Shown: piece by piece, positions 1 through 64,000 of the stretch | Layout of the letters: each line of letters begins with the position of its first letter | How positions within the stretch are numbered: position 1 is the stretch's first letter | DNA from: an uncultured SAR116 cluster alpha proteobacterium | Lineage (GTDB): Bacteria; Pseudomonadota; Alphaproteobacteria; Puniceispirillales; Puniceispirillaceae | Direction: 5' to 3' | DNA length: 64,000 nucleotides | Assembly: GCA_902583715.1 (NCBI GenBank) | Contig: CACHXC010000005.1 | Span: 23,996-87,995, forward strand | Made by a program: the position numbers and the translations under genes | The notes under the pieces: generated by a model | The model's database searches: none | Seen by the model: the letters and a program-made list of their open reading frames with translations, nothing else | Told to the model about the DNA's origin: nothing

Positions 1-1
1 A

Positions 2-386
2 CCCGTTGGCGCTAAAGACCGTTCCACAGCCAGGTCATTATCACGGTTTCACGAGAGCCGGATCGAGCCTGTGTTGCGCGTGTATTGCGGTCAGGTGGTA
101 CCCGCCAACCGTGATGCAGGGTTCATTCAAGACAATGCCAATTTGTTTCAAACCCGATGTGACCAACTGGCCAAAATGGTCACTCCGGCGCCGTTTTTAT
201 GTGGCAATACTTTGGTCTTGCCGATTGCGGCTTTGTGTCAAGCTTCGCCATCTTGAACAGGCTACACCCCCTTAAGGGTTTTCTATCCAGCTGGCTCAAA
301 CCCTGCGCGAGTGTGAAACCGCACTGGCAAACCATCCATCGGTAAAGGACGAGCTTGCCGATTATTATGACGCTTTTGACAGCTAG
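2..386 (+). pseudogene. Glutathione S-transferase C-terminal remnant, frameshifted
   Basis: A decayed C-terminal half of what looks like a GST-family protein. The coding signal hops between all three forward frames. Frame 2 from base 2 to about 219 reads RIEPVLRVYCGQVVPANRD and then PAPFLCGNTLVL. Frame 1 from about 220 reads ADCGFVSSFAILNRL and KGFLSSWL. Frame 3 from about 294 reads AQTLRECETALANHPS and ends at TAG 384-386. The pieces line up as one protein with a GST-like L-ADC helix and a Trp-Leu segment, so at least two frameshifts separate them. The 5' part lies outside the window. The family call rests on residue pattern only and is moderate; decay is clear unless the assembly is wrong here. 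Confidence 0.45.
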
Positions 387-498
387 GTCGCGGCGAAATT
401 AGCCGCCTGACACAGCGGCGCAATAGATAGTTGCGACGCATAACATCTGATTGACCAAGATGAACCGATGGTGCCTAATGGTATCATTACCAGTCATG

Positions 499-516
499 GT
501 GACACTGATGTGTCAC
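499..516. promoter_or_regulatory. Inverted repeat upstream of DMT transporter
   Basis: A perfect 7-bp inverted repeat (GTGACAC, spacer TGAT, GTGTCAC) ends 19 bases before the transporter start. Its size and place suit a repressor operator or a 5'-leader hairpin. No T-run follows, so a terminator is unlikely. No regulator gene lies next to it. Confidence 0.35.
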
Positions 517-535
517 AGTTTGGTCGCTGACTCAG

Positions 536-1450
536 ATGATATCAATTTTCAATAATTTACCAGCACAAACCCGCGCGACGTGTTTGATGATCGTAGCATT
601 GTTTATGTTTACCGTGATGGGCATTTGCATTCGTCTATCGGCGGCGCATTTACCGGTTATAGAAGTGGTGTTTTTCCGCAATTTTCTGGCGGTGCTTATT
701 TTACTGCCGCTTTTAGCACGCGCTGGTTTTGGCACGCTTCGCATGTATCGGCCAAAATTGTTTTTCTTGCGCGCGGCGATCAATGCGGTTGGCATGTTTT
801 GCGGCTTTACCGCTCTAACACTGATTCCGCTGGCGCAGATGACCGCACTCAGCTTTACCACCCCATTATTTGTCACAATCGGTGCCGTGCTATTTCTTGG
901 CGAGGTCATCCGGGCGCGCCGGATCGCCGCCATCTGTGTTGGGTTTTTAGGCACGTTGATCATCCTGCAACCCGGCGTTGTTGATGTGACATTTGGCGCG
1001 CTTCTGGCTCTGATTAGTGCCCTGACCATTGCCATGGCATCGCTGATTGTGAAAGTGCTGACCCGCAGTGAAAGCCAGCATGCTATTGTGACATGGATGG
1101 TGGTGATGCAGGCACCCTTGGCATTGATCCCGTCGCTAAGGATTTGGCAATGGCCAGATCTTCTGACCTGGGGGTTTTTGTGGGGCATGGCGTTATCCGG
1201 CACAATTGCCCATCTCTGTTTCACCCGCGCCTTTAGCCTTGTTGACATCACCGCATTGCAACCACTGGAATTTATCAAACTGCCATTTGCCGTGATCTTA
1301 GCATGGATTATTTTTGCCGAATGGCCCGGCTTATGGACGTTTGTGGGTGGGGCGGTGATTTTTGCATCGACCGTTTATATTACCCGCCGCGAAGCGGCCG
1401 CGCGGCAATCGCTTCGGCCAACTGCCGGCCCGCGTGAGCCACGGTTGTAA
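536..1450 (+). CDS. DMT superfamily (EamA) transporter
   Basis: Predicted inner-membrane exporter or importer of the drug/metabolite transporter superfamily. The 304 residues form about ten hydrophobic helices in two EamA-like halves (roughly 15-145 and 155-285), the usual family length. The end of the first half carries the typical pattern GEVIRARRIAAICVGFLGTL. The C-terminal 20 residues are basic and hydrophilic, consistent with a cytoplasmic tail. It stands alone, convergent with pyrC (17 bases between stops), so context gives no substrate. No strong ribosome-binding site precedes the ATG. A shorter overlapping frame at 580-984 is a shadow. Confidence 0.85.
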   Translation: MISIFNNLPAQTRATCLMIVALFMFTVMGICIRLSAAHLPVIEVVFFRNFLAVLILLPLLARAGFGTLRMYRPKLFFLRAAINAVGMFCGFTALTLIPLAQMTALSFTTPLFVTIGAVLFLGEVIRARRIAAICVGFLGTLIILQPGVVDVTFGALLALISALTIAMASLIVKVLTRSESQHAIVTWMVVMQAPLALIPSLRIWQWPDLLTWGFLWGMALSGTIAHLCFTRAFSLVDITALQPLEFIKLPFAVILAWIIFAEWPGLWTFVGGAVIFASTVYITRREAAARQSLRPTAGPREPRL

Positions 1451-1466
1451 GAAATGACCAAGCTCC

Positions 1467-2531
1467 CTATGGGCGGGGCTCAACCTCCCAATATAACGGC
1501 ACGCCACAATCAAAAATTGTGACCTCGCCATTGGCTGTCGCTCGGCTGACAGGAAAGACCAAAGCCTCGTCACGTTTTACCAGGGTAATGGTGTCATCTG
1601 CCGGTGGCAGGCCATAAAACGCGGCCCCATGAAGCGAGGTAAATGCCTCTAGCTGATGAAGTGCTGACTCGGCTTCAAACACATGGGCCAGACATGACAA
1701 TGTATTTGGCGCTGTGTAAATGCCGGCACACCCACATGCTGATTGCTTGTCGGTATCAAGATGCGGCGCGCTATCGGTGCCGAGAAAAAATTGTCGCGCA
1801 CCAGATGTGGCGGCGGCTACAAGTGCCAGACGATGACGTTCACGTTTGGCAACCGGCAAGCAATAATAATGCGGCTGGATCCCTCCGGCCAGAATATGAT
1901 TGCGGTTGATAAACAGATGGTGCGTGGTGATGGTAGCCGCCATATTACTGCCGGCATCACGTACAAAATCAACACCGTCAGCTGTTGTGACATGCTCTAG
2001 AATCACTTTTAAGTCGGGCACTGCGGCGCGCAACGGCGTTAACACCCGGTCAATAAATACCGCTTCACGGTCAAAAATATCAACCGACGGGTCGGTCACC
2101 TCACCATGCACGCAAAGGGGCAGGCCAATTTCTGCCATAGCGTCCAGAACCGGGCGCACCTTGTCAAAATCACGAACCCCCGATGCTGAATTGGTTGTTG
2201 CCCCCGCCGGGTAGAGTTTGACTGCGTGAATAATGCCCGCCTGAGCCGCCGCCACAACATCACTGGCATCGGTGGTTTCGGTCAGATACAGCGTCATCAG
2301 CGGTTGAAATTTGGGGTAGCCAATACAATGTGCCAAAATCCGTTCCCGGTAGGCGCTGGCATCAGCCCTCGTCACCACTGGCGGCACCAGATTGGGCATC
2401 ACAATCGCCCGGCCAAAATGCTGGGCGGTATCCGCCACAACCGCCGCCAGCATCGCCCCGTCACGCAGGTGAAGATGCCAGTCATCTGGCCGGCGCAAGG
2501 TCAAAGATGTGATCGGTTCAGCCGCGGCCAT
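1467..2531 (-). CDS. pyrC: Dihydroorotase (type II)
   Basis: Zinc amidohydrolase that closes N-carbamoyl-L-aspartate to L-dihydroorotate in pyrimidine synthesis. From the chosen start the protein has 354 residues, close to E. coli PyrC. The HLHLRD motif is at 19-24 with metal ligands H19 and H21. The carbamylated-lysine region is [14 protein letters not shown], further His ligands lie in TTHHLF and [11 protein letters not shown], and the catalytic Asp region is FLGTDSAPH. The frame is open to 2615, but the start at 2531 has GGAG six bases upstream and gives the expected N-terminus ([13 protein letters not shown] after a dozen residues). The longer forms add 28 residues not expected in the family. 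Confidence 0.93.
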
Positions 2532-2706
2532 ATTATGCTCCATAAATTCGATCTCGTCAGGATCAGCGGCCCCGCCCAGCATTATGTCATACGTTCTATG
2601 CGGCACGGCGGTCACTTCAGACTACCATGACGCGATCTGAATTGACCAGTCAGATCATCCGCGTATACGTTAAAATGGCCATCTTGTGCGCGTCATGCCG
2701 CGACAG

Positions 2707-4047
2707 CTAGACGTTCAGCAACAGATATTCCCGCTCCCACGGGCTGATCACTTCTAAAAAGGCTTCAGCTTCAGCCCGTTTGACCTCAACAAATAATTTG
2801 ACAAAATCCTCACCAAGCACCGGGTGCAGGGCCTTAGCCCGTTCCAGAGCATCAAGCGCCACATCCAGATTTCGCGGCAAGGTTTCTAAATCTTCACCAC
2901 TCACCTTGCGTGGCCGCGTCGGGCGCCGCTTTTCCTGTAATCCTATCCAGACAGCCGCCAGCGTAGCGGCGATAGCCAAATAAGGGTTGGCATCCGCCCC
3001 GGGGATGCGGTTTTCTATACGGCGGCTGTCTGCCGCGCCAATCGGCACGCGCAAACCAACTGTGCGATTATCCATGCCCCACGCCAAATTGGCCGGTGAA
3101 TCTTCCGTGCCAGTGCGGCGGCGGTAGCTATTCACATAAGGTGCCATTAACGCCATTGCACCACTTAAATACCGTTGCATGCCAGCAAGCGAATGATAGA
3201 AATCATCGCTTTCTGTACCATCTGTATTGGCAAAGATATTTTTTCCGGTCTTTTTTGACCTGACAGATATGTGAATATGCATGGCACTACCAGGCTGTTC
3301 CTGCATTGGCTTTGCCATGAACGTGGCGTGCAACCCATGGTTGATGGCGGTTTGCCGCACGGTGCGTTTAAACAAAAATGCCTGATCAGCCAATTCCAGC
3401 GCACTACCATGATTAAAATTAATTTCCATTTGCGCGGCACCAGCCTCATGGCTGAGCGTGTCGATATCAAGCCCCTGAACATCACAATGGTCATAGATTT
3501 CTTCAAATAGCGGATCAAATTCATTCACCGCGTCAATGCCATAGGCCTGTTTGGCTTTTTCGGCCCGGCCTGACCGACCGGTTGGGGTGATCAGCGGGCT
3601 GTTCGCGTCATTGCTTTGCTTCACCAAAAAGAATTCCAACTCTGGCGCAATCACTGGTTCTAAACCTGCATCTTCAAACAGCGCCAGAACATGTTTTAAA
3701 ACAGCGCGCGCCGTAAATGGCACCAAACGCCCATCCTGACTAACAGCATCATGAATAATTTGTGCAGTTGGCTCATCATACCATGGCACCAGCCGGCAGG
3801 TGTTCGGATCAGGGATCAATACAACATCACTGCCGATTTCATTCAAGACATCGCTATCGTAATATTCACCGGTCACCGCCTGACCAAACACATATTCCGG
3901 AAGCCGCAGGCCGCCCGTATCCTGTGCCGATACAAATTTTTTCAGCGGCAGAATTTTGCCGCGCGGTATACCCGAAATATCACTCACCAAACATTCGACT
4001 TCGGTGATGGCCTGATCAGTCAGCCATTTTTGCATATCGAAAGCCAT
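2707..4047 (-). CDS. puuA: Glutamine synthetase-family gamma-glutamylpolyamine ligase (PuuA-like)
   Basis: ATP-dependent ligase of the glutamine synthetase fold, probably joining glutamate to putrescine or another amine, the first step of the gamma-glutamyl putrescine route. The 446 residues show the family order: a short beta-grasp N-domain, PELEFFLVKQ (metal Glu), AAQMEINFNHG, SAMHIHISV, the NSYRRRTGTEDSPANLAWG block and RIENRIPGADANPYLA. It lacks the adenylylation Tyr loop of GlnA and is shorter than GlnA-I. Gene order with an aminotransferase, a PuuB-like oxidase, agmatinase and the Pot importer supports polyamine use. A second paralog lies at 12204-13562. The exact amine is inferred from context. 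Confidence 0.82.
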   Translation of the reverse strand: MAFDMQKWLTDQAITEVECLVSDISGIPRGKILPLKKFVSAQDTGGLRLPEYVFGQAVTGEYYDSDVLNEIGSDVVLIPDPNTCRLVPWYDEPTAQIIHDAVSQDGRLVPFTARAVLKHVLALFEDAGLEPVIAPELEFFLVKQSNDANSPLITPTGRSGRAEKAKQAYGIDAVNEFDPLFEEIYDHCDVQGLDIDTLSHEAGAAQMEINFNHGSALELADQAFLFKRTVRQTAINHGLHATFMAKPMQEQPGSAMHIHISVRSKKTGKNIFANTDGTESDDFYHSLAGMQRYLSGAMALMAPYVNSYRRRTGTEDSPANLAWGMDNRTVGLRVPIGAADSRRIENRIPGADANPYLAIAATLAAVWIGLQEKRRPTRPRKVSGEDLETLPRNLDVALDALERAKALHPVLGEDFVKLFVEVKRAEAEAFLEVISPWEREYLLLNV

Positions 4048-4096
4048 AATTTTCCCTATTTTCGGAGGCGCCCCCGAAAAACCCCCTTAATGGTTC

Positions 4097-5473
4097 TTAA
4101 ATACGAAGATCTGCGGCGGTCTTATCAATTGCCATAGTGGCAATGCGCACAGCTTCATCAATATCCGCACGGCCAAATGTCAGCGGCGGTGACATAATCA
4201 TGCCGTCACGGACAGCCCGCATCATCATCCCGCCGGCGATGGCATGATCGCGGCATATCACCCCAACGTCACCAACCGGATCAAACAAAACGGGCCCAGC
4301 CTTGTCCTTGACAAGCTCAATAGCTGCCAGCATGCCAAAGCTACGCACCTCACCAACAAGTGGGTGATCCACCAGCGGCGCTAGCGCCGTGGCTAGATAA
4401 GGGCCAGTATCATCGCGCACTCTCTCGATCAGTTTTTCATCTTCAATGATCTGCAAATTCGCCAGCGCGACAGCCGCCGCTACCGGATGACCCGAATAGG
4501 TAAAGCCGTGATAAAATTCACCGCCATCGGCAATCAGCTTGTCAGCGACACGGTCGCCCACCATCACCGCTGACATCGGCACATAGCCAGACGTCAAGCC
4601 TTTAGCAAGCGTCATCATATCTGGATTCAGGCCATAATAATCACTGGCAAACCAATGCCCCGTCCGGCCAAATCCGGTGATCACCTCGTCAACAATAAAC
4701 AAAATATCATGTGCGCGGCAGATGGCTTCCACCTTGGTTAAATAGCCTGCTGGCGGAATGATCACGCCGCCTGCCCCTTGAATTGGTTCAGCCACAAACG
4801 CCGCCACGTTATCGGCACCGATTTCCGTAATTTTGTCTTCAAGCCAGCTTGCTGCAGTTGTTGCAAAATCAGCTTCGGACAAATTGCCTTGATATAAAAA
4901 TCCATAAGGCGGCCTTACATGAGCAAACCCGGGCACATCGGCGGCCTGCTGGTGCATGCCCACCATCCCACCCATACTTGCTGATAAAATGGTGCTGCCA
5001 TGATAGCCATATTCACGCCCAATAATGACACGTTTTTCCGGCTGGCCCTGTAACGTCCAAAAATGCCGGACCATTCGAATGATCGTGTCATTCGCCTCGG
5101 AACCAGAATTTGCGTAGAATACATTATTTAACCCTTCTGGGGTGAGGGCGGCTAAACGCTCCGACAAAACGGCAATCGGCTGGTTTGTGGTTTTAAAGAA
5201 ATTGTTATAATAGGGCAAAACAGCCATTTGCTGGCTGGCAGCATCAACAAGCTGTTGTCGCCCATATCCGACATTGACACACCACAAGCCAGCCATCGCA
5301 TCCAGAATCCGGTGACCATCACTATCGGTGATATAATGACCATCAGCCTGCGTGATGACCCGTGCGCCGTTTTTGCGCAGGGCGGCATAATCGGTAAATG
5401 GTGCCAGATGATGACGGGCATCTATCTGTTGCCAATCTCGGGTATGCGTAATTGCTGTCATTTTGTTGTCCAT
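4097..5473 (-). CDS. Class III aminotransferase (putrescine/gamma-glutamyl-putrescine route, SpuC-like)
   Basis: PLP-dependent omega-aminotransferase of 458 residues, probably moving an amino group from putrescine or a related diamine to pyruvate. Visible motifs are NSGSEANDTIIRM (phosphate binding), the FIVDEVITGFGRTG block with the PLP-ring Asp, and the Schiff-base Lys in TLAKGLTSGY near residue 290. FYHGFTYSGHPVAAA completes the family pattern. It lies 49 bases upstream of the puuA-like gene on the same strand, likely one operon. The first ATG (5473) is used here; a second at 5461 is equally possible and changes only four residues. Family is firm, substrate inferred. Confidence 0.85.
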   Translation of the reverse strand: MDNKMTAITHTRDWQQIDARHHLAPFTDYAALRKNGARVITQADGHYITDSDGHRILDAMAGLWCVNVGYGRQQLVDAASQQMAVLPYYNNFFKTTNQPIAVLSERLAALTPEGLNNVFYANSGSEANDTIIRMVRHFWTLQGQPEKRVIIGREYGYHGSTILSASMGGMVGMHQQAADVPGFAHVRPPYGFLYQGNLSEADFATTAASWLEDKITEIGADNVAAFVAEPIQGAGGVIIPPAGYLTKVEAICRAHDILFIVDEVITGFGRTGHWFASDYYGLNPDMMTLAKGLTSGYVPMSAVMVGDRVADKLIADGGEFYHGFTYSGHPVAAAVALANLQIIEDEKLIERVRDDTGPYLATALAPLVDHPLVGEVRSFGMLAAIELVKDKAGPVLFDPVGDVGVICRDHAIAGGMMMRAVRDGMIMSPPLTFGRADIDEAVRIATMAIDKTAADLRI

Positions 5474-5682
5474 AATTTTGCCGACGCAAATCGCCTCAAC
5501 ATGACATGAGCGTGCACCAGTAAATCATCACTAATTGATTTCGATTTTATTATACCATAGACAAAGAGGACTAGCTTATAAAATTTTGTGTACCAGCGCG
5601 TTGACAGACCCCGAGATAATGACCCTGATACCACCGCAGTGACGACCTGTCGAATATGTGAAAAAACAGCCATACAGGACCC

Positions 5683-6954
5683 ATGCTTACCTCAATCTAC
5701 GCCGATCACATTGATGCGCTGCCGCCGCCACAAAAAGACCGGCCGCACACGTGCGATGTTGCCATCATCGGGGGCGGTCTGACCGGGGTAACCGCAGCCC
5801 TGCATTTGGCAGAACATGGGTATGATGTTGTTCTGCTTGAGGCTGAAACCATTGGCAATGGCGGGTCAGGGCGCAATGGCGGTCATTTATGCCAAGGCTG
5901 GCCAAATGATTTTCATCATATCAGCCATCAATTAAGCGCACATGACGCCGACCTTGCATGGGCCGCGGGGATGGCCGCTGTTGATATGGTGGCATCACGT
6001 GTGCGCAAACATAACATTGCCTGTGATTTGCAATTTGGCTATCTCCACGCCGCATTGCATCACCGTCACGTGAACGAATTGTTGGCTATGCAGCATGAAT
6101 GGTCACGCCGCGGCTATGCCTTTCTAACCGCGCTGACTGACCGCACCGCGCTTGCCCCGCATATCAACAGCCAGTCTTATTGTGGTGGCCTCTATGACGA
6201 GAGATCCGGGCAAATACAGCCGCTTAAATATCTGATGGGATTGGCGTTGGCCGCCGGTGCAGCTGGTGCACATATTTTGGAACATAGCCGGGTGATAAAA
6301 ATAGACCGCGGCGTCAATAAAACGCTTCACATAGAACACGCCCCACAGCTGACCGCTAGTCGCGTACTCTTGTGCGGCAATGCCTATCTGACCGATATTG
6401 GCCTGCCGGACATGTCCCGCCGGCTGGCACAGGTCACCTCATCAGTTCTGGCCACCACGCCACTATCCGATAATATGATTCAGCATATATTGCCAAGCCG
6501 CGCCACCGTGGCGGATTGCAACACAGCGCTGAATTATTTTCGCATAGATGCAGATAACCGGATGATTTTTGGTGGCCGTGCTAGCTATACCAATGTCAAT
6601 CTTGGCAACGTTGAAGCCGATTTGCGTCGCCGTATGTGCACTGTATTTCCAGTGTTAGCCAATGCCGAAACCGATCGTGTCTGGTCCGGTCGTATTGGCA
6701 TTACCGTCAACCGGATCCCACATTTTGGGCGCACTGATGATGACATCTATTTTGTTCAGGGCTTTTCCGGTCACGGGGTCGCTCTGACCGGGCTGGCAGG
6801 CACGATTTTGGCAGACGCCATCATGGGTGACGCTGAACAATTTGAAGTGATGCAATCATTGCGGCATATGCCATTTCCCGGCGGCATCTTGCGCACGCCC
6901 GCGTTAGCACTTGGCATGGCTTGGTATAAATTGCGTGACAGATTGAAATTGTAA
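5683..6954 (+). CDS. puuB: FAD-dependent amine oxidoreductase, PuuB-like
   Basis: Flavoprotein of the DAO family, likely gamma-glutamylputrescine oxidase: it would oxidise gamma-glutamyl-putrescine to the aldehyde with release of ammonia. The 423-residue protein has the FAD dinucleotide fold CDVAIIGGGLTGVTAALHL near residue 24, then GNGGSGRNGGH, which is characteristic of PuuB and relatives, and a C-terminal flavin-contact segment FVQGFSGHGVALTGLAG. It is divergent from the aminotransferase across a 209-base gap that should hold both promoters, and convergent with agmatinase. All cluster members point to putrescine catabolism. Confidence 0.85.
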   Translation: MLTSIYADHIDALPPPQKDRPHTCDVAIIGGGLTGVTAALHLAEHGYDVVLLEAETIGNGGSGRNGGHLCQGWPNDFHHISHQLSAHDADLAWAAGMAAVDMVASRVRKHNIACDLQFGYLHAALHHRHVNELLAMQHEWSRRGYAFLTALTDRTALAPHINSQSYCGGLYDERSGQIQPLKYLMGLALAAGAAGAHILEHSRVIKIDRGVNKTLHIEHAPQLTASRVLLCGNAYLTDIGLPDMSRRLAQVTSSVLATTPLSDNMIQHILPSRATVADCNTALNYFRIDADNRMIFGGRASYTNVNLGNVEADLRRRMCTVFPVLANAETDRVWSGRIGITVNRIPHFGRTDDDIYFVQGFSGHGVALTGLAGTILADAIMGDAEQFEVMQSLRHMPFPGGILRTPALALGMAWYKLRDRLKL

Positions 6955-6960
6955 ATTCAG

Positions 6961-7941
6961 CTAAATGCGGCCAACCGGTTTGGATGGCGCGCCATTTTGT
7001 TTCGCCAGCACAGCCAGCCAGTCATAGGCAACAGATGCCGCGGCAATCGCAGTGATTTCAGCATGGTCATAAGCTGGCGCCACTTCGACAACATCCATTC
7101 CAATCAGTTGCAAGGGTTCAAGACCACGGACAAATTCAAGCCCTTGCCAGCTGGCCAAACCACCGGCAACCGGCGTACCCGTACCGGGGGCAAAGGCTGG
7201 GTCCAAACCATCAATATCAAATGACAGATAAACCGGCTTGCCCACCGCCCGCTGGCAAACAACATCAATAGCCGCATCAATACCATGGCGGTGAACCCAT
7301 GGGCTGGTCAAAATTTCAAATCCGTGGTCACTGTCATTATAGGTGCGTAGCCCGATTTGCGTTGACGCCGCAACATCAATGATACCCTCGGCTGCGGCCC
7401 GGGCAAACATGGTGCCATGGTCAAGTCGGGTGCCATCATCCGGCCATGTATCGCAATGCGCATCAAACTGAACCAGCACCACCGGCCCATATTTTTTTGC
7501 ATGTGCCTTTAACAATGGATAGCTGACAGAATGATCCCCGCCAAAGCTGAGCATTTTTGCGCCCGACCCCACAATCAGGTCGGCATGCTGCTCGATAGCG
7601 GTGAACACGCTTTGCGGGTGATGCGGGTCAATATAGCAATCCCCATAATCAATAACTGTCAAATGATCGAACGGATTAAACCCAAAAGGAAAATGTTTAA
7701 GCTCCGCAAGTTGTGTTGACCCAGCACGGATGGCCCGCGGCCCCAAACGACAGCCTGATCTGTAGGTGACAGCACAATCATAGGGAATGCCGCTGACCAC
7801 AACATCTACATCTTCCAGCCGGCGGCTATAGCGGCGACGTGCAAAGCTGAGCGCACCGCCATAGGTCATTTCATGCCATGTTTGCTGATTATCACGTGCC
7901 AGAAATGCCTGATCACCTGAAGCCGGATCGGTCATATCCAT
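6961..7941 (-). CDS. speB: Agmatinase / ureohydrolase
   Basis: Binuclear manganese ureohydrolase, probably splitting agmatine to putrescine and urea. The 326 residues contain the arginase-family metal motifs GGDHSVSY, FDAHCDTWPD and SFDIDGLDPAFAPGTGTP. It is the last gene of a minus-strand run with the Pot importer (29 bases from the permease at 7971), so imported agmatine could feed the putrescine genes. Guanidinobutyrase or guanidinopropionase activity cannot be excluded, because the family motifs are shared. A second ureohydrolase of a different subgroup is at 61414-62361. Confidence 0.85.
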   Translation of the reverse strand: MDMTDPASGDQAFLARDNQQTWHEMTYGGALSFARRRYSRRLEDVDVVVSGIPYDCAVTYRSGCRLGPRAIRAGSTQLAELKHFPFGFNPFDHLTVIDYGDCYIDPHHPQSVFTAIEQHADLIVGSGAKMLSFGGDHSVSYPLLKAHAKKYGPVVLVQFDAHCDTWPDDGTRLDHGTMFARAAAEGIIDVAASTQIGLRTYNDSDHGFEILTSPWVHRHGIDAAIDVVCQRAVGKPVYLSFDIDGLDPAFAPGTGTPVAGGLASWQGLEFVRGLEPLQLIGMDVVEVAPAYDHAEITAIAAASVAYDWLAVLAKQNGAPSKPVGRI

Positions 7942-7970
7942 CCCCCTTGTTTTTCATATCTTGCCGGCGA

Positions 7971-8780
7971 TCAACCAGTTTTACCAAGCCGACGCCGCAT
8001 AACATAGGCCGCCATGATCACACTCACCGTCACAATGCTAATCATCACGCTGGCTAGGGCGTTAATCTCTGGCGTCACGCCAAGACGCACTTTTGAAAAC
8101 ACTAAAATAGGTAAGGTCGAACTGCCTGGACCGCTGACGAAACTGGCAATCACAAGATCGTCAAAGCTAAGGGTAAAGGCGAGCAACCACGCCGCGATCA
8201 CCGCCGGCAGAATAACCGGCAGGGTCACCGAGAAAAACACAAATGGCTGACGTGCGCCAAGGTCATAAGCCGCTTCTTCAATCGCCTGGTCAAAATCGCG
8301 CAAGCGCGCCTGAATCACAACCGCGGCGAAACACATACCAAATGTTGCATGCGCAATAATAATAGTATCCACACCGCGCCCGGCCGGCCATCCCAACACC
8401 GACTCCATGCCAATGAACAATAATAAAAGCGACAAGCCAGTAACGACTTCGGGCATCACCAGCGGCGCACTGGACAGGCCGCTTAACGCCAAACGGCCCC
8501 GAAAATCACCAAACCTGACAAAAGCAATGGCAATCAACATGCCAAAAAAAGTGGCGATCGTTGCCGCCCAAAAAGCAATAAACAAGGACAGTCCAAAGGC
8601 GTTCAGCAATTGTTCATTGGTGAGCAGGCTGGCATACCATTTTGCCGAAAAGCCTGACCATACGGATACCAGCTTGCCAGCGTTAAAGCTGAACACAATC
8701 ATCACCGCCATCGGCACATATAAAATGCCAAATCCCAAAATGCCAAGGCACATTACCGGCAAGCTAATCCGCCCAGTCAT
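7971..8780 (-). CDS. potI: Polyamine ABC transporter permease PotI
   Basis: Inner-membrane permease of a putrescine/spermidine-type ABC importer, 269 residues with about six hydrophobic segments. The coupling-helix EAA motif reads EEAAYDLGARQPFVFFSVTLP and would contact the PotG ATPase. Its ATG overlaps the potH stop as ATGA, so translation is probably coupled. It is the fourth gene of potF-potG-potH-potI, the same order as the E. coli putrescine importer operon. The polyamine preference comes from that order and from the neighbouring catabolic genes. Confidence 0.9.
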   Translation of the reverse strand: MTGRISLPVMCLGILGFGILYVPMAVMIVFSFNAGKLVSVWSGFSAKWYASLLTNEQLLNAFGLSLFIAFWAATIATFFGMLIAIAFVRFGDFRGRLALSGLSSAPLVMPEVVTGLSLLLLFIGMESVLGWPAGRGVDTIIIAHATFGMCFAAVVIQARLRDFDQAIEEAAYDLGARQPFVFFSVTLPVILPAVIAAWLLAFTLSFDDLVIASFVSGPGSSTLPILVFSKVRLGVTPEINALASVMISIVTVSVIMAAYVMRRRLGKTG

Positions 8781-9739
8781 GGTGTACCTGCCTGCGGATC
8801 GCTCGCATGATCTTCACGTCCATCCTGATACCGCGCATAAATAATCGGCACGGTCAGTATGGCCAGCAACAGCATTGCAATGGCCGCCGCCACCGGCCAG
8901 TCGCGGTTGCGGAAAAATTCCGTCCACAACACCTTGCCCATCATTAATTGATCCGGCCCGCCGAGCAATGCCGGAATGACAAATTCCCCGACCGCTGGAA
9001 TAAACACCAACAGGCTACCGGCAATCACCCCGGGCAAGGTGAGCGGCAAAATAACCGTCCACCAGACAGCAACAGATGAGGCACCCAAATCAGTGGCGAC
9101 TTCAATCACATCATCATCAAGCCGCACCATCACCGCATAAAGCGGTAGAATCATCAGCGGCAGATAAGTCAGCACCATCCCCATATAGATCGAAAAATCA
9201 GTTTGCATCATCCGCAACGGGGCATCAATAAGCCCCAGCCATATCAGCAGGCTGTTAATAAAGCCGTTTGGATTGAGCAACCCAATCAACGCATATATCC
9301 GCAACAAGCTAGACGTCCAAAACGGCAACATCACCATCACCAGCAAGACCACCCGCCATTTGGCAGTAGAACGGGCAATCCACCACGCCATTGGATAAGC
9401 AAACAGCAAACATACAAGGGTAGAAAAAAAGGCCAGCTTTATGCTGTTGCCAGCCGGGCCGATATAATCCTGCCAATAGGCCGCAAGAAGAGCATAATTA
9501 TCCAGCGTAAAATTGGTAAAAAATCCAGTTTCGTCAAATCCCCACAAAGGCGCATAAGGCGGGACGGAGCGTTGCGCCGTGGTAAAAGATACCTGCAAGG
9601 TTTCAAGCAAGGGCAACAGGAAAAACACCAACAGCCAAACAAGCGGCACCGCCGCCACCAGACGGCGCCCAGTGGCGCCAGTCAATCTATACAGCACTGA
9701 ACCACCCTGCTGCATGCACTTATACCCCATCATCGTCAT
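8777..9739 (-). CDS. potH: Polyamine ABC transporter permease PotH
   Basis: The second permease of the importer, 320 residues with about six membrane helices and a large first periplasmic loop, the usual arrangement for PotB/PotH proteins. The EAA coupling motif is EVATDLGASSVAVWWTVILP. Overlaps of four bases (ATGA) on both sides tie it to potG and potI. The start could be the ATG at 9739 or one of the ATG codons a few residues in; the overlapping ATGA favours 9739. Confidence 0.9.
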   Translation of the reverse strand: MTMMGYKCMQQGGSVLYRLTGATGRRLVAAVPLVWLLVFFLLPLLETLQVSFTTAQRSVPPYAPLWGFDETGFFTNFTLDNYALLAAYWQDYIGPAGNSIKLAFFSTLVCLLFAYPMAWWIARSTAKWRVVLLVMVMLPFWTSSLLRIYALIGLLNPNGFINSLLIWLGLIDAPLRMMQTDFSIYMGMVLTYLPLMILPLYAVMVRLDDDVIEVATDLGASSVAVWWTVILPLTLPGVIAGSLLVFIPAVGEFVIPALLGGPDQLMMGKVLWTEFFRNRDWPVAAAIAMLLLAILTVPIIYARYQDGREDHASDPQAGTP

Positions 9740-10824
9740 GACAAAACAATAACGTCCGCCGGGTCAAACTGGATAAACCCGGCATCACCCCATTCCGGCG
9801 GCTTGTCAGCACGCCGGTTTTGCTGCTGTTGCAGTTTAAACATTTGCCCTTGTGCGGTTTTGACCCGGTAATTTGAGGCAACGCCCAAATAGGCAAGATC
9901 CTCAACAACAATTGGTATTTCATTGACAGCGCCCTTAGCGGTAGCTGACAAGTTGATTTTTTCGGGGCGGATAGCCAATGTGATCTTGTCACCTGCCTGC
10001 AACTGACTGGCAAGGCCGCGCTGTTGATCAAGCGCCGCTGTGATCGGCGGCTGGCTGTCGATCACCAGCCCGGTTTTGGTGCATTTGGTGACGCGGCCTT
10101 CAACAAAGCTGATCATCCCCAAAAAATCTGCGACAAAGACATTTTTTGGAGATTCATAAAGGGTGCGCGGGGTATCAACCTGCACCAATTGCCCCTGATC
10201 CATAATACCAATCCGGCCAGCGAGGGTCATCGCTTCTTCCTGATCATGCGTCACCACCATAAATGTGGTGTCCAGCTTTTCCTGAATATCGACCAGTTCA
10301 AATTGCGTATCTTCACGCAGTTTTTTATCCAGCGCCGCCAAGGGCTCATCCAACAGTAACAATTTTGGCTGGCGCGCCAAGGCACGTGCCAGCGCCACAC
10401 GCTGGCGTTGCCCACCTGAAAGTTGATGCGGTTTTCGGCCACCATAGCCAGACAAACGCACCAGCTTGAGCAAGGCGTCAATGCGTTCGCCAAGCGCCGC
10501 CCCCCGCATGCCAGCACGCCGCAACCCATAGCCAATATTGCCAGCGACACTCATATGCGGAAACAACGCATAATTTTGGAACATGATATTTACTGGGCGG
10601 TCTGCTGGTGCCACACCAGCCATATTCTGGCCATCAATTTCAATCCGGCCAGCGCTTGGCTGTTCAAACCCAGCCAGCATGCGGAGCAAGGTGCTTTTGC
10701 CGCACCCAGACGCCCCTAAAAGACAAAATAATTCGCCCTTTTCAATATCCAAAGACAGGTTATCGACGGCAACAACCTCGTCAAATCTCTTGGTCAGCGC
10801 GGTTAATCGGATAAACGGGGCCAT
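9736..10824 (-). CDS. potG: Polyamine ABC transporter ATPase PotG
   Basis: ATPase of the polyamine importer. The 362-residue form shows Walker A LLGASGCGKST, the signature LSGGQRQRVALARALA, Walker B KLLLLDEPLAALD and the H-loop VVTHDQEEA, followed by a C-terminal TOBE-type regulatory domain (about 270-360). The frame is open to a GTG at 10890, but that codon sits inside a strong hairpin. The ATG at 10824 gives the family N-terminus, MAPFIRLTALTKRFDEV, so it is preferred even though its ribosome-binding site is weak. Confidence 0.9.
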   Translation of the reverse strand: MAPFIRLTALTKRFDEVVAVDNLSLDIEKGELFCLLGASGCGKSTLLRMLAGFEQPSAGRIEIDGQNMAGVAPADRPVNIMFQNYALFPHMSVAGNIGYGLRRAGMRGAALGERIDALLKLVRLSGYGGRKPHQLSGGQRQRVALARALARQPKLLLLDEPLAALDKKLREDTQFELVDIQEKLDTTFMVVTHDQEEAMTLAGRIGIMDQGQLVQVDTPRTLYESPKNVFVADFLGMISFVEGRVTKCTKTGLVIDSQPPITAALDQQRGLASQLQAGDKITLAIRPEKINLSATAKGAVNEIPIVVEDLAYLGVASNYRVKTAQGQMFKLQQQQNRRADKPPEWGDAGFIQFDPADVIVLS

Positions 10825-10879
10825 CAGCTTATTTGTTACCCTTTTTAGAGGTCGGGGGCGATACGGCACCAGTGATATG

Positions 10880-10922
10880 AAAAGAGCCACTGTCTTACCA
10901 TTACATAAAACAGAGGCTCTTT
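10880..10922 (-). terminator. Attenuator-like hairpin between potF and potG
   Basis: Arms AAAGAGCC-A-CTGT (881-893) and ACAG-A-GGCTCTTT (910-922) pair over 12 of 13 positions with a 16-base loop. Read on the minus strand the stem ends in CTTTT. This is the place where binding-protein genes often have a leaky terminator, letting PotF be made in excess over PotGHI. Confidence 0.6.
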
Positions 10923-10953
10923 ATATTATGGTGTTACAGCATCGCCGATTGGT

Positions 10954-12039
10954 CTAGCTACCAGATGAGAAACGCGACCATACACGGTTAACAGCCCGGT
11001 CAAGCTTGGCGTCATAGACCGGCACAACAAACAGCTTTTTCTGGCCTTCAGCTGTAGGATAGATGCCCGGGTGTTCCAGAATTTCTGGGTCAATCGATGC
11101 CTTTGCTGCTTCATTACCGCTGGCGTACCACACATAATTCACATTATTTGCGGCAACATCAGCACGCATCATATAGTCGATAAATTTATACGCGTTATCG
11201 ACATTTTTTGCGTCAGTTGGAATCGCCATCAAGTCAAACCATAAATTTGTGCCTTCCTTTGGAATGTAATAATCAATCACATGCCCGTTATTGGCTTCTT
11301 CAGCGCGGTAAGCGGCTTGGAATGCATCGCCTGACCACATGATCGCGGCGCACAAATCACCATTTGCAATGTCATTTATGGATTGGCTGGAATGGATGTA
11401 ACGCAAATGCGGACGCACCGCATTCAACACCTCACCCGCTTTTTCAAACAGCTTCGCGTCAGTGGTGTCGCCGGCACCGCTCTGATAAGCGATGACATTT
11501 GGCAACACATCTGTCGGCGCATCAAGAATAGCGATGCCGCAATCAGCCAATTTTGCCGCATTTTCTGGGTCAAGAATCAGGCTCCAACTATCGGTTGGGG
11601 CGTCATCTCCCAAACGCTCTTTGATCATCTCGACATTATAGGCAACGCCGGTTGTGCCCCACATATAAACAATGCCGGCTTTGGTGTCGGCCATTTGGCT
11701 ATCTGCTAGCCCCTGGACTTGTTTGTCTTGGTTGCCAATATTTGAAAGGCGTGTCATGTCGACATCCGCATAAACGCCAGCTTCCCGGCCGCGTGCCAAA
11801 AAATCACCTGTTGGCACAACAAGATCATAGCCAGACGACCCAGCCATCATTTTGGCTTCCAGCACTTCGTTCGAATCATACATATCATAGGTTACCGAAA
11901 TGCCTGTTTCTGCCTCAAAATTGGCAATGGTGTCTTCGGCGATATAGTCCGACCAGTTATAGATATTTAATTGACCGTCTGCATGGGCAATGGTGCTTGC
12001 CAGAACAGCCACCGCTGCCACTTTCATAATATGTTTCAT
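10954..12039 (-). CDS. potF: Periplasmic putrescine-binding protein PotF
   Basis: Extracytoplasmic polyamine-binding protein of 361 residues. It starts with a Sec signal peptide (charged MKHIMK, a hydrophobic stretch, AHA and likely cleavage near residue 20) followed by LNIYNWSDYIAEDTIANFE, the typical start of mature PotD/PotF proteins. The region SGYDLVVPTGDFLA and the late tryptophans fit the PotF ligand pocket. It lies upstream of potGHI and downstream of a puuA-like gene on the same strand. Putrescine versus spermidine cannot be settled without modelling the pocket; the catabolic context favours putrescine. Confidence 0.9.
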   Translation of the reverse strand: MKHIMKVAAVAVLASTIAHADGQLNIYNWSDYIAEDTIANFEAETGISVTYDMYDSNEVLEAKMMAGSSGYDLVVPTGDFLARGREAGVYADVDMTRLSNIGNQDKQVQGLADSQMADTKAGIVYMWGTTGVAYNVEMIKERLGDDAPTDSWSLILDPENAAKLADCGIAILDAPTDVLPNVIAYQSGAGDTTDAKLFEKAGEVLNAVRPHLRYIHSSQSINDIANGDLCAAIMWSGDAFQAAYRAEEANNGHVIDYYIPKEGTNLWFDLMAIPTDAKNVDNAYKFIDYMMRADVAANNVNYVWYASGNEAAKASIDPEILEHPGIYPTAEGQKKLFVVPVYDAKLDRAVNRVWSRFSSGS

Positions 12040-12203
12040 GCTACTCTCCCACTTTTTAAGGTTGGCTGCGTGATGCGCTTGGCTTTGTGGTGCACAATGC
12101 TACTGGCCGCATGCGGCGAATCTCTGTCTATCATACGCGCCTGCGGAGAAATAGAAAAGCCAAATTAAACGCGGTCACTGGCCGCAGTGACTGGCCCGAT
12201 TGT

Positions 12204-13562
12204 TCAGGCTTGATCCAGATAAGATTGATATTCAAAGGCAGATATGTCAGCCGCAAACCGCCGCATTTCCTGTGCCTTGCAATCAAGTAGCATATGCCGG
12301 AACACATCGGGCAGCAAATCGCCTAGCACGGAACCTGTGGCAAAGGCGTCATGCGCGGTTTGCCAGGTCACTGGTAGGGACGGCAGTTCGGCATCATAGG
12401 CGCTACCCTCGATTGGTGGCGGTGGGGGCTTGGCCCGGTCCAAGCCAGCAAGCACCCCAGCCAGAATGGTGGCAAGCACCAAATATGGGTTGGTATCAGC
12501 CCCGGCTACGCGGTGTTCAATACGCCGCTGTTGAGGCGGCCCCAACGGTATACGCAACGCTGCGGTCCGGTTTTCATAACCCCAACAGGCCGCCAATGGC
12601 GCATGTGACTCAATAGCAAAGCGCCGATAAGAATTATGATGCGGGGCAAATATCAGCATTGACTCCGGCATCGCCGCCAGCAATCCAGCCACCGCATGTT
12701 GCATGAGTTGGCTTCCGGCTTCACTACCATCATCAAAGATATTGTGTCCCTGCTGATCAATCATACTTAGATGCACATGCATGCCATTGCCCGGCCGGTC
12801 AGCATAGGGCTTTGCCATAAAACTGGCGGCCAGCCCATGTTTGCGGGCGACACCTTTGGCAATTTGCTTGAAAAGAACGGCGTCATCAGCGACCTTCAAA
12901 CAATCTGGCCCATGCAACAAATTGATTTCAAATTGGCCTGACCCGGCTTCGCTAATCGCGGCATCGGCGTCAACATCTTGCATGCCACAACAGTCATAAA
13001 TATCATTCAGCAAGGCGTCATGATCGTTTAAATCATCTACCGACAGTACACCCTCGCGAATATTTACCGCACCAGTTAAAGGCGACGCCGCGGTTTCTGG
13101 TGCTGGCCCGTCATGCCAGGTAGGATCAGCCAAATAAAATTCCATCTCAAACGCCGCCACTGGATGCAACCCAAGGGCCGTAAATTTATCAAGCACTGCC
13201 GCCAGCACATTACGCGGGTCACCATCAAAAAGACGACCATCATTATACGTGAGGCATAAAGGCACCATCGCCGCATCACGGTCCGTCCACGTCATTGGCA
13301 AAGGGCCGCGTCCGGTCCAACGACTGCCGCCGTCAGCATCACCACTTTCAAATACCCATTTGCTGTTGGCAATATCGCGGCCCCAAATATCGAGATTGGC
13401 CGAAGATAACGGCATGCGTATCCCACCATTTACGGCTTTTTTTAATTGTCCAATCGGCAAGCGTTTGCCGCGCATCACACCATTAATGTCAAACGTAACA
13501 GCCCGTACATTATAAATGTCGGGATGGTCTGCAAGCCATTTGGCACTATCAAATTTTTGCAT
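12204..13562 (-). CDS. Second glutamine synthetase-family ligase (PuuA-like)
   Basis: Paralog of the ligase at 2707-4047, 452 residues from the chosen start. Shared motifs are AAFEMEFYLADP, GSGQFEINLLHGPD, GNGMHVHLSM, HNSYRRFAIESHAPLAACWG and RIEHRVAGADTNPYL. The frame is open to 13682, but the ATG at 13562 has AGGA six bases upstream and gives MQKFDSAKWLADHPD, which matches the start of its paralog (MAFDMQKWLTDQA). It leads the minus-strand run to potF. Two diverged copies suggest different amine acceptors, for example putrescine and ethanolamine or spermidine; that is inference. Confidence 0.82.
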   Translation of the reverse strand: MQKFDSAKWLADHPDIYNVRAVTFDINGVMRGKRLPIGQLKKAVNGGIRMPLSSANLDIWGRDIANSKWVFESGDADGGSRWTGRGPLPMTWTDRDAAMVPLCLTYNDGRLFDGDPRNVLAAVLDKFTALGLHPVAAFEMEFYLADPTWHDGPAPETAASPLTGAVNIREGVLSVDDLNDHDALLNDIYDCCGMQDVDADAAISEAGSGQFEINLLHGPDCLKVADDAVLFKQIAKGVARKHGLAASFMAKPYADRPGNGMHVHLSMIDQQGHNIFDDGSEAGSQLMQHAVAGLLAAMPESMLIFAPHHNSYRRFAIESHAPLAACWGYENRTAALRIPLGPPQQRRIEHRVAGADTNPYLVLATILAGVLAGLDRAKPPPPPIEGSAYDAELPSLPVTWQTAHDAFATGSVLGDLLPDVFRHMLLDCKAQEMRRFAADISAFEYQSYLDQA

Positions 13563-13834
13563 AAATGATCCTGTGACTAGACGTGCCGGCATTCTGCCGC
13601 AAATCGGCTGTGATAGACAAGCAAATTTACCAGTTTGGCTGCGGCCTAGCAGCGGCCGTCCAGCGCCAGCGCGCAAGCACAAGACGAAACACTGTCAACC
13701 TGCCTGAATAGCTATAGCTAGCCCGGCCAATGATGGCTTTACACTGTGTTGCCTAGCCGTTATAACGTCGCCCGACGGGCTCTTGTGATGAGTATTCCGT
13801 ACCTTGATTCAACGTTGAGCAAGAGGATCTTTTC

Positions 13835-15844
13835 ATGCTTACAAATGCACTTTTACCGATCGCATTCGGCGCGGTGGGTATGGTATCTGCTTTCTTGATT
13901 TATGCCAATATTCTCAAAACACCGTCCGGTGAGGGCAGAGTAAAAGAAATTGCAGATGAAATTCATCTTGGCGCCATGGTCTTTATGGCAAGTGAGTACA
14001 AGCGCCTGGGAATCTTTTGCTTAATGTGTATAGCCGCGCTCTATGCAAGCCTCGGCATCGACACAGCCATCGCCTTTACACTCGGCGCTATCTGTTCTGG
14101 AACGGCTGGCTATATCGGAATGTACTCAGCGACTAAAGCCAACGTCAGAACAGCTGTGGCTGCGAACACGAAAGGTGCAGCAGCGGCACTTAATGTCGCT
14201 TTTTTTGGTGGATCTATTATGGGTCTCACAGTCGCCTCTATGGGTCTCATTGGCATTGGTGTCCTCTATCATTTCATGGGCGGCACAGTGCATGGTGTTG
14301 AGTCTATCGAGGGCTTTGCAATGGGTGGCTCGTCAGTTGCGCTGTTTAGCCGTGTTGGCGGCGGAATATTTACCAAAAGTGCTGACGTGGGGGCGGACCT
14401 TGTTGGCAAGGTAGAGGCTGGAATTCCGGAGGATGATCCGCGCAATCCAGCGGTCATTGCTGACAATGTTGGTGATAACGTTGGTGATGTCGCGGGTATG
14501 GGGTCAGATATTTTCGAGTCCTACTGTGGTGCGATGATTGCGTCAATTGCCCTCGCAGCCTCGATGTCGATAGAGAACATTGCGAGGCTGGGTGGTGATC
14601 AAGCTGTGCTCCAGTTCATGCCGTTGGCGCTTGCTTCACTGGGGTTGGTTTGTTCACTTGTTGGTATATTTGCAGTGAATATGTTCTCAAGCAAGACTGC
14701 CGATGTCGCTTTGCGATTTGGAACGATTGGTTCAGCCGCAATCTTCATTGCTGCAGCCTACTTTCTGGTTGTAACGATGGGAGGTGCTATTGGTATCTGG
14801 ATTGCGGTTTTGGTTGGTGCGATAGGCGGCATCATCGTCGGTCTTGTCACCGAATATTACACGGGCGGCGCTCCTGTTCGCAAAATCGCTAAAGACGGCG
14901 AAACTGGTCCTGCAACAGTGATGATTTCTGGCCTCGCAACTGGGATGCAATCGGTAGCGGTTCCTGTATTGACTATAGCCGCAATTATTTTCTGTGCGAA
15001 TGAGGCAGCGGGACTTTACGGCGTTGGTTTGGCAGCTGTTGGAATGTTATCGACTGTCGGCATCACCATGGCAATTGACGCCTACGGGCCTGTTGCAGAT
15101 AACGCAGGCGGCATCGCTGAAATGGCAAATATGGGCAAAGAAACCCGCGAGATCACGGACTCACTAGACGAGGTTGGAAACTCAACAGCGGCAATAGGTA
15201 AAGGGTTTGCGATTAGCGCGGCAGCTTTAGCGGCTCTTGCTTTGATCAGCGCATACATCTCTAAGGTGAGCAAAGGTGACCCAGATTTTGTCCTCGCAAT
15301 CAACGACCCAATGGTTCTTTGCGGCATGTTCATCGGGGGCATTTTTCCTTTTCTCGTTAGCGCGATGACGATGACTGCAGTTGGTGACGCAGCGTTTGAC
15401 ATGATCGTTGAAGTTCGTCGACAATTCAAAGAAATCCCCGGTCTACTAGAAGGAAAAGCTAAACCCGACACAGCCCGCTGTGTCGATATAGCTACTCGTG
15501 CTGCGCTCCGCAAAATGACTATGCCGGGGTCGATGGCGGTGCTGGCACCTGTGATAATCGGTTTTGGCCTTGGTCCAAAGGCGCTTGGAGGAATGCTTGC
15601 GGGTGCGTTAGTTTGCTGCGTGATGATGGCGCTAATGATGGCAAATGCCGGCGGTGCTTGGGATAACGCGAAGAAATTTGTCGAAAAGGGCAACCTCGGT
15701 GGCAAAGGTTCCGACGTTCACAAAGCTGCGGTTGTTGGCGATACTGTCGGCGACCCGTTGAAAGACACCTCAGGTCCGGCAATGAACATCCTGATCAACG
15801 TCATGGCTATTGTTAGTCTAGTCATCTCACCATTACTCGTGTGA
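13835..15844 (+). CDS. hppA: Membrane-bound ion-translocating pyrophosphatase
   Basis: Hydrolyses cytoplasmic pyrophosphate and pumps H+ or Na+ across the inner membrane. The 669 residues form many hydrophobic helices with the family hallmarks [12 protein letters not shown] near 190, [22 protein letters not shown] near 205-225 and the C-terminal [15 protein letters not shown]. The potassium-determinant site reads [10 protein letters not shown] near residue 448: Ala where K+-independent enzymes have Lys, so this is predicted to be a K+-requiring type. An AGAGGAT ribosome-binding site precedes the ATG, and a terminator follows. In this neighbourhood it could use pyrophosphate released during nucleotide and sulfur metabolism. 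Na+ versus H+ pumping is not settled. Confidence 0.93.
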
Positions 15845-15864
15845 TCTGAACTTAACTCAATCAC

Positions 15865-15896
15865 AAACCGGCTCTGTTGCCAGAGCCGGTTTTTTT
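15865..15896 (+). terminator. Rho-independent terminator after hppA
   Basis: A perfect 12-bp stem (AAACCGGCTCTG, loop TTGC, CAGAGCCGGTTT) is followed by a run of T to 15896. It begins 21 bases after the hppA stop. The 239 bases from here to the soeC stop hold no gene I can support. Confidence 0.92.
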
Positions 15897-16135
15897 ATTG
15901 CGTAAGTTCATAACCGTTAACATTTTAATCCTGGGAACAATGCGCACTACATTCTCTAATTTCGAGCGAAAAAAAACACCGTCCAAGGACTATTCTTTCT
16001 ACGTGGATCCACAGATCATCCGGTAAGTCAAAGGAGTCACCGACGCAAAGTCTGAGCCACATGACGATTACGCAGTTTGTCAGTCAGTTTATCGACAAAA
16101 ATGCTGACTTTTAAGAAGCAAATTTTGACCCAACA

Positions 16136-17050
16136 TTAATGCGCGTCACCATAGTAGATCGTTACGCTATGCTTGGCCTCGGCAAAAAACAGCCAGCGTT
16201 CTATAAAAATACCGGCCATATGTGCTGCCAAAGCCATGGTGAGCACTAACGGCGCAGCCGCCAACAGGAACAGTGCTGCCATTGGCAAAACACCACCGAC
16301 CAGTAAGGCAATTGCCCTTAATTGGGCTGCATGCTTTCGTGCCACAACAAACCCCATCTCATGCTGTAGATAGTTTTCTGATGTATGCGGTGGCATGATA
16401 CTGCGCACCGGGCCAAGGTCGCCAAGACCCGTTGCGGTTGCCAAACTGCTACCCGAACCGACTGCTCCGGCAAGTTGCCACCAGATGATTTTGACTCCCC
16501 AAGCTGATGCGACCATCAATATCGTAGCGAGCAACAAAGGCGCACCAATCTTCTGTCCCAAGACCGCTAATACCGAAAGCACCGCCATCAAGCCGCTTGA
16601 TGCGGCAAACATCAGGTAACAAACCGGCGTGAGTGGGTGATGCCACCGCGCTACTGTGTGCAATGACGCGTAGATCATTGAGGTGGCATAGACCGTGAGC
16701 GCTAACAACACTGCAATCAAACCACTAGCCCAAAATGGGGGCGTGCCATGCCGAATATAATACAGCCCCCACACGGCCATTGCGATCAGCGCCAATACTG
16801 CCAGCACCCCCTCACGTGATAACCAGCTTGAACGCCATTGTGTTAAGGCCCGCCATGCTCGTTCTGGATGACCAAGATGAAATGTTGAACTAAGCAAGCC
16901 AGCTATAATCAAGGCCATTGTGGCGACTCCGACAACAAGCAAATGTTCTGGATTGGTCAAATCAACAAAACCCAGAACGAGCCAAGCCGCCAGACCAAAC
17001 CCTAATCCAGAAATTGATGTAAAAAATATAATTGACCAGGCAGGACGCAT
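16136..17050 (-). CDS. soeC: Sulfite-oxidising complex membrane anchor SoeC (DmsC/NrfD-like)
   Basis: Integral membrane subunit of a DmsC-like molybdoenzyme complex, expected to pass electrons from the iron-sulfur subunit to quinone. The 304 residues form about eight hydrophobic helices, and the first helices (SIIFFTSISGLGFGLAAWL) resemble DmsC. It is the last gene of soeA-soeB-soeC, six bases after soeB. The complex could equally be called a DMSO reductase-like enzyme. The SoeABC assignment rests on the absence of a Tat signal on the large subunit and on the sat/apr genes next door. Confidence 0.8.
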   Translation of the reverse strand: MRPAWSIIFFTSISGLGFGLAAWLVLGFVDLTNPEHLLVVGVATMALIIAGLLSSTFHLGHPERAWRALTQWRSSWLSREGVLAVLALIAMAVWGLYYIRHGTPPFWASGLIAVLLALTVYATSMIYASLHTVARWHHPLTPVCYLMFAASSGLMAVLSVLAVLGQKIGAPLLLATILMVASAWGVKIIWWQLAGAVGSGSSLATATGLGDLGPVRSIMPPHTSENYLQHEMGFVVARKHAAQLRAIALLVGGVLPMAALFLLAAAPLVLTMALAAHMAGIFIERWLFFAEAKHSVTIYYGDAH

Positions 17051-17056
17051 AGTGAA

Positions 17057-17800
17057 TCACCCCAGCCTTTCCAAAGTTGAGTCGACCCACTTCCAAAACC
17101 CAGATGGAGTTGCATCTTCGGCCATCGCCAGCAACGAGACAGGCGTATCATCAGCCACTCGCCGCGGCCGAGGTGGCAAATATTTATTCACCGGCTTGGT
17201 GTTTTGCTCTGGCATCAGATCAAATCCACCACGTGCCGCTACTAACCGGCTAACATCCGACCCAGGATCGCCAAGATCACCAAAATGCCGGGCATTTGTT
17301 GGACATGTACGCACACAGGCAGGCACCTGATCTTCAGCTGGTAAATTTGCGTTATAAATACGGTCAACACACAAAGTGCATTTCTTCATCACGCCTTCGG
17401 AAGGATCCATCTCGCGGGCGCCATACGGGCAGGACCACGCACACAAACCACAGCCAATGCACCACTCTTCATTGACCAGAACAATGCCATCTTCTGCCCG
17501 CTTAAACGATGCCCCCGTCGGGCAAACTTTTACACAAGGTGCGTCTTCGCAATGCAAACAAGATTTTGGAAAATGTACAGTGCGGGCGTCGGCCCCAGTG
17601 CCCGCCTCATAGGCATGCACCCGGTTCAACCACGCCCCACTGGGGTTTTCGCCATAAGCATTTTCATCGCTTAAAGGCGCCCCATAGCCCGAAGTATTCC
17701 ACTCTTTGCAGTTAACTACACAAGCCTGACAACCGACACAAATATCGAGGTCAATGACAAGCCCAAGTTTAATAGCCGACGGTTCTGGTAAACTTGTCAT
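17057..17800 (-). CDS. soeB: Sulfite-oxidising complex iron-sulfur subunit SoeB
   Basis: Four-cluster ferredoxin subunit (DmsB/PhsB family), 247 residues. Four cysteine groups are visible: CVGCQACVVNC (C21, C24, C27, C31), CLHCEDAPCVKVCP, CIGCGLCAWSCP and CTLC paired with PACVRTCP. It would relay electrons from the molybdenum site in SoeA to the membrane anchor. Its ATG overlaps the soeA stop by four bases, so the subunits are translationally coupled. The Arg/Pro-rich C-terminal 60 residues extend past the last cluster and may contact SoeC. Confidence 0.85.
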   Translation of the reverse strand: MTSLPEPSAIKLGLVIDLDICVGCQACVVNCKEWNTSGYGAPLSDENAYGENPSGAWLNRVHAYEAGTGADARTVHFPKSCLHCEDAPCVKVCPTGASFKRAEDGIVLVNEEWCIGCGLCAWSCPYGAREMDPSEGVMKKCTLCVDRIYNANLPAEDQVPACVRTCPTNARHFGDLGDPGSDVSRLVAARGGFDLMPEQNTKPVNKYLPPRPRRVADDTPVSLLAMAEDATPSGFWKWVDSTLERLG

Positions 17801-20763
17801 TTGTTGGCCTTGCTAATCTTCTTGAATTGTTTAGTCCACTCAATGCCATACCGAAGTGTTTTTTGGGGTTTTGGATTAACCCCATTCGATCGTGACAAAG
17901 CTGGGAACTGCGGATAAGAAACCTTTGGTTCGTGAGGTTCAGCTTTTGTGATCTGCACCTTCAAATCAAACCAAGCAGCTTGGCCGGTTACTGGATCAGA
18001 ATTCAACCATCTTTGCCCGTCACCTTTAGGAGGCAGCAATTCTTTGATTAGATGATTTAAAAGGAACCCTTTTTTAACCTCCGGAGCGTCATCTTCAAGT
18101 TGCCATGCGCCCTTCCGTTTGCCGATTGCATTCCATGTCCAGATCGTTTTTTCGTTTAACCCTTCCATTATTGCAACTGGTACCCTTATACGGCCGTGAT
18201 GGGAAGTAACCCATATCCAATCACCCTCAACTATTTTATGTTTTTTTGCTAATGAAGGGGCTATAAACATAGGATTGTGGCCATGAATTTGGCGAAGCCA
18301 TGGGTTTTGTGAGCCCCAAGAGTGGTACATTGCCATCGGGCGTTGAGTTAACGCATAAAGGGGGAATTTGTCTTCACAAACGGCTACCTCCTCAAACGGT
18401 GCGTACCATGTTGGCAGTGGTGTAAAACACTTCTTTATTTGCTCTCGCAAATGCTTCGGCGGTTGAACATCGCCGTATCCGCGTGCGGCAAGTTGAAATT
18501 TTTGCAAAACCTCGCTGTAGATTTGGAAAGTATATGGCTGTGGGGTATCGCAAATCCCAATTTCAACGGCAAAATTCTGATACGCCATGTTGGCCATTTT
18601 GTAAAAACGACCTTCCTCGGGTATGTCTTTATGCCAAAAGGCCCCGTTATCTATATACTGGTCAATTTGCCCTGGGTTTGGCTTGCCCCTTCCGGATCTA
18701 TCTCCATTTCCACGAAAACCAGCAAGTGGCCCAATACCAGGTTTCCGTTCATGATTAACGATGTAATCAGCATAATCTTTGTATTTGGGGGTACCATCAT
18801 CGTTGACCATACCAGGCAGCTTCAACCTAGCGCCTAGATCTAATAACACCGACTGAAAACCTCGAACATCACGATCTGGCTCAAAAACTGGCCAACGAAT
18901 AGCGTCCGCAACTGCGTCGGCTTCACAAATCGGCCGATCAAGCATTGAAATCGCGTCATGACGCTCAAGGTAGGTGGTGTCCGGGAAAATCAAATCTGCG
19001 TATGCCACCATCTCCGATGAGTAAGCGTCAGAATAAATTATTTTGGGTATTTTATACTCGCCCGTGGACGCATCTTTTTCGGTCAACATCTCCATCACGC
19101 CACGTGTATTCATAGAGGAATTCCACGCCATGTTTGCCATGTACATGAACATGACATCTATATGATATGGATCACCCGCTACCGCGTTGGAAATGACCAT
19201 GTGCATCAAACCATGAGCAGCCATGGGAGCGTCCCAGCTGTAAGCCTTGTCTATTCTCTGCGGATTACCGGCTGGATCGAGCAACAAATCATCAGGTCCT
19301 AAAACATATCCCAAAGGAGACCCTGCAAGCGGCCTGCCTGCCTGTATTTGGTTTGGTTTACCTGCGGGCTTCGGATGTGCTTCAGGTGGCTTGGGGTAGG
19401 GTGGTTTAAATCGCCAACCGCCAGGAACTTCAACCGATCCCAGCATAAGTTGCAGCAGATGCAGAGCGCGGCAGGTTTGAAACCCATTGGAATGAGCTGA
19501 GATACCCCGCATGGCGTGCATCGCCACAGGACGCCCAATCATTTTTTCGTGCTTTTCACCTTTCCAGTCTGTCCAAGGTTGATCGATGACAATTTCTCTC
19601 GAAAAGGCAGCCTCAGCCAGATCCGCAGCAAATTGCCGTATCCTTGCGGCCGAGATACCAACCTTGGGCGAGACGGCCTCGGGTGAGAGGGCCTCTTGCA
19701 TATAGGTTTCGCTGATAAGCATGAACGCTGGTACAGCTACGCCGCCATTAACAAGCGAAATCTCCCCGTGCATTGCCGCGCTAATGTTCCTTGTTTGATG
19801 AGGAACTGCTGAACCAGTTTTTTGATCTAGAACTTGGGGATTGCCATCAGCATCTCGGTAAAACAATCCGTCGTCATCCGCGCCCGGATTGCGGATGACT
19901 AGCCATGGCGCGTTTGTGTATCTGCGTAGGTAATCGATGTCAATGTTACCCGAGAACATAAGTTCACGGATCAAAGACATGATCAATAATCCGTCAGTAC
20001 CAGGTGTTACACCATACCAATCATCTGAAATTGCAGCATATCCAGTTTGAACAGGATTGACTGAAACTACTCGTTTTCCTCTTCCCTTGACCTTACCAAG
20101 GCCCATCTTTATCGGGTTGGAGTCATGGTCCTCAGCCACGCCAAACAGTACAAACATTTCTGTACGGTCCCAATCCGGTGCACCAAACTCCCAGAATGCA
20201 CCGCCAACTGTGTAGATCCCACCGGCAGCCATGTTGACCGAACAAAAACCACCATGCGCCGCAAAATTTGGAGTGCCGAATTGCTGAGCCCACCAACTTG
20301 TAAGAGCTTGTGATTGATCACGTCCTGTGAAAAAAGCCAGTTTTTTTGGGTCGGTTTGGCGAACAGGCTCAAGCCAGTCAGTTGCAGTTTGGAGCGCTTC
20401 TTCCCACGTGATTGCTTTGAATTCGCCCGAACCCCGTGGACCAACCCGTCTCATGGGTTGTTTGAGCCGAGCGGGTGAATAATGCTGCATAATACCCGCA
20501 GACCCTTTCGCACACAAAACTCCTTTATTGATTGGGTGGTCTTTATTTCCCTCAATATATCGAATTTTGTTGTCGCGAATATGAACATTTATGCCACAAC
20601 GACATGCACACATGTAGCAAGTGGTTTTCCTAATTTCATCCGATACCTCCGGAGAAACATCAACCACTGGTTCACTGGAATTTACACTTTTTTTCAATGC
20701 GTTGTTAAGAGGCACCATAAGCTCCTGTGCAGCAATTTCTTCGTGCTCTAAAATGGATTTCAA
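17797..20763 (-). CDS. soeA: Cytoplasmic molybdopterin sulfite dehydrogenase, large subunit SoeA
   Basis: Catalytic molybdopterin-guanine-dinucleotide oxidoreductase, 988 residues, close to the length of Allochromatium SoeA. The N-terminal 4Fe-4S site uses C49, C52, C56 and C84 (CYMCACRC and GVLCAKG). No twin-arginine signal precedes it, so the enzyme faces the cytoplasm, the trait that separates SoeABC from DmsABC. Late blocks include LYALTQRPMAMYHSWGSQNP and GLNEKTIWTWNAIG, typical of the polysulfide-reductase/Soe branch. Likely reaction: sulfite to sulfate with electrons to quinone. The promoter region is shared with a divergent LysR gene. Polysulfide or thiosulfate reductase is the main alternative. 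Confidence 0.82.
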   Translation of the reverse strand: MKSILEHEEIAAQELMVPLNNALKKSVNSSEPVVDVSPEVSDEIRKTTCYMCACRCGINVHIRDNKIRYIEGNKDHPINKGVLCAKGSAGIMQHYSPARLKQPMRRVGPRGSGEFKAITWEEALQTATDWLEPVRQTDPKKLAFFTGRDQSQALTSWWAQQFGTPNFAAHGGFCSVNMAAGGIYTVGGAFWEFGAPDWDRTEMFVLFGVAEDHDSNPIKMGLGKVKGRGKRVVSVNPVQTGYAAISDDWYGVTPGTDGLLIMSLIRELMFSGNIDIDYLRRYTNAPWLVIRNPGADDDGLFYRDADGNPQVLDQKTGSAVPHQTRNISAAMHGEISLVNGGVAVPAFMLISETYMQEALSPEAVSPKVGISAARIRQFAADLAEAAFSREIVIDQPWTDWKGEKHEKMIGRPVAMHAMRGISAHSNGFQTCRALHLLQLMLGSVEVPGGWRFKPPYPKPPEAHPKPAGKPNQIQAGRPLAGSPLGYVLGPDDLLLDPAGNPQRIDKAYSWDAPMAAHGLMHMVISNAVAGDPYHIDVMFMYMANMAWNSSMNTRGVMEMLTEKDASTGEYKIPKIIYSDAYSSEMVAYADLIFPDTTYLERHDAISMLDRPICEADAVADAIRWPVFEPDRDVRGFQSVLLDLGARLKLPGMVNDDGTPKYKDYADYIVNHERKPGIGPLAGFRGNGDRSGRGKPNPGQIDQYIDNGAFWHKDIPEEGRFYKMANMAYQNFAVEIGICDTPQPYTFQIYSEVLQKFQLAARGYGDVQPPKHLREQIKKCFTPLPTWYAPFEEVAVCEDKFPLYALTQRPMAMYHSWGSQNPWLRQIHGHNPMFIAPSLAKKHKIVEGDWIWVTSHHGRIRVPVAIMEGLNEKTIWTWNAIGKRKGAWQLEDDAPEVKKGFLLNHLIKELLPPKGDGQRWLNSDPVTGQAAWFDLKVQITKAEPHEPKVSYPQFPALSRSNGVNPKPQKTLRYGIEWTKQFKKISKANK

Positions 20764-20779
20764 CGCTTATATTTCACAA

Positions 20780-20806
20780 ATAATGATTGGTCCAATGACT
20801 TATTAT
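20780..20806. promoter_or_regulatory. Nested dyad in the soeA-LysR intergenic region
   Basis: An 11-base palindrome ATTGGTCCAAT (786-796 within the 20 kb block) sits inside a wider dyad, ATAAT at 20780-20784 and ATTAT at 20802-20806. It lies in the 77-base gap between the divergent soeA and LysR starts, the standard place for a LysR operator controlling both genes. Confidence 0.45.
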
Positions 20807-20840
20807 TGTTTAATCAATCAATTTTATTTATAGTTTTTGA

Positions 20841-21726
20841 ATGACACTTACACAGCTTAAAATTTTTATCATGGTTGCAGAGTTGGGGAATGTGACCAAA
20901 GCAGCTGAGCGGCTGGGCCTCACCCAATCCGCGGCATCAGCTGCTATTGCGTCAATTGAAAACAATTATCAAGTGAAGCTTTTCGAGCGTGTTGGCCGTT
21001 CTGTTGAATTATCAGAGACAGGGAAAAGATTTCTCCCAGAAGCGCAAAACACAATACGAAGCGCTCGAGCAACAGTTCGAAATTTGCGTTCGTTGAGTGG
21101 TAAAACATACGGCAACCTGCATATTTCGGCCAGCCAAACAATTGCCAATTATTGGCTGCCACAGCGTCTAGCAACATTTCATTCGAGAAACCCAGAAGTA
21201 ATGTTGAATGTGACAATGTCGAATACCCGGGACGTTGAGCAGGCAGTTCTGAAAGGCAATGCTAATATTGGGTTTGTTGAGGGTGAAATCACCTCTGATA
21301 AATTAGAACTAATAACAGTTGACCAGGATCAACCGTTGATTGTTGCGTCTGCCAAACGTTGGTCAAGCTTCGGGATGTCAACCAACAACATTAACCCCAA
21401 AACTGTACCATGGGTTGTAAGAGAGAGGGGTTCAGGCACTCGTAAAATCCTCGAGGACTTTATCAATCAGAGCAATTTAGATTGGGATAGTTTGGACATT
21501 ATTTTGGAGTTACCAAGCAATGAGTCCGTCCGAGAGGCAGTTATTGCGGGTGTTGGCGCGACATTGATTTCAAAACACGTGGTAAATTTATCTCTGCAAT
21601 CCGGCCTTCTGAAGTCTGCAACCTTAAACTTCCCCCCCCCGCAATTATCATATGATTGTTCATAAAGAGCGGCCTCCCAACAACGTAGAAACCGCCCTTA
21701 TCCAACTCATGAAAGAGAACATCTAG
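20841..21726 (+). pseudogene. LysR-family regulator interrupted at a C9 tract
   Basis: LysR-type activator, probably of soeCBA and sat-apr, with the winged-helix N-domain (LTQLKIFIMVAELGNVTKAAERLGLTQ start) and the substrate-binding domain. As written, the frame stops at 21665 after NFPPPQLSYDCS, giving 274 residues. Nine C residues lie at 21632-21640. Removing one C restores FPPRNYHMIVHKERPP and the family-like C-terminus to TAG at 21724-21726, for 294 residues. So the gene is either phase-variable, recently broken or affected by a base-calling error. The effector-binding domain is otherwise complete, so the truncated form might still bind DNA. Confidence 0.8.
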
Positions 21727-21841
21727 AGCCCGTATTGTGCGAATCATTGAGTTCAATTTTCAGAACAAGTTCAAAAATAAATACGCCTCCATTCGAGAGA
21801 ACCAGTTGCTTTCAACTTATAAAAATGGGGGCAATGACCCG

Positions 21842-21856
21842 ATAGTTATTCGCTAT
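21842..21856 (+). promoter_or_regulatory. LysR-box-like dyad upstream of sat
   Basis: ATAG-N7-CTAT with the T-N11-A spacing (T at 21843, A at 21855) that LysR regulators recognise. It lies about 105 bases before the sat start and just downstream of the LysR gene. The rest of 21727-21960 shows no gene and presumably holds the sat-apr promoter. Confidence 0.45.
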
Positions 21857-21960
21857 TGTGTTTTTGCTTGAGAACCGAAACGATCAGTGATCCGATGTCT
21901 TATGCACGCACGTGTTGATGGTGGCCATTGTCAACGGTTAACTGAGGGGAAAAATCGCGG

Positions 21961-23118
21961 ATGTTAGTAAAACCACACGGACGTGCTGACTTGAACCCTC
22001 TGCTGGTAGAAGAGGCTCAGCGATCTGATCAACTCGCTAAAGCAAAAACTTTGAGACCGGTCACAATGACTTCCCGCGAGTTGTCGGATCTGCTCATGTT
22101 TGGTATGGGTGCTTACAGTCCATTGGAGGGCTTCATGAACGAGGAGTCCTGGCGGAAATGCTGCACTGATTACAAAACGGACCAAGGACTATTTTGGCCC
22201 ATACCCATCACGGTTTCGGTGTCAGAGGATACTGCCTCTAGCATCTCCATCGGCGAGACGGTAGCGCTGACAGACGAAGACTCTAACATCTATGGTACGT
22301 TAAAGGTAGAGGAAAAGTACACGATAGACAAAGATCTAGAGTGCCGGGAGGTATACAGAACCCTTGACCCCAAGCACCCAGGTGTAGAAAAAGTGATGGC
22401 ACAGGAGCCAGTGAACCTCGCTGGCTCAGTCACTGTTCTAAATGAAGGGATCTATCCATCAACATACAAGGGTTTGTATTTGAAACCTGAAGAAACTCGG
22501 GCAATTTTTGAAAAAAATAATTGGTCAACGGTCGCTGCGTTTCAAACTCGAAACCCTATGCATCGTAGTCACGAACACCTCGCAAAAATCGCCATCGAAA
22601 TTTGTGATGGGTTGCTTATCCACCAAGTCTTAGGAGCTCTAAAACCCGGTGATATTCCCGCTGAAATCAGGGTTGCTGCGATTGACGCACTAGTTGAGAA
22701 TTATTTCGTGCCAGGCACAGCAATACAGGCCGGCTATCCAATTGAAATGCGGTACGCCGGACCACGCGAAGCACTGTTGCACGCCCTTTTCAGACAAAAC
22801 TTTGGCTGCTCACATCTTGTTGTAGGCCGTGATCACGCTGGCGTTGGTGACTACTATGGACCTTTTGATGCACACCATATTTTCGATGAAATTCCCAAAG
22901 GCAGTCTCGAAACTCAGCCGTTGAAAATAGACATAGCGTTTTACAGCTACAAGTGCGGAGGAATGGCGACAGGCAGAACCTGCCCCTCCGATGAGAGCCA
23001 ACGGCTAAACATATCAGGCACACGTTTAAGAGAAATGTTGGGAAATGGCGAGCCAGTTCCTGAAGAATTCAGCAGGCCCGAGGTTATAGAGGTGTTACGG
23101 AGACATTATGACGCGTAG
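21961..23118 (+). CDS. sat: Sulfate adenylyltransferase (ATP sulfurylase), dissimilatory type
   Basis: Homo-oligomeric ATP sulfurylase. In sulfur oxidisers it runs backwards: adenylylsulfate plus pyrophosphate gives ATP and sulfate. The 385 residues carry an N-terminal PUA-like domain ([12 protein letters not shown]) and the catalytic domain with the [12 protein letters not shown] motif, where QxRN and HxxH bind the phosphates, plus [20 protein letters not shown]. There is no C-terminal APS-kinase domain, as expected for a dissimilatory enzyme. It is the first gene of sat-aprM-aprB-aprA on the plus strand. The neighbouring soe and apr genes set the direction as oxidative. Confidence 0.93.
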
Positions 23119-23203
23119 TCACTACAATTGAATTGAGATAAGGTAGTCAGAAGTACCGCTCGGTTATAGCTTACAGGGCGTAAGTTTTTAGGGGAGACAA
23201 AAG

Positions 23204-23989
23204 ATGATTGAAATAAATCCATTTGCTGAACTGTCACGCACAGTATCTGTGGAGGTTATGCAGGGTTTTGTGACATTAATGATCGCCTTAGTTGCAGGAG
23301 GAACACTGTTTGACATCATCCACAAAGGCAGTGCTAAATACTTCTTTCAACGTTGGTCCCGAGAAAAAGGTGCTAAGCAAAGAGACCCTGACTTGGGTGA
23401 GACTGTTACAACAATAGCGAAGACGACTGTCCACGACGTGCTAACACAAGGTGAATTTTGTAGTTTCAAACGACGGCTTGCTCACCTTTTGTCGATGTGG
23501 GGTTTCGTAGCGTACGCTACAGCTACTTCAGTGATGGTTTACTCATACCCAACCGACGCAATTTCCACGCCGGCCTATTGGCCGCAACTTTGGTGGGTTG
23601 GTGCCGCGATGGTCTCCGCAGGCGGCTACTGGTTCTGGTTCTTTATCCGGGTCGACGTTGCAGCAGAGGGCAATTCACCATTCAGATTTGTTAGAGCGGA
23701 TCTTTTTGTTGTCTCGCTAGTTTTGAGCACAACCTTCGCGCTGATTTGGGCTTATTGTCAGGCTACAGACTCGTCAATGACGTTAGTGGCGCTTGCACTA
23801 TATTTGATTTCAACAACTGTTCTGTTTGGTTCTGTGCCTTGGTCAAAATTTTCGCACATGTTTTTCAAGCCAGCAGCAGCTTATCAGAAAAATCTTGCTC
23901 ACTTGAATGGTGGCAGAAATCATTTGCCCGCTCCAGCTGATAAACCAGCGATTTTGGGTAAGCCAAAAAAACATAGTCACAATTATTAG
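23204..23989 (+). CDS. aprM: APS reductase membrane anchor AprM
   Basis: Integral membrane protein of 261 residues with about five to six hydrophobic segments (for example VTLMIALVAGGTLFDIIHKG and VVSLVLSTTFALIWAYCQA). It lies directly before aprBA, where sulfur oxidisers place AprM, thought to link the Apr complex to quinone. A strong GGGGAG seven bases before the ATG supports the start. The position and topology carry the call; there is no catalytic motif to read. The C-terminal 40 residues are hydrophilic and may face AprBA in the cytoplasm. Confidence 0.8.
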   Translation: MIEINPFAELSRTVSVEVMQGFVTLMIALVAGGTLFDIIHKGSAKYFFQRWSREKGAKQRDPDLGETVTTIAKTTVHDVLTQGEFCSFKRRLAHLLSMWGFVAYATATSVMVYSYPTDAISTPAYWPQLWWVGAAMVSAGGYWFWFFIRVDVAAEGNSPFRFVRADLFVVSLVLSTTFALIWAYCQATDSSMTLVALALYLISTTVLFGSVPWSKFSHMFFKPAAAYQKNLAHLNGGRNHLPAPADKPAILGKPKKHSHNY

Positions 23990-24014
23990 GATAGAGAAAT
24001 TATAGGAGAGAGAA

Positions 24015-24515
24015 ATGCCAACATTTGTATATATGACAGCGTGCGATGGTTGTGGACATTGTGTAGACATTTGCCCATCTGACATTATGCACATTGACCC
24101 TACAACACGGCGCGCAGTTAACATTGAACCAAATTTTTGCTGGGAATGTTACTCATGTGTAAAAGCTTGTCCACAGAACGCCATTGATGACCGTGGATAC
24201 TCAGATTTTGCGCCAATGGGGCACAAAGTGAGGGTATTGAGAGAACCCGAAAAAGGTACTATATCTTGGCGCTTAAAATTCCGTGATGGTAGAGAAAAGA
24301 ATTTTGTCTCTCCAATTCGAACCACAGAGTGGGGTTCAATCAAATGCGCCTCTGAGTACGAACAGCCATCAACCGCTAGTTTTGATAGCGCAGAGCTTGC
24401 TCATGAGCCTGATTATTTGAAAGCCGATGGTGGATTGCGCACAATTTCGAAGCAGCAATTCAAAAAACATCCAATTGCAAAAGAAAAAACAAGCAACTTA
24501 AAAGCTGCTGAATAA
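24015..24515 (+). CDS. aprB: Adenylylsulfate reductase beta subunit
   Basis: Iron-sulfur subunit of APS reductase, 166 residues. Two 4Fe-4S groups are clear: CDGCGHCVDIC (C10, C13, C16, C20) and CWECYSCVKAC (C42, C45, C48, C52). After the ferredoxin part comes a beta-rich domain (PIRTTEWGSIK) and a Lys-rich tail that in known structures wraps around AprA. It passes electrons between the FAD of AprA and the membrane partner. GGAG precedes the ATG and aprA follows after 30 bases, so both subunits come from one message. Confidence 0.93.
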   Translation: MPTFVYMTACDGCGHCVDICPSDIMHIDPTTRRAVNIEPNFCWECYSCVKACPQNAIDDRGYSDFAPMGHKVRVLREPEKGTISWRLKFRDGREKNFVSPIRTTEWGSIKCASEYEQPSTASFDSAELAHEPDYLKADGGLRTISKQQFKKHPIAKEKTSNLKAAE

Positions 24516-24545
24516 CCAGGCTTTAAAAATTTAGGGAGAAAGCTC

Positions 24546-26399
24546 ATGGCCGGTAAGAAAACTCATTTTGTGGACTCTGATATACTCGTCATTGGTGGCG
24601 GATTCGGTGGCTGCGGCGCAGCTTATGAGTCCCGCTACTGGGGCAGAGATAAAAAGATTGTCGTGGTCGAAAAAGCTAATATCGAGAGAAGCGGCGCAGT
24701 CGCGCAGGGGCTTTATGCCATCAATTGCTACATGGGAATGCGCTGGGGACAAAACGAACCTGAAGACTATGTTCGCTATCAAAGAAACGATTTGATGGGA
24801 TTAGTCCGCGAGGATTTGGGCTATGATATCGGCCGCCACGTTGACTCAACCGTCCATAAATTCGAGGAATGGGGTCTCCCCATAATGACCGATGAAAATG
24901 GTCAATATCAGCGCGAAGGCAAATGGCAAATCATGATTCATGGTGAAAGCTATAAGCCGATAGTAGCTGAAGCTGCCCGTAAAGCTGCAACCGAAGTTTA
25001 CAACCGAATTATGGTAACACACCTCCTCAAAGACAAAAAACAGCCGAACAGAGTTGCTGGAGCAGTTGGATTCAATGTTCGAACTGGAGATTTTTACGTT
25101 TTTCAATCAAAAGCTGTGATTGTTGGTGCAGGGGGCGCATCGCACATATTTAAGCCGCATTCCGCAGGGGAAGGCATGGGACGTACTTGGTATGCTCCAT
25201 GGAGTAGTGGATCTGCTTACGCGCTTCCAATTCGAATTGGCGCAAAAATGACGCAGATGGAAAATCGTATCGTTTTGACAAGATTCAAAGACGGGTATGG
25301 GCCTGTTGGCGCGTATTTTCTTCATTTGAAAACATACACTCAAAATGGATTTGGTGAGGCATATGAGCCAAAGTGGCGGGACTCTATCGAAAAAATGGTC
25401 GGCGACTACGTTAATCACGAGCCAGTTCCGACATGTTTGCGCAACCACGCCTTCTTGAAAGAAGTTGAAGCTGGTGGTGGGCCAATAAGAATGGTCACAA
25501 AAGAAGCGTTTAAAGACCCCCACAAGGAAATTGTGGGCTGGGAAAACTTTCTTGGAATGACAATTGGTCAAGCTGTGGTCTGGGCCGCAAACAATATCGA
25601 CCCGAAAGAAATCAATCCAGAACTTGTGATGTCAGAACCTTACGTCATGGGATCACATGCTACGTGCTCCGGTGCTTGGGCAAGCGGGCCCGAAGACTAC
25701 GCCCCAGATGAGTATCAGTGGGGCTATAATCGTATGATGACGGTCGATGGACTTTTTGGAGCGGGTGATACTTTAGGTGGAACGCCTCACAAGTTTTCAT
25801 CGGGCTCTTTCACAGAAGGTAGATTAGCAGGCAAAGCGGCAGTGAAGTATGTTGATGACCTAAAGGGCAACACGCCTGAGGTCGACGAGTCAGAGTACAT
25901 GGAGCTGAAACAGGAAATTTACCAACCGCTCGAAAACTACAGAGTTGGGCGTAATGAAATTACAGCTGGCACAGTCTCTCCTAGCTACATGCTCCCTCTT
26001 GCAGGACTGCAACGATTAGAGAAGATTATGGACGAGTACTGTGGCGGATGTGGCCAACGTTACATGGTAAACACTCCACTAATGGAGCGTGGTATTGAAC
26101 TCCTGAAGATGCTAAGAGAAGATCTCGCAAACCTTGGCGCCGACGGACTGCATCAATTACTGCGCGCCTGGGAGTTACACCACCGCGTGTTAGCATCTGA
26201 GTGTGTAATGGCGCACACAATGTATCGTGAAGAGACACGTTGGCCAGGTTACTACTACCGTGGAGATTTCCCGAAACTCGATGACAAAAAGTGGCATTGT
26301 TTCACTTTGTCTCAATATGATGAAGAGACCGGTGAATTTCACATGGAAAAGGCTCCAGTGTATCACATAGTGGACGAGCACAAAAAAGCAGCTGAATAA
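24546..26399 (+). CDS. aprA: Adenylylsulfate reductase alpha subunit
   Basis: FAD-containing catalytic subunit, 617 residues, normal length. In the oxidative direction it makes adenylylsulfate from sulfite and AMP. The FAD-binding GGGFGGCGAAYESRYWG lies near residue 18, followed by KANIERSGAVAQGL, which holds the flavin. The active-site block EAGGGPIRMVTKEAF and GLFGAGDTLGGTPHKFSSGSF are typical of AprA. GGGAG lies eight bases before the ATG. With sat this forms the AMP-dependent sulfite oxidation route that conserves ATP, in parallel to the divergent Soe complex. Confidence 0.95.
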   Translation: MAGKKTHFVDSDILVIGGGFGGCGAAYESRYWGRDKKIVVVEKANIERSGAVAQGLYAINCYMGMRWGQNEPEDYVRYQRNDLMGLVREDLGYDIGRHVDSTVHKFEEWGLPIMTDENGQYQREGKWQIMIHGESYKPIVAEAARKAATEVYNRIMVTHLLKDKKQPNRVAGAVGFNVRTGDFYVFQSKAVIVGAGGASHIFKPHSAGEGMGRTWYAPWSSGSAYALPIRIGAKMTQMENRIVLTRFKDGYGPVGAYFLHLKTYTQNGFGEAYEPKWRDSIEKMVGDYVNHEPVPTCLRNHAFLKEVEAGGGPIRMVTKEAFKDPHKEIVGWENFLGMTIGQAVVWAANNIDPKEINPELVMSEPYVMGSHATCSGAWASGPEDYAPDEYQWGYNRMMTVDGLFGAGDTLGGTPHKFSSGSFTEGRLAGKAAVKYVDDLKGNTPEVDESEYMELKQEIYQPLENYRVGRNEITAGTVSPSYMLPLAGLQRLEKIMDEYCGGCGQRYMVNTPLMERGIELLKMLREDLANLGADGLHQLLRAWELHHRVLASECVMAHTMYREETRWPGYYYRGDFPKLDDKKWHCFTLSQYDEETGEFHMEKAPVYHIVDEHKKAAE

Positions 26400-26412
26400 T
26401 CAGTCCACAGTT

Positions 26413-27180
26413 ATGCTAATCGCGCAACTCACTGACACCCACATAACAGTTCCTCAAAACAAAAGTGAGGACTGTTATGTGAAGCTGGAGGCCTTAAAAA
26501 AATGTGTTCTTCAGATAAATGAACTGGATCCCTTGCCAGACGTAGTTATACACACCGGCGACCTTGCCCATAACGGACGCATTGACGAATATAAACTCAC
26601 AAAATCAATAATGGATCAGCTAAAGATTCCCTATTTGATTACAGCTGGAAATCGGGACTCAACTAAAAATTTGGTCAATGCTTTCGACCTCAGTTCCATT
26701 GATTACCACGAACAACAGCTTCTTCAGTATGGTTCTGATATTGCAGGCTATCGACTGGTATCGGTTGATACCTCGTCAAAAAATAGCAACCTCGGTTTAC
26801 TCAACTTTTCAAAGCTGGCACATCTTGACGGTCTATTACGTCAGAAACAAAGCTGTCCTACGATTATTTTTATGCATCACCCACCAATTAGTTTATCAAA
26901 CTCTGAACCACCAGAGCACGAGTATGAAAACTTCAGGATGATTAAAAATTTTGCAGAGATAGTTGACCGACACCCTCAAATTATCGCTTTTTTGTGTGGT
27001 CATATTCACCGCGCATTTTCAAGTCACATAAACACCTCTCCTGTTATGGTCACACCCCCTCTTGCTAAGAGGCTCTACAGAGGAGCGATTGATCACTCTA
27101 AAATGCCCGAAATCACTTTTCGCTTGCATTCCTTCAAAGAAAACGCTTTTAAAGATACAACAGTCGTGGCTGTTAATTAA
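26413..27180 (+). CDS. Calcineurin-type metallophosphoesterase (CpdA/GpdQ-like)
   Basis: Binuclear metal phosphoesterase of 255 residues, 13 bases after aprA and so probably in the sat-apr message. Metal motifs are DTH (D8, H10), HTGDLAHNG (D50), AGNRD (N80), FMHHPP and GHIHR, all in family order. The usual GNHD/E block reads GNRD: Arg replaces the conserved His that assists catalysis in many members. The residue lengths suit cyclic-nucleotide or glycerophosphodiester phosphodiesterases. Linkage to apr suggests that it handles AMP-, APS- or PAP-like nucleotides, but that is inference. No strong ribosome-binding site is seen. Confidence 0.75.
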   Translation: MLIAQLTDTHITVPQNKSEDCYVKLEALKKCVLQINELDPLPDVVIHTGDLAHNGRIDEYKLTKSIMDQLKIPYLITAGNRDSTKNLVNAFDLSSIDYHEQQLLQYGSDIAGYRLVSVDTSSKNSNLGLLNFSKLAHLDGLLRQKQSCPTIIFMHHPPISLSNSEPPEHEYENFRMIKNFAEIVDRHPQIIAFLCGHIHRAFSSHINTSPVMVTPPLAKRLYRGAIDHSKMPEITFRLHSFKENAFKDTTVVAVN

Positions 27181-27217
27181 CGCCGACAAATATCATCCAA
27201 CTTTATGAGAACTTGAA

Positions 27218-27583
27218 ATGACCACAGCTGATCAGTTCATTTTTGATTCTTTCAGTAATGAAAAAAAATTGATTATCACTCAATGTTCACTCAGTGAAGA
27301 GCCAGAGGTTGTGGTCGCAATTATGGGCGAAGATATTCCTGATGACTTTGAGGAACCCCTCTACTTAGGCAACAAATATGTCGTTGTTTTACCGCAAATA
27401 ATTGCTGGGTATGCGAAAGAAATTACTATCTGGTTTTCAAAAGATGTTAACCCAGACACTATGTCAAATTTAATTCAAGCTTATTTCAGCAAAAAGTTTC
27501 CTAACCTAGAAATAAATGAGTCAACATCAATGGGCGTCTCCGAAGCTGGGAAAATCGTAATTGTTAACAACCCTTCAGAATAG
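27218..27583 (+). CDS. Unknown acidic protein at the end of the sat-apr run
   Basis: A 121-residue soluble protein that I do not recognise. It follows the phosphoesterase by 37 bases in the same direction and ends before a convergent gene, so it is likely the last cistron. It is acidic (EEPEVVVAIMGEDIPDDFEEPL) with no membrane segment and no Cys motif. Alternating beta-like stretches (YVVVLPQIIAG, GKIVIVNNP) suggest a small alpha/beta fold. Its length, codon use like its neighbours and absence of interruption argue that it is real. Confidence 0.65.
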   Translation: MTTADQFIFDSFSNEKKLIITQCSLSEEPEVVVAIMGEDIPDDFEEPLYLGNKYVVVLPQIIAGYAKEITIWFSKDVNPDTMSNLIQAYFSKKFPNLEINESTSMGVSEAGKIVIVNNPSE

Positions 27584-27673
27584 CTTCGGTAGAGTTACAC
27601 TAATTGACTGGGACGCGGTTTGTTGATTAGTCCTGCTCTCTAACAGAGTTGCTCGGCCAAAAACATTCCTGCA

Positions 27674-28099
27674 TTAAGGTGAAAACCATCCAGTTGGTGC
27701 CAGTAAAGTTAGAAAACCAGAGACTAACGCAACAATCGCAAAGATGTGATTGTTTGACCGCCAGAGATATACTGACGAGAAGAAGATAGCAGGAATTACG
27801 CTCAATACACCGGCAGCAATTCCGATGACTGTGAGGCTCTCACCATTAGTCCAAGTAGAAATATAAAATGATATATTCGGTACTTGCTGAATGTTAGATG
27901 AAGCCCAAATTGTTTCCACGTTTTTACCTGCTAACGCAGCATCAAGTAGATAACTCACCGACACTGAGGAGCCTGTCTCAAGAAAACTAAGTATTGTCCC
28001 AACAAGAACCAGCAATGCAGAAATGCAGGTTCCCCAGTAAATTATCTCACCATATACCACACCTGAGACTGGTATCGGTGGTTTTCTTTTAGTTGGCAT
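27674..28099 (-). CDS. Small membrane protein downstream of TauE-type permease
   Basis: A 141-residue protein with about three hydrophobic segments (ISALLVLVGTILSFLE, LTVIGIAAGVLSVIPAIFFSSVYLW, IFAIVALVSGFLTLLAP) and a basic N-terminus. It starts 11 bases after the TauE-family permease stop on the same strand, so it is probably an accessory subunit or a co-expressed membrane partner. Small DUF1634-type proteins often accompany TauE/SafE permeases; that resemblance in size and place is noted, but the sequence match is not established here. Confidence 0.7.
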   Translation of the reverse strand: MPTKRKPPIPVSGVVYGEIIYWGTCISALLVLVGTILSFLETGSSVSVSYLLDAALAGKNVETIWASSNIQQVPNISFYISTWTNGESLTVIGIAAGVLSVIPAIFFSSVYLWRSNNHIFAIVALVSGFLTLLAPTGWFSP

Positions 28100-28110
28100 A
28101 GCCTATCTTC

Positions 28111-29151
28111 CTAAATCAGAGGCACTGAAATACCAAAAAGGCCCTCAATGCCTCGAGCAGTTAACTTAGCACTTGTGGCAAAGAGCATCACAATCAACAC
28201 CTTTCTCACAAATGCGGCTTTGATTGAGGCAAGGATATGAGCTCCCATTATACCACCGATGATTTGACCCAGCATCCAAGGAGCTGCAATCACCCCGATC
28301 AAAGCTCCCACATTTATATATGGCCATATTGCGGCAGAGTTACCCATTGCCAACAAAACCCCGCTAGTCGCAGCTGACACTTTTAAGGGTACGCTCATGA
28401 CTAAATTCAGCACTGGAACAACAGCCCATCCACCGCCCAAGCCAAAAAAACCTCCTGTAAACCCAACAACAAAAAGTAATCCAATAGCGGTCTTGATATT
28501 ATGCGCTTTATATTTAACGGGCTTCTGAAGCGAGTCTTCCCAATACATGTGGCGTAGCTTGAGGACTCTCCCTAGTTTGCTTGGATCATTGTGCTCAGGA
28601 TACTCAGTTGACGCACCTCCCAGAACAAAAACAGTTGCAATAGCCATCAATAACAAGCCTAGCAAAAGTCGTACCAGTGAGTCGCCAGTATCCCCCATCG
28701 ACTGGGCCATATAAATAGCTCCAACCGAACCTGCAAACCCACCTGTCAGAATTGGTAACGAGCCGAGAAAAACAAGTTTTATGTCTGCTAGCCCTTTTCT
28801 CATAAATGGACCAGTCGCAACCAGTCCGCTAAACATCGCCACCACTAAACCTGTTGAACGAATGATTAGGGTATCAATTGACGTGAATGCCAACATCAAG
28901 GGCGTAAATATAACCCCACCTCCAACCCCCGCGATAACAGAAATAATCGCAACCAGCACACTTAAGAGAAACGAGAGTAATATAAGATCCACACCGGACA
29001 GTCCCGAGAAGCCACTTAACTGGCTTGGTGTAATAAACAGCTCCAGAAAAGCGTAGCAACACACGGTGCACAGTATCAGAAACTGGAGTTCCGGCAGTCT
29101 TTTAGTCCAAGTCATTTTCGTCACAACATTGTTCTTTTTGGCTTTAACCAT
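28111..29151 (-). CDS. TauE/SafE-family sulfite/organosulfonate exporter 1
   Basis: Inner-membrane permease of the TauE/SafE (DUF81) family, 346 residues. It has about eight helices in two repeats, each starting with a glycine-rich turn (ISVIAGVGGGVIFTPLML and FTGGFFGLGGGWAVVPVLN), the family hallmark. Family members export sulfite or sulfoacetate made during sulfonate breakdown. It has an extra N-terminal helix of about 30 residues. It is the fifth gene in a minus-strand run with a second, shorter TauE (33108), which suggests release of excess sulfite. The substrate is inferred from family and neighbourhood. Confidence 0.85.
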   Translation of the reverse strand: MVKAKKNNVVTKMTWTKRLPELQFLILCTVCCYAFLELFITPSQLSGFSGLSGVDLILLSFLLSVLVAIISVIAGVGGGVIFTPLMLAFTSIDTLIIRSTGLVVAMFSGLVATGPFMRKGLADIKLVFLGSLPILTGGFAGSVGAIYMAQSMGDTGDSLVRLLLGLLLMAIATVFVLGGASTEYPEHNDPSKLGRVLKLRHMYWEDSLQKPVKYKAHNIKTAIGLLFVVGFTGGFFGLGGGWAVVPVLNLVMSVPLKVSAATSGVLLAMGNSAAIWPYINVGALIGVIAAPWMLGQIIGGIMGAHILASIKAAFVRKVLIVMLFATSAKLTARGIEGLFGISVPLI

Positions 29152-29204
29152 TTCTACCGAAACAGCATCTACTTTAGAAAATAGTTAGTCGAGCAAGCTC
29201 TCAC

Positions 29205-30101
29205 TCAAAACGATAATTCATCAAACTCTGCTATATTGTTAATACGACAACACGCAGTCAGCGTATTAGCCAGTAGACAGGCGATCGTCATAGGCCCAAC
29301 GCCACCCGGCACCGGAGTGATAGCCCCAGCAACAGCCGCACAGCTCTCATAGTCCACATCTCCAACCAGTTTTGTTTTGCCATCTGCCGTGTCAATGCGA
29401 TTGATGCCAACATCAATAACCGTCGCCCCCGGCTTTATCCAATCACCCAGAACCATCTCCGGTCGCCCAACAGCTGCAACAACAATGTCAGCGCGGCGAA
29501 CAACATCTGGTAAATCAACGGTACGTGAGTGTGCGATTGTCACAGTACAGCTATCATTCAAAAGTAACTGTGCCATCGGCTTGCCAACAATATTTGATCG
29601 GCCAATTACAACTGCGTTTTTGCCTGACAATGACTCATGATGATCACGCAGCATCAATAAGCAACCTAACGGTGTGCAGGGCACCATTGATTTTTGACCA
29701 GTACCCAAAAGCCCTACATTTGCAATATGAAAGCCGTCAACATCCTTTTCTGGGGCAATACGGTTAATTACCAATGACTCGTCAAGATGGCTCGGCAGTG
29801 GCAATTGCACCAGAATGCCATGAACCGTTGGGTCGGCATTTAAACTGTCAATCAAGTCCAACAAAACATCCTCAGACGTTTCAGCATCGAGTTTGTGTTC
29901 AAAAGAATTCATCCCAGCCTCTACGGTCTGTTTGCCTTTTGATCGCACATAGACCTGTGATGCTGGATCAGAGCCAACCAGCACAACCGCAAGGCCTGGG
30001 GTGATGCCGTGTGCACCCTTCAGGTTGTTGACTTTTTCAGCAACCTTTTGCCTAACAACGGCAGCGAAGGCTTTTCCATCGATAATTTGTGCTGACGTCA
30101 T
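29205..30101 (-). CDS. folD: Methylene-THF dehydrogenase / methenyl-THF cyclohydrolase
   Basis: Bifunctional enzyme that interconverts 5,10-methylene-, methenyl- and 10-formyl-tetrahydrofolate with NADP. The 298 residues are full length with [16 protein letters not shown] (catalytic Lys), [13 protein letters not shown], the PEKDVDGFH block, [12 protein letters not shown] (nucleotide fold) and the C-terminal [11 protein letters not shown]. It lies downstream of fhs on the same strand (85-base gap), so methylene-THF can be taken to formate with ATP gain or formate can be charged. Codon use looks closer to the G+C-rich flanks than to the surrounding sulfur genes. Confidence 0.95.
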
Positions 30102-30186
30102 GTTAATTCACTCTATCGCTTTTACAGTATTGAAATCCGGCGTCTGTCGCAGAACAATCTGGAGCACACACGCCTAGATGCAGGCA

Positions 30187-31854
30187 TTAAAACAGGCCTT
30201 CGATTTCGCCATTTTTATTGACACAGATGGTCTCTGCCGCTGGTGCTCTTGGGAGGCCGGGCATAGTCATTATTTCGCCACACACCACCACGATAAAGCC
30301 AGCCCCGGCACTTATTCGTACCTCACGCACCGGAATTACATGGCCAGTTGGTGCGCCACGCTGATTGGGATCAGTCGAGAAGCTATATTGGGTTTTTGCC
30401 ATACAGACAGGCAAATGCCCATAGCCCTGCTCCTCCCAGTCTTTCAGCTGGTCCAGGATTTTCTTATCCATCACCGCTTCATCCGCCCGGTAAATCCGTT
30501 TGCAAATGGTTTGCACCTTGTCAGCCAATGGCATGTCATCTGGATAGATTGTTGAAAAATCAGCCATATCCGAATCCGCAACCTCAGCCACCCGCTTAGC
30601 CAGATTTTCTGATCCAGCAGACCCATCCGCCCAATGTTTTGATACAATGGCTTCAGTTCCCATTTCCGCACAATAATCCTGAACAGCCTTTACCTCGGCA
30701 TCGGTGTCTTTGACAAAATGGTTGATTGCAACCACCACCGGCACCCCAAAGGATTTCAGATTTTCAATGTGACGGCCAAGGTTTGGACACCCAGCCTTCA
30801 CCGCCGCCACATTTTCTTCATTCAGATCATTTTTCGCCACGCCACCATTCATCTTCATTGCCCGCACTGTGGCCACAAGCACCACCACCGATGGTGCCAG
30901 ACCAGCTTTGCGACATTTTATATTTAAGAATTTCTCAGCGCCAAGATCAGCCCCAAACCCAGCTTCAGTTACAACATAATCAGCCAGCTTTAATGCTGTA
31001 GTCGTAGCAATCACCGAATTACACCCATGCGCAATATTGGCAAATGGGCCACCATGCACAAAGGCTGGGTTATTTTCTAAAGTTTGCAGAAGATTAGGTT
31101 GTATTGCATCTTTCAACAATACCGTCATCGCCCCATCAGCTTTGATGTCACGGCAAAATACCGGCGAGCGATCACGCCGATAAGCCACAATCATATCGCC
31201 AAGACGCTTCTGCAGATCAGCCAAATCTTTGGCTAAGCACAAAATCGCCATCACTTCAGACGCTACTGTGATGTCAAACCCAGCTTCGCGCGGAAAGCCG
31301 TTAGCCACCCCACCAAGCGAGGCAGTGATCTGGCGCAACGCCCGGTCATTCATATCAACAACCCGCCGCCAAACAACTCGGCGAGTATCAATTTCCAACT
31401 CATTGCCCCAGTAAATGTGATTATCAATCATCGCCGATAGCAACGAATGCGCCGATGTGATGGCATGAAAATCACCAGTAAAGTGCAAATTCATATCTTC
31501 CATCGGCACAATCTGCGCATAACCACCACCAGCAGCGCCGCCCTTCATACCGAAGTTTGGCCCTAATGATGCCTCGCGGATGCAAATCATCGCTTTCTTA
31601 CCAATCCGGTTCAAACCATCACCAAGACCAACCGTTGTCGTGGTCTTGCCCTCGCCAGCCGGCGTTGGGTTGATCGCTGTCACCAAAATCAATTTGCCAT
31701 TCGGCCGGCCCTGTACCGAATTAATAAAGTTCTGACTAATCTTCGCCTTGTCATGCCCAAATGGCACCAAATCCGCCGCCGGTATGTTCAATGACTCACC
31801 AATCTCAAAAATCGGCTTCTTCTGCGCCGAACGTGCAATTTCTATGTCACTCAC
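30187..31854 (-). CDS. fhs: Formate-tetrahydrofolate ligase
   Basis: ATP-dependent 10-formyl-THF synthetase, also usable backwards to release formate and make ATP. Clear blocks are [18 protein letters not shown] (ATP site), [19 protein letters not shown] and the late [13 protein letters not shown]. The frame extends upstream to a TTG at 31899 and an ATG at 31872, but GGGAG seven bases before a GTG at 31854 gives a start [11 protein letters not shown] that matches the family and a normal 555 residues. It is followed by folD. Beside PanB-like and TauE genes it fits removal of a C1 unit released from a methylated sulfur compound. Confidence 0.94.
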
Positions 31855-31990
31855 AGTAATGCTCCCCAACATTTTCTGAGATTTTGCCAAATCAGCCAAA
31901 TCATATAGCGCCTAATCACCAAAATTCACCTGAGTGTTGAAACTGTTGCGAGCAACTATCTTGGTATGCTTAGAACAATGCAGGCTTAAC

Positions 31991-32024
31991 CCCATCAACA
32001 CACTTATGTTCGAGTGTTGATGGG
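31991..32024. repeat. Perfect 11-bp hairpin between panB-like gene and fhs
   Basis: CCCATCAACAC (31991-32001) pairs perfectly with GTGTTGATGGG (32014-32024) around a 12-base loop. It follows the panB-like stop on the minus strand and precedes the fhs leader. There is no T-run on either strand, so it is more likely an mRNA stability or attenuation element than an intrinsic terminator. Confidence 0.5.
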
Positions 32025-32049
32025 TACAATGGACTTGAGTTTCAGACGA

Positions 32050-32937
32050 CTAACCAAGCTCGTCTAATTTTCTTTCCCACTTCATATCTGTGGCAAACTT
32101 GCGGAGTTCATCCTCAGGCATGTTGATGGTTTCCGCAGGCCCAGGGTAACTTCTGGTCTTTACGTCATCCATATATCGAGTGATCACATCTTCCATGATT
32201 GGGATTAGATCAGTGTATATTCTTGAGTGCTTTGGCACATGCTCTTCCCAGAGATGGAAAAGATCAGAAGAAATAATGTGGACACCGTCTGCGCAGTTTC
32301 CAGCACCAAGGCTGATGACAGGAACTGGAAGAATTTCAGCAAGATACTCAGCAACTTCAGAGGTGGTCACTTCGCACAATATTGAAAAACAACCGGCATC
32401 ATACATTGCTTTCGCATCATCGATTAACTCTTTAGCACGATCAGCAGTTTTTCCCTGAGCAACAAATCCACCCAGTTGAGGCATACGCATTGGCGTTATG
32501 CCAATGTGGCCTTGAACAGGAATACCAGCACTGACAATAGCTTCGATTGCCGGCACATGATGACGGTTACCTTCACACTTCATTACCTCAGCGTTAGCTT
32601 CATGCACAAATCGCCCAGCATTTTCAACAGCTTGCTCTTTTGAAACATGGAAACTCCAATATGGCATATCAACCATTCTTAGCCCATATTGTGAGCCACG
32701 GTCGATAGCCTTAGACATCATCATGACTTCATCAAAACTGACACTTGTCGTGCTTTGATGTCCAAAAAGAATCATCCCACCAGTATCTGATACGCACAAA
32801 ATATCCATGCCAAGCCGATCAGCGACAACTGCTGTGCGGTAATCATAAGCTGCTAACTGCGTAATTGGCTCTCCAGCTTCCATTTTCTTCTGAAGAGTTT
32901 TAAATGTGACTTTGCGTCTTGGTTTAGTATCACTCAT
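32050..32937 (-). CDS. Ketopantoate hydroxymethyltransferase-family protein (PanB paralog)
   Basis: A 295-residue (beta/alpha)8 enzyme of the PanB family, which transfers a hydroxymethyl group from methylene-THF to a 2-oxo acid. PanB metal and catalytic positions are kept: D51 in SDTGG, D90 in MVDMPY, K120 and E122 in VMKCEGN, E189 in ILCEV. Several usual PanB blocks differ, such as DTGG for DSLG and the absent CVP motif. It sits upstream of fhs and folD with no panC nearby. So it may be a C1-THF enzyme for another oxo acid rather than for pantothenate; true PanB remains possible. GGGAGG six bases before 32937 sets the start, not the ATG at 32970. Confidence 0.78.
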   Translation of the reverse strand: MSDTKPRRKVTFKTLQKKMEAGEPITQLAAYDYRTAVVADRLGMDILCVSDTGGMILFGHQSTTSVSFDEVMMMSKAIDRGSQYGLRMVDMPYWSFHVSKEQAVENAGRFVHEANAEVMKCEGNRHHVPAIEAIVSAGIPVQGHIGITPMRMPQLGGFVAQGKTADRAKELIDDAKAMYDAGCFSILCEVTTSEVAEYLAEILPVPVISLGAGNCADGVHIISSDLFHLWEEHVPKHSRIYTDLIPIMEDVITRYMDDVKTRSYPGPAETINMPEDELRKFATDMKWERKLDELG

Positions 32938-33107
32938 ACCGACCCTCCCCCGTTCATTTGTAATAATCACTCAGCCAAGACGACGTTCACCCTTCGAATT
33001 GGATAAGTTATTGTTTAGATTAGGATCAAATTCTCGCTTAAATAAAATGCTTAATTACTATTAGCTTTATCATCAAAGCTATTATCAAAGATACAAACAG
33101 CCCAAAC

Positions 33108-33857
33108 TTAGCCTAATAGAAGAAGAAGAACCATATAAACTCCTGATGCAAATAGTAAAAACGCGACCAGTGTTTTGATATAGTCTATTGGCAGCAGCTC
33201 CGATCCTTTGGCACCGAACAATGAACCAAACGCTACCCCAAAACCCAAAACCAGAACGAGTTCCCAATCGATAAGAGAATTGAGCGCATTGCCAATTGTG
33301 GCAAACGTAGAGATTGGCAACTGAATGACTTGTGAGAGACCGATAGCTGTTATCAAAGGCATTGATAACCAAGTCAATAACGGCAGTAAAACCAGTGGCC
33401 CCCCAGTTCCACTCAGAACAGATAAGAATCCAGTCACCAACCCAACAAATGCCAACTGATATTTTGGCCTATTGCGCGTTGGATTAACCGGGTTGCTGCT
33501 ATCACTACGTATAAATTGCCTAACTGCCGATAATATGAGAACTAGCGCGATAAAAAGTGTAAGGAAATAGGACTCTATTTTTGGTAAAACATAAGCACCT
33601 AATAGAGCACCCGGTATCGCACCAACGCACACCGATACAAAATCTGGCCATTGAATGATACCCCGTTGAGAATACACAACCGTGCCAACCAAACCTGAAA
33701 CGAAAAAAGCGGCCACAGAAGCGGCTATGCTCGTGTGAATATCAATTCCAGAAACATACACTAATAATGGAACCAGAATCACACCACCAATGCCAGCGGC
33801 ACCAATCAACAAGCCAGCAATCAGGCCAAACAGGAAACAGATGGAGAGAAGCGTCAT
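33108..33857 (-). CDS. TauE/SafE-family exporter 2
   Basis: Second sulfite-exporter-family permease of the window, 249 residues, the ordinary length for the family. Two repeats begin with LLIGAAGIGGVILVPLLV and GFLSVLSGTGGPLVLLPLL, with about eight helices. It is the first gene of the minus-strand run TauE2, panB-like, fhs, folD, TauE1, small membrane protein, and is divergent from a LysR gene 148 bases away. It probably exports sulfite or another small anion when oxidation lags. The two TauE proteins differ enough in length and sequence to be old paralogs rather than a recent duplicate. Confidence 0.85.
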   Translation of the reverse strand: MTLLSICFLFGLIAGLLIGAAGIGGVILVPLLVYVSGIDIHTSIAASVAAFFVSGLVGTVVYSQRGIIQWPDFVSVCVGAIPGALLGAYVLPKIESYFLTLFIALVLILSAVRQFIRSDSSNPVNPTRNRPKYQLAFVGLVTGFLSVLSGTGGPLVLLPLLTWLSMPLITAIGLSQVIQLPISTFATIGNALNSLIDWELVLVLGFGVAFGSLFGAKGSELLPIDYIKTLVAFLLFASGVYMVLLLLLG

Positions 33858-33892
33858 CGAAACATCAAATAAACGGTGTTAGGTATTTTTTT

Positions 33893-33913
33893 TGCAATAT
33901 GCTAGCTTAGCAA
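33893..33913. promoter_or_regulatory. Dyad in the TauE2-LysR2 divergent promoter
   Basis: TGCTA-GCT-TAGCA (33900-33912) is a perfect 5-bp dyad in the 148-base divergent gap, flanked by TTGC and GCAA half-sites. Position and symmetry suit the operator of the LysR gene starting at 34006. Confidence 0.35.
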
Positions 33914-34005
33914 TCCTAGAGCTTTGACTATGGTCGAAACTGACAAAGTGTGCAAACACCTTGTGATATAACGACTGTCTGCCAGTTGCCCAAAGGTATG
34001 AAATT

Positions 34006-34956
34006 ATGTTTCTTAAGCAACTTGAATATTTGATTGCTGTAATCGAAGAGGATCACTTCGGAAGGGCAGCTTCTCGCTGCAATGTTAAACAACCCAGCCT
34101 CTCAAACGGCATTAAACAACTTGAGTTAGAACTTGGCGTAACACTATTTAAACGAGGCCGCGGTCAGCGTTTGTATGGGGTCACAGAAGAGGGAAAACGG
34201 GTTGCAGAGTGGTCTCGCATTATTCTTGCCAATTGCACTTCTATGCGAGACACAATTTCAGAAATGCAGAACAACCTAAGTGGCACTATCCGGCTTGGCG
34301 CAATAACTTCGATGTCACCAGTTTTGCCGATCATCCTACAACGAATCCGAAAAGCTTACCCTTTAGTTTCAGTTGATGTTCGTTTCGTAGGAAACGAGGA
34401 ATTGCAGACTGGTTTGGATAATTTCTCGATTGACTGCGGAATAACATACATGGATCAGGCAACTGAAATGCCATGGTGTGATGTGGTGCCAATTTTTGAA
34501 GAGACATGGAGCTTGCTCGTCCCAGACTCGTTTGAGTTTGAAGAAATGGATGAGATTAGCTGGGAACAAGCAGGTGACTTGCCACTAGCTTTACTTCGGC
34601 CATCAATGTATGAGCGCGCCATCGCAGAGGAAACATTTACTAGAGCAGGAAAGAAAGTCACACCCAAGATCGAGTCTGAGTCGATACTGCACCTAATGTT
34701 TCAAACACAATTTACGGAGCTTTGCACTATCATACCTTCCCATTACACACGAATGCCAGGACTTCATTCTGGAACAAAAGCTTTACTGCTGAAGGACCCA
34801 GTTATTAGAAAAGGGATCGGCTTATTTTGGTTAAAAACTGAAACAGAAATCCCAATAACAAAAATCACTGAGGAGGTTGGTCGGTCTTTAGCAGAGAATG
34901 GCGAACTACAAAAATTCCTCTATCGGGACAATCTTTACGATTCAATGGACAACTAA
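34006..34956 (+). CDS. LysR-family transcriptional regulator 2
   Basis: LysR-type regulator of 316 residues. The N-terminal winged helix reads MFLKQLEYLIAVIEEDHFGRAA with the recognition helix in VKQPSLSNGIKQLE; the effector domain runs from about 90 to the end. It is divergent from TauE2-panB-like-fhs-folD-TauE1, so it likely controls that C1/sulfite-export run, and possibly the oxygenase subunit gene that converges on it. It is intact, unlike the LysR gene at 20841. The effector is unknown; a sulfonate, sulfite or adenylylsulfate would suit the neighbours. Confidence 0.85.
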   Translation: MFLKQLEYLIAVIEEDHFGRAASRCNVKQPSLSNGIKQLELELGVTLFKRGRGQRLYGVTEEGKRVAEWSRIILANCTSMRDTISEMQNNLSGTIRLGAITSMSPVLPIILQRIRKAYPLVSVDVRFVGNEELQTGLDNFSIDCGITYMDQATEMPWCDVVPIFEETWSLLVPDSFEFEEMDEISWEQAGDLPLALLRPSMYERAIAEETFTRAGKKVTPKIESESILHLMFQTQFTELCTIIPSHYTRMPGLHSGTKALLLKDPVIRKGIGLFWLKTETEIPITKITEEVGRSLAENGELQKFLYRDNLYDSMDN

Positions 34957-34973
34957 TTTTTTATTATGAAAAC

Positions 34974-35003
34974 AAAAAAGGGGCACCTAAACGCCCCTTT
35001 TTT
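34974..35003. terminator. Bidirectional terminator between LysR2 and oxygenase subunit
   Basis: AAAAAAGGGGC (34974-34984) pairs perfectly with GCCCCTTTTTT (34993-35003) over 11 bp around an eight-base loop. The A/T ends serve as T-runs on both strands, so it can stop the convergent LysR (+) and oxygenase (-) transcripts. Confidence 0.9.
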
Positions 35004-35020
35004 AAAATCTAAAGTTATTT

Positions 35021-36109
35021 TTACTCAGCGGCCATCACATTGTCACCGCCCAAGCCAAGAGGATTGGCCGGAGAAACTCCCAGGAAATTACCCCATGCTT
35101 CGTAGTAATGTCGCATGCCAACTTCATCATGAATTGTCGAATTCTCGTGGCGACCATGTAAAATGTTACGAGTTTCGGTGCCCTCTCTCATGGTGGTGCC
35201 CTGACCGGCAACACCAATCAAATCTTCATGTAGGTTACGACCAAATGGCCCCCAAATCGAATTGTGATGCTTAATCCTGGTCGCGCGGTCTTCTTTGGAG
35301 TCGCTTTTCAAACCATAGCCTCTAAATTCAATCATGACCTTGTTTGGGCCAAGAGGTGTTACAGAGTCACTTCTGTAAGCACTACCACGGAGGTTAAAAT
35401 TAAACCCAGGAAACAAATCAACCATGTACCACTGGTTCGGTGGCAGATTAGGGAAAGATAGCTCCCCTCTATCGTCAAACCCGTCATACTCTTCGTAATT
35501 TACCGTGAAACTGCTTACGTTAACATGACCGTTATCAAATGGGATGTTTTTCCGCGCGAAATATTCGTCGTTAAAACCAGACACACGGTTAAAATAATGC
35601 ATGAAATCATGGTAGAATTCACTGTTAGTGTCATGCCAAAGCTTGTAGTTAGTATCAATGACAGCTTTGTGGTAATGGAAAACATCTAACTCTTCTTCGT
35701 CAATCGCATCGGCGATACAGTCAAATGCGCCGCAAGTCCACTCTTCCACACTTTGTGAAGGGTTAGGATCGAGAGTTATCCAAACCATGCCACCATGTTT
35801 GACTTCACTGTGCAGCTTTTTCAGACCATCGGTGTCAATACCGTTTCCTGCAGGCCGGTCGCTTGATGGGCACAAAAACGCTTCAACAGTGTCACCACGG
35901 TTAACAGCAACAACATTTTGATGGGCTATTTGGGAAGATCTGAAATCGCCTTTGTTCGACATTTCGCTTGTATGACAAACAGGAACCCATACTTTTGAAA
36001 AGATTTGCTCAATCTCTTGCTGATAAATGCTATGGTTGTTGTAGCATTCGCTAGATATGAATTCCACCTTGGGCTTCTTCAACCAATTTTTGTGATTTCT
36101 AGGCGCCAT
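35021..36109 (-). CDS. Rieske-less oxygenase alpha subunit keeping the mononuclear iron site
   Basis: Ring-hydroxylase alpha homolog, 362 residues, aligning well with the protein at 47193-48185 (shared WVPVCH-SE, VKHGGMVW/VKYGGFVW, HYHK, TRIK). The Rieske domain is broken: where the paralog has NVCPHRG this has FLCPSSDR (C80), and about 55 residues holding the second Cys/His pair are gone. The catalytic domain is complete: E164, H167 and H171 in SEFYHDFMH plus a likely third ligand D296 in LHEDLIG. It cannot receive electrons through its own cluster, so a partner must supply them. GGGAG six bases before the ATG fixes the start. It stands alone, divergent from a Pta-like gene. Confidence 0.85.
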   Translation of the reverse strand: MAPRNHKNWLKKPKVEFISSECYNNHSIYQQEIEQIFSKVWVPVCHTSEMSNKGDFRSSQIAHQNVVAVNRGDTVEAFLCPSSDRPAGNGIDTDGLKKLHSEVKHGGMVWITLDPNPSQSVEEWTCGAFDCIADAIDEEELDVFHYHKAVIDTNYKLWHDTNSEFYHDFMHYFNRVSGFNDEYFARKNIPFDNGHVNVSSFTVNYEEYDGFDDRGELSFPNLPPNQWYMVDLFPGFNFNLRGSAYRSDSVTPLGPNKVMIEFRGYGLKSDSKEDRATRIKHHNSIWGPFGRNLHEDLIGVAGQGTTMREGTETRNILHGRHENSTIHDEVGMRHYYEAWGNFLGVSPANPLGLGGDNVMAAE

Positions 36110-36305
36110 TTTCTACTCCCGAACATAAACAGTGCGCGACAGATCTCGCAATATACATACCAAATATCGGCGATCTTGGCTTTCATGTCAATCTACGCGT
36201 TAAGGATTTGCTAAAATCGGCTAATAGTCTGAACCAATAAAGAGATAACTCTCACTCATCATTTTCTTGCAGTTGGTTCCCATCAGTACTTCATGTAGGA
36301 TGACA

Positions 36306-36315
36306 GACACGTGTC
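36306..36315. promoter_or_regulatory. 10-bp palindrome between oxygenase subunit and pta-like gene
   Basis: GACACGTGTC is a perfect palindrome in the 285-base divergent gap, surrounded by several GACA units (TGACA, AGACA, GTGACA). It lies 80 bases before the pta-like start and is a candidate operator. Nothing else is evident in the gap. Confidence 0.35.
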
Positions 36316-36394
36316 AAAAGACAAAACGTTAAGTGACAAAACTTGCCGCATTGTCCAATAGCGGTAAAAATCCCAAGCGACGTGGAATTTTCTT

Positions 36395-37336
36395 ATGGTA
36401 CGAAACGGAATGAATGATCCAAACAACGGCTTTTTATATAGTGGACATGCCAGCGATCAGGAGGCCCTGATCAAAAAAGCGTCGAAAGACAATCCAAAAG
36501 AATTTATTTTCGTCCGCGCAACCAGTTCAACGGTTCTAGAGACCGCCCGAAAAGCCCATAAGTTAAAGCTCGTCAAACCAATTTTAGTTGGCGAACGGAA
36601 AGCAATTGAAAAAGCATCAAATTCAATTGGTTGGTCCCTCAAAAATATCGACGTTGTCGCTACAAATGATGAAGAAGATGCCATCTCCTCTTCTGTAAAT
36701 CTCTTTAAATCTGGTAATATTTCGGGTTTCGTAAAGGGTAACCTACACACAGATACATTCATGGGCGGCCTTGTCAAAAGAGAGGCTGGAGTTCGGGCTG
36801 GCCGACGACTTGTTCATGTCTTTGTCATGCTGCCTCCTAACGGGGGCGAGCCACTTTTAATAAGTGACGCTGCGATAAATATAAGACCCGACATTAACAC
36901 CCGCGTTGAGGCAGCACTCTTAATGGCTGAAATGTCACGAAAACTGGGTTGCACACGACCAAAAGTAGCGGTTCTATCAGCTACTGAGAGCATTCTGCCT
37001 GCTATGCCGTCAAGCGTCGAAGCAGTTGAAATTGCCAGATTGGCTCGAGAGAAAGATCCTGATGCAGATTTTTTTGGGCCCCTTTCTTTTGATCTTGCAA
37101 TTTCACCTAGAGCCACTGCCGAAAAGGGTATAACTAACCAAGTAGCTGGCAGGGCCAACGCACTTGTTGTACCCGACATTGTATCAGGTAATATTCTGTT
37201 CAAGTCTCTTGTTTGGTGTGCAGGCGGATTGGCAGCTGGTTTGGTTTTAGGTGGCGCCGTGCCAATAGTATTGACCAGTCGCTCTGATCCACCAGAAGCA
37301 AGACTTGCAGCTATAGCACTCGCATCTCTAGCGTGA
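36395..37336 (+). CDS. Phosphate acetyl/butyryltransferase-family enzyme (Pta/Ptb-like)
   Basis: A 313-residue acyl-phosphotransferase of the Pta/Ptb family, expected to interconvert an acyl phosphate and acyl-CoA. Family blocks include the LVKPILVGERKAIEKA start, GNLHTDTFMGGLV, ISDAAINIRPDI and the end block NALVVPDIVSGNI. In taurine and isethionate users Pta turns the acetyl phosphate made by Xsc into acetyl-CoA, but no Xsc gene is in the window. GGA eight bases before the ATG supports the start. It is convergent with the GcvT-like gene. The exact acyl group is open. Confidence 0.8.
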   Translation: MVRNGMNDPNNGFLYSGHASDQEALIKKASKDNPKEFIFVRATSSTVLETARKAHKLKLVKPILVGERKAIEKASNSIGWSLKNIDVVATNDEEDAISSSVNLFKSGNISGFVKGNLHTDTFMGGLVKREAGVRAGRRLVHVFVMLPPNGGEPLLISDAAINIRPDINTRVEAALLMAEMSRKLGCTRPKVAVLSATESILPAMPSSVEAVEIARLAREKDPDADFFGPLSFDLAISPRATAEKGITNQVAGRANALVVPDIVSGNILFKSLVWCAGGLAAGLVLGGAVPIVLTSRSDPPEARLAAIALASLA

Positions 37337-37376
37337 AATTTTAGTATCAAGTGCAATAAATATGTTTAGCAAAATA

Positions 37377-38513
37377 TTAAATCGCAGTAATTTTTTGGAA
37401 ATTACTGTAGAAACGGCGTGAACAAACAATAGCTTTCCGGCTTTTGACTGAATAACAGCTGTCCCCAAAAACGCAAATTTGGTTACCATTGACGGCTAAC
37501 TCAGGTTTGATCTGAGCAATTGCGATCGTTTTACCGAGCCATGCACTTACTGCGTGGCTAGTTATTTTACCAACAGTCTGCCCGTTCGCATACAAGAAGC
37601 TGTGTTCGTACAACGGGCTAAGCCCATCAATGGTCAAGCCAACAATCTTGTGCCTTGGCATTCGGGATTTTTTCTCCCACGCAGTTTTTCCACGAAAATG
37701 TTTTTTCGAACCATCAATTATAAAGTCGAGCCCAAGTTCAGTTGGAGTCTCAGAGCCTGTCATATCACGTCCAAAAAATAACAAGCCTGCCTCAATCCGG
37801 GCGATATCGATTGCATCGAATCCAACAGGCACGGCTCCATTCGAAACCAGATAGTTCCATACATGGATTGCGTGCTGAGATTTTACGAAAATTTCAAAAC
37901 CATCCTCACCTGAATAACTGGTACGCGCAATCATTACATCTGAGTCTGAAATGGAAAACAGCCCATGTTCGAAACGTCCAAGATTTACAGGCAGTGGCCC
38001 CCTAACGATCCTTTTAATCACAGTCGCCGCATGTGGCCCTTGCAACATCAGGCATACTGTATCATCGTCAGCCCGCGCAATAACTTCGGTACCCTCCAGT
38101 GACTTCGAGAGGTAGTCCACACCAAAGCCAGCACCAAAACAAATCAACCAAGACGCATCAAATTTTTCAGACTCTAGCGATGACAGACGAAAGACTATTG
38201 CATCGTCAATCACGTATCCGTTCTCATTCAGCAAAGCTGCATAAGTGGCCACACCTGGTTTGATCTTATTGCAATCGCGTGTAATCAAAAAATCTATAAC
38301 TTCAGAAGCACCTGAACCCTTGAGCCATATCTTTTTTATACCCGACATATCTGTGAGGCCAGCAGCCTTGCGGATCGCTTTGTGCTCAGACTCAACTCCC
38401 TTGCTATAACTTTTTGAGACTGGCATCTGGTTCCAGACGAAAAAGTCAGCGCCAAGAGCCTCATGAACTGAAACTATCGGGCTGGATCTGGAATTTGCAA
38501 AGCTTACCCGCAT
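37377..38513 (-). CDS. GcvT-family tetrahydrofolate-dependent C1 transferase
   Basis: Aminomethyltransferase-fold protein of 378 residues, related to GcvT, DmdA and sarcosine/dimethylglycine demethylase domains. The conserved folate-active Asp block is NENGYVIDDAIV (D103-D104); further fold marks are SYSGEDGFEIFV and FDAIDIARIEAGL. It has no GcvH, GcvP or other glycine-cleavage partner nearby, so it probably demethylates or moves a C1 unit from another compound to THF, in keeping with fhs and folD. Its ATG overlaps the stop of the GldFG-like gene as TGATG, so the two are coupled. The substrate is unknown; DmdA-like action on a methylated sulfur compound is one option. Confidence 0.75.
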   Translation of the reverse strand: MRVSFANSRSSPIVSVHEALGADFFVWNQMPVSKSYSKGVESEHKAIRKAAGLTDMSGIKKIWLKGSGASEVIDFLITRDCNKIKPGVATYAALLNENGYVIDDAIVFRLSSLESEKFDASWLICFGAGFGVDYLSKSLEGTEVIARADDDTVCLMLQGPHAATVIKRIVRGPLPVNLGRFEHGLFSISDSDVMIARTSYSGEDGFEIFVKSQHAIHVWNYLVSNGAVPVGFDAIDIARIEAGLLFFGRDMTGSETPTELGLDFIIDGSKKHFRGKTAWEKKSRMPRHKIVGLTIDGLSPLYEHSFLYANGQTVGKITSHAVSAWLGKTIAIAQIKPELAVNGNQICVFGDSCYSVKSRKAIVCSRRFYSNFQKITAI

Positions 38514-41071
38514 CAAAATTTTCTGATCCTTTGAGATCTCCGTCTAAAATCTCGCAGTATCAATAAAATAACAGCAGAAAAAATTGGACCACAAATAAGG
38601 TTTAGCAATATTGTTACTTGGAACAGCTCATTGACATCCTGCCTAATTTGAAGCCGAATTTTCCGAAGCTCTTCTTTCAGCGGATATATCATCTCTCGAA
38701 TTTTAAGAACTTCCAGTTTGAGAGACTCCGGTAAATCGTTTTCAGTCTTCGCATTTGCTAGTTTTAGAAACTGCCTGATATTTTCCTCAGCCGCGTTTAT
38801 GCTTGAGGCAAACTCAACCTCTTTCGAGTGATATTTTTCTCGGCTAGCAACTAACATTTCTTCAACTTTTGAAAAAACTCTGACCGGGCTTTTTCTAGAC
38901 CTAATCTCCAATAAGTCTTCCGAGCCAGCTGAGAGCTCCACCAAGTTCAAAAACAAATTGTGATTATCGTTAATAGGTCTGGACAGAGCTGCAGCCGTGG
39001 ATCCAACACCCGCTCTGCTGAAACCATCATAAAGCCAATCAGTATCTCCAACCAACACCAAAGATGCTGACGTTTTTAGATCGTTTGCATTGTTGCGCAG
39101 GAATGGGGATGACAATTTTTCGTTGACCCGACCGACAATAATTTTTGGAGCCTGCACATCGCTTTCAAAGGCCAATGAGAGTTCTCCCGTGCTCTTCTCA
39201 TTAAACGAGGCGCGCGTTTCTATGGAAATTTGTTCACTGGTGACAACAATTGGCTTTAAAAAATTAGACCCTTCCTCTGAGGTAAAGCCTCCTGCCTCTG
39301 CAAACAATAACTCATTAAGATTGGCAACAACTGGCTCATCTTTTGTCATGTTTTTTTCGCGCAGTCTTAGCCAATATGGATACGCGAAATTTTTGCCGTT
39401 TCCTGTCTCCACATTTGCGGCATTTTCAAAATCACCAACAACACCATCACGAGAAAATTCTATTCCATAAAATTGTATCAGATCCGCAATTGTGTTGATT
39501 TTCCCTATCCCCGATAGCCCCAATTCCAATTTAGCGTTGGCTTCGTTCATACGCTGAAAAGGATCGAGCATTATTATTGCACTTCTACCCTCTTGAATGT
39601 GTTGATCGATTGCCTTGACCATCGCCTGCCGGATGATTGGCGCATCAAAAATTATCAGGACATCATATTGTTCATCTAAACTCTCAGCAAAATATGGAAG
39701 GACAGACACGTCGTATTGACGTTTTAGGTCCTCTATTACGGATAAACCAGGGTGTGTCGTGTGTGCATTAGAGGGCTTAAGCACTGAGGACAACAGAGCT
39801 ATCCTTGGTGGCTGTGCGCGTTGTAAATTGCTCAGCTGGAGTGCGAGGTCATATTCCAGCGAGGCTGCCCGATTCACATCTATGTAACCAGTTGTTAAAG
39901 AGCGATCCTCTTTACTGATAACCATACCAAAGTAGAATTCGTCACCTGAAGACATCGGTATACGAGCGATGCCAGCACTTTCCGCCTCATCAGCTTCGCG
40001 ACTATCAATCCGCAGTGTTATAACAGAAACCTCAATTTTTCCAAAACTTGCTGCTTCGAGGGCATTTAGTGAACGCTCAACTCGATCCATATGTTTAATT
40101 ATTTTTTGAGGAATTTGGCTTTTGTCAGAGCTCACAAACAACCTAATTTTTGTGCCGTCGGAGCTTTTTTCTGCGAGTTCCAGTGTCCTTGAGTTGAACG
40201 TATATTCCTTTGCATCCGTCAAATCTAATTTCAAATCAAGGTAACTGACAAAGTTAGCCATCATGCCAATTGAACCAGCGGAAATAAATAAACAGGTAAT
40301 TGAAATAAATGGGAAATATGTCAATAAAAAAGATGTTTTTCGGTATCCTCCTATCTGATAGCTCGCAAGCCAAATACAAACGGACGTTAGGGTGAGAAAA
40401 TAAAAAATCCCGGATAGGCTCACCTTGCCTGCAGTAAACTCATCAAACCAATGAGCTGGGCTGGCAACAAAGGTAAAGCGACTTATTTGCTCAACAAAAT
40501 TTGGCAGCGCAGCAATCTGAAGTGCGTCAACATCCAGAAAAATGAGTGCGAATAATGCACAAGAGCCCAATAAAAATGAACTGACCTCCTCTTTGGAGAC
40601 AGCACTGGCCAAAATCGCGACAGCGTACATCAAAGCGAGCGCAAGAATTGCACCGACATATCCAGAGATCACAGTTCCCCAATCAGGCTCACCCAAAACA
40701 CCAAGGGTCACAACCAATGGGAACGTGAGGAGCAGCATTTGGCTCAAAATTATCAGGCCACAAAGCCATTTCCCTACCACAATTTCAATTGGCAAAAAGG
40801 GGTAGGAGAGCAACAAGCTCATCTCACTTGAAGCTTTTTTGGTGCCAAAGGCTCTCATTCCAAAAGCTGGAAGAAAAAAAACTGATAACCAAAGCAGGAA
40901 TGTCCACTGAAGTGACAAGCTCACCAGATTTGAGTCTAGAAAATTTCCAATAAAAAAAATACAGATCGTCAAAAGAATTAAAAAACCGGATATGAACAGA
41001 GCAGTAGAGGTAGAACAGCCGCGGAGGATAAGTTCATAAACGAGTATTGTTTTGATGTTTCTCAGGCTCAA
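38513..41071 (-). CDS. Fused ABC-2 permease and GldG-like protein
   Basis: An 852-residue fusion. The first 265 residues are an ABC-2-type permease (GldF-like, about six helices). The middle 550 are a soluble GldG/ABC_transp_aux-type domain that should lie outside the cytoplasm, and a single helix near 825-845 ends the protein with a basic tail. The GldG part contains PRIALLSSVLKPSN and GRSAIIMLDPF typical segments. The ATPase partner lies 35 bases upstream. In Bacteroidetes GldAFG serves gliding; elsewhere the role of such exporters is mostly unknown. Its place within an apparent sulfonate-importer operon is unusual. Confidence 0.78.
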   Translation of the reverse strand: MSLRNIKTILVYELILRGCSTSTALFISGFLILLTICIFFIGNFLDSNLVSLSLQWTFLLWLSVFFLPAFGMRAFGTKKASSEMSLLLSYPFLPIEIVVGKWLCGLIILSQMLLLTFPLVVTLGVLGEPDWGTVISGYVGAILALALMYAVAILASAVSKEEVSSFLLGSCALFALIFLDVDALQIAALPNFVEQISRFTFVASPAHWFDEFTAGKVSLSGIFYFLTLTSVCIWLASYQIGGYRKTSFLLTYFPFISITCLFISAGSIGMMANFVSYLDLKLDLTDAKEYTFNSRTLELAEKSSDGTKIRLFVSSDKSQIPQKIIKHMDRVERSLNALEAASFGKIEVSVITLRIDSREADEAESAGIARIPMSSGDEFYFGMVISKEDRSLTTGYIDVNRAASLEYDLALQLSNLQRAQPPRIALLSSVLKPSNAHTTHPGLSVIEDLKRQYDVSVLPYFAESLDEQYDVLIIFDAPIIRQAMVKAIDQHIQEGRSAIIMLDPFQRMNEANAKLELGLSGIGKINTIADLIQFYGIEFSRDGVVGDFENAANVETGNGKNFAYPYWLRLREKNMTKDEPVVANLNELLFAEAGGFTSEEGSNFLKPIVVTSEQISIETRASFNEKSTGELSLAFESDVQAPKIIVGRVNEKLSSPFLRNNANDLKTSASLVLVGDTDWLYDGFSRAGVGSTAAALSRPINDNHNLFLNLVELSAGSEDLLEIRSRKSPVRVFSKVEEMLVASREKYHSKEVEFASSINAAEENIRQFLKLANAKTENDLPESLKLEVLKIREMIYPLKEELRKIRLQIRQDVNELFQVTILLNLICGPIFSAVILLILRDFRRRSQRIRKF

Positions 41072-41106
41072 TTATACCACCACTTCTATTTCTGGTTCTG
41101 GGCACA

Positions 41107-41817
41107 CTAACTCGCGTAATTTATTATCGAGCTTTCCAAGTGCCCCTCGGCGTCCAGGAATGCTTGGGTGGCCCCATCCTTCACGATACACCCGTTATTC
41201 ATAACCAATATGCGCCCGCACATAGCTTCTGCCTCCTCCAAGATATGGGTCGACATTATCACAATTTTTTTTCTCGCGATTTCCAGGATATAACGCCGTA
41301 ACGCAACCTTTTGAATAGGATCCAATCCATCCGTCGGCTCGTCAAGGAAGAGAATTTCGGGGTTGTGCACCAAAGCTTGAGCAAGCCAAACTCTTTGCCG
41401 TAGACCCTTTGAGAGATCAGCCAGACGTAAGCCTGATATTTGCTCTAATTGCAGTTCCTCTATAACTGTCGTGACAGATTTTTTCTGTTTATCATTACTC
41501 AAACCGTGCGAAAGCGCTGAGAGTCTTATAAACTCAGCGGCTGTCAAATCTTCAAATCCAGACGGCGACTCAGGCAAGTAGCCAACTTTAAGCTGACAAT
41601 AAGTTCTGCTGCGAACAATTGAATGCTGGTTGAAAAATGCATCGCCATCGCTGGGTGTTAAAACACCAGACAGGCATTTAATCAATGTTGACTTACCAGC
41701 TCCATTTGCACCCAACAGCCCAATAAAATCACCATCACATGCAGAGAAATTAACGCCATCAAGGGCTGGCTTGTCTCCATAAAATTTTGTCAAGCTTCGC
41801 ACTTCTATCGTATTCAT
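41107..41817 (-). CDS. ABC exporter ATPase (GldA-like)
   Basis: Cytoplasmic ATPase of 236 residues for the GldFG-like permease that follows. Motifs are Walker A LLGANGAGKST, the signature LSKGLRQRVWLAQAL, Walker B EILFLDEPTDGLDP and the H-loop IMSTHILEEAEAM, the pattern of ABC-2/export ATPases, unlike the importer ATPases upstream. The permease gene starts 35 bases after it. It follows the small membrane protein gene by 25 bases, so it may belong to the same long minus-strand transcript as the sulfonate importer. Confidence 0.88.
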   Translation of the reverse strand: MNTIEVRSLTKFYGDKPALDGVNFSACDGDFIGLLGANGAGKSTLIKCLSGVLTPSDGDAFFNQHSIVRSRTYCQLKVGYLPESPSGFEDLTAAEFIRLSALSHGLSNDKQKKSVTTVIEELQLEQISGLRLADLSKGLRQRVWLAQALVHNPEILFLDEPTDGLDPIQKVALRRYILEIARKKIVIMSTHILEEAEAMCGRILVMNNGCIVKDGATQAFLDAEGHLESSIINYAS

Positions 41818-41842
41818 TGATTACGCCAGCCATGTATCAGAT

Positions 41843-42094
41843 TCAGGACAGGTCAATAATAAACCCAGAAACAATGAACAAGAAAATACTAACAGACATG
41901 GCCGCATAGCCACTCGTTGAAAAACCTTTTGCGATCCGATTGACTGCTACGTCACGGCTTTCAAACGGCCGGTCACCGATCATAGACACCACAAAACTGC
42001 TCAGAGCTCTGGCAAACGTTGATAGAATTGCACCCATGATAGCAAGTGAAACAACTATATTTTTTGAGGTCATAATTAGTAGAAAGTCGAGCAC
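41843..42094 (-). CDS. Small two-helix membrane protein of unknown role
   Basis: An 83-residue protein with two hydrophobic segments (MTSKNIVVSLAIMGAILSTFA and GYAAMSVSIFLFIVSGFIIDL). It lies between the importer ATPase gene (54 bases) and the GldA-like gene (25 bases), on the same strand. The start is a GTG with GGACC upstream; an ATG seven codons in is also possible. I do not recognise the family. It may be an accessory piece of the GldAFG-like exporter. Confidence 0.55.
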   Translation of the reverse strand: MLDFLLIMTSKNIVVSLAIMGAILSTFARALSSFVVSMIGDRPFESRDVAVNRIAKGFSTSGYAAMSVSIFLFIVSGFIIDLS

Positions 42095-42148
42095 TTTCAG
42101 AGGTCCTATTAAAAATAGATGGACTGGAGCCTCAGTGATAGCCCAAAG

Positions 42149-42994
42149 CTATTTTGAAATAGCGAAGCTTTTCATTGCTTCACCGTGAAGCAAATCCATA
42201 GCCTGTTTTCGATATTTAAAGGCTTTGGCAGACGTCAACATCTTGTAGTTGCGAGGACGCGGCAAATCAATTTTGATGACAGTTTGGACGGTGGTTGGCT
42301 TGTTTGACAAAATGACCAAATTGTCGGCGAGAAAGATAGCTTCATCTATCTCAGACGTGACAAAAATGTTCGTTTTTTTATTCTCCTCGAAAAGTTCAAG
42401 GAAGAATTCCTGCATGAGGCTCCGCGACATAGCATCAAGCCCTCTGAAAGGCTCATCCATGATCATAACAGTTGGCTCATTAATCAAAGCACGCGCCAAT
42501 TCAGCGCGGCGCTGCATACCGCCAGAAAGTTGGAGCGGAAATTTGTGAATAAATTCACCAAGTCCAACTTTGACCAAAAGTTCCTTGGCCTCGTCATCAA
42601 GCGAACGTCCCTTTTTTTCGCCTCTCATTTTCGGACCAAACGTTACATTTTCTAATGTGGTTTGCCATGGGATCAACGCCGTTTCTTGGAAAACAACCAT
42701 CCTGTCCTGAGCTGGCCCTGTGACGAGTTTTCCATCTACAGTTACCTCCCCCACATCGGGCTTTTCAAATCCGGCAAGGAGGTTAACTAATGTCGATTTG
42801 CCGCATCCAGATGGCCCAACGATAACGGTCAGCTCACCGGCTGGAAATTCAACGGAAATGTTTTTTAAAACCTCCTCGGATTCCCAGGTTTCACCGTAGG
42901 CTTTGGACACATTTTTCATTTCCACTTGCGAGCTATTTAACTTTTTATTTTTTTTACTCGCAGTTGATTTAGAAGCTGACTTGCTTGAGCTCAT
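42149..42994 (-). CDS. Sulfonate/taurine-type ABC importer ATPase 2
   Basis: Importer ATPase of the NitT/TauT class, 281 residues. It has a Ser/Lys-rich N-terminal extension (about 25 residues), then Walker A VGPSGCGKST, a variant signature LSGGMQRRAELARAL, Walker B TVMIMDEPFRGLD and the D/H-loop region, where VTSEIDEA stands in the place of the usual VTHD, so the switch His is replaced by Ser. That His loss in an importer ATPase suggests a less active or regulatory half-site. GGAG six bases before 42994 sets the start over the GTG at 43006. It pairs with the permease at 43049. Confidence 0.85.
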   Translation of the reverse strand: MSSSKSASKSTASKKNKKLNSSQVEMKNVSKAYGETWESEEVLKNISVEFPAGELTVIVGPSGCGKSTLVNLLAGFEKPDVGEVTVDGKLVTGPAQDRMVVFQETALIPWQTTLENVTFGPKMRGEKKGRSLDDEAKELLVKVGLGEFIHKFPLQLSGGMQRRAELARALINEPTVMIMDEPFRGLDAMSRSLMQEFFLELFEENKKTNIFVTSEIDEAIFLADNLVILSNKPTTVQTVIKIDLPRPRNYKMLTSAKAFKYRKQAMDLLHGEAMKSFAISK

Positions 42995-43048
42995 CTCAAA
43001 CTCCACACCATTTCAAATAATTTTCCATAATTCGGTCTAAAAATGCGA

Positions 43049-43858
43049 TCAAAAAAGCCGCCGCCAAGGCATAAAGAAATATCCAATTTTTCGGATGGTA
43101 CTCGAACAGATATACCCAGCTATGCCAATTGATATCATTCCAACAACAATTTGCTCTAAAGAACCGCCCATGTATGAATTCCAGATGAAAAAGCCGAGGC
43201 CACCGCCACCTTGTGTGCCACCGCCAGAAATCATCTCAGCAGCAAGGACAACCTCCCAAGTGATACCCATACCAACTGCAGCACCAGTAAATATCGACGG
43301 CAACGTGCCTGGCAGCACTATTTTCCAAAATAAGTCCATTTGAGACGCGCCCATTGATTGGGCGGCTCTCAGGTAACTGATATCAATACTTCGCGCACCA
43401 CCAAGGACATTAATCACTATTGTAAAAAACGCCCCAAGAAAGGTTACAAAAGCGATCGACATTTCATTTGTTGGCCAAAAAATCAGGGAGGCCGGAACCC
43501 AAGCTAATGGTGGAATAGGCCGGAGTATTTCAAATGGCGGAAAAAAAACCCCGCGAAAATATCTATTAACGGCTAGCAACAAGCCAAATGGGATTCCAAT
43601 TATCATTGCTACCAAAAAACCAGCCAAAACCCGGCTAAAACTTGATACCCAGCTCATCCAGTACCCAACCTTTGGAATAACACCAAGAAATGCAGCAAAA
43701 ACATCTCCAGGTGGGGGCACTAAACCTATGCCTAAAACATCTACACCAGTCCAATCATCAATCATTGCACCAATGTGCCAAATGATTACAAAGCACACGA
43801 TCGCCCCAACACCCCGCCGGGTGGTCGTGTTTTTGAGAAAATTTCCTACAGCACTCAT
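43049..43858 (-). CDS. Sulfonate/taurine-type ABC importer permease 2
   Basis: Permease of the TauC/SsuC class, about 270 residues with six helices. The EAA coupling loop reads SYLRAAQSMGASQMDLFWKIVLP. The frame is open to a GTG at 43927 that would overlap the upstream ATPase gene by 20 bases. The ATG at 43858 has GAG six bases upstream and begins just before the first helix, so it is preferred, but the longer form is possible. An ILRPIPPLAWVPASLIF block is typical of the family. Two different permeases share the one binding protein of this locus. Confidence 0.83.
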   Translation of the reverse strand: MSAVGNFLKNTTTRRGVGAIVCFVIIWHIGAMIDDWTGVDVLGIGLVPPPGDVFAAFLGVIPKVGYWMSWVSSFSRVLAGFLVAMIIGIPFGLLLAVNRYFRGVFFPPFEILRPIPPLAWVPASLIFWPTNEMSIAFVTFLGAFFTIVINVLGGARSIDISYLRAAQSMGASQMDLFWKIVLPGTLPSIFTGAAVGMGITWEVVLAAEMISGGGTQGGGGLGFFIWNSYMGGSLEQIVVGMISIGIAGYICSSTIRKIGYFFMPWRRLF

Positions 43859-43907
43859 GTTTGTCTCAATTCCTGGCTCGTTTAAATATGAACTTTGCAA
43901 ATCATTA

Positions 43908-44756
43908 TCAGGCCATTTCTCGCTCACCCGCTTGGAAGGCCTTTACAGCTTCTTCGTGAACAGCATCGTTGACCTCCTCAAGAAGTTTGCGAAAACCTTC
44001 AGAGGATTGGGTGGCATAAGACCTAGGCCTCGGGATTTTTACCTCAACTGTCTTTTTCAACTGACATGGACGGGTCGTAACAACATGCACTTTGTCCCCG
44101 AGAAAAATGGCCTCCTCCAGGTCGTGCGTAATAAAAAAGATCGTCACGCCAGTTCTGTCGTATGTTTCAAGCAAAGACTCATGCATGATCTGTTTTGTTA
44201 AGGCATCCATGGCTCGATACGGCTCATCCAACAGCAAGACTTTTGGGTTATTTATTAGGGCTCTGACAATCTCTGCGCGCCGCGCCATCCCAGATGAAAC
44301 CTCACCAGGATATTTTTTAACAAATTGTCCAAGACCCGCCTCAGCCAGCATTTGGCCTGCTTTGTCCATTGCCTCATTTTTAGACAACACCCGCTGAACA
44401 GTTGGCCCGTAAGCAACATTTTCTTGAAGTGTTTTCCATGGGAACAACGCTCCATGTTGAAAAACCACCATTCGCTCTGCACTTTGCTCAGCTTTTGGCT
44501 TTGTTGGGCCGCATAAAAGCTCCCCATCCAGATGAATGCTTCCCTCAGTAATGGAGTGAAAGCCTGCAATCGCGTTTAAAAGTGTCGTTTTACCGCACCC
44601 TGATGGTCCAACAATCATGCAAACCTCACCACCTGCGATTTCCATAGAACAATCGTCCACAGCTTTGACATTCACGCCCGATGGATCATAAATTTTTGTG
44701 ACATTTTTGATGCTTAAAGCACCAATTTTTTTCCGTTTAGGAGATTTGTTCACCAT
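43908..44756 (-). CDS. Sulfonate/taurine-type ABC importer ATPase 1
   Basis: Importer ATPase of 282 residues. Motifs are Walker A VGPSGCGKTT, signature-like VSSGMARRAEIVRAL (the usual LSGGQ is SSGMA here), Walker B VLLLDEPYRAMD and a standard H-loop FITHDLEEA. So this copy keeps the switch His that the other ATPase has lost, while its signature motif is the more diverged one. AGGA seven bases before 44756 fixes the start; the frame runs on to 44831. It lies 38 bases after the first permease. The two ATPases are probably a heterodimer. Confidence 0.86.
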   Translation of the reverse strand: MVNKSPKRKKIGALSIKNVTKIYDPSGVNVKAVDDCSMEIAGGEVCMIVGPSGCGKTTLLNAIAGFHSITEGSIHLDGELLCGPTKPKAEQSAERMVVFQHGALFPWKTLQENVAYGPTVQRVLSKNEAMDKAGQMLAEAGLGQFVKKYPGEVSSGMARRAEIVRALINNPKVLLLDEPYRAMDALTKQIMHESLLETYDRTGVTIFFITHDLEEAIFLGDKVHVVTTRPCQLKKTVEVKIPRPRSYATQSSEGFRKLLEEVNDAVHEEAVKAFQAGEREMA

Positions 44757-44794
44757 AACTATTTCCTTTATGCCCTTCTCAAAGAGCAGATCAT

Positions 44795-45676
44795 TTATCG
44801 ACCTTGCTGTGCCAGCTCTTTCACATGCCAAGCCATCAATTTGTTGCCCAACGCCCTAACACATGCAGAGCTGAAATAACCGATAAATCCCAGAGTTATC
44901 ATAGCAATGACCATTGGCACCGTCACATTGTTCATGTACGCGTCAACAATCAGATAGCCTAACCCCAAATCACCAGAGACCATTTCTGCTGCAACTAGAG
45001 AGAACCATGCCACACCAATCGAAATCTGGAGACCGGTAAAAATAAAAGGTAATGCTCCTGGCACAACAACATGCCGGAAAATATCCCACCTTGATGAACC
45101 AAGGCATCCAGCCGCTCGGAAATATTCTTCATCAATTGAGTCAACGCCAAGCATGGCATTCAACGTAGTAACGAAGAATGAGGCTAAAGTTGCAAGGAAA
45201 ATCACTGGCCCCTCAAACCCTGGAAGCAACAGGATGGAAAGCGGCACCCAGGCCAAAATTGGAATTGGACGCAGAGTTTCGATGATTGGAAAAATATAGT
45301 CACGTATTGACCTGGACCAGCCCATAAATAGACCCAGAGGCACGCCAAGCCCGGTCGCTAAACCGAACGCAAACAAAATTCGTTGGCAGCTTACTGCAAT
45401 ATGGTCATAGTATTCTTGGGTAAAAATTGAGATCCCTTGAAACGGAGTGGTGGAAAACCAATCCTTAGAGATCGCCACTGGACCCGGCAATTTATTGAAC
45501 CGCCAGATCTCAAGCCCTTCGCACAAAACCCAGTATGCAAAAAGCCAGAGGCCAATGCCAGCAACGGTCAAATATGGATCTACACTTTTAAATTTTTTGT
45601 TCATGCGGAGCATGAATAATTCGAATCCCTCGGGCTTAGCATTGCCATCAAGCTGTGTAGTTGAAGACTGGGTCAT
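44795..45676 (-). CDS. Sulfonate/taurine-type ABC importer permease 1
   Basis: Permease of the TauC/SsuC class, 293 residues, six helices, coupling loop EEYFRAAGCLGSSRWDIFRHVVVP and the block ETLRPIPILAWVPLSILLLP. GGAG seven bases before the ATG supports the start. It is the second gene after the binding protein, separated by an attenuator-like hairpin. Sequence identity to the second permease is visible through the whole length but modest, so they form a true pair of different subunits rather than a recent duplicate. Confidence 0.87.
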   Translation of the reverse strand: MTQSSTTQLDGNAKPEGFELFMLRMNKKFKSVDPYLTVAGIGLWLFAYWVLCEGLEIWRFNKLPGPVAISKDWFSTTPFQGISIFTQEYYDHIAVSCQRILFAFGLATGLGVPLGLFMGWSRSIRDYIFPIIETLRPIPILAWVPLSILLLPGFEGPVIFLATLASFFVTTLNAMLGVDSIDEEYFRAAGCLGSSRWDIFRHVVVPGALPFIFTGLQISIGVAWFSLVAAEMVSGDLGLGYLIVDAYMNNVTVPMVIAMITLGFIGYFSSACVRALGNKLMAWHVKELAQQGR

Positions 45677-45725
45677 CTGTAGGCTCCAGAAGCGATTTTC
45701 AATTCATTAAAAAAATGGAAAAACC

Positions 45726-45752
45726 GGGAGGGACCATTACACAGTCCCGCCC
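45726..45752 (-). terminator. Attenuator-like hairpin after the binding-protein gene
   Basis: GGGAGGGAC (45726-45734) and GTCCCGCCC (45744-45752) form a nine-base stem with one mismatch and a nine-base loop. On the minus strand it is followed by GGTTTTT. It lies between the binding-protein stop and the permease start, where partial termination would keep the binding protein in excess. Confidence 0.6.
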
Positions 45753-45770
45753 TAAATTTATTGAGTTGAA

Positions 45771-46877
45771 TTACTTTGCAACGATACGACCGACTGGCGT
45801 CTTCAGTCCGCGCTTCTCAAGAACACGCTCAGCAAACTGAGGCATGACACCCTCAGGCCGAATTTGTGGCGCCGCGGCAGGCTTCTTCTTCAGGCTGTAT
45901 AGAAAAGCCGTAGCGTCCCGCAGCAACGACTGCGCATCGTCACTGATGACAAAATCAAGCTGTAGCTTTGTTGTTCCCGACATTGGCGAGTCGTACAAGC
46001 TAGCCTTCAGTACAGATTTGTCAATTTGCTCAGTCTGCTGTTCTGCCATTGACGCAACCGCGTCGGCATTTGCAGGGTTTGCCACAAATTCTTGCGCATC
46101 TAATTCTGCTTCTAGCCAACCCATAACAACATCTGGGCGTTGAGCAATCAAATCATTGAGCATCACCATGAATGCACCGTCCTGAGCGCCAAAGTCTTCG
46201 CCAGAGGCTGCCCGACGAGCTATACCCGATTTAACCATTTTAGATGCAGTTGGCTCCCAAATGGCAGCGGCATCAAGCTTACCTGCGCGAAAGTTCGTTG
46301 TGATGACCTCAATGTTCTGATTCAAATATTTTGCTGGCTTGATACCTGCTTTTTTGAAAGCGAGTTGAGCAAATCGGTCAGTACATGCTCCATGAGGTGC
46401 TGATGTGACTTTACCGTCCATCCACTTTACAGCTTCTACACCGTTCTTGAATTGAGGAGCGTCATTGCGAACAAGGAAAATATTGCATTGCTGCTTCGAT
46501 GTTCCCAGTGCTGCAACGATTCTGATGTCTGTGCCGCCACGCTCAGGAAGATATTTGAACGTTGAGGCAATTGCTGGCATATCGCCCATGTAACCAATAT
46601 GCTGTTTTTCACCTGCCATCGCATTTACGATAACAGAACCCTGCAGACCAACTTGAAACTCCGCAGTCGATCCCGCAGGCAAATGCTTCTTCCAGAAGGC
46701 TTTGCCGTTGTTAACAACACCAGTCCAAGATTCCGTGTAGTAGGGTTGATAACCGATAACTAGATCGACTTTTTCGCCTCTCTTGCCGAAGTCAACCGCT
46801 GCGTTAGCCGCGGTGGCCCCTGCTAAAACTGCTGCGGCAGCTGTGAGCTTAACAGCCGTTTTTAATGTTTTCTTCAT
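45771..46877 (-). CDS. Periplasmic sulfonate-binding protein (TauA/SsuA-like)
   Basis: Extracytoplasmic binding protein of the NitT/TauT class, 368 residues, with a clear Sec signal (MKKTLKTAVKLTAAAAVLAG, cleavage near ANA-AVD, residue 27). The mature chain starts with KVDLVIGYQPYYTESWTG and has the family pattern for binding small sulfonates or nitrate-like anions (VGLQGSVIVNAMAGEKQHIGY). It leads the minus-strand importer run and is divergent from the Rieske oxygenase genes, an arrangement like the msm and tau loci. Methanesulfonate is the favoured ligand by context; taurine or another sulfonate is possible. Confidence 0.87.
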   Translation of the reverse strand: MKKTLKTAVKLTAAAAVLAGATAANAAVDFGKRGEKVDLVIGYQPYYTESWTGVVNNGKAFWKKHLPAGSTAEFQVGLQGSVIVNAMAGEKQHIGYMGDMPAIASTFKYLPERGGTDIRIVAALGTSKQQCNIFLVRNDAPQFKNGVEAVKWMDGKVTSAPHGACTDRFAQLAFKKAGIKPAKYLNQNIEVITTNFRAGKLDAAAIWEPTASKMVKSGIARRAASGEDFGAQDGAFMVMLNDLIAQRPDVVMGWLEAELDAQEFVANPANADAVASMAEQQTEQIDKSVLKASLYDSPMSGTTKLQLDFVISDDAQSLLRDATAFLYSLKKKPAAAPQIRPEGVMPQFAERVLEKRGLKTPVGRIVAK

Positions 46878-47192
46878 CGTGTTCCTCCCGATTAAGTTGT
46901 TTCAAACAGTTTGGAGAGAAAAGCGATTGCATGCAAGTCCCGCGTGATTTTGCGTACTTTTTGGACAATTGCACGGGTTGACTTCCTCCTCCTTGATAGA
47001 ACGATAGGCTCTACCATTCACCCAGGCTTCTTCTGGCCGGTTTAAAATCCTAAATATTATTAGAGCCAACTATCAAGCCATTTGCTTATTCATATGACCG
47101 ATCAAGTGATAGCAAAATGTAATTGCGACAAATATTGTCAACTGACCGTATCGATATGAAAATACATCGCCAAAATTTATAGAGGTTTAAAA
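46878..47192. promoter_or_regulatory. Divergent promoter region, importer versus oxygenase
   Basis: A 315-base gap without a supported gene, between the binding-protein start and the Rieske subunit start. It is A+T-rich and holds a GACAA-ATA-TTGTC dyad at 47127-47139, 54 bases before the plus-strand ATG, as an operator candidate. Further features could not be assigned. AGAGG precedes the plus-strand start. Confidence 0.5.
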
Positions 47193-48185
47193 ATGGACAT
47201 TGAGACAAGACCCAGCGCCACCGAGACTGCTCAATGCATTGCAGGCATGTCAGAAAAAGTAGCAGCTAACCCCTTGGATAGTGACTTCATCGCAGAGCAG
47301 ACCCGTATTTTCCGCAATGCATGGGTGCCTGTTTGCCACGAGTCTGAACTGCCAGCACCTTATGATTTTAGGACAGCTAGTATTGGCAATGAAAACATAA
47401 TCATTTGCAGAGCCCCAGATGGGAAAGTTAACGCGCTTTTGAATGTCTGCCCCCACCGTGGCATGTTGATCGAGAGGAGACCGCAGGGCAGTTTTCTCGA
47501 GGGTCAGGCATCTGGTAATCCTAAAAGAATTACCTGCATGTTTCACGCTTGGCAATTTGATATGCGAGGTAATTGTGTATACGTCGCCCGAGAGAAAGAA
47601 GGATATCAAGAGAGATTTTCAAAAGATGACGCAGGGCTCCGTCGAATCCGTTGTTCGGTAAAATATGGTGGTTTCGTATGGGTCAATATGAATGACCAGC
47701 CAGTCTCAATGCTCGAAGAGTGGGCTGGGCCAGCGTTTGGCCATGTCGAGCAGCAGCTGAATTCTGTGCCTCTCGAGGTCGTGCACTACCACAAAGAGTA
47801 CGTTGAGCATGGTTATATGACGGAAGCTCTGGAATTTCTGAGCGCTGCAAAACACGGCTCTGTATTCGACTTTGGACATTGTGCAATCACCGCAAATGAC
47901 GATACGGGGAGTCAAAACGTGTCGGATGAGTTTCCAAAACCAAACTCCGGAGGAACATCCAAAATCCATCTGTTTCCAGGTTATGTTTTCGATATAACCG
48001 GGCCAGTCCTCCATGTGAAAGTGGTAACGCCGGTGGACCCAAACCTCACAATGATCGAACACCGAGGCCTAGTACCGCAAGGAGAAAATAAAACAGATCG
48101 TGACACACGGATAAAATACTACAACCTGAACCATGGCCCCTTTCGCATCTCAGCCATGAACTCTACAGAAGGATCTCAGTCATGA
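47193..48185 (+). CDS. Rieske-domain oxygenase alpha homolog lacking the iron site (MsmA-like)
   Basis: A 330-residue alpha-subunit homolog. The Rieske cluster is complete: C86, H88, C115, H118, a CxH-x26-CxxH pattern with the long 26-residue spacer reported for methanesulfonate monooxygenase MsmA. Past HYHK (197-201) the chain departs: the helix that should carry the mononuclear iron ligands reads GYMTEALEFLSAAKHG, with no D/E-x2-H-x3/4-H. The protein also ends shortly after YNLNHGPF, before the third ligand and the C-terminal helix. So it can only be an electron-carrying subunit. AGAGG precedes the ATG, and the stop overlaps the reductase start as ATGA. Confidence 0.87.
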   Translation: MDIETRPSATETAQCIAGMSEKVAANPLDSDFIAEQTRIFRNAWVPVCHESELPAPYDFRTASIGNENIIICRAPDGKVNALLNVCPHRGMLIERRPQGSFLEGQASGNPKRITCMFHAWQFDMRGNCVYVAREKEGYQERFSKDDAGLRRIRCSVKYGGFVWVNMNDQPVSMLEEWAGPAFGHVEQQLNSVPLEVVHYHKEYVEHGYMTEALEFLSAAKHGSVFDFGHCAITANDDTGSQNVSDEFPKPNSGGTSKIHLFPGYVFDITGPVLHVKVVTPVDPNLTMIEHRGLVPQGENKTDRDTRIKYYNLNHGPFRISAMNSTEGSQS

Positions 48186-49579
48186 ACCCAGAAAAAAACG
48201 CTGAGAAAAATACTTTCGTTGCCCATTACTTAAATGAGTGGTCAATGTGGATGGATACCCACCCGGAGGGGCTTAAACGCACAACCGAGAAAAATAACGC
48301 CGACGAAAATAGCGCTGATGATGCCGGCGAATCACCCAACGGGCCGCAAGTCGTTGTCATTGGAGCCAGTCACGCTGGAGTATCATTTGCTGATCGTCTT
48401 CGTAAAAATGGTTTTTTAGGCAGCATATCCATATTCGACAAACAAGTTGGTGGGCCAATGGAGCGCCCACCTTTGTCAAAGGGGTTTCTTCTCGGTGGCG
48501 GTGAGTCAGTTGAGTCAAAGTCGCTGCTAAGGCAAAAAAAATGGTACAAAACAAATAAGATCAAGCTAAAGACGCAAAGCACGGTTCATAGTATCGACAA
48601 AGACAATCAGACAATCACAGTCAACAACGGCGATGTTGTAAAATTCGATAAGCTGGTTATCGCGAGCGGCGCTGTTCCAAAAGAATTGCCGAGCTCAAAA
48701 GATATGGGCAACGCCTTTGTCTTGCGTCAGCCAGCTGATGCAAACGCAATCCGTCAAACCGCAAATAATTCCGACTCGGTGGTAATTATTGGAGGTGGAT
48801 ATATTGGCCTCGAGGTCGCATCGTCACTGCGCAAAAAAGGTATGAAAATAACCGTGATTGAGGCTGGCGAGAGAATCCTTGCCAGAGTGGCAAGTCAACC
48901 GCTTGCCGACCTTCTCCATAAGTTACACGAGGATAACGGTGTCACTGTTATCACAGGAGTTGGCGTTGAGAGTGTAAACCAAGAAGATGGGATTTTTCAC
49001 AGTGTAACCTTATCTGACGGTAGAGTTATAGAAGGAGAGATGCTGATAACAGGTATCGGCGTTTTTCCAGACAGCAAGCTTGCCTCGGATTCGGGATTAG
49101 AGACTCAGTTCGATAATGGCGGTGCTATCTTAGTGAGCAATGAAATGCAAACTAGCGATGAAAATATATATGCGATAGGGGATGTCGCACTTCGTCGCGA
49201 ACAGAGTATTGCAGTTGAATCAGTCCACAACGCGCAAGAGTCAGCAGCCATAGCCGCAGCCGCGATCGCCGGCGTGGACAGCCCAAACATTCAAACTCCC
49301 TGGTTCTGGTCCGATCAATATGATGCAAAACTTCAGTCCGTTGGAATCGTGCCGGTTCTTGACGACAACGTTTACCAGGTCGAAAGACCCGGAAAGCGAG
49401 ACGGCGCTGTGTCATTCTGGAGCTATCGTGGGAACGAACTGGTGGCCGTCGAGGTGGTCAATGACCCGGCAACGTACATGGAAGCCAGACAATGTCTCGA
49501 CACAAAACGATTTCCTGATCCGAAACAAATAAGTAATCCATCTTATTCACCTATCGATAGTGGCGGAGGTCGGTCGTGA
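48182..49579 (+). CDS. BphA4-type ferredoxin reductase with an alpha-tail-like N-terminus
   Basis: FAD/NADH ferredoxin reductase of 465 residues. The FAD fold is VVVIGASHAGVSFADRL near residue 57, the NAD fold VVIIGGGYIGLEVASSL near 200, the FAD tail block YAIGDVA near 330 and the C-terminal TPWFWSDQYD block is typical of BphA4/rubredoxin-reductase types. An extra N-terminal 50 residues includes AHYLNEWSMWMDTHPEG, which resembles the end of the oxygenase subunit at 35021 (RHYYEAWGNFLGVSPAN; same H-Y-x3-W spacing). AAGGA eight bases before the ATG confirms that this extension is translated. It replaces the FNR-type MsmD of classical msm operons. Confidence 0.9.
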   Translation: MNPEKNAEKNTFVAHYLNEWSMWMDTHPEGLKRTTEKNNADENSADDAGESPNGPQVVVIGASHAGVSFADRLRKNGFLGSISIFDKQVGGPMERPPLSKGFLLGGGESVESKSLLRQKKWYKTNKIKLKTQSTVHSIDKDNQTITVNNGDVVKFDKLVIASGAVPKELPSSKDMGNAFVLRQPADANAIRQTANNSDSVVIIGGGYIGLEVASSLRKKGMKITVIEAGERILARVASQPLADLLHKLHEDNGVTVITGVGVESVNQEDGIFHSVTLSDGRVIEGEMLITGIGVFPDSKLASDSGLETQFDNGGAILVSNEMQTSDENIYAIGDVALRREQSIAVESVHNAQESAAIAAAAIAGVDSPNIQTPWFWSDQYDAKLQSVGIVPVLDDNVYQVERPGKRDGAVSFWSYRGNELVAVEVVNDPATYMEARQCLDTKRFPDPKQISNPSYSPIDSGGGRS

Positions 49580-49645
49580 AATCGTCACTCGATGTGTTGA
49601 TACCTATCACCGATCAATAAGAAAACAGAGACTTACAAAAACTGA

Positions 49646-50155
49646 ATGCAAACAACGAAAGAATATACCATGCTTGATTTGGAACGGAAAATTGAAAAAA
49701 CAATATACAAAGCAACTCTCGCTTTGGACGAAAATAACTGGGCGGCTTGGTTTGAGCTTTGTGACGAGAGTTTTACTTATGCAATCACATCCTTCAGCCC
49801 TGAAATTAACAAAAAGATGACTTATTTTAGTGGTGATAAGAAAGAGCTAACAGGGCTGATGGATATGCTTCCAAAGCACAACACTGATCATTCACCGTTA
49901 CATCGACACACCTCAGTGTACTCAATCGATATCTCAGATGATGGCAAATCTGCAACAGCAGTGAGTTCGGTCACAATCTACCAGAATATGCTTGATGGTA
50001 TTAACTCGCACCTAGACTCCGGCGAAAGCCGGCTTTTCGTAATTGGAAAATATGTTGATGAATTTTCGATAGTTAACGGTGTTCCAAAATTCACTAATCG
50101 CGAAACACAGCTTGATAACAGACGCCTTGATAAAGGTTCACATTGGTGTCTTTGA
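49646..50155 (+). CDS. msmB: Oxygenase small (beta) subunit, MsmB-like
   Basis: Non-catalytic beta subunit of a ring-hydroxylase type oxygenase (SnoaL/NTF2-like fold), up to 169 residues. Characteristic parts are ALDENNWAAWFELCDESFTY near 35, KHNTDHSPLHRHTSVYSID and the C-terminal ETQLDNRRLDKGSHWCL. The ATG at 49646 is used; an ATG eight codons later (MLDLERK) is also possible because neither has a strong ribosome-binding site. It sits between the reductase (66 bases) and the ferredoxin (64 bases). One beta gene must serve both alpha-like subunits if they share a complex. Confidence 0.85.
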   Translation: MQTTKEYTMLDLERKIEKTIYKATLALDENNWAAWFELCDESFTYAITSFSPEINKKMTYFSGDKKELTGLMDMLPKHNTDHSPLHRHTSVYSIDISDDGKSATAVSSVTIYQNMLDGINSHLDSGESRLFVIGKYVDEFSIVNGVPKFTNRETQLDNRRLDKGSHWCL

Positions 50156-50219
50156 ACTAGGTTTAGAAGTGTTTTTAACCCGGATATTCAACCAACAAAG
50201 AGGTTAAAGAGTGTAGGCA

Positions 50220-50621
50220 ATGGCTTGGACAAAGGTTTGTGAAAAAAGCGAAATTCCCGTGGGTTCAATTAAAAAGGTTTGGGCCCGAATAGGCGGTGGG
50301 ATTCCTATCGCGGTCGCGCACCACAAGAATGGCTATGTCGCAGTTCCCCCAGTTTGCCCTCATTTAGAAGAACCTCTAGAGGAGTCCGGTTTAGTCATCG
50401 GGTGCAAGTTGACTTGCACAAAACATCTATGGTCTTGGGACCTTGAGACTCTTGAGCTTCAAGATGAGGCCGAGCTGCCACTCAAAACATATGACGTTAA
50501 AGTCGAAGATGACAACATCATGGTTTACGTAACAGAACAGCTTGAATATGCGTTCGATGAAGATGAAGATATTGATGAATCAACTTTTTTTGATGACGAT
50601 GACGATGATGATGAGTGGTAA
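50220..50621 (+). CDS. msmC: Rieske ferredoxin with acidic tail, MsmC-like
   Basis: Small Rieske electron carrier of 133 residues, expected to shuttle electrons from the reductase to the oxygenase. The cluster ligands are C46, H48, C66 and H69 (CxH-x17-CxxH). After residue 110 the chain becomes an acidic tail ending in FFDDDDDDDEW, encoded by alternating GAT/GAC codons. Most relatives end soon after the Rieske domain, so the tail is unusual; it could dock onto a basic partner. Its stop overlaps the next gene. The domain resembles the toluene-monooxygenase and MsmC ferredoxins in size. Confidence 0.88.
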   Translation: MAWTKVCEKSEIPVGSIKKVWARIGGGIPIAVAHHKNGYVAVPPVCPHLEEPLEESGLVIGCKLTCTKHLWSWDLETLELQDEAELPLKTYDVKVEDDNIMVYVTEQLEYAFDEDEDIDESTFFDDDDDDDEW

Positions 50622-51490
50622 GACGTCAAAGCTATGTTGTTAGTGAGATACCTTTGAGCCAATCAGCAATCTGGCCCGACGCAAAAATCTTAAAGACCAA
50701 GCAGTTTCGAGACGCGTGTGTCGAGGCACACAATGCCATTTTCTGGGTGGCAAGAGGAGCCAACAGCTTCCTTGAGGCTATGCCACAAAACCAGCACCTA
50801 AGTCTCTTGTGGGTCGGGGACTCCCAAGACTTCCGAACTCGCTATTTCGAGAAACATTTCCAAATTGGTCTAAATATTCGTGAACTTGAAGTATATTTTT
50901 GTGAAAATGGCGTAAAGGTTCCACATAGTTTTTGTTTTGATGATAGAACACCGGCCTTTGCCGAAGCTTGGTATTTGGTAGAACTGCTTCACAGAGATCT
51001 AGACCAATCAAAATTTTCTACATCCTTGCCATTTGACTCCCCATTTATGCTGATGGGTGACACACAGGATCATAACGCTTCCCTCTATCACCATGAACTC
51101 GAAGCTCTTCATGCCTGTTTGTTGAAAAGTGTGCGCTTGTTTCAGCGTATTCCATCATTGCTGACACCTATTAAGTCCCTCTTGCATCAGCCAAATAAAA
51201 TAGCGCTCGAGCCAGAAACTTTTACTCTGGAATATACGGCTTTTTCCTCTGTAATGACTGGGCAAAAAATAATAATTGGTTTTAGTGCTGGTGATCACTT
51301 GCGACCAAAACCTTTCTACTTCATCAAAGATATCAATCAAAACTTTCGGCCAAAAAACCGTGGGCTTGATTACCGCCCGGAGAGCATCCAGTCACTCGAA
51401 AAAATTATTGAAAACAATGTGTCTGACGATGAACTTTTGAATCAACTATGCAAACTGACCATGGCGTTAGTCAAAAGCGCCCAAGTCTAG
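50615..51490 (+). CDS. Unknown protein coupled to the Rieske ferredoxin gene
   Basis: A 291-residue protein that I do not recognise. It starts at a GTG seven bases inside the ferredoxin gene (a later TTG is also possible), so expression is probably coupled. It is soluble with few Cys and many aromatic and His residues: NAIFWVARGANSFLEAMPQ near 40, EAWYLVELLHRDLDQ near 115, DHNASLYHHELEALHACLL near 155, and basic FYFIKDINQNFRPKN near 235. It is the last gene of the oxygenase operon and ends 20 bases before the convergent MocR gene. Candidates are a maturation factor or regulator; no function is claimed. Confidence 0.65.
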   Translation: MVRRQSYVVSEIPLSQSAIWPDAKILKTKQFRDACVEAHNAIFWVARGANSFLEAMPQNQHLSLLWVGDSQDFRTRYFEKHFQIGLNIRELEVYFCENGVKVPHSFCFDDRTPAFAEAWYLVELLHRDLDQSKFSTSLPFDSPFMLMGDTQDHNASLYHHELEALHACLLKSVRLFQRIPSLLTPIKSLLHQPNKIALEPETFTLEYTAFSSVMTGQKIIIGFSAGDHLRPKPFYFIKDINQNFRPKNRGLDYRPESIQSLEKIIENNVSDDELLNQLCKLTMALVKSAQV

Positions 51491-51509
51491 TGACTGATCG
51501 CTTCTATTC

Positions 51510-53054
51510 TTATGTCTTTGATGCTAAGGCGTTAAGCGTACATGCAAGCCGCTTGAAGCCTTCGGCAATATGATCGGCAGGAATTGCGGAATAGGATAAC
51601 CTGAAATAGTTCAGCGGTGCCGCTTCGGAACGGAAAAATACGTCCCCTGGTTCAATTAAAACACCTTCAGCCATGGCAAGCTCTGCCAGATGCCGTGAAT
51701 CCAGCCATTCTGGCCCATGCACCCAAAAACTAGTGCCACCAAAATGTGACGCCGTTTGAGACAATAATGGTTCGCTATCCATGGCTTTTTGTAAAAGCCG
51801 ACGTCGTTCGGCAAGATGGCGGCGCAACCGCCTGATTTGCGCATCATAATGCCCCAGCGCCATAAAATAGGCCAAGGTGCGCTGAGCATGGCCGGGGGGA
51901 TGCCGTAAAATCAAATGGCGCAGGGCGCGTGCCTGTTTTATGACAGGCTCAGGCGCCACCATATAGCCAAGGCGCAAGCCTGGAAAAACTGATTTTGACA
52001 AGCTGCCAACATAAATCACGCGGCCATCACGGTCCTGACTTTTCAATGCCGGTGTTGGTGATTCAAGAAAATTCATCTCAAATTCATAATCATCCTCCAC
52101 AATCAGGAAATCATGCCGTTTGGCCAGATCCAAAAGCTGTAGGCGTCGGTCTGCTGGCATGGTGCAGGTCGTCGGGCACTGATGGCTTGGGGTGATAAAC
52201 ACCGCATCGGTTTGCCGCAAAACCTGCTCATCCAACACCAAGCCGCCAGCATCCACGTCAAGACCTTCAATTTCATGGGTGCGTTGCAATAAAATATCAC
52301 GTAAATCAGGATAGGATGGATTTTCAATCACTACACGCTTTTGTGGGTTGATCAGCAAGTGCGCGATCAGATAGAGGGCATTTTGCGCTCCAAGCGTCAC
52401 TAAAATTTGTTCTGGACGGGCTTTAATGCCGCGGCGCGGCAAACTGCGTGAACAGATATAATTGATCAGCATCGAGTCATCATGCTGGCCAAAATCACCC
52501 GCCATGGTGCTGAAATTGCGCCTGCCCAAGGCCTGACGCGCACAATCCCGCCATTCTGAATGCGAAAATAATTCGTCATCCACCTGCCCATAGACAAAAG
52601 GAAAGGGAAATTCCCTCCAATTCACCGGCTTTTGCACAGGCCGGATATAGCTGTAGGAGTGTACCAGTTTCTGGGCCCAGTCGATTCGACTTTGCTGGTT
52701 ATAGGATAATATATCCCGATAATCGGCTAGTTGATCTTCGTCACCCAAAGGGAGCTGATCTCCGGGGGTATCAACAAGACGGGTAATTGGCGCTTCATCA
52801 CTAACCACATAGCCAGATCGTTCACGTGGTCGCAAATAGCCCGTATCTACCAAGGCCTGATATGCCAGAATCACTGTATTACGTGATACTTTTAATTGTT
52901 TGGCCAGAGCCCGGCTGGACGGTAGCTTATCACCCGGTAAAATCGAGTGACCTAATATTGCCTCAACAACTGATTGCCGGATTTGCGCCTGCAAACTAAT
53001 TCCAGACGCTGTATCCAAAGTGATGATTAAATGTTCGTTCACTGGAAAAACCAC
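51510..53054 (-). CDS. MocR/TauR-type regulator (GntR helix-turn-helix plus aminotransferase-like domain)
   Basis: PLP-binding transcription factor of 514 residues. The N-terminal winged helix spans LQAQIRQSVVEAIL to YLRPRERSGYVV (about 18-85). The aminotransferase class I-like domain follows from about 170, with the PLP Lys in VGSLSKSVFPGLRLGYMV. It is divergent from an omega-aminotransferase 326 bases away, the arrangement of TauR with tpa or of other MocR regulators with their targets. The intergenic direct repeats support autoregulation and control of the aminotransferase. The ligand may be taurine, beta-alanine or GABA. Confidence 0.87.
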   Translation of the reverse strand: MVFPVNEHLIITLDTASGISLQAQIRQSVVEAILGHSILPGDKLPSSRALAKQLKVSRNTVILAYQALVDTGYLRPRERSGYVVSDEAPITRLVDTPGDQLPLGDEDQLADYRDILSYNQQSRIDWAQKLVHSYSYIRPVQKPVNWREFPFPFVYGQVDDELFSHSEWRDCARQALGRRNFSTMAGDFGQHDDSMLINYICSRSLPRRGIKARPEQILVTLGAQNALYLIAHLLINPQKRVVIENPSYPDLRDILLQRTHEIEGLDVDAGGLVLDEQVLRQTDAVFITPSHQCPTTCTMPADRRLQLLDLAKRHDFLIVEDDYEFEMNFLESPTPALKSQDRDGRVIYVGSLSKSVFPGLRLGYMVAPEPVIKQARALRHLILRHPPGHAQRTLAYFMALGHYDAQIRRLRRHLAERRRLLQKAMDSEPLLSQTASHFGGTSFWVHGPEWLDSRHLAELAMAEGVLIEPGDVFFRSEAAPLNYFRLSYSAIPADHIAEGFKRLACTLNALASKT

Positions 53055-53123
53055 CTATTTGCCATACCCCGGGGCACCACCCGGCCACGTTTTTACTAAT
53101 TGCGCTTAATTGAAGCTGTTTAT

Positions 53124-53154
53124 CTGGTACCAGTCAATGCCATAACTGGCACCA
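53124..53154. promoter_or_regulatory. Direct repeats (MocR operator candidate) in the divergent gap 53055-53380
   Basis: CTGGTACCA (53124-53132) and CTGGCACCA (53146-53154) are direct repeats 22 bases apart, about two helical turns, 70 bases from the MocR start. MocR proteins usually bind direct repeats, so this is a strong operator candidate. The rest of the 326-base gap holds no gene. AGAGGAAAC lies just before the aminotransferase ATG. Confidence 0.6.
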
Positions 53155-53380
53155 AAAAGGCGCTTGCTGTCATTTGGCGATTTTGTCATGATATTGACTG
53201 CAATGTGACCTCCTGAGCGCGATTTGGCTTGCTCGAGCATTGCAACAGTGGGTATTTTTTAGATGTGATTGTATGAGACGTTTGATATTAGCTTGCTCTG
53301 GCAAACCCAGGCCAAATAGTTATGTAAAAATATCGGCAGAAGTCTCCGCAGGCGGCCAGTTTTAAAGAGGAAACAAACCT

Positions 53381-54700
53381 ATGTATGACGTAAATTCGCT
53401 TGAAAGTCATTGGATGCCATTCACCGCCAACCGTGATTTTAAACAGAATCCGCGTATTGTGGTGAAATCAGATGGCATGTACTTGTGGGATTATAAAGGC
53501 GGTGAGGTTATTGACGGGTCATCAGGCTTGTTTTGCACGCCGCTTGGCCATGGGCGCCGTGAAATCGCCGAGGCGGTCTATCAGCAAATGCTGACAAATG
53601 ACTACACACCGCATTTCCAGCTTGGTCATCCGGGGTCTTTTGAACTGGCCGAACGCGTCTGCCGGATTTTGCCGGATGATTTCAACCATGTATTTTTCAC
53701 AAATTCCGGGTCAGAATCAGTCGAAACAGCCATCAAGGTTATTTTGGCCTACCAGCGCGCCCGTGGACAAGCCCAGCGCAACCGGCTGATCAGCCGTGAA
53801 CGCGCCTATCATGGGGTCAACATGGGCGGCGTGTCGCTGGCCGGTATGGTGCGCAACCGCGAAACCTTTGGCCTCACCTTGCCAAATATTTCCCTCATTC
53901 GCCACACATGGCAGGAAGACCAGCGGTTTTCAAAGGGCCAGCCAAAAACTGGTGCCGAACTCGCAATGGACCTAGAGCGTATCGCTGAAAATCTTGGTGG
54001 TGGCACGCTGGCGGCTGTATTTATCGAACCTGTCGCCGGGTCAACCGGCACGCTGGTACCGCCTATTGGCTATTTGGAAAAAATCCGCGAAATTTGTACG
54101 AAACATGGATTTTTGCTGGTGTTTGACGAGGTCATCACCGGCTTTGGCCGCATGGGCACCGCCTTTGCCACACAAAAATTCAAAGTCAAACCAGATATCG
54201 TCACCATGGCAAAAGCCCTGACCAATGGGGCCATTCCCATGGGCGGTGTGGCTGTGACAGATGAGATCTACGACACGGTCACCAATGCTGCGCCAGAAGA
54301 TGCGATTGAATTTTTCCATGGCTATACCTATTCAGCGCACCCGGCGGCATGTGCAGCTGGCATCGCCACGCAAAAAATCTATGAAAGCGAAGGGCTGTTT
54401 GATCGTGCCGCGGCACTCGAAGAGTATTTCCTCGATGCGGTCTGGAGCTTGCAAGATCACCCGCTGGTCGCTGATATCCGCGGCATTGGCCTAATGGCTG
54501 GCGTTGAACTGGTGTCAGATGGTGTTGCCGGACGGCGCGGCGGCCAGATGCAAAAGGCTATGTTCTGGAACGGTCTGCATGTGAAATTTACCGGTGATAA
54601 TGCGATTATCGCACCGGCTTTCATCGCTGAACGCAAACACGTCGACGAAATTGTCGATAAATTCCGCACATCGCTTGATGCGGCGTTAGACGCAAAATAA
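53381..54700 (+). CDS. Omega-amino acid:pyruvate aminotransferase (class III)
   Basis: PLP aminotransferase of 439 residues that closely resembles beta-alanine:pyruvate aminotransferases: the start LESHWMPFTANRDFKQNPR, NSGSESVETAIKV, RAYHGVNMGG, VFDEVITGFGRMG and the Schiff-base Lys in TMAKALTNGAIPMGG near residue 280, then HGYTYSAHPAACA. Likely substrates are beta-alanine, taurine or hypotaurine, with pyruvate as acceptor. It is controlled by the divergent MocR gene. If taurine were used, the product sulfoacetaldehyde could feed the Pta-like gene, but no Xsc is seen in the window, so beta-alanine is the safer call. Confidence 0.88.
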   Translation: MYDVNSLESHWMPFTANRDFKQNPRIVVKSDGMYLWDYKGGEVIDGSSGLFCTPLGHGRREIAEAVYQQMLTNDYTPHFQLGHPGSFELAERVCRILPDDFNHVFFTNSGSESVETAIKVILAYQRARGQAQRNRLISRERAYHGVNMGGVSLAGMVRNRETFGLTLPNISLIRHTWQEDQRFSKGQPKTGAELAMDLERIAENLGGGTLAAVFIEPVAGSTGTLVPPIGYLEKIREICTKHGFLLVFDEVITGFGRMGTAFATQKFKVKPDIVTMAKALTNGAIPMGGVAVTDEIYDTVTNAAPEDAIEFFHGYTYSAHPAACAAGIATQKIYESEGLFDRAAALEEYFLDAVWSLQDHPLVADIRGIGLMAGVELVSDGVAGRRGGQMQKAMFWNGLHVKFTGDNAIIAPAFIAERKHVDEIVDKFRTSLDAALDAK

Positions 54701-54704
54701 CATC

Positions 54705-54738
54705 AACGGGTCGCGGTTAGTTGCAACCACGACCCGTT
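54705..54738 (+). terminator. Strong hairpin after the aminotransferase
   Basis: AACGGGTCG-C-GGTT (54705-54718) pairs with AACC-A-CGACCCGTT (54725-54738) over 13 of 14 positions around a six-base loop, four bases after the stop codon. It has no true T-run, so it may be a weak terminator or an mRNA end-protector. Confidence 0.6.
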
Positions 54739-54836
54739 ATCTCTAGCGTATCAGCGACCCCAGATCCCCTGTTTTAACGGTGCGGTGGTCGCTTTTTATA
54801 TGACAATTGGGTTTGCTTAAATCAAAGATGTGCAGA

Positions 54837-55958
54837 ATGACGATCATGGTCAGCGGTACGGGCATTGCCGGGATGAGTACCGCCCTCGCCGCCGCCAATG
54901 CCGGTCATCGGGTGACCTTGTGCGGTCCCCATGCGTCGACACCTCCGGCTGGTGGCATTCAGCTTGCACCAAATGGCTGGCGGGCACTTGACCAGCTTGG
55001 CCTGTTTGACGCGGCAATCGAGCGTGCTACCCGGCTTGACCATATCGTTGTCCGCGATCTGGGCAGTGGGGCTACACTGACCCGCCTTAGCCTCAACAAT
55101 CACTATGCCAGTATCGGGCGTGCTGATTTGCTGGATCTGTTGCAAAATACGGTGGCCAAACGTGACTCAATTACACATCACGCCGCCCTGATCAGCCATG
55201 CGGTACCGCACAAAGATGGCGTTGACCTTGTTTTTGAAGATGGACACAGTACGAGAGCGGCGGCACTGGTCGCGGCAGATGGGGCCGCTGGTCTTGGCCG
55301 GCGGTTGGTTGCCGGCGCCATATCGGCCAATAGACAGCTAAATGGCCGGGTGGCGATGCGCGCCGATATTGACGCCGCCCTGATACCTGCCGTTTTTGCC
55401 CAGCCAGCTAGTAATCTCTGGCTTGGTCAAGGGGCGCATCTTGTGCATTACCCGATTGCTGGGGGTGCCCGCATCAATTTCGCTGTCACTTTGTCAGCAC
55501 AGCTTGCGGCAGGCCAATGGCAGGCCAAAATTTTTGGAACGAACCCGCTATTTGAAACGCTGGCAAGCGGCTCGTTTACCTGGGCAACAACATCTGTGTC
55601 ACCAGCTGGCAGCCCTTTATGTTGGCGGCGCGGCCGGCTAGTATTGGCAGGTGACGCCGCGCATGTTATGCCGCCGCATCTTGCCCAAGGGGCCGGTCAG
55701 GCCTTGCAGGACGCCGCCAGTCTGCAACAGGCATTGACCACTGCCGACTCGATTGATGACGCGCTGGCCATTTATGCCCGCCACCGTACCAGCGTGGTGT
55801 CTATGGTTGCGCGCAAGGCTGATATCAGCGGCAAAATCATGGCACTTGGCGGGGCCGGAGGCCGATTGCGCAATCTAATGATTGGCCTTGCTGGCCCCAG
55901 TTTTTTGCACAGCTGGCTGGCGGATGTATGGGCAGGTGACCCGGGGATGGTCAAGTAG
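54837..55958 (+). CDS. FAD-dependent monooxygenase (UbiH / salicylate hydroxylase-like)
   Basis: Class A flavoprotein monooxygenase of about 373 residues. It has the N-terminal FAD fold MVSGTGIAGMSTALAAANAGH and the second FAD block LVLAGDAAHVMPPHLAQGAGQALQ. These mark NAD(P)H-dependent hydroxylases of aromatic or related compounds. The frame extends back to a TTG at 54807, but ATG codons at 54828 and 54837 are more likely; the protein would then begin just before the flavin fold as usual. It sits alone between the aminotransferase and trhO. The substrate is not predictable from context. Confidence 0.8.
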   Translation: MTIMVSGTGIAGMSTALAAANAGHRVTLCGPHASTPPAGGIQLAPNGWRALDQLGLFDAAIERATRLDHIVVRDLGSGATLTRLSLNNHYASIGRADLLDLLQNTVAKRDSITHHAALISHAVPHKDGVDLVFEDGHSTRAAALVAADGAAGLGRRLVAGAISANRQLNGRVAMRADIDAALIPAVFAQPASNLWLGQGAHLVHYPIAGGARINFAVTLSAQLAAGQWQAKIFGTNPLFETLASGSFTWATTSVSPAGSPLCWRRGRLVLAGDAAHVMPPHLAQGAGQALQDAASLQQALTTADSIDDALAIYARHRTSVVSMVARKADISGKIMALGGAGGRLRNLMIGLAGPSFLHSWLADVWAGDPGMVK

Positions 55959-56088
55959 ATCGTGACGACACTGTAACCAACAGCCAGACCAACCAAACAA
56001 AATGGCTGTTGATTTGCACATCTTGGATTTCACAAGATCTGATGCTAAATTGCCGCGAAAATTCCTTAAATCAGGATATCAAAGGGTA

Positions 56089-57102
56089 ATGCCAAACTAT
56101 ATAGACACCATGCATCAAATGTTGGCGCAACGCAGTAATGACGTCAATTTTGTCGTCGCCGCACTGTATAAATTTGTATCATTGGATGATGCCTCGCAAT
56201 TGCGTGAAACGCTTCAAGATTGTTGCGATAAGGCCGGGGTATGTGGCACCATCCTATTGGCTGATGAGGGCATTAACGGGACAATTGCCGCGCCTGTCCC
56301 AGCTATGGAAACGGTGCTGAGATGGCTAGAAAATGATTACAGATTTGCCGGGTTATCATTGAAATTTTCCTCCAGCGACTCCCAGCCATTTTTGCGGATG
56401 AAAGTGCGTTTAAAGCGGGAAATAGTGACCATGGGCTGTCCCAACATCAAACCAGCTGAACGCACCGGCACCTATGTTGAGCCGGCCGACTGGAACGCCC
56501 TGATCAGTGATTCAGATGTGATGGTGATCGACACCCGCAATAGCTATGAAACCGCTATTGGTATGTTTGATGGCGCGGTCGATCCCAACACCACGAATTT
56601 TCGTGATTTTCCAAGCTGGGCCGCCGATCTTGCCAAACAGCCTGACGCGAGCCGTCCGAAAAAGCTGGCCATGTATTGCACTGGCGGCATCCGCTGTGAA
56701 AAGGCAACAGCACTGATGCAGGATTTTGGCTTTGACGAGGTCTATCACCTGAAAGGCGGCATTTTAAAATATTTTGAAGAGGTGCCAGCCGAGCAAAGCA
56801 AATGGCATGGCGAATGTTTTGTCTTTGACGGTCGGGTTGCGGTTAATCATGACTTGCGTCCCGGCACTTATCATATGTGTCATGCCTGCCGCATGCCCCT
56901 GTCCGAAACCGATCTAAACAGTGATGATTATCAAGATGGGGTGAGTTGTCCGCATTGCAAACCGAGTCTCAACCCACAACGCGCAGCGCGATTTGCCGAA
57001 AGACAAAAACAGATTAGGCTGGCGGCCGAACGCGGTGAAAAGCACCTAGGCCGAAATCCACGTAAAAAGCTAGCAGGCTCGAGCAAAGTACAAAATATCT
57101 AA
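56089..57102 (+). CDS. trhO: Rhodanese-related tRNA uridine hydroxylase TrhO
   Basis: Oxygen-dependent hydroxylase that starts 5-hydroxyuridine formation at the tRNA wobble position. An N-terminal ferredoxin-like domain (VVAALYKFVSLDD, then ADEGINGTIAAP) is followed by a rhodanese domain with the active-site Cys in MYCTGGIRCEKAT and a C-terminal Cys-rich zinc-like part (CHACRMPL, CPHCKP). About 337 residues from the chosen ATG at 56089, which has AAGGG just upstream; the frame is open to 56002 without a ribosome-binding site. The last four bases overlap the convergent hydroquinone-reductase stop region. Confidence 0.88.
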   Translation: MPNYIDTMHQMLAQRSNDVNFVVAALYKFVSLDDASQLRETLQDCCDKAGVCGTILLADEGINGTIAAPVPAMETVLRWLENDYRFAGLSLKFSSSDSQPFLRMKVRLKREIVTMGCPNIKPAERTGTYVEPADWNALISDSDVMVIDTRNSYETAIGMFDGAVDPNTTNFRDFPSWAADLAKQPDASRPKKLAMYCTGGIRCEKATALMQDFGFDEVYHLKGGILKYFEEVPAEQSKWHGECFVFDGRVAVNHDLRPGTYHMCHACRMPLSETDLNSDDYQDGVSCPHCKPSLNPQRAARFAERQKQIRLAAERGEKHLGRNPRKKLAGSSKVQNI

Positions 57103-58079
57103 CATAAGCTCTCACGCCCATGTGGCGCGCTGTAATCAAGTAGTGGACCCGTTGGCACAATCCCAGTCGGGTTAATCGTTGGGTGACTTTGATAATAATG
57201 CTGTTTGATATGATCCATCACCACAGTTTCGGCAATGCCCGGCAGCTGATAGAGATCGCACAGATATCCATGCAATGCCGGATAATCTGCAATGCGTCGA
57301 ATATTACATTTAAAATGCCCTACATAAACTGGGTCAAACCGCACCAATGTTGTAAAAAAACGCCAATCAGCCTCGGTGATCTGCGCCCCCAGCAAATAGC
57401 GTTGCCGGTGTAAGCGCGCCTCCATCCTGTCAAGCGCAGCGAACAGGGCCGCTACTGCATCTTCATAGGCAGCTGGACTGGTGGCAAATCCCGCCTTATA
57501 CACACCATTGTTAATATTGTCGTAAATATCCTGATTGACATTTTCAATGTCACGGCGCAGTGCCGCCGGCCAGTAATCATCATGATTGCTGGTTATTTCA
57601 TTAAAAGCCGAATTGAACATACGGATGATTTCAGATGATTCATTCGACACAATTTTTTGGCTATATTTATCCCATAGCACCGGCACTGTGACCCGCCCGC
57701 TGGCCTTTGGGTGGCCATATGTGTAGACTTCATGCAGGTAATTTTTGCCCAATAAATGGTCGCCGGTTGCATGCGCATCTCTATCAAAACTCCAGCCATT
57801 TTCCAGCATGAGCGGATGCACAACCGACACTGATATATGGCTGGCAAGCTGTTTGACATGCCGGAAAATAATGGTGCGGTGCGCCCATGGACAGGCATGC
57901 GATACATATAGATGGTAGCGCCCACTTTCAGCGGCAAAGCCAGCCTCGCCAGTTGGACCAGCTGTGCCATCCGGGGTAATCCAGTTACGAAAACTAGCTG
58001 TCTCGCGGACGAACCGCCCATCTGTTTTGGCTGTATCATACCAAGCGGTCGACCAGTTGCCGTCGATCAATAACCCCAT
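57099..58079 (-). CDS. Glutathionyl-hydroquinone reductase (YqjG/Ecm4-like)
   Basis: Omega/xi-class glutathione transferase of 326 residues that reduces glutathionyl-hydroquinones. The catalytic Cys is in SHACPWAHRTIIFR near residue 77, the signature of the class. Downstream blocks VPVLWDKYSQKIVSNESSEIIRMFN and TEADWRFFTTLVRFDPVYVGHFKCN fit Ecm4. It uses GSH, in keeping with the GSH-dependent formaldehyde enzyme at 62417. It converges on trhO with overlapping ends and lies 38 bases downstream of rpe start region on the opposite order; no operon partner is obvious. Confidence 0.9.
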   Translation of the reverse strand: MGLLIDGNWSTAWYDTAKTDGRFVRETASFRNWITPDGTAGPTGEAGFAAESGRYHLYVSHACPWAHRTIIFRHVKQLASHISVSVVHPLMLENGWSFDRDAHATGDHLLGKNYLHEVYTYGHPKASGRVTVPVLWDKYSQKIVSNESSEIIRMFNSAFNEITSNHDDYWPAALRRDIENVNQDIYDNINNGVYKAGFATSPAAYEDAVAALFAALDRMEARLHRQRYLLGAQITEADWRFFTTLVRFDPVYVGHFKCNIRRIADYPALHGYLCDLYQLPGIAETVVMDHIKQHYYQSHPTINPTGIVPTGPLLDYSAPHGRESLC

Positions 58080-58117
58080 TTCATCCCCGTTATGTGATCA
58101 CCAAGCGGCATAACAAA

Positions 58118-58786
58118 TTACAACGCACTGGCACTGCGGATGGCGGCAATATTGGCTGCATAGGAAGAAGAGTCATCCCCCTTGAAAATGGCAGACCCGG
58201 CTACCAGCACATTGGCACCTGCAGCGGTCACCAAAGCTGTCGTGGAAGCGGTGATTCCGCCATCAACCTGTATATCAATTCTGCGAGATCCGATCAGTTT
58301 TTTGACCTCAGCAATTTTATTGGTCATTGACGCGATAAAGGCCTGCCCTCCAAATCCGGGGTTCACTGTCATCACAAGAATCAAATCTAGCCTGTCAAGC
58401 ACATGAACAAGATCATCAACTCCGCTATGCGGGTTAAGGGCGACCCCTGCTTTGCATCCCAAGTCATGAATGCGCTCCAAGCTGCGATCGAGGTGTGGGC
58501 ATGCCTCGACATGAACAGTGATGCGATCAGCCCCGGCGGTCGCATAATCAGTAAGAAGAGCATCTGGGTTGGACACCATCAAATGTGCATCAAATTGCTT
58601 TTGGCTATGACGACGCAAGGCTTTAATTAACGGAGGGCCAAATGTCAGATTTGGTACAAAATGTCCATCCATGACATCAAGATGAATCCAGTCTGCTCCT
58701 GCCTCATCTACCGCCCGCACTTCTTCACCAATACGACTGAAATCAGCGGCCAAAATAGAAGGCGCAATTATCAAATCTTGTGGCAT
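58118..58786 (-). CDS. rpe: Ribulose-phosphate 3-epimerase
   Basis: Interconverts ribulose 5-phosphate and xylulose 5-phosphate in the pentose phosphate and RuMP/Calvin routes. The TIM-barrel protein has 222 residues with all family blocks: [31 protein letters not shown] (metal ligands), [24 protein letters not shown] and VDGGI near the phosphate site. AGGA eight bases before the ATG at 58786 sets the start; the frame begins three codons earlier at 58795. It stands alone with a divergent acyl-CoA dehydrogenase upstream. Confidence 0.95.
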
Positions 58787-58986
58787 AAGAACCATCCTAT
58801 CAGAACTGGCAGAATATCTCCGTGCCTTTACTTACTGGCAATAATTCAAAAACACAAGCAAAGGGCGATTTGCCAAGCTGCGTCTGGCGGTAAAATGTCA
58901 CATGAAAAAATAGCCTACCGGCCTGTAAAGTTAACACAACATGCGCTATCATATTTCAGACCGTTTTTGATTGAAGGAAAAATTCA

Positions 58987-60201
58987 ATGGAAGGCAAAGT
59001 TTTTACCGATGCCGGTTCAAAACCACAATTTCAATGGGAAGACCCGTTCTTTCTTGATGCACAATTGACCGATGAAGAGCGCATGGTGCGCGATGCTGCT
59101 AGCGCTTTTGCAAGTGATGTATTAATGCCCCGCGTCATTCAAGATTTTCGCGAAGAATCTTTTGACCCGGCAGTGATGCGCGAAATGGGTCAGTTAGGTT
59201 TACTTGGACCCACCATACCGCAAGAATTTGGTGGAGCCGGTCTAGGCCATGTCGCCTATGGTGTAGCGACCCGAGAAATTGAACGAATTGATTCGGGTTA
59301 CCGGTCAGCAATGTCGGTTCAGTCATCACTGGTCATGCACCCGATTTTTAGTTTTGGCAGTGATGAACAAAAGTCGAAGTTTTTACCAAAGCTGGCAACT
59401 GCCGAAATTGTTGGCTGTTTTGGCCTGACCGAACCCGATTATGGATCTGATCCAGGCGGCATGGTCACAAAGGCGGTGCCTGTCGATGGGGGTTATCATC
59501 TGTCTGGCGCCAAAACATGGATTTCCAATGCTCCTTATGCTGACATTGCCATTGTCTGGGCCAAACTAGATGGCATTATTCGAGGGTTCATTGTTGAGCG
59601 CAAAACAGCTGGAAACGGTTTTACAACACCAAAAATCGAAGGCAAGCTATCGCTGCGGGCCTCGATCACTGGATCAATCCAGATGGACAATGCATTTGTT
59701 CCAGAAGAAAATTTACTTCCTTATGTTAGCGGGCTAAAAGGGCCGTTTTCTTGCTTAAATAAGGCGCGCTACGGCATTGCGTGGGGTGTCATGGGAGCAG
59801 CTGAATTTTGCTGGCATGCCGCGCGTCAATACACGCTTGACCGCAAACAATTTAATCGGCCATTAGCTGCCAATCAGTTAATACAGCTTAAACTTGCAGA
59901 TATGCAAACCGAAATCACACTTGGCTTACAAGCGGCCTTGCGGGTAGGACGGCTTCTTGATGATGGTAATTGCCCACCAGAAAATATCTCGATCATAAAG
60001 CGCAACAATTGCGGTAAAGCCCTCAGTATTGCGCGGCTAGCTCGCGATATGCATGGTGGTAATGGTATTTCTGAAGAGTATCATGTCATGCGGCATCTGA
60101 TGAATTTAGAAACTGTTAACACCTATGAAGGCACGCATGATGTGCATGCGTTGATTTTGGGACGGGCACAAACTGGCCTGCAAGCATTTACCGGCGCATA
60201 A
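58987..60201 (+). CDS. gcdH: Glutaryl-CoA dehydrogenase-like acyl-CoA dehydrogenase
   Basis: FAD acyl-CoA dehydrogenase of 404 residues; it probably oxidises and decarboxylates glutaryl-CoA to crotonyl-CoA in lysine degradation. Features include the [19 protein letters not shown] start, [15 protein letters not shown], the [10 protein letters not shown] block, and the catalytic Glu in [16 protein letters not shown] near residue 385. The extra-long N-terminus ([17 protein letters not shown]) matches GcdH rather than short-chain enzymes. AAGGA eight bases upstream supports the start. It is monocistronic as far as the window shows. Confidence 0.9.
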
Positions 60202-60244
60202 CATCCAGCCCAGCTTCCTTGAGTATGGCCGAATGAAAGACTTT

Positions 60245-61129
60245 TTAGCCGGTCTTCTTTTTGTACCAGCTTGCCAGAGCATGTGAAGGTTCGATAATCA
60301 CCATGGCTACCCCGACAATGACCACTGCCCCGCCAACCAGCACCATCACATCAGGCACCTCGCCCAGCCATGTGACCGCCCCCAAAATGGCCGCCACTGG
60401 TAAAAGAAGTAATAATGGCATAACCACCGGTACCGGATATCGCGCTAAAACGTAATACCACGCCGAATAGCCAATCACCGTCATCACCAACCCTAGATAC
60501 AACACTGTCAGCCATGCCGATAGGGGCGCTGCGATTATTGCTGGCAACGGGTTGCCATCAAGCAGCAATGAAGCGAATAGCATTTGTGGCCCAGCCATAA
60601 CCCCAAGCCATGCTGTCAATTGAAATCCACCCAGCGCCCCATCTAGTCGCCTGATCAAGACCTGACCAAAAGCCCAGAAGAGCCCCCCTAGCAATACCAG
60701 CGTCACACCAAGCATCTGGCCATCTAGCGATGGCGCCCCTAAAATTACAAGAATGCCAGCCAGTGCAACAACAATCCCAAAAAATTGCCTCAAATTTGGC
60801 TTTTCGCCCAAAATTATGGCGGCAATGATCACCCCAAAAATGACTTCACTTTGAACTAGTAATACAGCCGGTGTTGCTTGCATCAACGCGAGGCCAGAAA
60901 AAGTCAGACCATATTGCAAAGTGGCGGCGATGAATGAAATCCAGCAAATTGTCCATAAATACCCGCGCGGCACCGGCACAAACCATATCAGAACAAGCCC
61001 AGCCAAAACAAAGCGCATGCCCATCAGCAACAAAGGAGAAAAATGTCCGAGACCTGATTTTGCAAAGGTAAAACCGAATCCCCAGGTCAAAGGCACCAGC
61101 AGGGCGATCATGATATGTTTAAACTGCAC
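60245..61129 (-). CDS. DMT superfamily (EamA) transporter 2
   Basis: Second DMT-type permease of the window, 294 residues, ten helices in two EamA halves (GFGFTFAKSGLGHFSPLLLMG start; second half from GQMLGVTLVLLGGLFWAFGQ). The C-terminal tail is short and basic. The frame starts at a GTG just five bases after the end of a truncated peptidase gene; an ATG six codons later (MIALLVPLTW) is also possible. It shares only general family features with the transporter at 536. No substrate can be named. Confidence 0.85.
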   Translation of the reverse strand: MQFKHIMIALLVPLTWGFGFTFAKSGLGHFSPLLLMGMRFVLAGLVLIWFVPVPRGYLWTICWISFIAATLQYGLTFSGLALMQATPAVLLVQSEVIFGVIIAAIILGEKPNLRQFFGIVVALAGILVILGAPSLDGQMLGVTLVLLGGLFWAFGQVLIRRLDGALGGFQLTAWLGVMAGPQMLFASLLLDGNPLPAIIAAPLSAWLTVLYLGLVMTVIGYSAWYYVLARYPVPVVMPLLLLLPVAAILGAVTWLGEVPDVMVLVGGAVVIVGVAMVIIEPSHALASWYKKKTG

Positions 61130-61134
61130 AATCT

Positions 61135-61377
61135 CTACCCCATCGCCCCATCATCAATTTCAAGGCCCATCCAAAATGGCCCGTTATGCATATCAATAAG
61201 TATCATCTGCGGCGTGTAAAATGACCATGCATCATAAGCATTAAACCAGTTTATGTTTTCTGGATCAGCAATCACCAACGCATCCAGGCCGCGCGTGGCC
61301 ATTGTGCTGCGCACCCGTGACAGCCTGTCATCATATTCAGGTTTTAAAAAGGTGATGCCATTACCCGGTCTCCTCAT
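61135..61377 (-). pseudogene. N-terminal remnant of an M24-type peptidase (DoeA/creatinase-like)
   Basis: An 80-residue frame that resembles the beginning of M24-family peptidase-fold enzymes such as ectoine hydrolase DoeA and creatinase: EYDDRLSRVRSTMATRGLDALVIADPENINWFNAYDAWSFY. The intact enzymes have about 390 residues with a metal-binding C-domain, which is missing here; the frame stops at 61135 and the DMT transporter starts five bases later. So a deletion has removed most of the gene. Resemblance is by pattern and only the short N-terminal domain can be compared. Confidence 0.6.
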
Positions 61378-61413
61378 GCAATGGGCAGAACTTGAGCCGT
61401 ATTCATCAGATGA

Positions 61414-62361
61414 TCAATCACGATACGCCACACCGGGTAAAACGCATAACATTTCAAAAAGTAAATTTGCTGCCAACAAGGCGGTATTGCCATTTGTGTC
61501 ATAGGGCGGCGACACTTCCACCAGATCGGCCCCTACCAATGATAAGCCGCGACAACCGCGAATAATTTCCAACGCCTGAATACTGGTCAATCCACCAATT
61601 TCAGGCGTGCCAGTACCCGGCGCATAAGCCGGGTCAAGCGAGTCGATATCAAAGCTCAGATACACCGGCCGGGCACCAATTTGCCGACGAATTTGGTCCA
61701 TGAGCGGTGCTGCTGATTGATGCCAGAGCTGTTCAGCCTGTACGACCTGAAAGCCACGCTCACTCGCCCAATCAAAATCTTCAGCTGTATATCCAGTGCC
61801 ACGCAAGCCAATCTGAAACACTTGATCAGCGTCAAGCAACTCTTCTTCGAATGCCCGGCGAAACGGCGTGCCATGGGCAATCTCCTCACCAAACATATGT
61901 GAATTTATATCGGCATGAGCATCGATATGCAGCAGTGCCAGCGGGCCATATTTTTTTGCCATTGCCCGCAAAATAGGCAAACTCAACGTATGGTCGCCAC
62001 CAAGTGTTAATGGCCGGACATCATGGCGCAATATATCGTCATAAAATGCCTCTATCCGCCGCACCGAATCTTTTAAATCAAAAGTGTTTATTGGCACGTC
62101 ACCAATATCGGCCACTTGCAAAGAATCAAACGGGGCCGCCCGGGTCCACATATTGTAAGGCCGCAGCAAAACCGACTCGGCGCGAATTTGTTTCGGGCCA
62201 AACCGCGTGCCGGGCCTGTTTGATGTGCCAATATCAAGTGGCACCCCAACAAAACAGGCGTCTAATCCCTCCGCGGTTTCTGCCGCTGGCAACCGCATCA
62301 TAGTTCCCGGCCCAGCAAATCTCGGCATGTCATTACCGCCTAACGGTTGATTACGCATCAC
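61414..62361 (-). CDS. Second ureohydrolase, agmatinase/guanidinobutyrase-like
   Basis: Arginase-family hydrolase of 315 residues. Metal motifs are TLGGDHTLSLPILRAM, HIDAHADINSHMFG and SFDIDSLDPAYAPGTGTP. The start region NQPLGGNDMPRFAGPGTMMRLP is typical of a proteobacterial subgroup of agmatinases and guanidinobutyrases, so the upstream start (GTG 62361 or ATG 62358, both after GGAG) is right rather than the ATG at 62328. It is more similar to that subgroup than to the agmatinase at 6961. It may be part of arginine or guanidinobutyrate use. Confidence 0.85.
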   Translation of the reverse strand: MMRNQPLGGNDMPRFAGPGTMMRLPAAETAEGLDACFVGVPLDIGTSNRPGTRFGPKQIRAESVLLRPYNMWTRAAPFDSLQVADIGDVPINTFDLKDSVRRIEAFYDDILRHDVRPLTLGGDHTLSLPILRAMAKKYGPLALLHIDAHADINSHMFGEEIAHGTPFRRAFEEELLDADQVFQIGLRGTGYTAEDFDWASERGFQVVQAEQLWHQSAAPLMDQIRRQIGARPVYLSFDIDSLDPAYAPGTGTPEIGGLTSIQALEIIRGCRGLSLVGADLVEVSPPYDTNGNTALLAANLLFEMLCVLPGVAYRD

Positions 62362-62416
62362 CGCCGCTCCCTCGAGGCACGTATGTCAGAAGGCCCGATT
62401 AGCCAAGATCATATTT

Positions 62417-63526
62417 TTAGTACACAACAACAGAGCGAATTGACTCGCCAGCATGCATCAGATCAAAACCCTTATTGATGTCTTCCAAGGCCAAAGTATG
62501 GGTAATCATCGGGTCGATATCAATTTTGCCATCCAGATACCAATCAACAATTTTTGGTACATCAGTGCGGCCACGCGCACCGCCAAAGGCAGTGCCGCGC
62601 CAACTGCGTCCGGTGACAAGCTGGAATGGCCGTGTGGCAATTTCCTGACCCGCCCCCGCAACGCCAATGATAATTGATTCTCCCCAGCCCTTGTGCGCAC
62701 ATTCTAGTGCCTGCCGCATCACATTCACATTGCCAATACATTCAAATGAATAGTCAGCCCCGCCGCCGGTAAGTTCAACAATATGGCCGACAAGATCGCC
62801 TTTGACCTTTGACGGATTGACAAAATGCGTCATGCCAAATTTTTCGCCCCAGGATTTTTTGCTGTCATTGAGGTCAACACCAACAATCATTTTAGCGCCT
62901 GTCATTCGCAGACCCTGAATGACATTCAAACCAATGCCACCAAGACCAAAAACCACACCAACACATCCGGGTTCTGCCTTGGCGGTATTAATCACCGCAC
63001 CAATGCCGGTAGTCACGCCGCAACCGATGTAGCAAATCTTGTCAAACGGTGCGGCTTTGTTGACTTTGGCAACGGCAATTTCTGGCAACACAGTAAAATT
63101 GGAAAACGTCGACGTGCCCATATAATGCAAAATTGGTTTGCCATTTAATGAAAATCGGCTGGTGCCATCGGGCATAACGCCTTGACCTTGGGTGGTCCGA
63201 ATGGCCTGACATAAATTGGTTTTCGGATGCAGGCAATAATCACATTCGCGGCATTCCGGCGTGTAAAGCGGGATCACATGGTCGCCAACAGCTACACTTT
63301 TTACACCGGCGCCCACCTCACGCACGATGCCGGCCCCTTCATGACCTAAAATTGCCGGAAACATGCCCTCTGGATCGGCCCCTGACAGGGTGAATTCATC
63401 AGTATGACAAATACCCGTGGCCATTATCTCAACAAGCACCTCGCCAGCACGGGGGCCATCAAGATCAACCTCCATGATTTCGAGTGGTTTACCAGCTTCC
63501 ATCGCAACCGCTGCAAGTGTTTTCAT
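62417..63526 (-). CDS. adhC: S-(hydroxymethyl)glutathione dehydrogenase / class III alcohol dehydrogenase
   Basis: Zinc-dependent, NAD-linked oxidation of S-hydroxymethyl-glutathione, the GSH adduct of formaldehyde, to S-formylglutathione. The 369-residue protein has catalytic zinc ligands in GICHTDEFTLSGAD and GHEGAGIV, the structural zinc set CRECDYCLHPKTNLC and the class III marks TTQGQGVMPDG. It could take formaldehyde released by methanesulfonate or methylamine breakdown. No S-formylglutathione hydrolase is next to it. GGGAGACAGGTC lies just upstream of the ATG. Confidence 0.93.
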   Translation of the reverse strand: MKTLAAVAMEAGKPLEIMEVDLDGPRAGEVLVEIMATGICHTDEFTLSGADPEGMFPAILGHEGAGIVREVGAGVKSVAVGDHVIPLYTPECRECDYCLHPKTNLCQAIRTTQGQGVMPDGTSRFSLNGKPILHYMGTSTFSNFTVLPEIAVAKVNKAAPFDKICYIGCGVTTGIGAVINTAKAEPGCVGVVFGLGGIGLNVIQGLRMTGAKMIVGVDLNDSKKSWGEKFGMTHFVNPSKVKGDLVGHIVELTGGGADYSFECIGNVNVMRQALECAHKGWGESIIIGVAGAGQEIATRPFQLVTGRSWRGTAFGGARGRTDVPKIVDWYLDGKIDIDPMITHTLALEDINKGFDLMHAGESIRSVVVY

Positions 63527-63627
63527 GACCTGTCTCCCTATCGCATACCAGCGTATTTAACCCGCTATTGATGCATTAACGATGGCACGAAAATACCGCG
63601 CATTTCAAGTGTGATACGCCATTGATT

Positions 63628-64000
63628 TCAGCGCTGCGTTTGTTGCCATTTAGGGTGCTGAAACGGTGTGTCATTGGCCCGCGGCAGTGGTGTGCGCCCT
63701 AAAATATGATCCGCCGCTTTTTCACCCGTCATGATTGATGGAGCATTTAAGTTACCATTGGTAATTCGCGGGAAAATCGACGAGTCAGCGAGGCGTAACC
63801 GGTCAATGCCAATAAATTTACATGTCGGGTCAACAACCGCTAGCGGGTCATCCACCGCCCCCATGCGCATGGTGCCACAAGGGTGATAAGCGCTTTCTGC
63901 ATGCGCCCGGATAAAAGCATCAATTTGGGCGTCACTTGTTTGATCATCACCCGGCTGAATCTCATGCCCACGAAACGGTGCCATTGCCGGCTGTGCGATG
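63628..64000 (-). CDS. betA: Choline dehydrogenase-like GMC oxidoreductase, C-terminus (partial)
   Basis: The last 123 or so residues of a GMC-family flavoprotein; the gene continues past the window edge, with the open frame reaching 64000 ([17 protein letters not shown]). The C-terminal GMC blocks [26 protein letters not shown] and [18 protein letters not shown] match choline dehydrogenase BetA and relatives. The catalytic His is in [11 protein letters not shown] and the FAD-contact NAPSIM block follows. BetA would oxidise choline to betaine aldehyde; other GMC alcohol oxidases share these motifs. Confidence 0.75.

What the first reader, a model, noticed from the sequence alone, without database searches (positions are those of the whole stretch)
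35021..48185. Two reciprocally degenerate oxygenase alpha subunits: one Rieske-only, one iron-site-only
The subunit at 47193-48185 has C86/H88 and C115/H118 but no mononuclear iron ligands and no C-terminal tail. The homologous subunit at 35021-36109 lacks the Rieske ligands (SSDR after C80, about 55 residues gone) but keeps E164, H167, H171 and a likely D296. They align through flanking blocks, so they descend from one alpha. In known Rieske oxygenases electrons cross from the Rieske centre of one subunit to the iron of its neighbour; complementary loss would force a hetero-oligomer. In an odd-numbered ring not all interfaces can then be productive, so the stoichiometry is itself a question. 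I know of no description of this arrangement but could not search.
Basis: partly seen in the sequence, partly recalled or inferred. Interest (0 to 1): 0.95.

Follow-up and report, generated by a model that had tools for sequence, protein, structure and literature searches.

The report
Two-part oxygenase with phage-type iron half
In a group of ocean bacteria an enzyme that is predicted to break down methanesulfonate is divided between two incomplete relatives of one subunit, one keeping only the electron-relay site and the other only the iron site, and the iron half, the only half found in marine phages, was likely taken from a phage.

Summary
The ORF at 35021-36109 (iron-only alpha, "IOA") lacks the Rieske ligands and keeps E164/H167/H171/D296; the ORF at 47193-48185 ("ROA") keeps C86/H88/C115/H118 with the 26-residue spacer of methanesulfonate monooxygenase (MsmA) and lacks the iron site. 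In 136 genomes of the order IOA is in 12 and ROA in the same 12 (partial in one). In 14 of 14 other complete ROA genes fetched as loci, ROA is fused to a flavin reductase; the window's strain has split that fusion by a 26-bp insertion. Each half is strongly constrained where it keeps its metal site. (2) Host IOA is nested inside phage IOA, while ROA is sister to a complete SAR116 MsmA. So a phage-derived iron subunit likely took over catalysis and the native alpha became an electron donor tethered to its reductase. Electron transfer between the halves, the substrate and the direction of transfer are inferred. Precedent: NdmC/NdmD.

The parts
35021..36109 (-). IOA: iron-site-only MsmA-type alpha subunit (362 aa)
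   Evidence: PF00848 only; in 12 of 136 genomes of the order; nested in phage IOA
35597..35620 (-). codons E164 to H171 (EFYHDFMH): likely bridging acid and the two His ligands
   Evidence: invariant in 19 IOA; E164 and H167 aligned with a solved oxygenase, H171 offset
35222..35224 (-). codon D296: likely carboxylate iron ligand (NLHED)
   Evidence: invariant in 19 IOA; aligned with a solved oxygenase
35822..35872 (-). stub (C80 to L96) left where about 50 residues of the Rieske cluster-binding part are missing
   Evidence: spacing 56 against 106 residues; alignment
47193..48185 (+). ROA: Rieske-only MsmA-type alpha subunit (330 aa), first part of what is one fused gene in relatives
47448..47546 (+). 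C86-x-H88 / X26 / C115-xx-H118 Rieske ligands with the MsmA-type 26-residue spacer
   Evidence: invariant in 16 ROA; spacer as MsmA hallmark from PMC4433239 passages
47733..48143 (+). degenerate catalytic domain without iron ligands
   Evidence: relaxed selection, dN/dS 0.09-0.24 in the 6 of 8 pairs where dS could be computed
48145..48170 (+). 26-bp insertion relative to the fused genes of G002 (exact placing ambiguous), which splits ROA from tail and reductase
   Evidence: DNA alignment
48182..49579 (+). flavin reductase ORF (465 aa; Pyr_redox_2 + Reductase_C), start overlaps the ROA stop (ATGA)
   Evidence: fused to ROA in relatives
48224..48265 (+). alpha C-terminal tail motif HYLNEWSMWMDTHP, now near the N-terminus of the reductase ORF
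49646..50155 (+). beta subunit (MsmB-like)
50220..50621 (+). Rieske ferredoxin (MsmC-like)
   Evidence: PF00355
50615..51490 (+). conserved protein of unknown function, part of the operon in relatives
   Evidence: no Pfam family above cut-off; beside IOA or ferredoxin in relatives
42149..46877 (-). sulfonate-type ABC transporter (two ATPases, two permeases, binding protein), msmEFGH-like; names from sequence, not scanned
   Evidence: homologues beside msm genes in split and many complete systems; transport role from PMC4433239 passages
33108..34956 (.). TauE/SafE-type exporter (33108-33857, -; family name recalled from sequence, not scanned) and LysR regulator (34006-34956, +)
   Evidence: LysR; homologues of both beside many msm operons

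Best explanation
The alpha subunit of a methanesulfonate-monooxygenase-type Rieske oxygenase is here divided between two genes, ROA with only the Rieske-cluster ligands and IOA with only the iron-site ligands, and the two are predicted to act as one enzyme in which the Rieske half likely passes electrons to the iron half. In relatives ROA is one polypeptide with a flavin reductase (shown). The likely electron path is NADH, FAD, Rieske ferredoxin (50220-50621), ROA Rieske cluster, IOA iron across a subunit interface held by the beta subunit (inferred from the general Rieske-oxygenase mechanism). The likely substrate is methanesulfonate, giving formaldehyde and sulfite (inferred from the MsmA-type spacer, transporter and neighbours). 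History, inferred from trees: phages captured a complete MsmA and lost its Rieske part, so that the phage subunit would have to borrow a host Rieske centre; an ancestor of these SAR116 bacteria then acquired a phage iron subunit; its own complete MsmA, freed from catalysis, lost the iron site and became fused to a flavin reductase of another type than the usual MsmD. In the window's strain the fusion was later split by a 26-bp insertion.
For: Reciprocal, conserved ligand loss. Co-occurrence in 12 of 136 genomes, ROA partial in one. In 8 loci one operon: fusion, beta, ferredoxin, orf51, IOA (G020 has two further ORFs inserted). ROA fused to the reductase in 14 of 14 other complete genes in fetched genome loci (11, 3 more). 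Selection: dN/dS 0.017-0.032 for IOA (3 of 8 pairs with measurable dS), 0.015-0.029 for the ROA Rieske region (7 of 8), 0.09-0.24 for ROA's dead catalytic part (6 of 8). Intermediates: ROA of G020 and L240 still show traces of the iron motif. Phages carry only the iron half: 0 of 173 distinct viral proteins with a Rieske motif, 156 of 156 complete ones with E..H...H and HED, no homologue of the window's beta, ferredoxin, reductase or transporter genes in the flanks held; Rieske-part scan 21 stretches, 0 relatives. Trees: host IOA one clade nested in phage IOA (p-AU 0.0019 against phage IOA without hosts); ROA sister to the complete SAR116 MsmA of G088 (99/93) and not to host IOA (p-AU 0.0006); all Rieske-less proteins as one clade rejected (p-AU 0.0004). 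No close homologue of G088's MsmD-type reductase in 5 of 5 split genomes searched.
Against: No complex was modelled and no biochemistry exists; contact between ROA and IOA is not shown. Hosts not sampled today could have given IOA to phages several times, which would mimic nesting; many of the viral branches between root and host clade are weak (SH-aLRT 0-75). The AU groups were named after trees had been seen. ROA with the whole IOA clade as one clade is not rejected (p-AU 0.084), so one ancient split before phage spread is not excluded. ROA is a fast, long branch. The AlphaFold model of IOA is weak just at the ligands (mean pLDDT 65 and 52 for residues 161-170 and 171-180), and ROA's Rieske loop 97-109 is under 50. 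A three-membered ring cannot make every interface productive. Substrate is by analogy only.
Confidence: 0.75

Rival explanations
1. The host lineage itself split or duplicated its MsmA into IOA and ROA, and phages later picked up the host's iron half on several occasions; the two halves work together as above, but the phage is the borrower, not the source.
For: Phages usually take metabolic genes from hosts (established knowledge). ROA plus the whole IOA clade as one clade is not rejected (p-AU 0.084). Several viral branches below the host clade are weakly supported.
Against: Host IOA is one clade nested below a series of viral branches; phage IOA as a clade without hosts is rejected (p-AU 0.0019); host IOA with ROA as sisters rejected (p-AU 0.0006); phages lost the Rieske part again beside gammaproteobacterial complete MsmA.
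Confidence: 0.2
2. IOA takes electrons straight from the separate Rieske ferredoxin (50220-50621), which docks where the lost Rieske domain was; the ROA-reductase fusion only reduces the ferredoxin and its own Rieske centre is a by-path.
For: A Rieske ferredoxin gene is kept in the split operons wherever the region is on the contig.
Against: ROA's Rieske core is nearly invariant (dN/dS about 0-0.01 in 7 of 8 pairs) and keeps the MsmA-specific spacer; a ferredoxin gene is also present beside most complete MsmA genes, so it does not specifically replace the lost part.
Confidence: 0.12
3. One or both genes are decayed paralogues, pseudogenes or assembly artefacts without a joint function.
For: The window genome is an incomplete MAG (60%, 51 contigs) and the ROA gene is split in it.
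Against: Same architecture in 12 genomes including a 2.75-Mb single-contig genome; strong purifying selection; the split 331-aa form recurs as protein clusters P0121 and P0122 of 322 and 13 member sequences.
Confidence: 0.03

Closest known systems
Methanesulfonate monooxygenase MsmABCD (with MsmEFGH transporter)
   Same: 26-residue spacer in the Rieske motif of ROA, catalytic core of IOA, beta and ferredoxin genes, divergent transporter, exporter and one-carbon neighbours (PMC4433239 passages)
   Different: MsmA carries both metal sites in one chain and uses a separate 38-kDa reductase; here the sites are on two chains and the reductase is of another type, fused to the Rieske half in relatives
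NdmC/NdmD/NdmE 7-methylxanthine N7-demethylase
   Same: Rieske-less oxygenase subunit; its Rieske domain is fused to the reductase (PMC4408171 passages)
   Different: Here the donor is a whole decayed alpha subunit kept in its scaffold, a beta subunit gene is present, the reductase is Pyr_redox_2/Reductase_C, no GST-like protein was seen among the nine proteins scanned, and the iron half is common in phages
Phage-borne 'msmA' auxiliary metabolic gene (HMO-2011 gp61 and virome msmA)
   Same: Homologous to the window's IOA (73% identity for HMO-2011); Rieske-less, as noted in PMC4433239
   Different: Other passages read treat it as MsmA (PMC4928673; PMC10134843); here it is read as half an enzyme that needs a host Rieske partner

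Membership tests
Methanesulfonate monooxygenase alpha subunit (MsmA) | CxH-X26-CxxH Rieske motif | tested here: met
   ROA: yes, invariant. IOA: no
Methanesulfonate monooxygenase alpha subunit (MsmA) | 2-His-1-carboxylate iron site in the same chain as the Rieske site | tested here: not met
   Neither chain has both
Methanesulfonate monooxygenase alpha subunit (MsmA) | operon with beta and ferredoxin and divergent msmEFGH-type transporter | tested here: met
Methanesulfonate monooxygenase alpha subunit (MsmA) | separate Fer2/FNR-type reductase MsmD | tested here: not met
   G088 has one; 5 of 5 split genomes searched (G000 only 60% complete) gave no close homologue, only short hits, in G020 one within a 321-aa frame at E 4.5e-4
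Methanesulfonate monooxygenase alpha subunit (MsmA) | oxidises methanesulfonate | not testable with these tools
   needs an assay
NdmCDE-type split Rieske oxygenase | Rieske-less oxygenase subunit plus Rieske centre fused to the reductase | tested here: met
   (in relatives; in the window the fusion is split)
NdmCDE-type split Rieske oxygenase | reductase with two [2Fe-2S] clusters, FMN and NADH domains | tested here: not met
   fused protein is Rieske + Pyr_redox_2 + Reductase_C
NdmCDE-type split Rieske oxygenase | GST-like structural subunit NdmE | tested here: inconclusive
   no GST family among the nine neighbouring proteins scanned; rest of the genome not searched
Rieske non-haem iron oxygenase superfamily | electron transfer from Rieske centre to the iron of a neighbouring subunit in a C3 oligomer | not testable with these tools
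   no complex could be modelled; single chains fold as alpha subunits

The most novel reading that the evidence does not exclude
The methanesulfonate monooxygenase of SAR116 bacteria is a phage-host chimaera: its catalytic subunit descends from a phage 'plug-in' that had shed its own Rieske centre, and the bacterium's native subunit has been demoted to a reductase-tethered electron donor. Marine phages of several lineages have repeatedly evolved such iron-only cartridges, so the widespread viral msmA gene is half an enzyme that works only by seating itself beside a host Rieske subunit.
Probability: 0.6. Interest if true: 0.95.

Novelty: new variant of a known kind. Interest (0 to 1): 0.88.

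Why it matters
It offers a natural test of a basic claim about Rieske oxygenases, that electrons must cross between subunits: here the two metal sites cannot meet within one chain. It turns the question of ring stoichiometry into an experiment. It changes how a common viral metabolic gene is read (half an enzyme, dependent on the host), which bears on estimates of viral effects on the marine sulfur cycle. And it would be a case of a phage gene displacing the catalytic part of a bacterial enzyme.

Tried and rejected
Simple duplication of one alpha in the host: rejected as stated by the AU test, with the caveat that groups were named after trees had been seen. Assembly artefact: rejected by 12 genomes and the viral collections. 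'Phage contigs may be host fragments': HMO-2011 is an isolated phage with the gene a few genes from lysozyme and terminase; 156 of 244 loci (242 viral, two of them HMO-2011 itself, plus L241 and L242; some contigs fetched twice) hold at least one other HMO-2011 neighbour homologue. Of 20 long flanking ORFs scanned (four of them from L241/L242) 14 hit a PHROG, among them helicase, ribonucleotide reductase, tape-measure, amidase and endonuclease families and two of unknown function only, and 6 hit nothing; of five more one hit a family of unknown function and four nothing. No PHROG matched IOA, two phage IOAs or orf51. Host fragments should have brought in ROA or beta genes; none was seen. Rieske-bearing MsmA in viruses: looked for with ROA (2 stretches, 0 relatives), a ROA alignment (76 stretches, 64 relatives, none with a Rieske motif, a few cut short at contig ends) and the Rieske part.

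Limits and dropped rows. One search used 15 of 156 viral and 16 of 61 complete MsmA representatives, plus G088, and 8 host IOA; one search used 46 and 27 and 17 host IOA, by a quick method; its 'viral' class includes L241 and L242, which come from MAG contigs. One search left out about half of the complete MsmA. In one search, 25 of 156 viral and 3 of 61 complete proteins were not measurable, and the window's ROA was counted twice (12 distinct). In 'FULL' for some fused genes comes from a chance HED in the reductase, and 'IRON' for L299 from one ambiguous residue in its CxxH (seen); L288 also shows a 143-aa fragment labelled 'IRON'. Of the 17 IOA loci, L228 and L274 are the two G002 copies, whose ROA lies beyond the flank (seen). 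One search used 8 pairs from 9 loci; dS was saturated for 5 of 8 IOA pairs. The list was cut; absence of a complete MsmA rests. The PNAS paper on HMO-2011 is not held, so whether it discusses the missing Rieske site is unknown to me.

Papers: only passages around search terms were read of PMC8547437, PMC4433239, PMC5068391, PMC4408171, PMC12445004, PMC4928673, PMC12262181, PMC10134843. That complementarity and the half-enzyme reading are not in print rests on searches of an open-licence library only.


Full report
Observation. The two ORFs exist as described. IOA (35021-36109, -) matches only the catalytic domain of ring-hydroxylating oxygenases; ROA (47193-48185, +) matches the Rieske domain strongly and the catalytic domain below its cut-off. 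The two align over 317 columns at 27% identity, E 8e-32. Aligned with complete MsmA proteins, ROA keeps the Rieske region nearly letter for letter, including the 26-residue spacer that PMC4433239 (passages) calls typical of MsmA, while IOA keeps the catalytic core nearly letter for letter and has about 50 residues fewer at the Rieske site. C86, H88, C115, H118 are invariant in 16 ROA, E164, H167, H171, D296 in 19 IOA. A profile of IOA and MsmA aligned to a solved oxygenase puts E164, H167 and D296 on Asp, His and Asp; H171 falls on a gap close to the second His. None of six ROA checked column by column has the His or Asp ligands.

The donor half is a reductase fusion. In relatives ROA is the N-terminal part of a 787-857-residue protein whose C-terminal part is a flavin reductase (Pyr_redox_2, Reductase_C; two scanned): 11 genes and 3 more (L233, L238, L240). 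The fused proteins keep the last stretch of alpha (HYxxEWxRWMDxHP-like) between the dead catalytic domain and the reductase. In the window a 26-bp insertion relative to G002 shifts the frame, the ROA ORF stops, and the reductase ORF starts in an ATGA overlap, with the alpha tail near its N-terminus. Protein clusters P0121 and P0122 (331 aa; 322 and 13 members) show the same length elsewhere. The reductase type also differs: the complete system of G088 has a Fer2/FNR reductase next door, of which five split genomes (one 60% complete) show no close homologue, only short hits, one of them in a 321-aa frame of G020.

Co-occurrence and selection. In 136 genomes of the order, IOA (E 1e-20) is found in 12 and, as part of a complete MsmA, in G088; ROA is found in the same 12, in G088, and another Rieske oxygenase (37% identity) in G064. 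In G006 only a 136-residue piece of ROA lies at a contig end. No MsmA-type complete alpha was seen beside the pair in these genomes. In 8 loci the order is fusion, beta, ferredoxin, orf51, IOA, with two further ORFs inserted in G020; G035 is spread over two contigs; the window and both copies in G002 have the transporter block between the two halves. A scan of a second genome set found 17 IOA loci among the best 80 of 157 relatives: all but two belong to such operons, to contigs cut short, or to G002; the two exceptions, L241 and L242, carry no msm genes in the stretch held and group with phage proteins; L241 has a phage-type ribonucleotide reductase. dN/dS is 0.017-0.032 for IOA (3 of 8 pairs measurable), 0.015-0.029 for the Rieske region of ROA (7 of 8), about 0 to 0.01 for its core (7 of 8), and 0.09-0.24 for the dead catalytic region (6 of 8). 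This is what one expects if each chain is used for one half only.

Phages carry only the iron half. HMO-2011, a phage whose record names 'Ca. P. marinum' IMCC1322 as host, encodes an IOA 73% identical to the window's, a few genes from lysozyme and terminase genes. G020, a single contig of 2,753,527 bases, is probably IMCC1322 (size recalled). ROA as query gave none; a ROA alignment gave 64 relatives, none with a Rieske motif; an alignment of the Rieske part alone gave 21 stretches and no relative. Of 173 distinct viral alpha-like proteins none has a Rieske motif; all 156 complete ones have E..H...H and HED; no homologue of the window's beta, ferredoxin, reductase or transporter genes lies in the flanks held. 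Phage identity is supported by HMO-2011 neighbour genes in 156 of 244 loci and PHROG hits; 10 of 25 long flanking ORFs scanned had none.

History. With complete MsmA as outgroup, host IOA is one clade (100/99) inside a clade otherwise of phage and phage-like proteins; with 46 phage representatives the host clade (99) is still nested below many viral branches, several of them weakly supported. Holding the phage proteins together without hosts is rejected (p-AU 0.0019), holding all Rieske-less proteins together is rejected (p-AU 0.0004), and holding the three gammaproteobacterial-type phage rows together is weakly rejected (p-AU 0.037), so the Rieske part was lost at least twice and probably three times; these groups were named after the tree was seen. 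ROA is one clade close to the complete MsmA of G088, identical there to L248, a SAR116 MAG, and is its sister on the shared blocks (99/93). ROA with host IOA as sisters is rejected (p-AU 0.0006); ROA with the whole IOA clade is not (p-AU 0.084). I read this as capture of a phage iron subunit by a SAR116 ancestor followed by decay of the native iron site. The opposite direction, repeated capture from unsampled hosts, stays possible. ROA of G020 and L240 still show remnants of the iron motif, as intermediates would.

How it would work. In Rieske oxygenases of known structure electrons pass from the Rieske cluster of one subunit to the iron of the next in a C3 oligomer (PMC12445004, passages). 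Here no chain holds both sites, so transfer must be between chains if the pair is an enzyme at all. Single-chain models fold as alpha subunits (IOA mean pLDDT 83, ROA 73; best matches include terephthalate dioxygenase, salicylate 5-hydroxylase and carnitine oxygenase), with low confidence at the iron ligands of IOA. Whether ROA sits in the ring or docks on an IOA ring is not known. Substrate: the MsmA core and spacer, the divergent sulfonate-type transporter and the exporter and one-carbon neighbours seen also beside msm operons (PMC4433239 passages) make methanesulfonate likely. For the gammaproteobacterial phage type the nearest bacterial genes are complete MsmA, so there the phage subunit would have to pair with a complete host alpha.

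Known and new. [quoted passage not shown] Rieske-less MsmA in IMCC1322, in viromes and in HMO-2011 was noted in 2015 (PMC4433239 passages) and viral msmA is treated as an MsmA gene in other papers (passages). What I did not find in the searches listed is the complementarity with a reductase-fused Rieske alpha, the exclusiveness of the iron half in phages, its repeated origin, and the phage ancestry of the host subunit.

Noticed in passing
window 50615-51490 (+): Conserved 270-290-residue protein without a Pfam family above cut-off, next to ferredoxin or IOA in the split operons (42-56% identity outside the G002 copies); weakly similar proteins beside some complete msm operons.
   Followed up: partly
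L240 (NZFO01000006.1): A MAG labelled Magnetovibrio carries the split operon with an 857-residue ROA fusion and a large insertion in the dead catalytic domain; transfer between lineages or misbinning.
   Followed up: partly
L081 = G006:C63 6537-6947: A ROA fragment at a contig end directly upstream of the transporter ATPase, where permease and binding protein genes are expected; possibly a chimaeric join.
   Followed up: no
L241, L242: Iron-only MsmA on contigs binned as Rickettsiales and Hellea without msm genes in the stretch held; L241 has a phage-type ribonucleotide reductase, so probably phage contigs in bacterial bins.
   Followed up: partly
window 50220-50621 (+): The Rieske ferredoxin ends in a very acidic tail (EDEDIDESTFFDDDDDDDEW), possibly a docking tail.
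   Followed up: no
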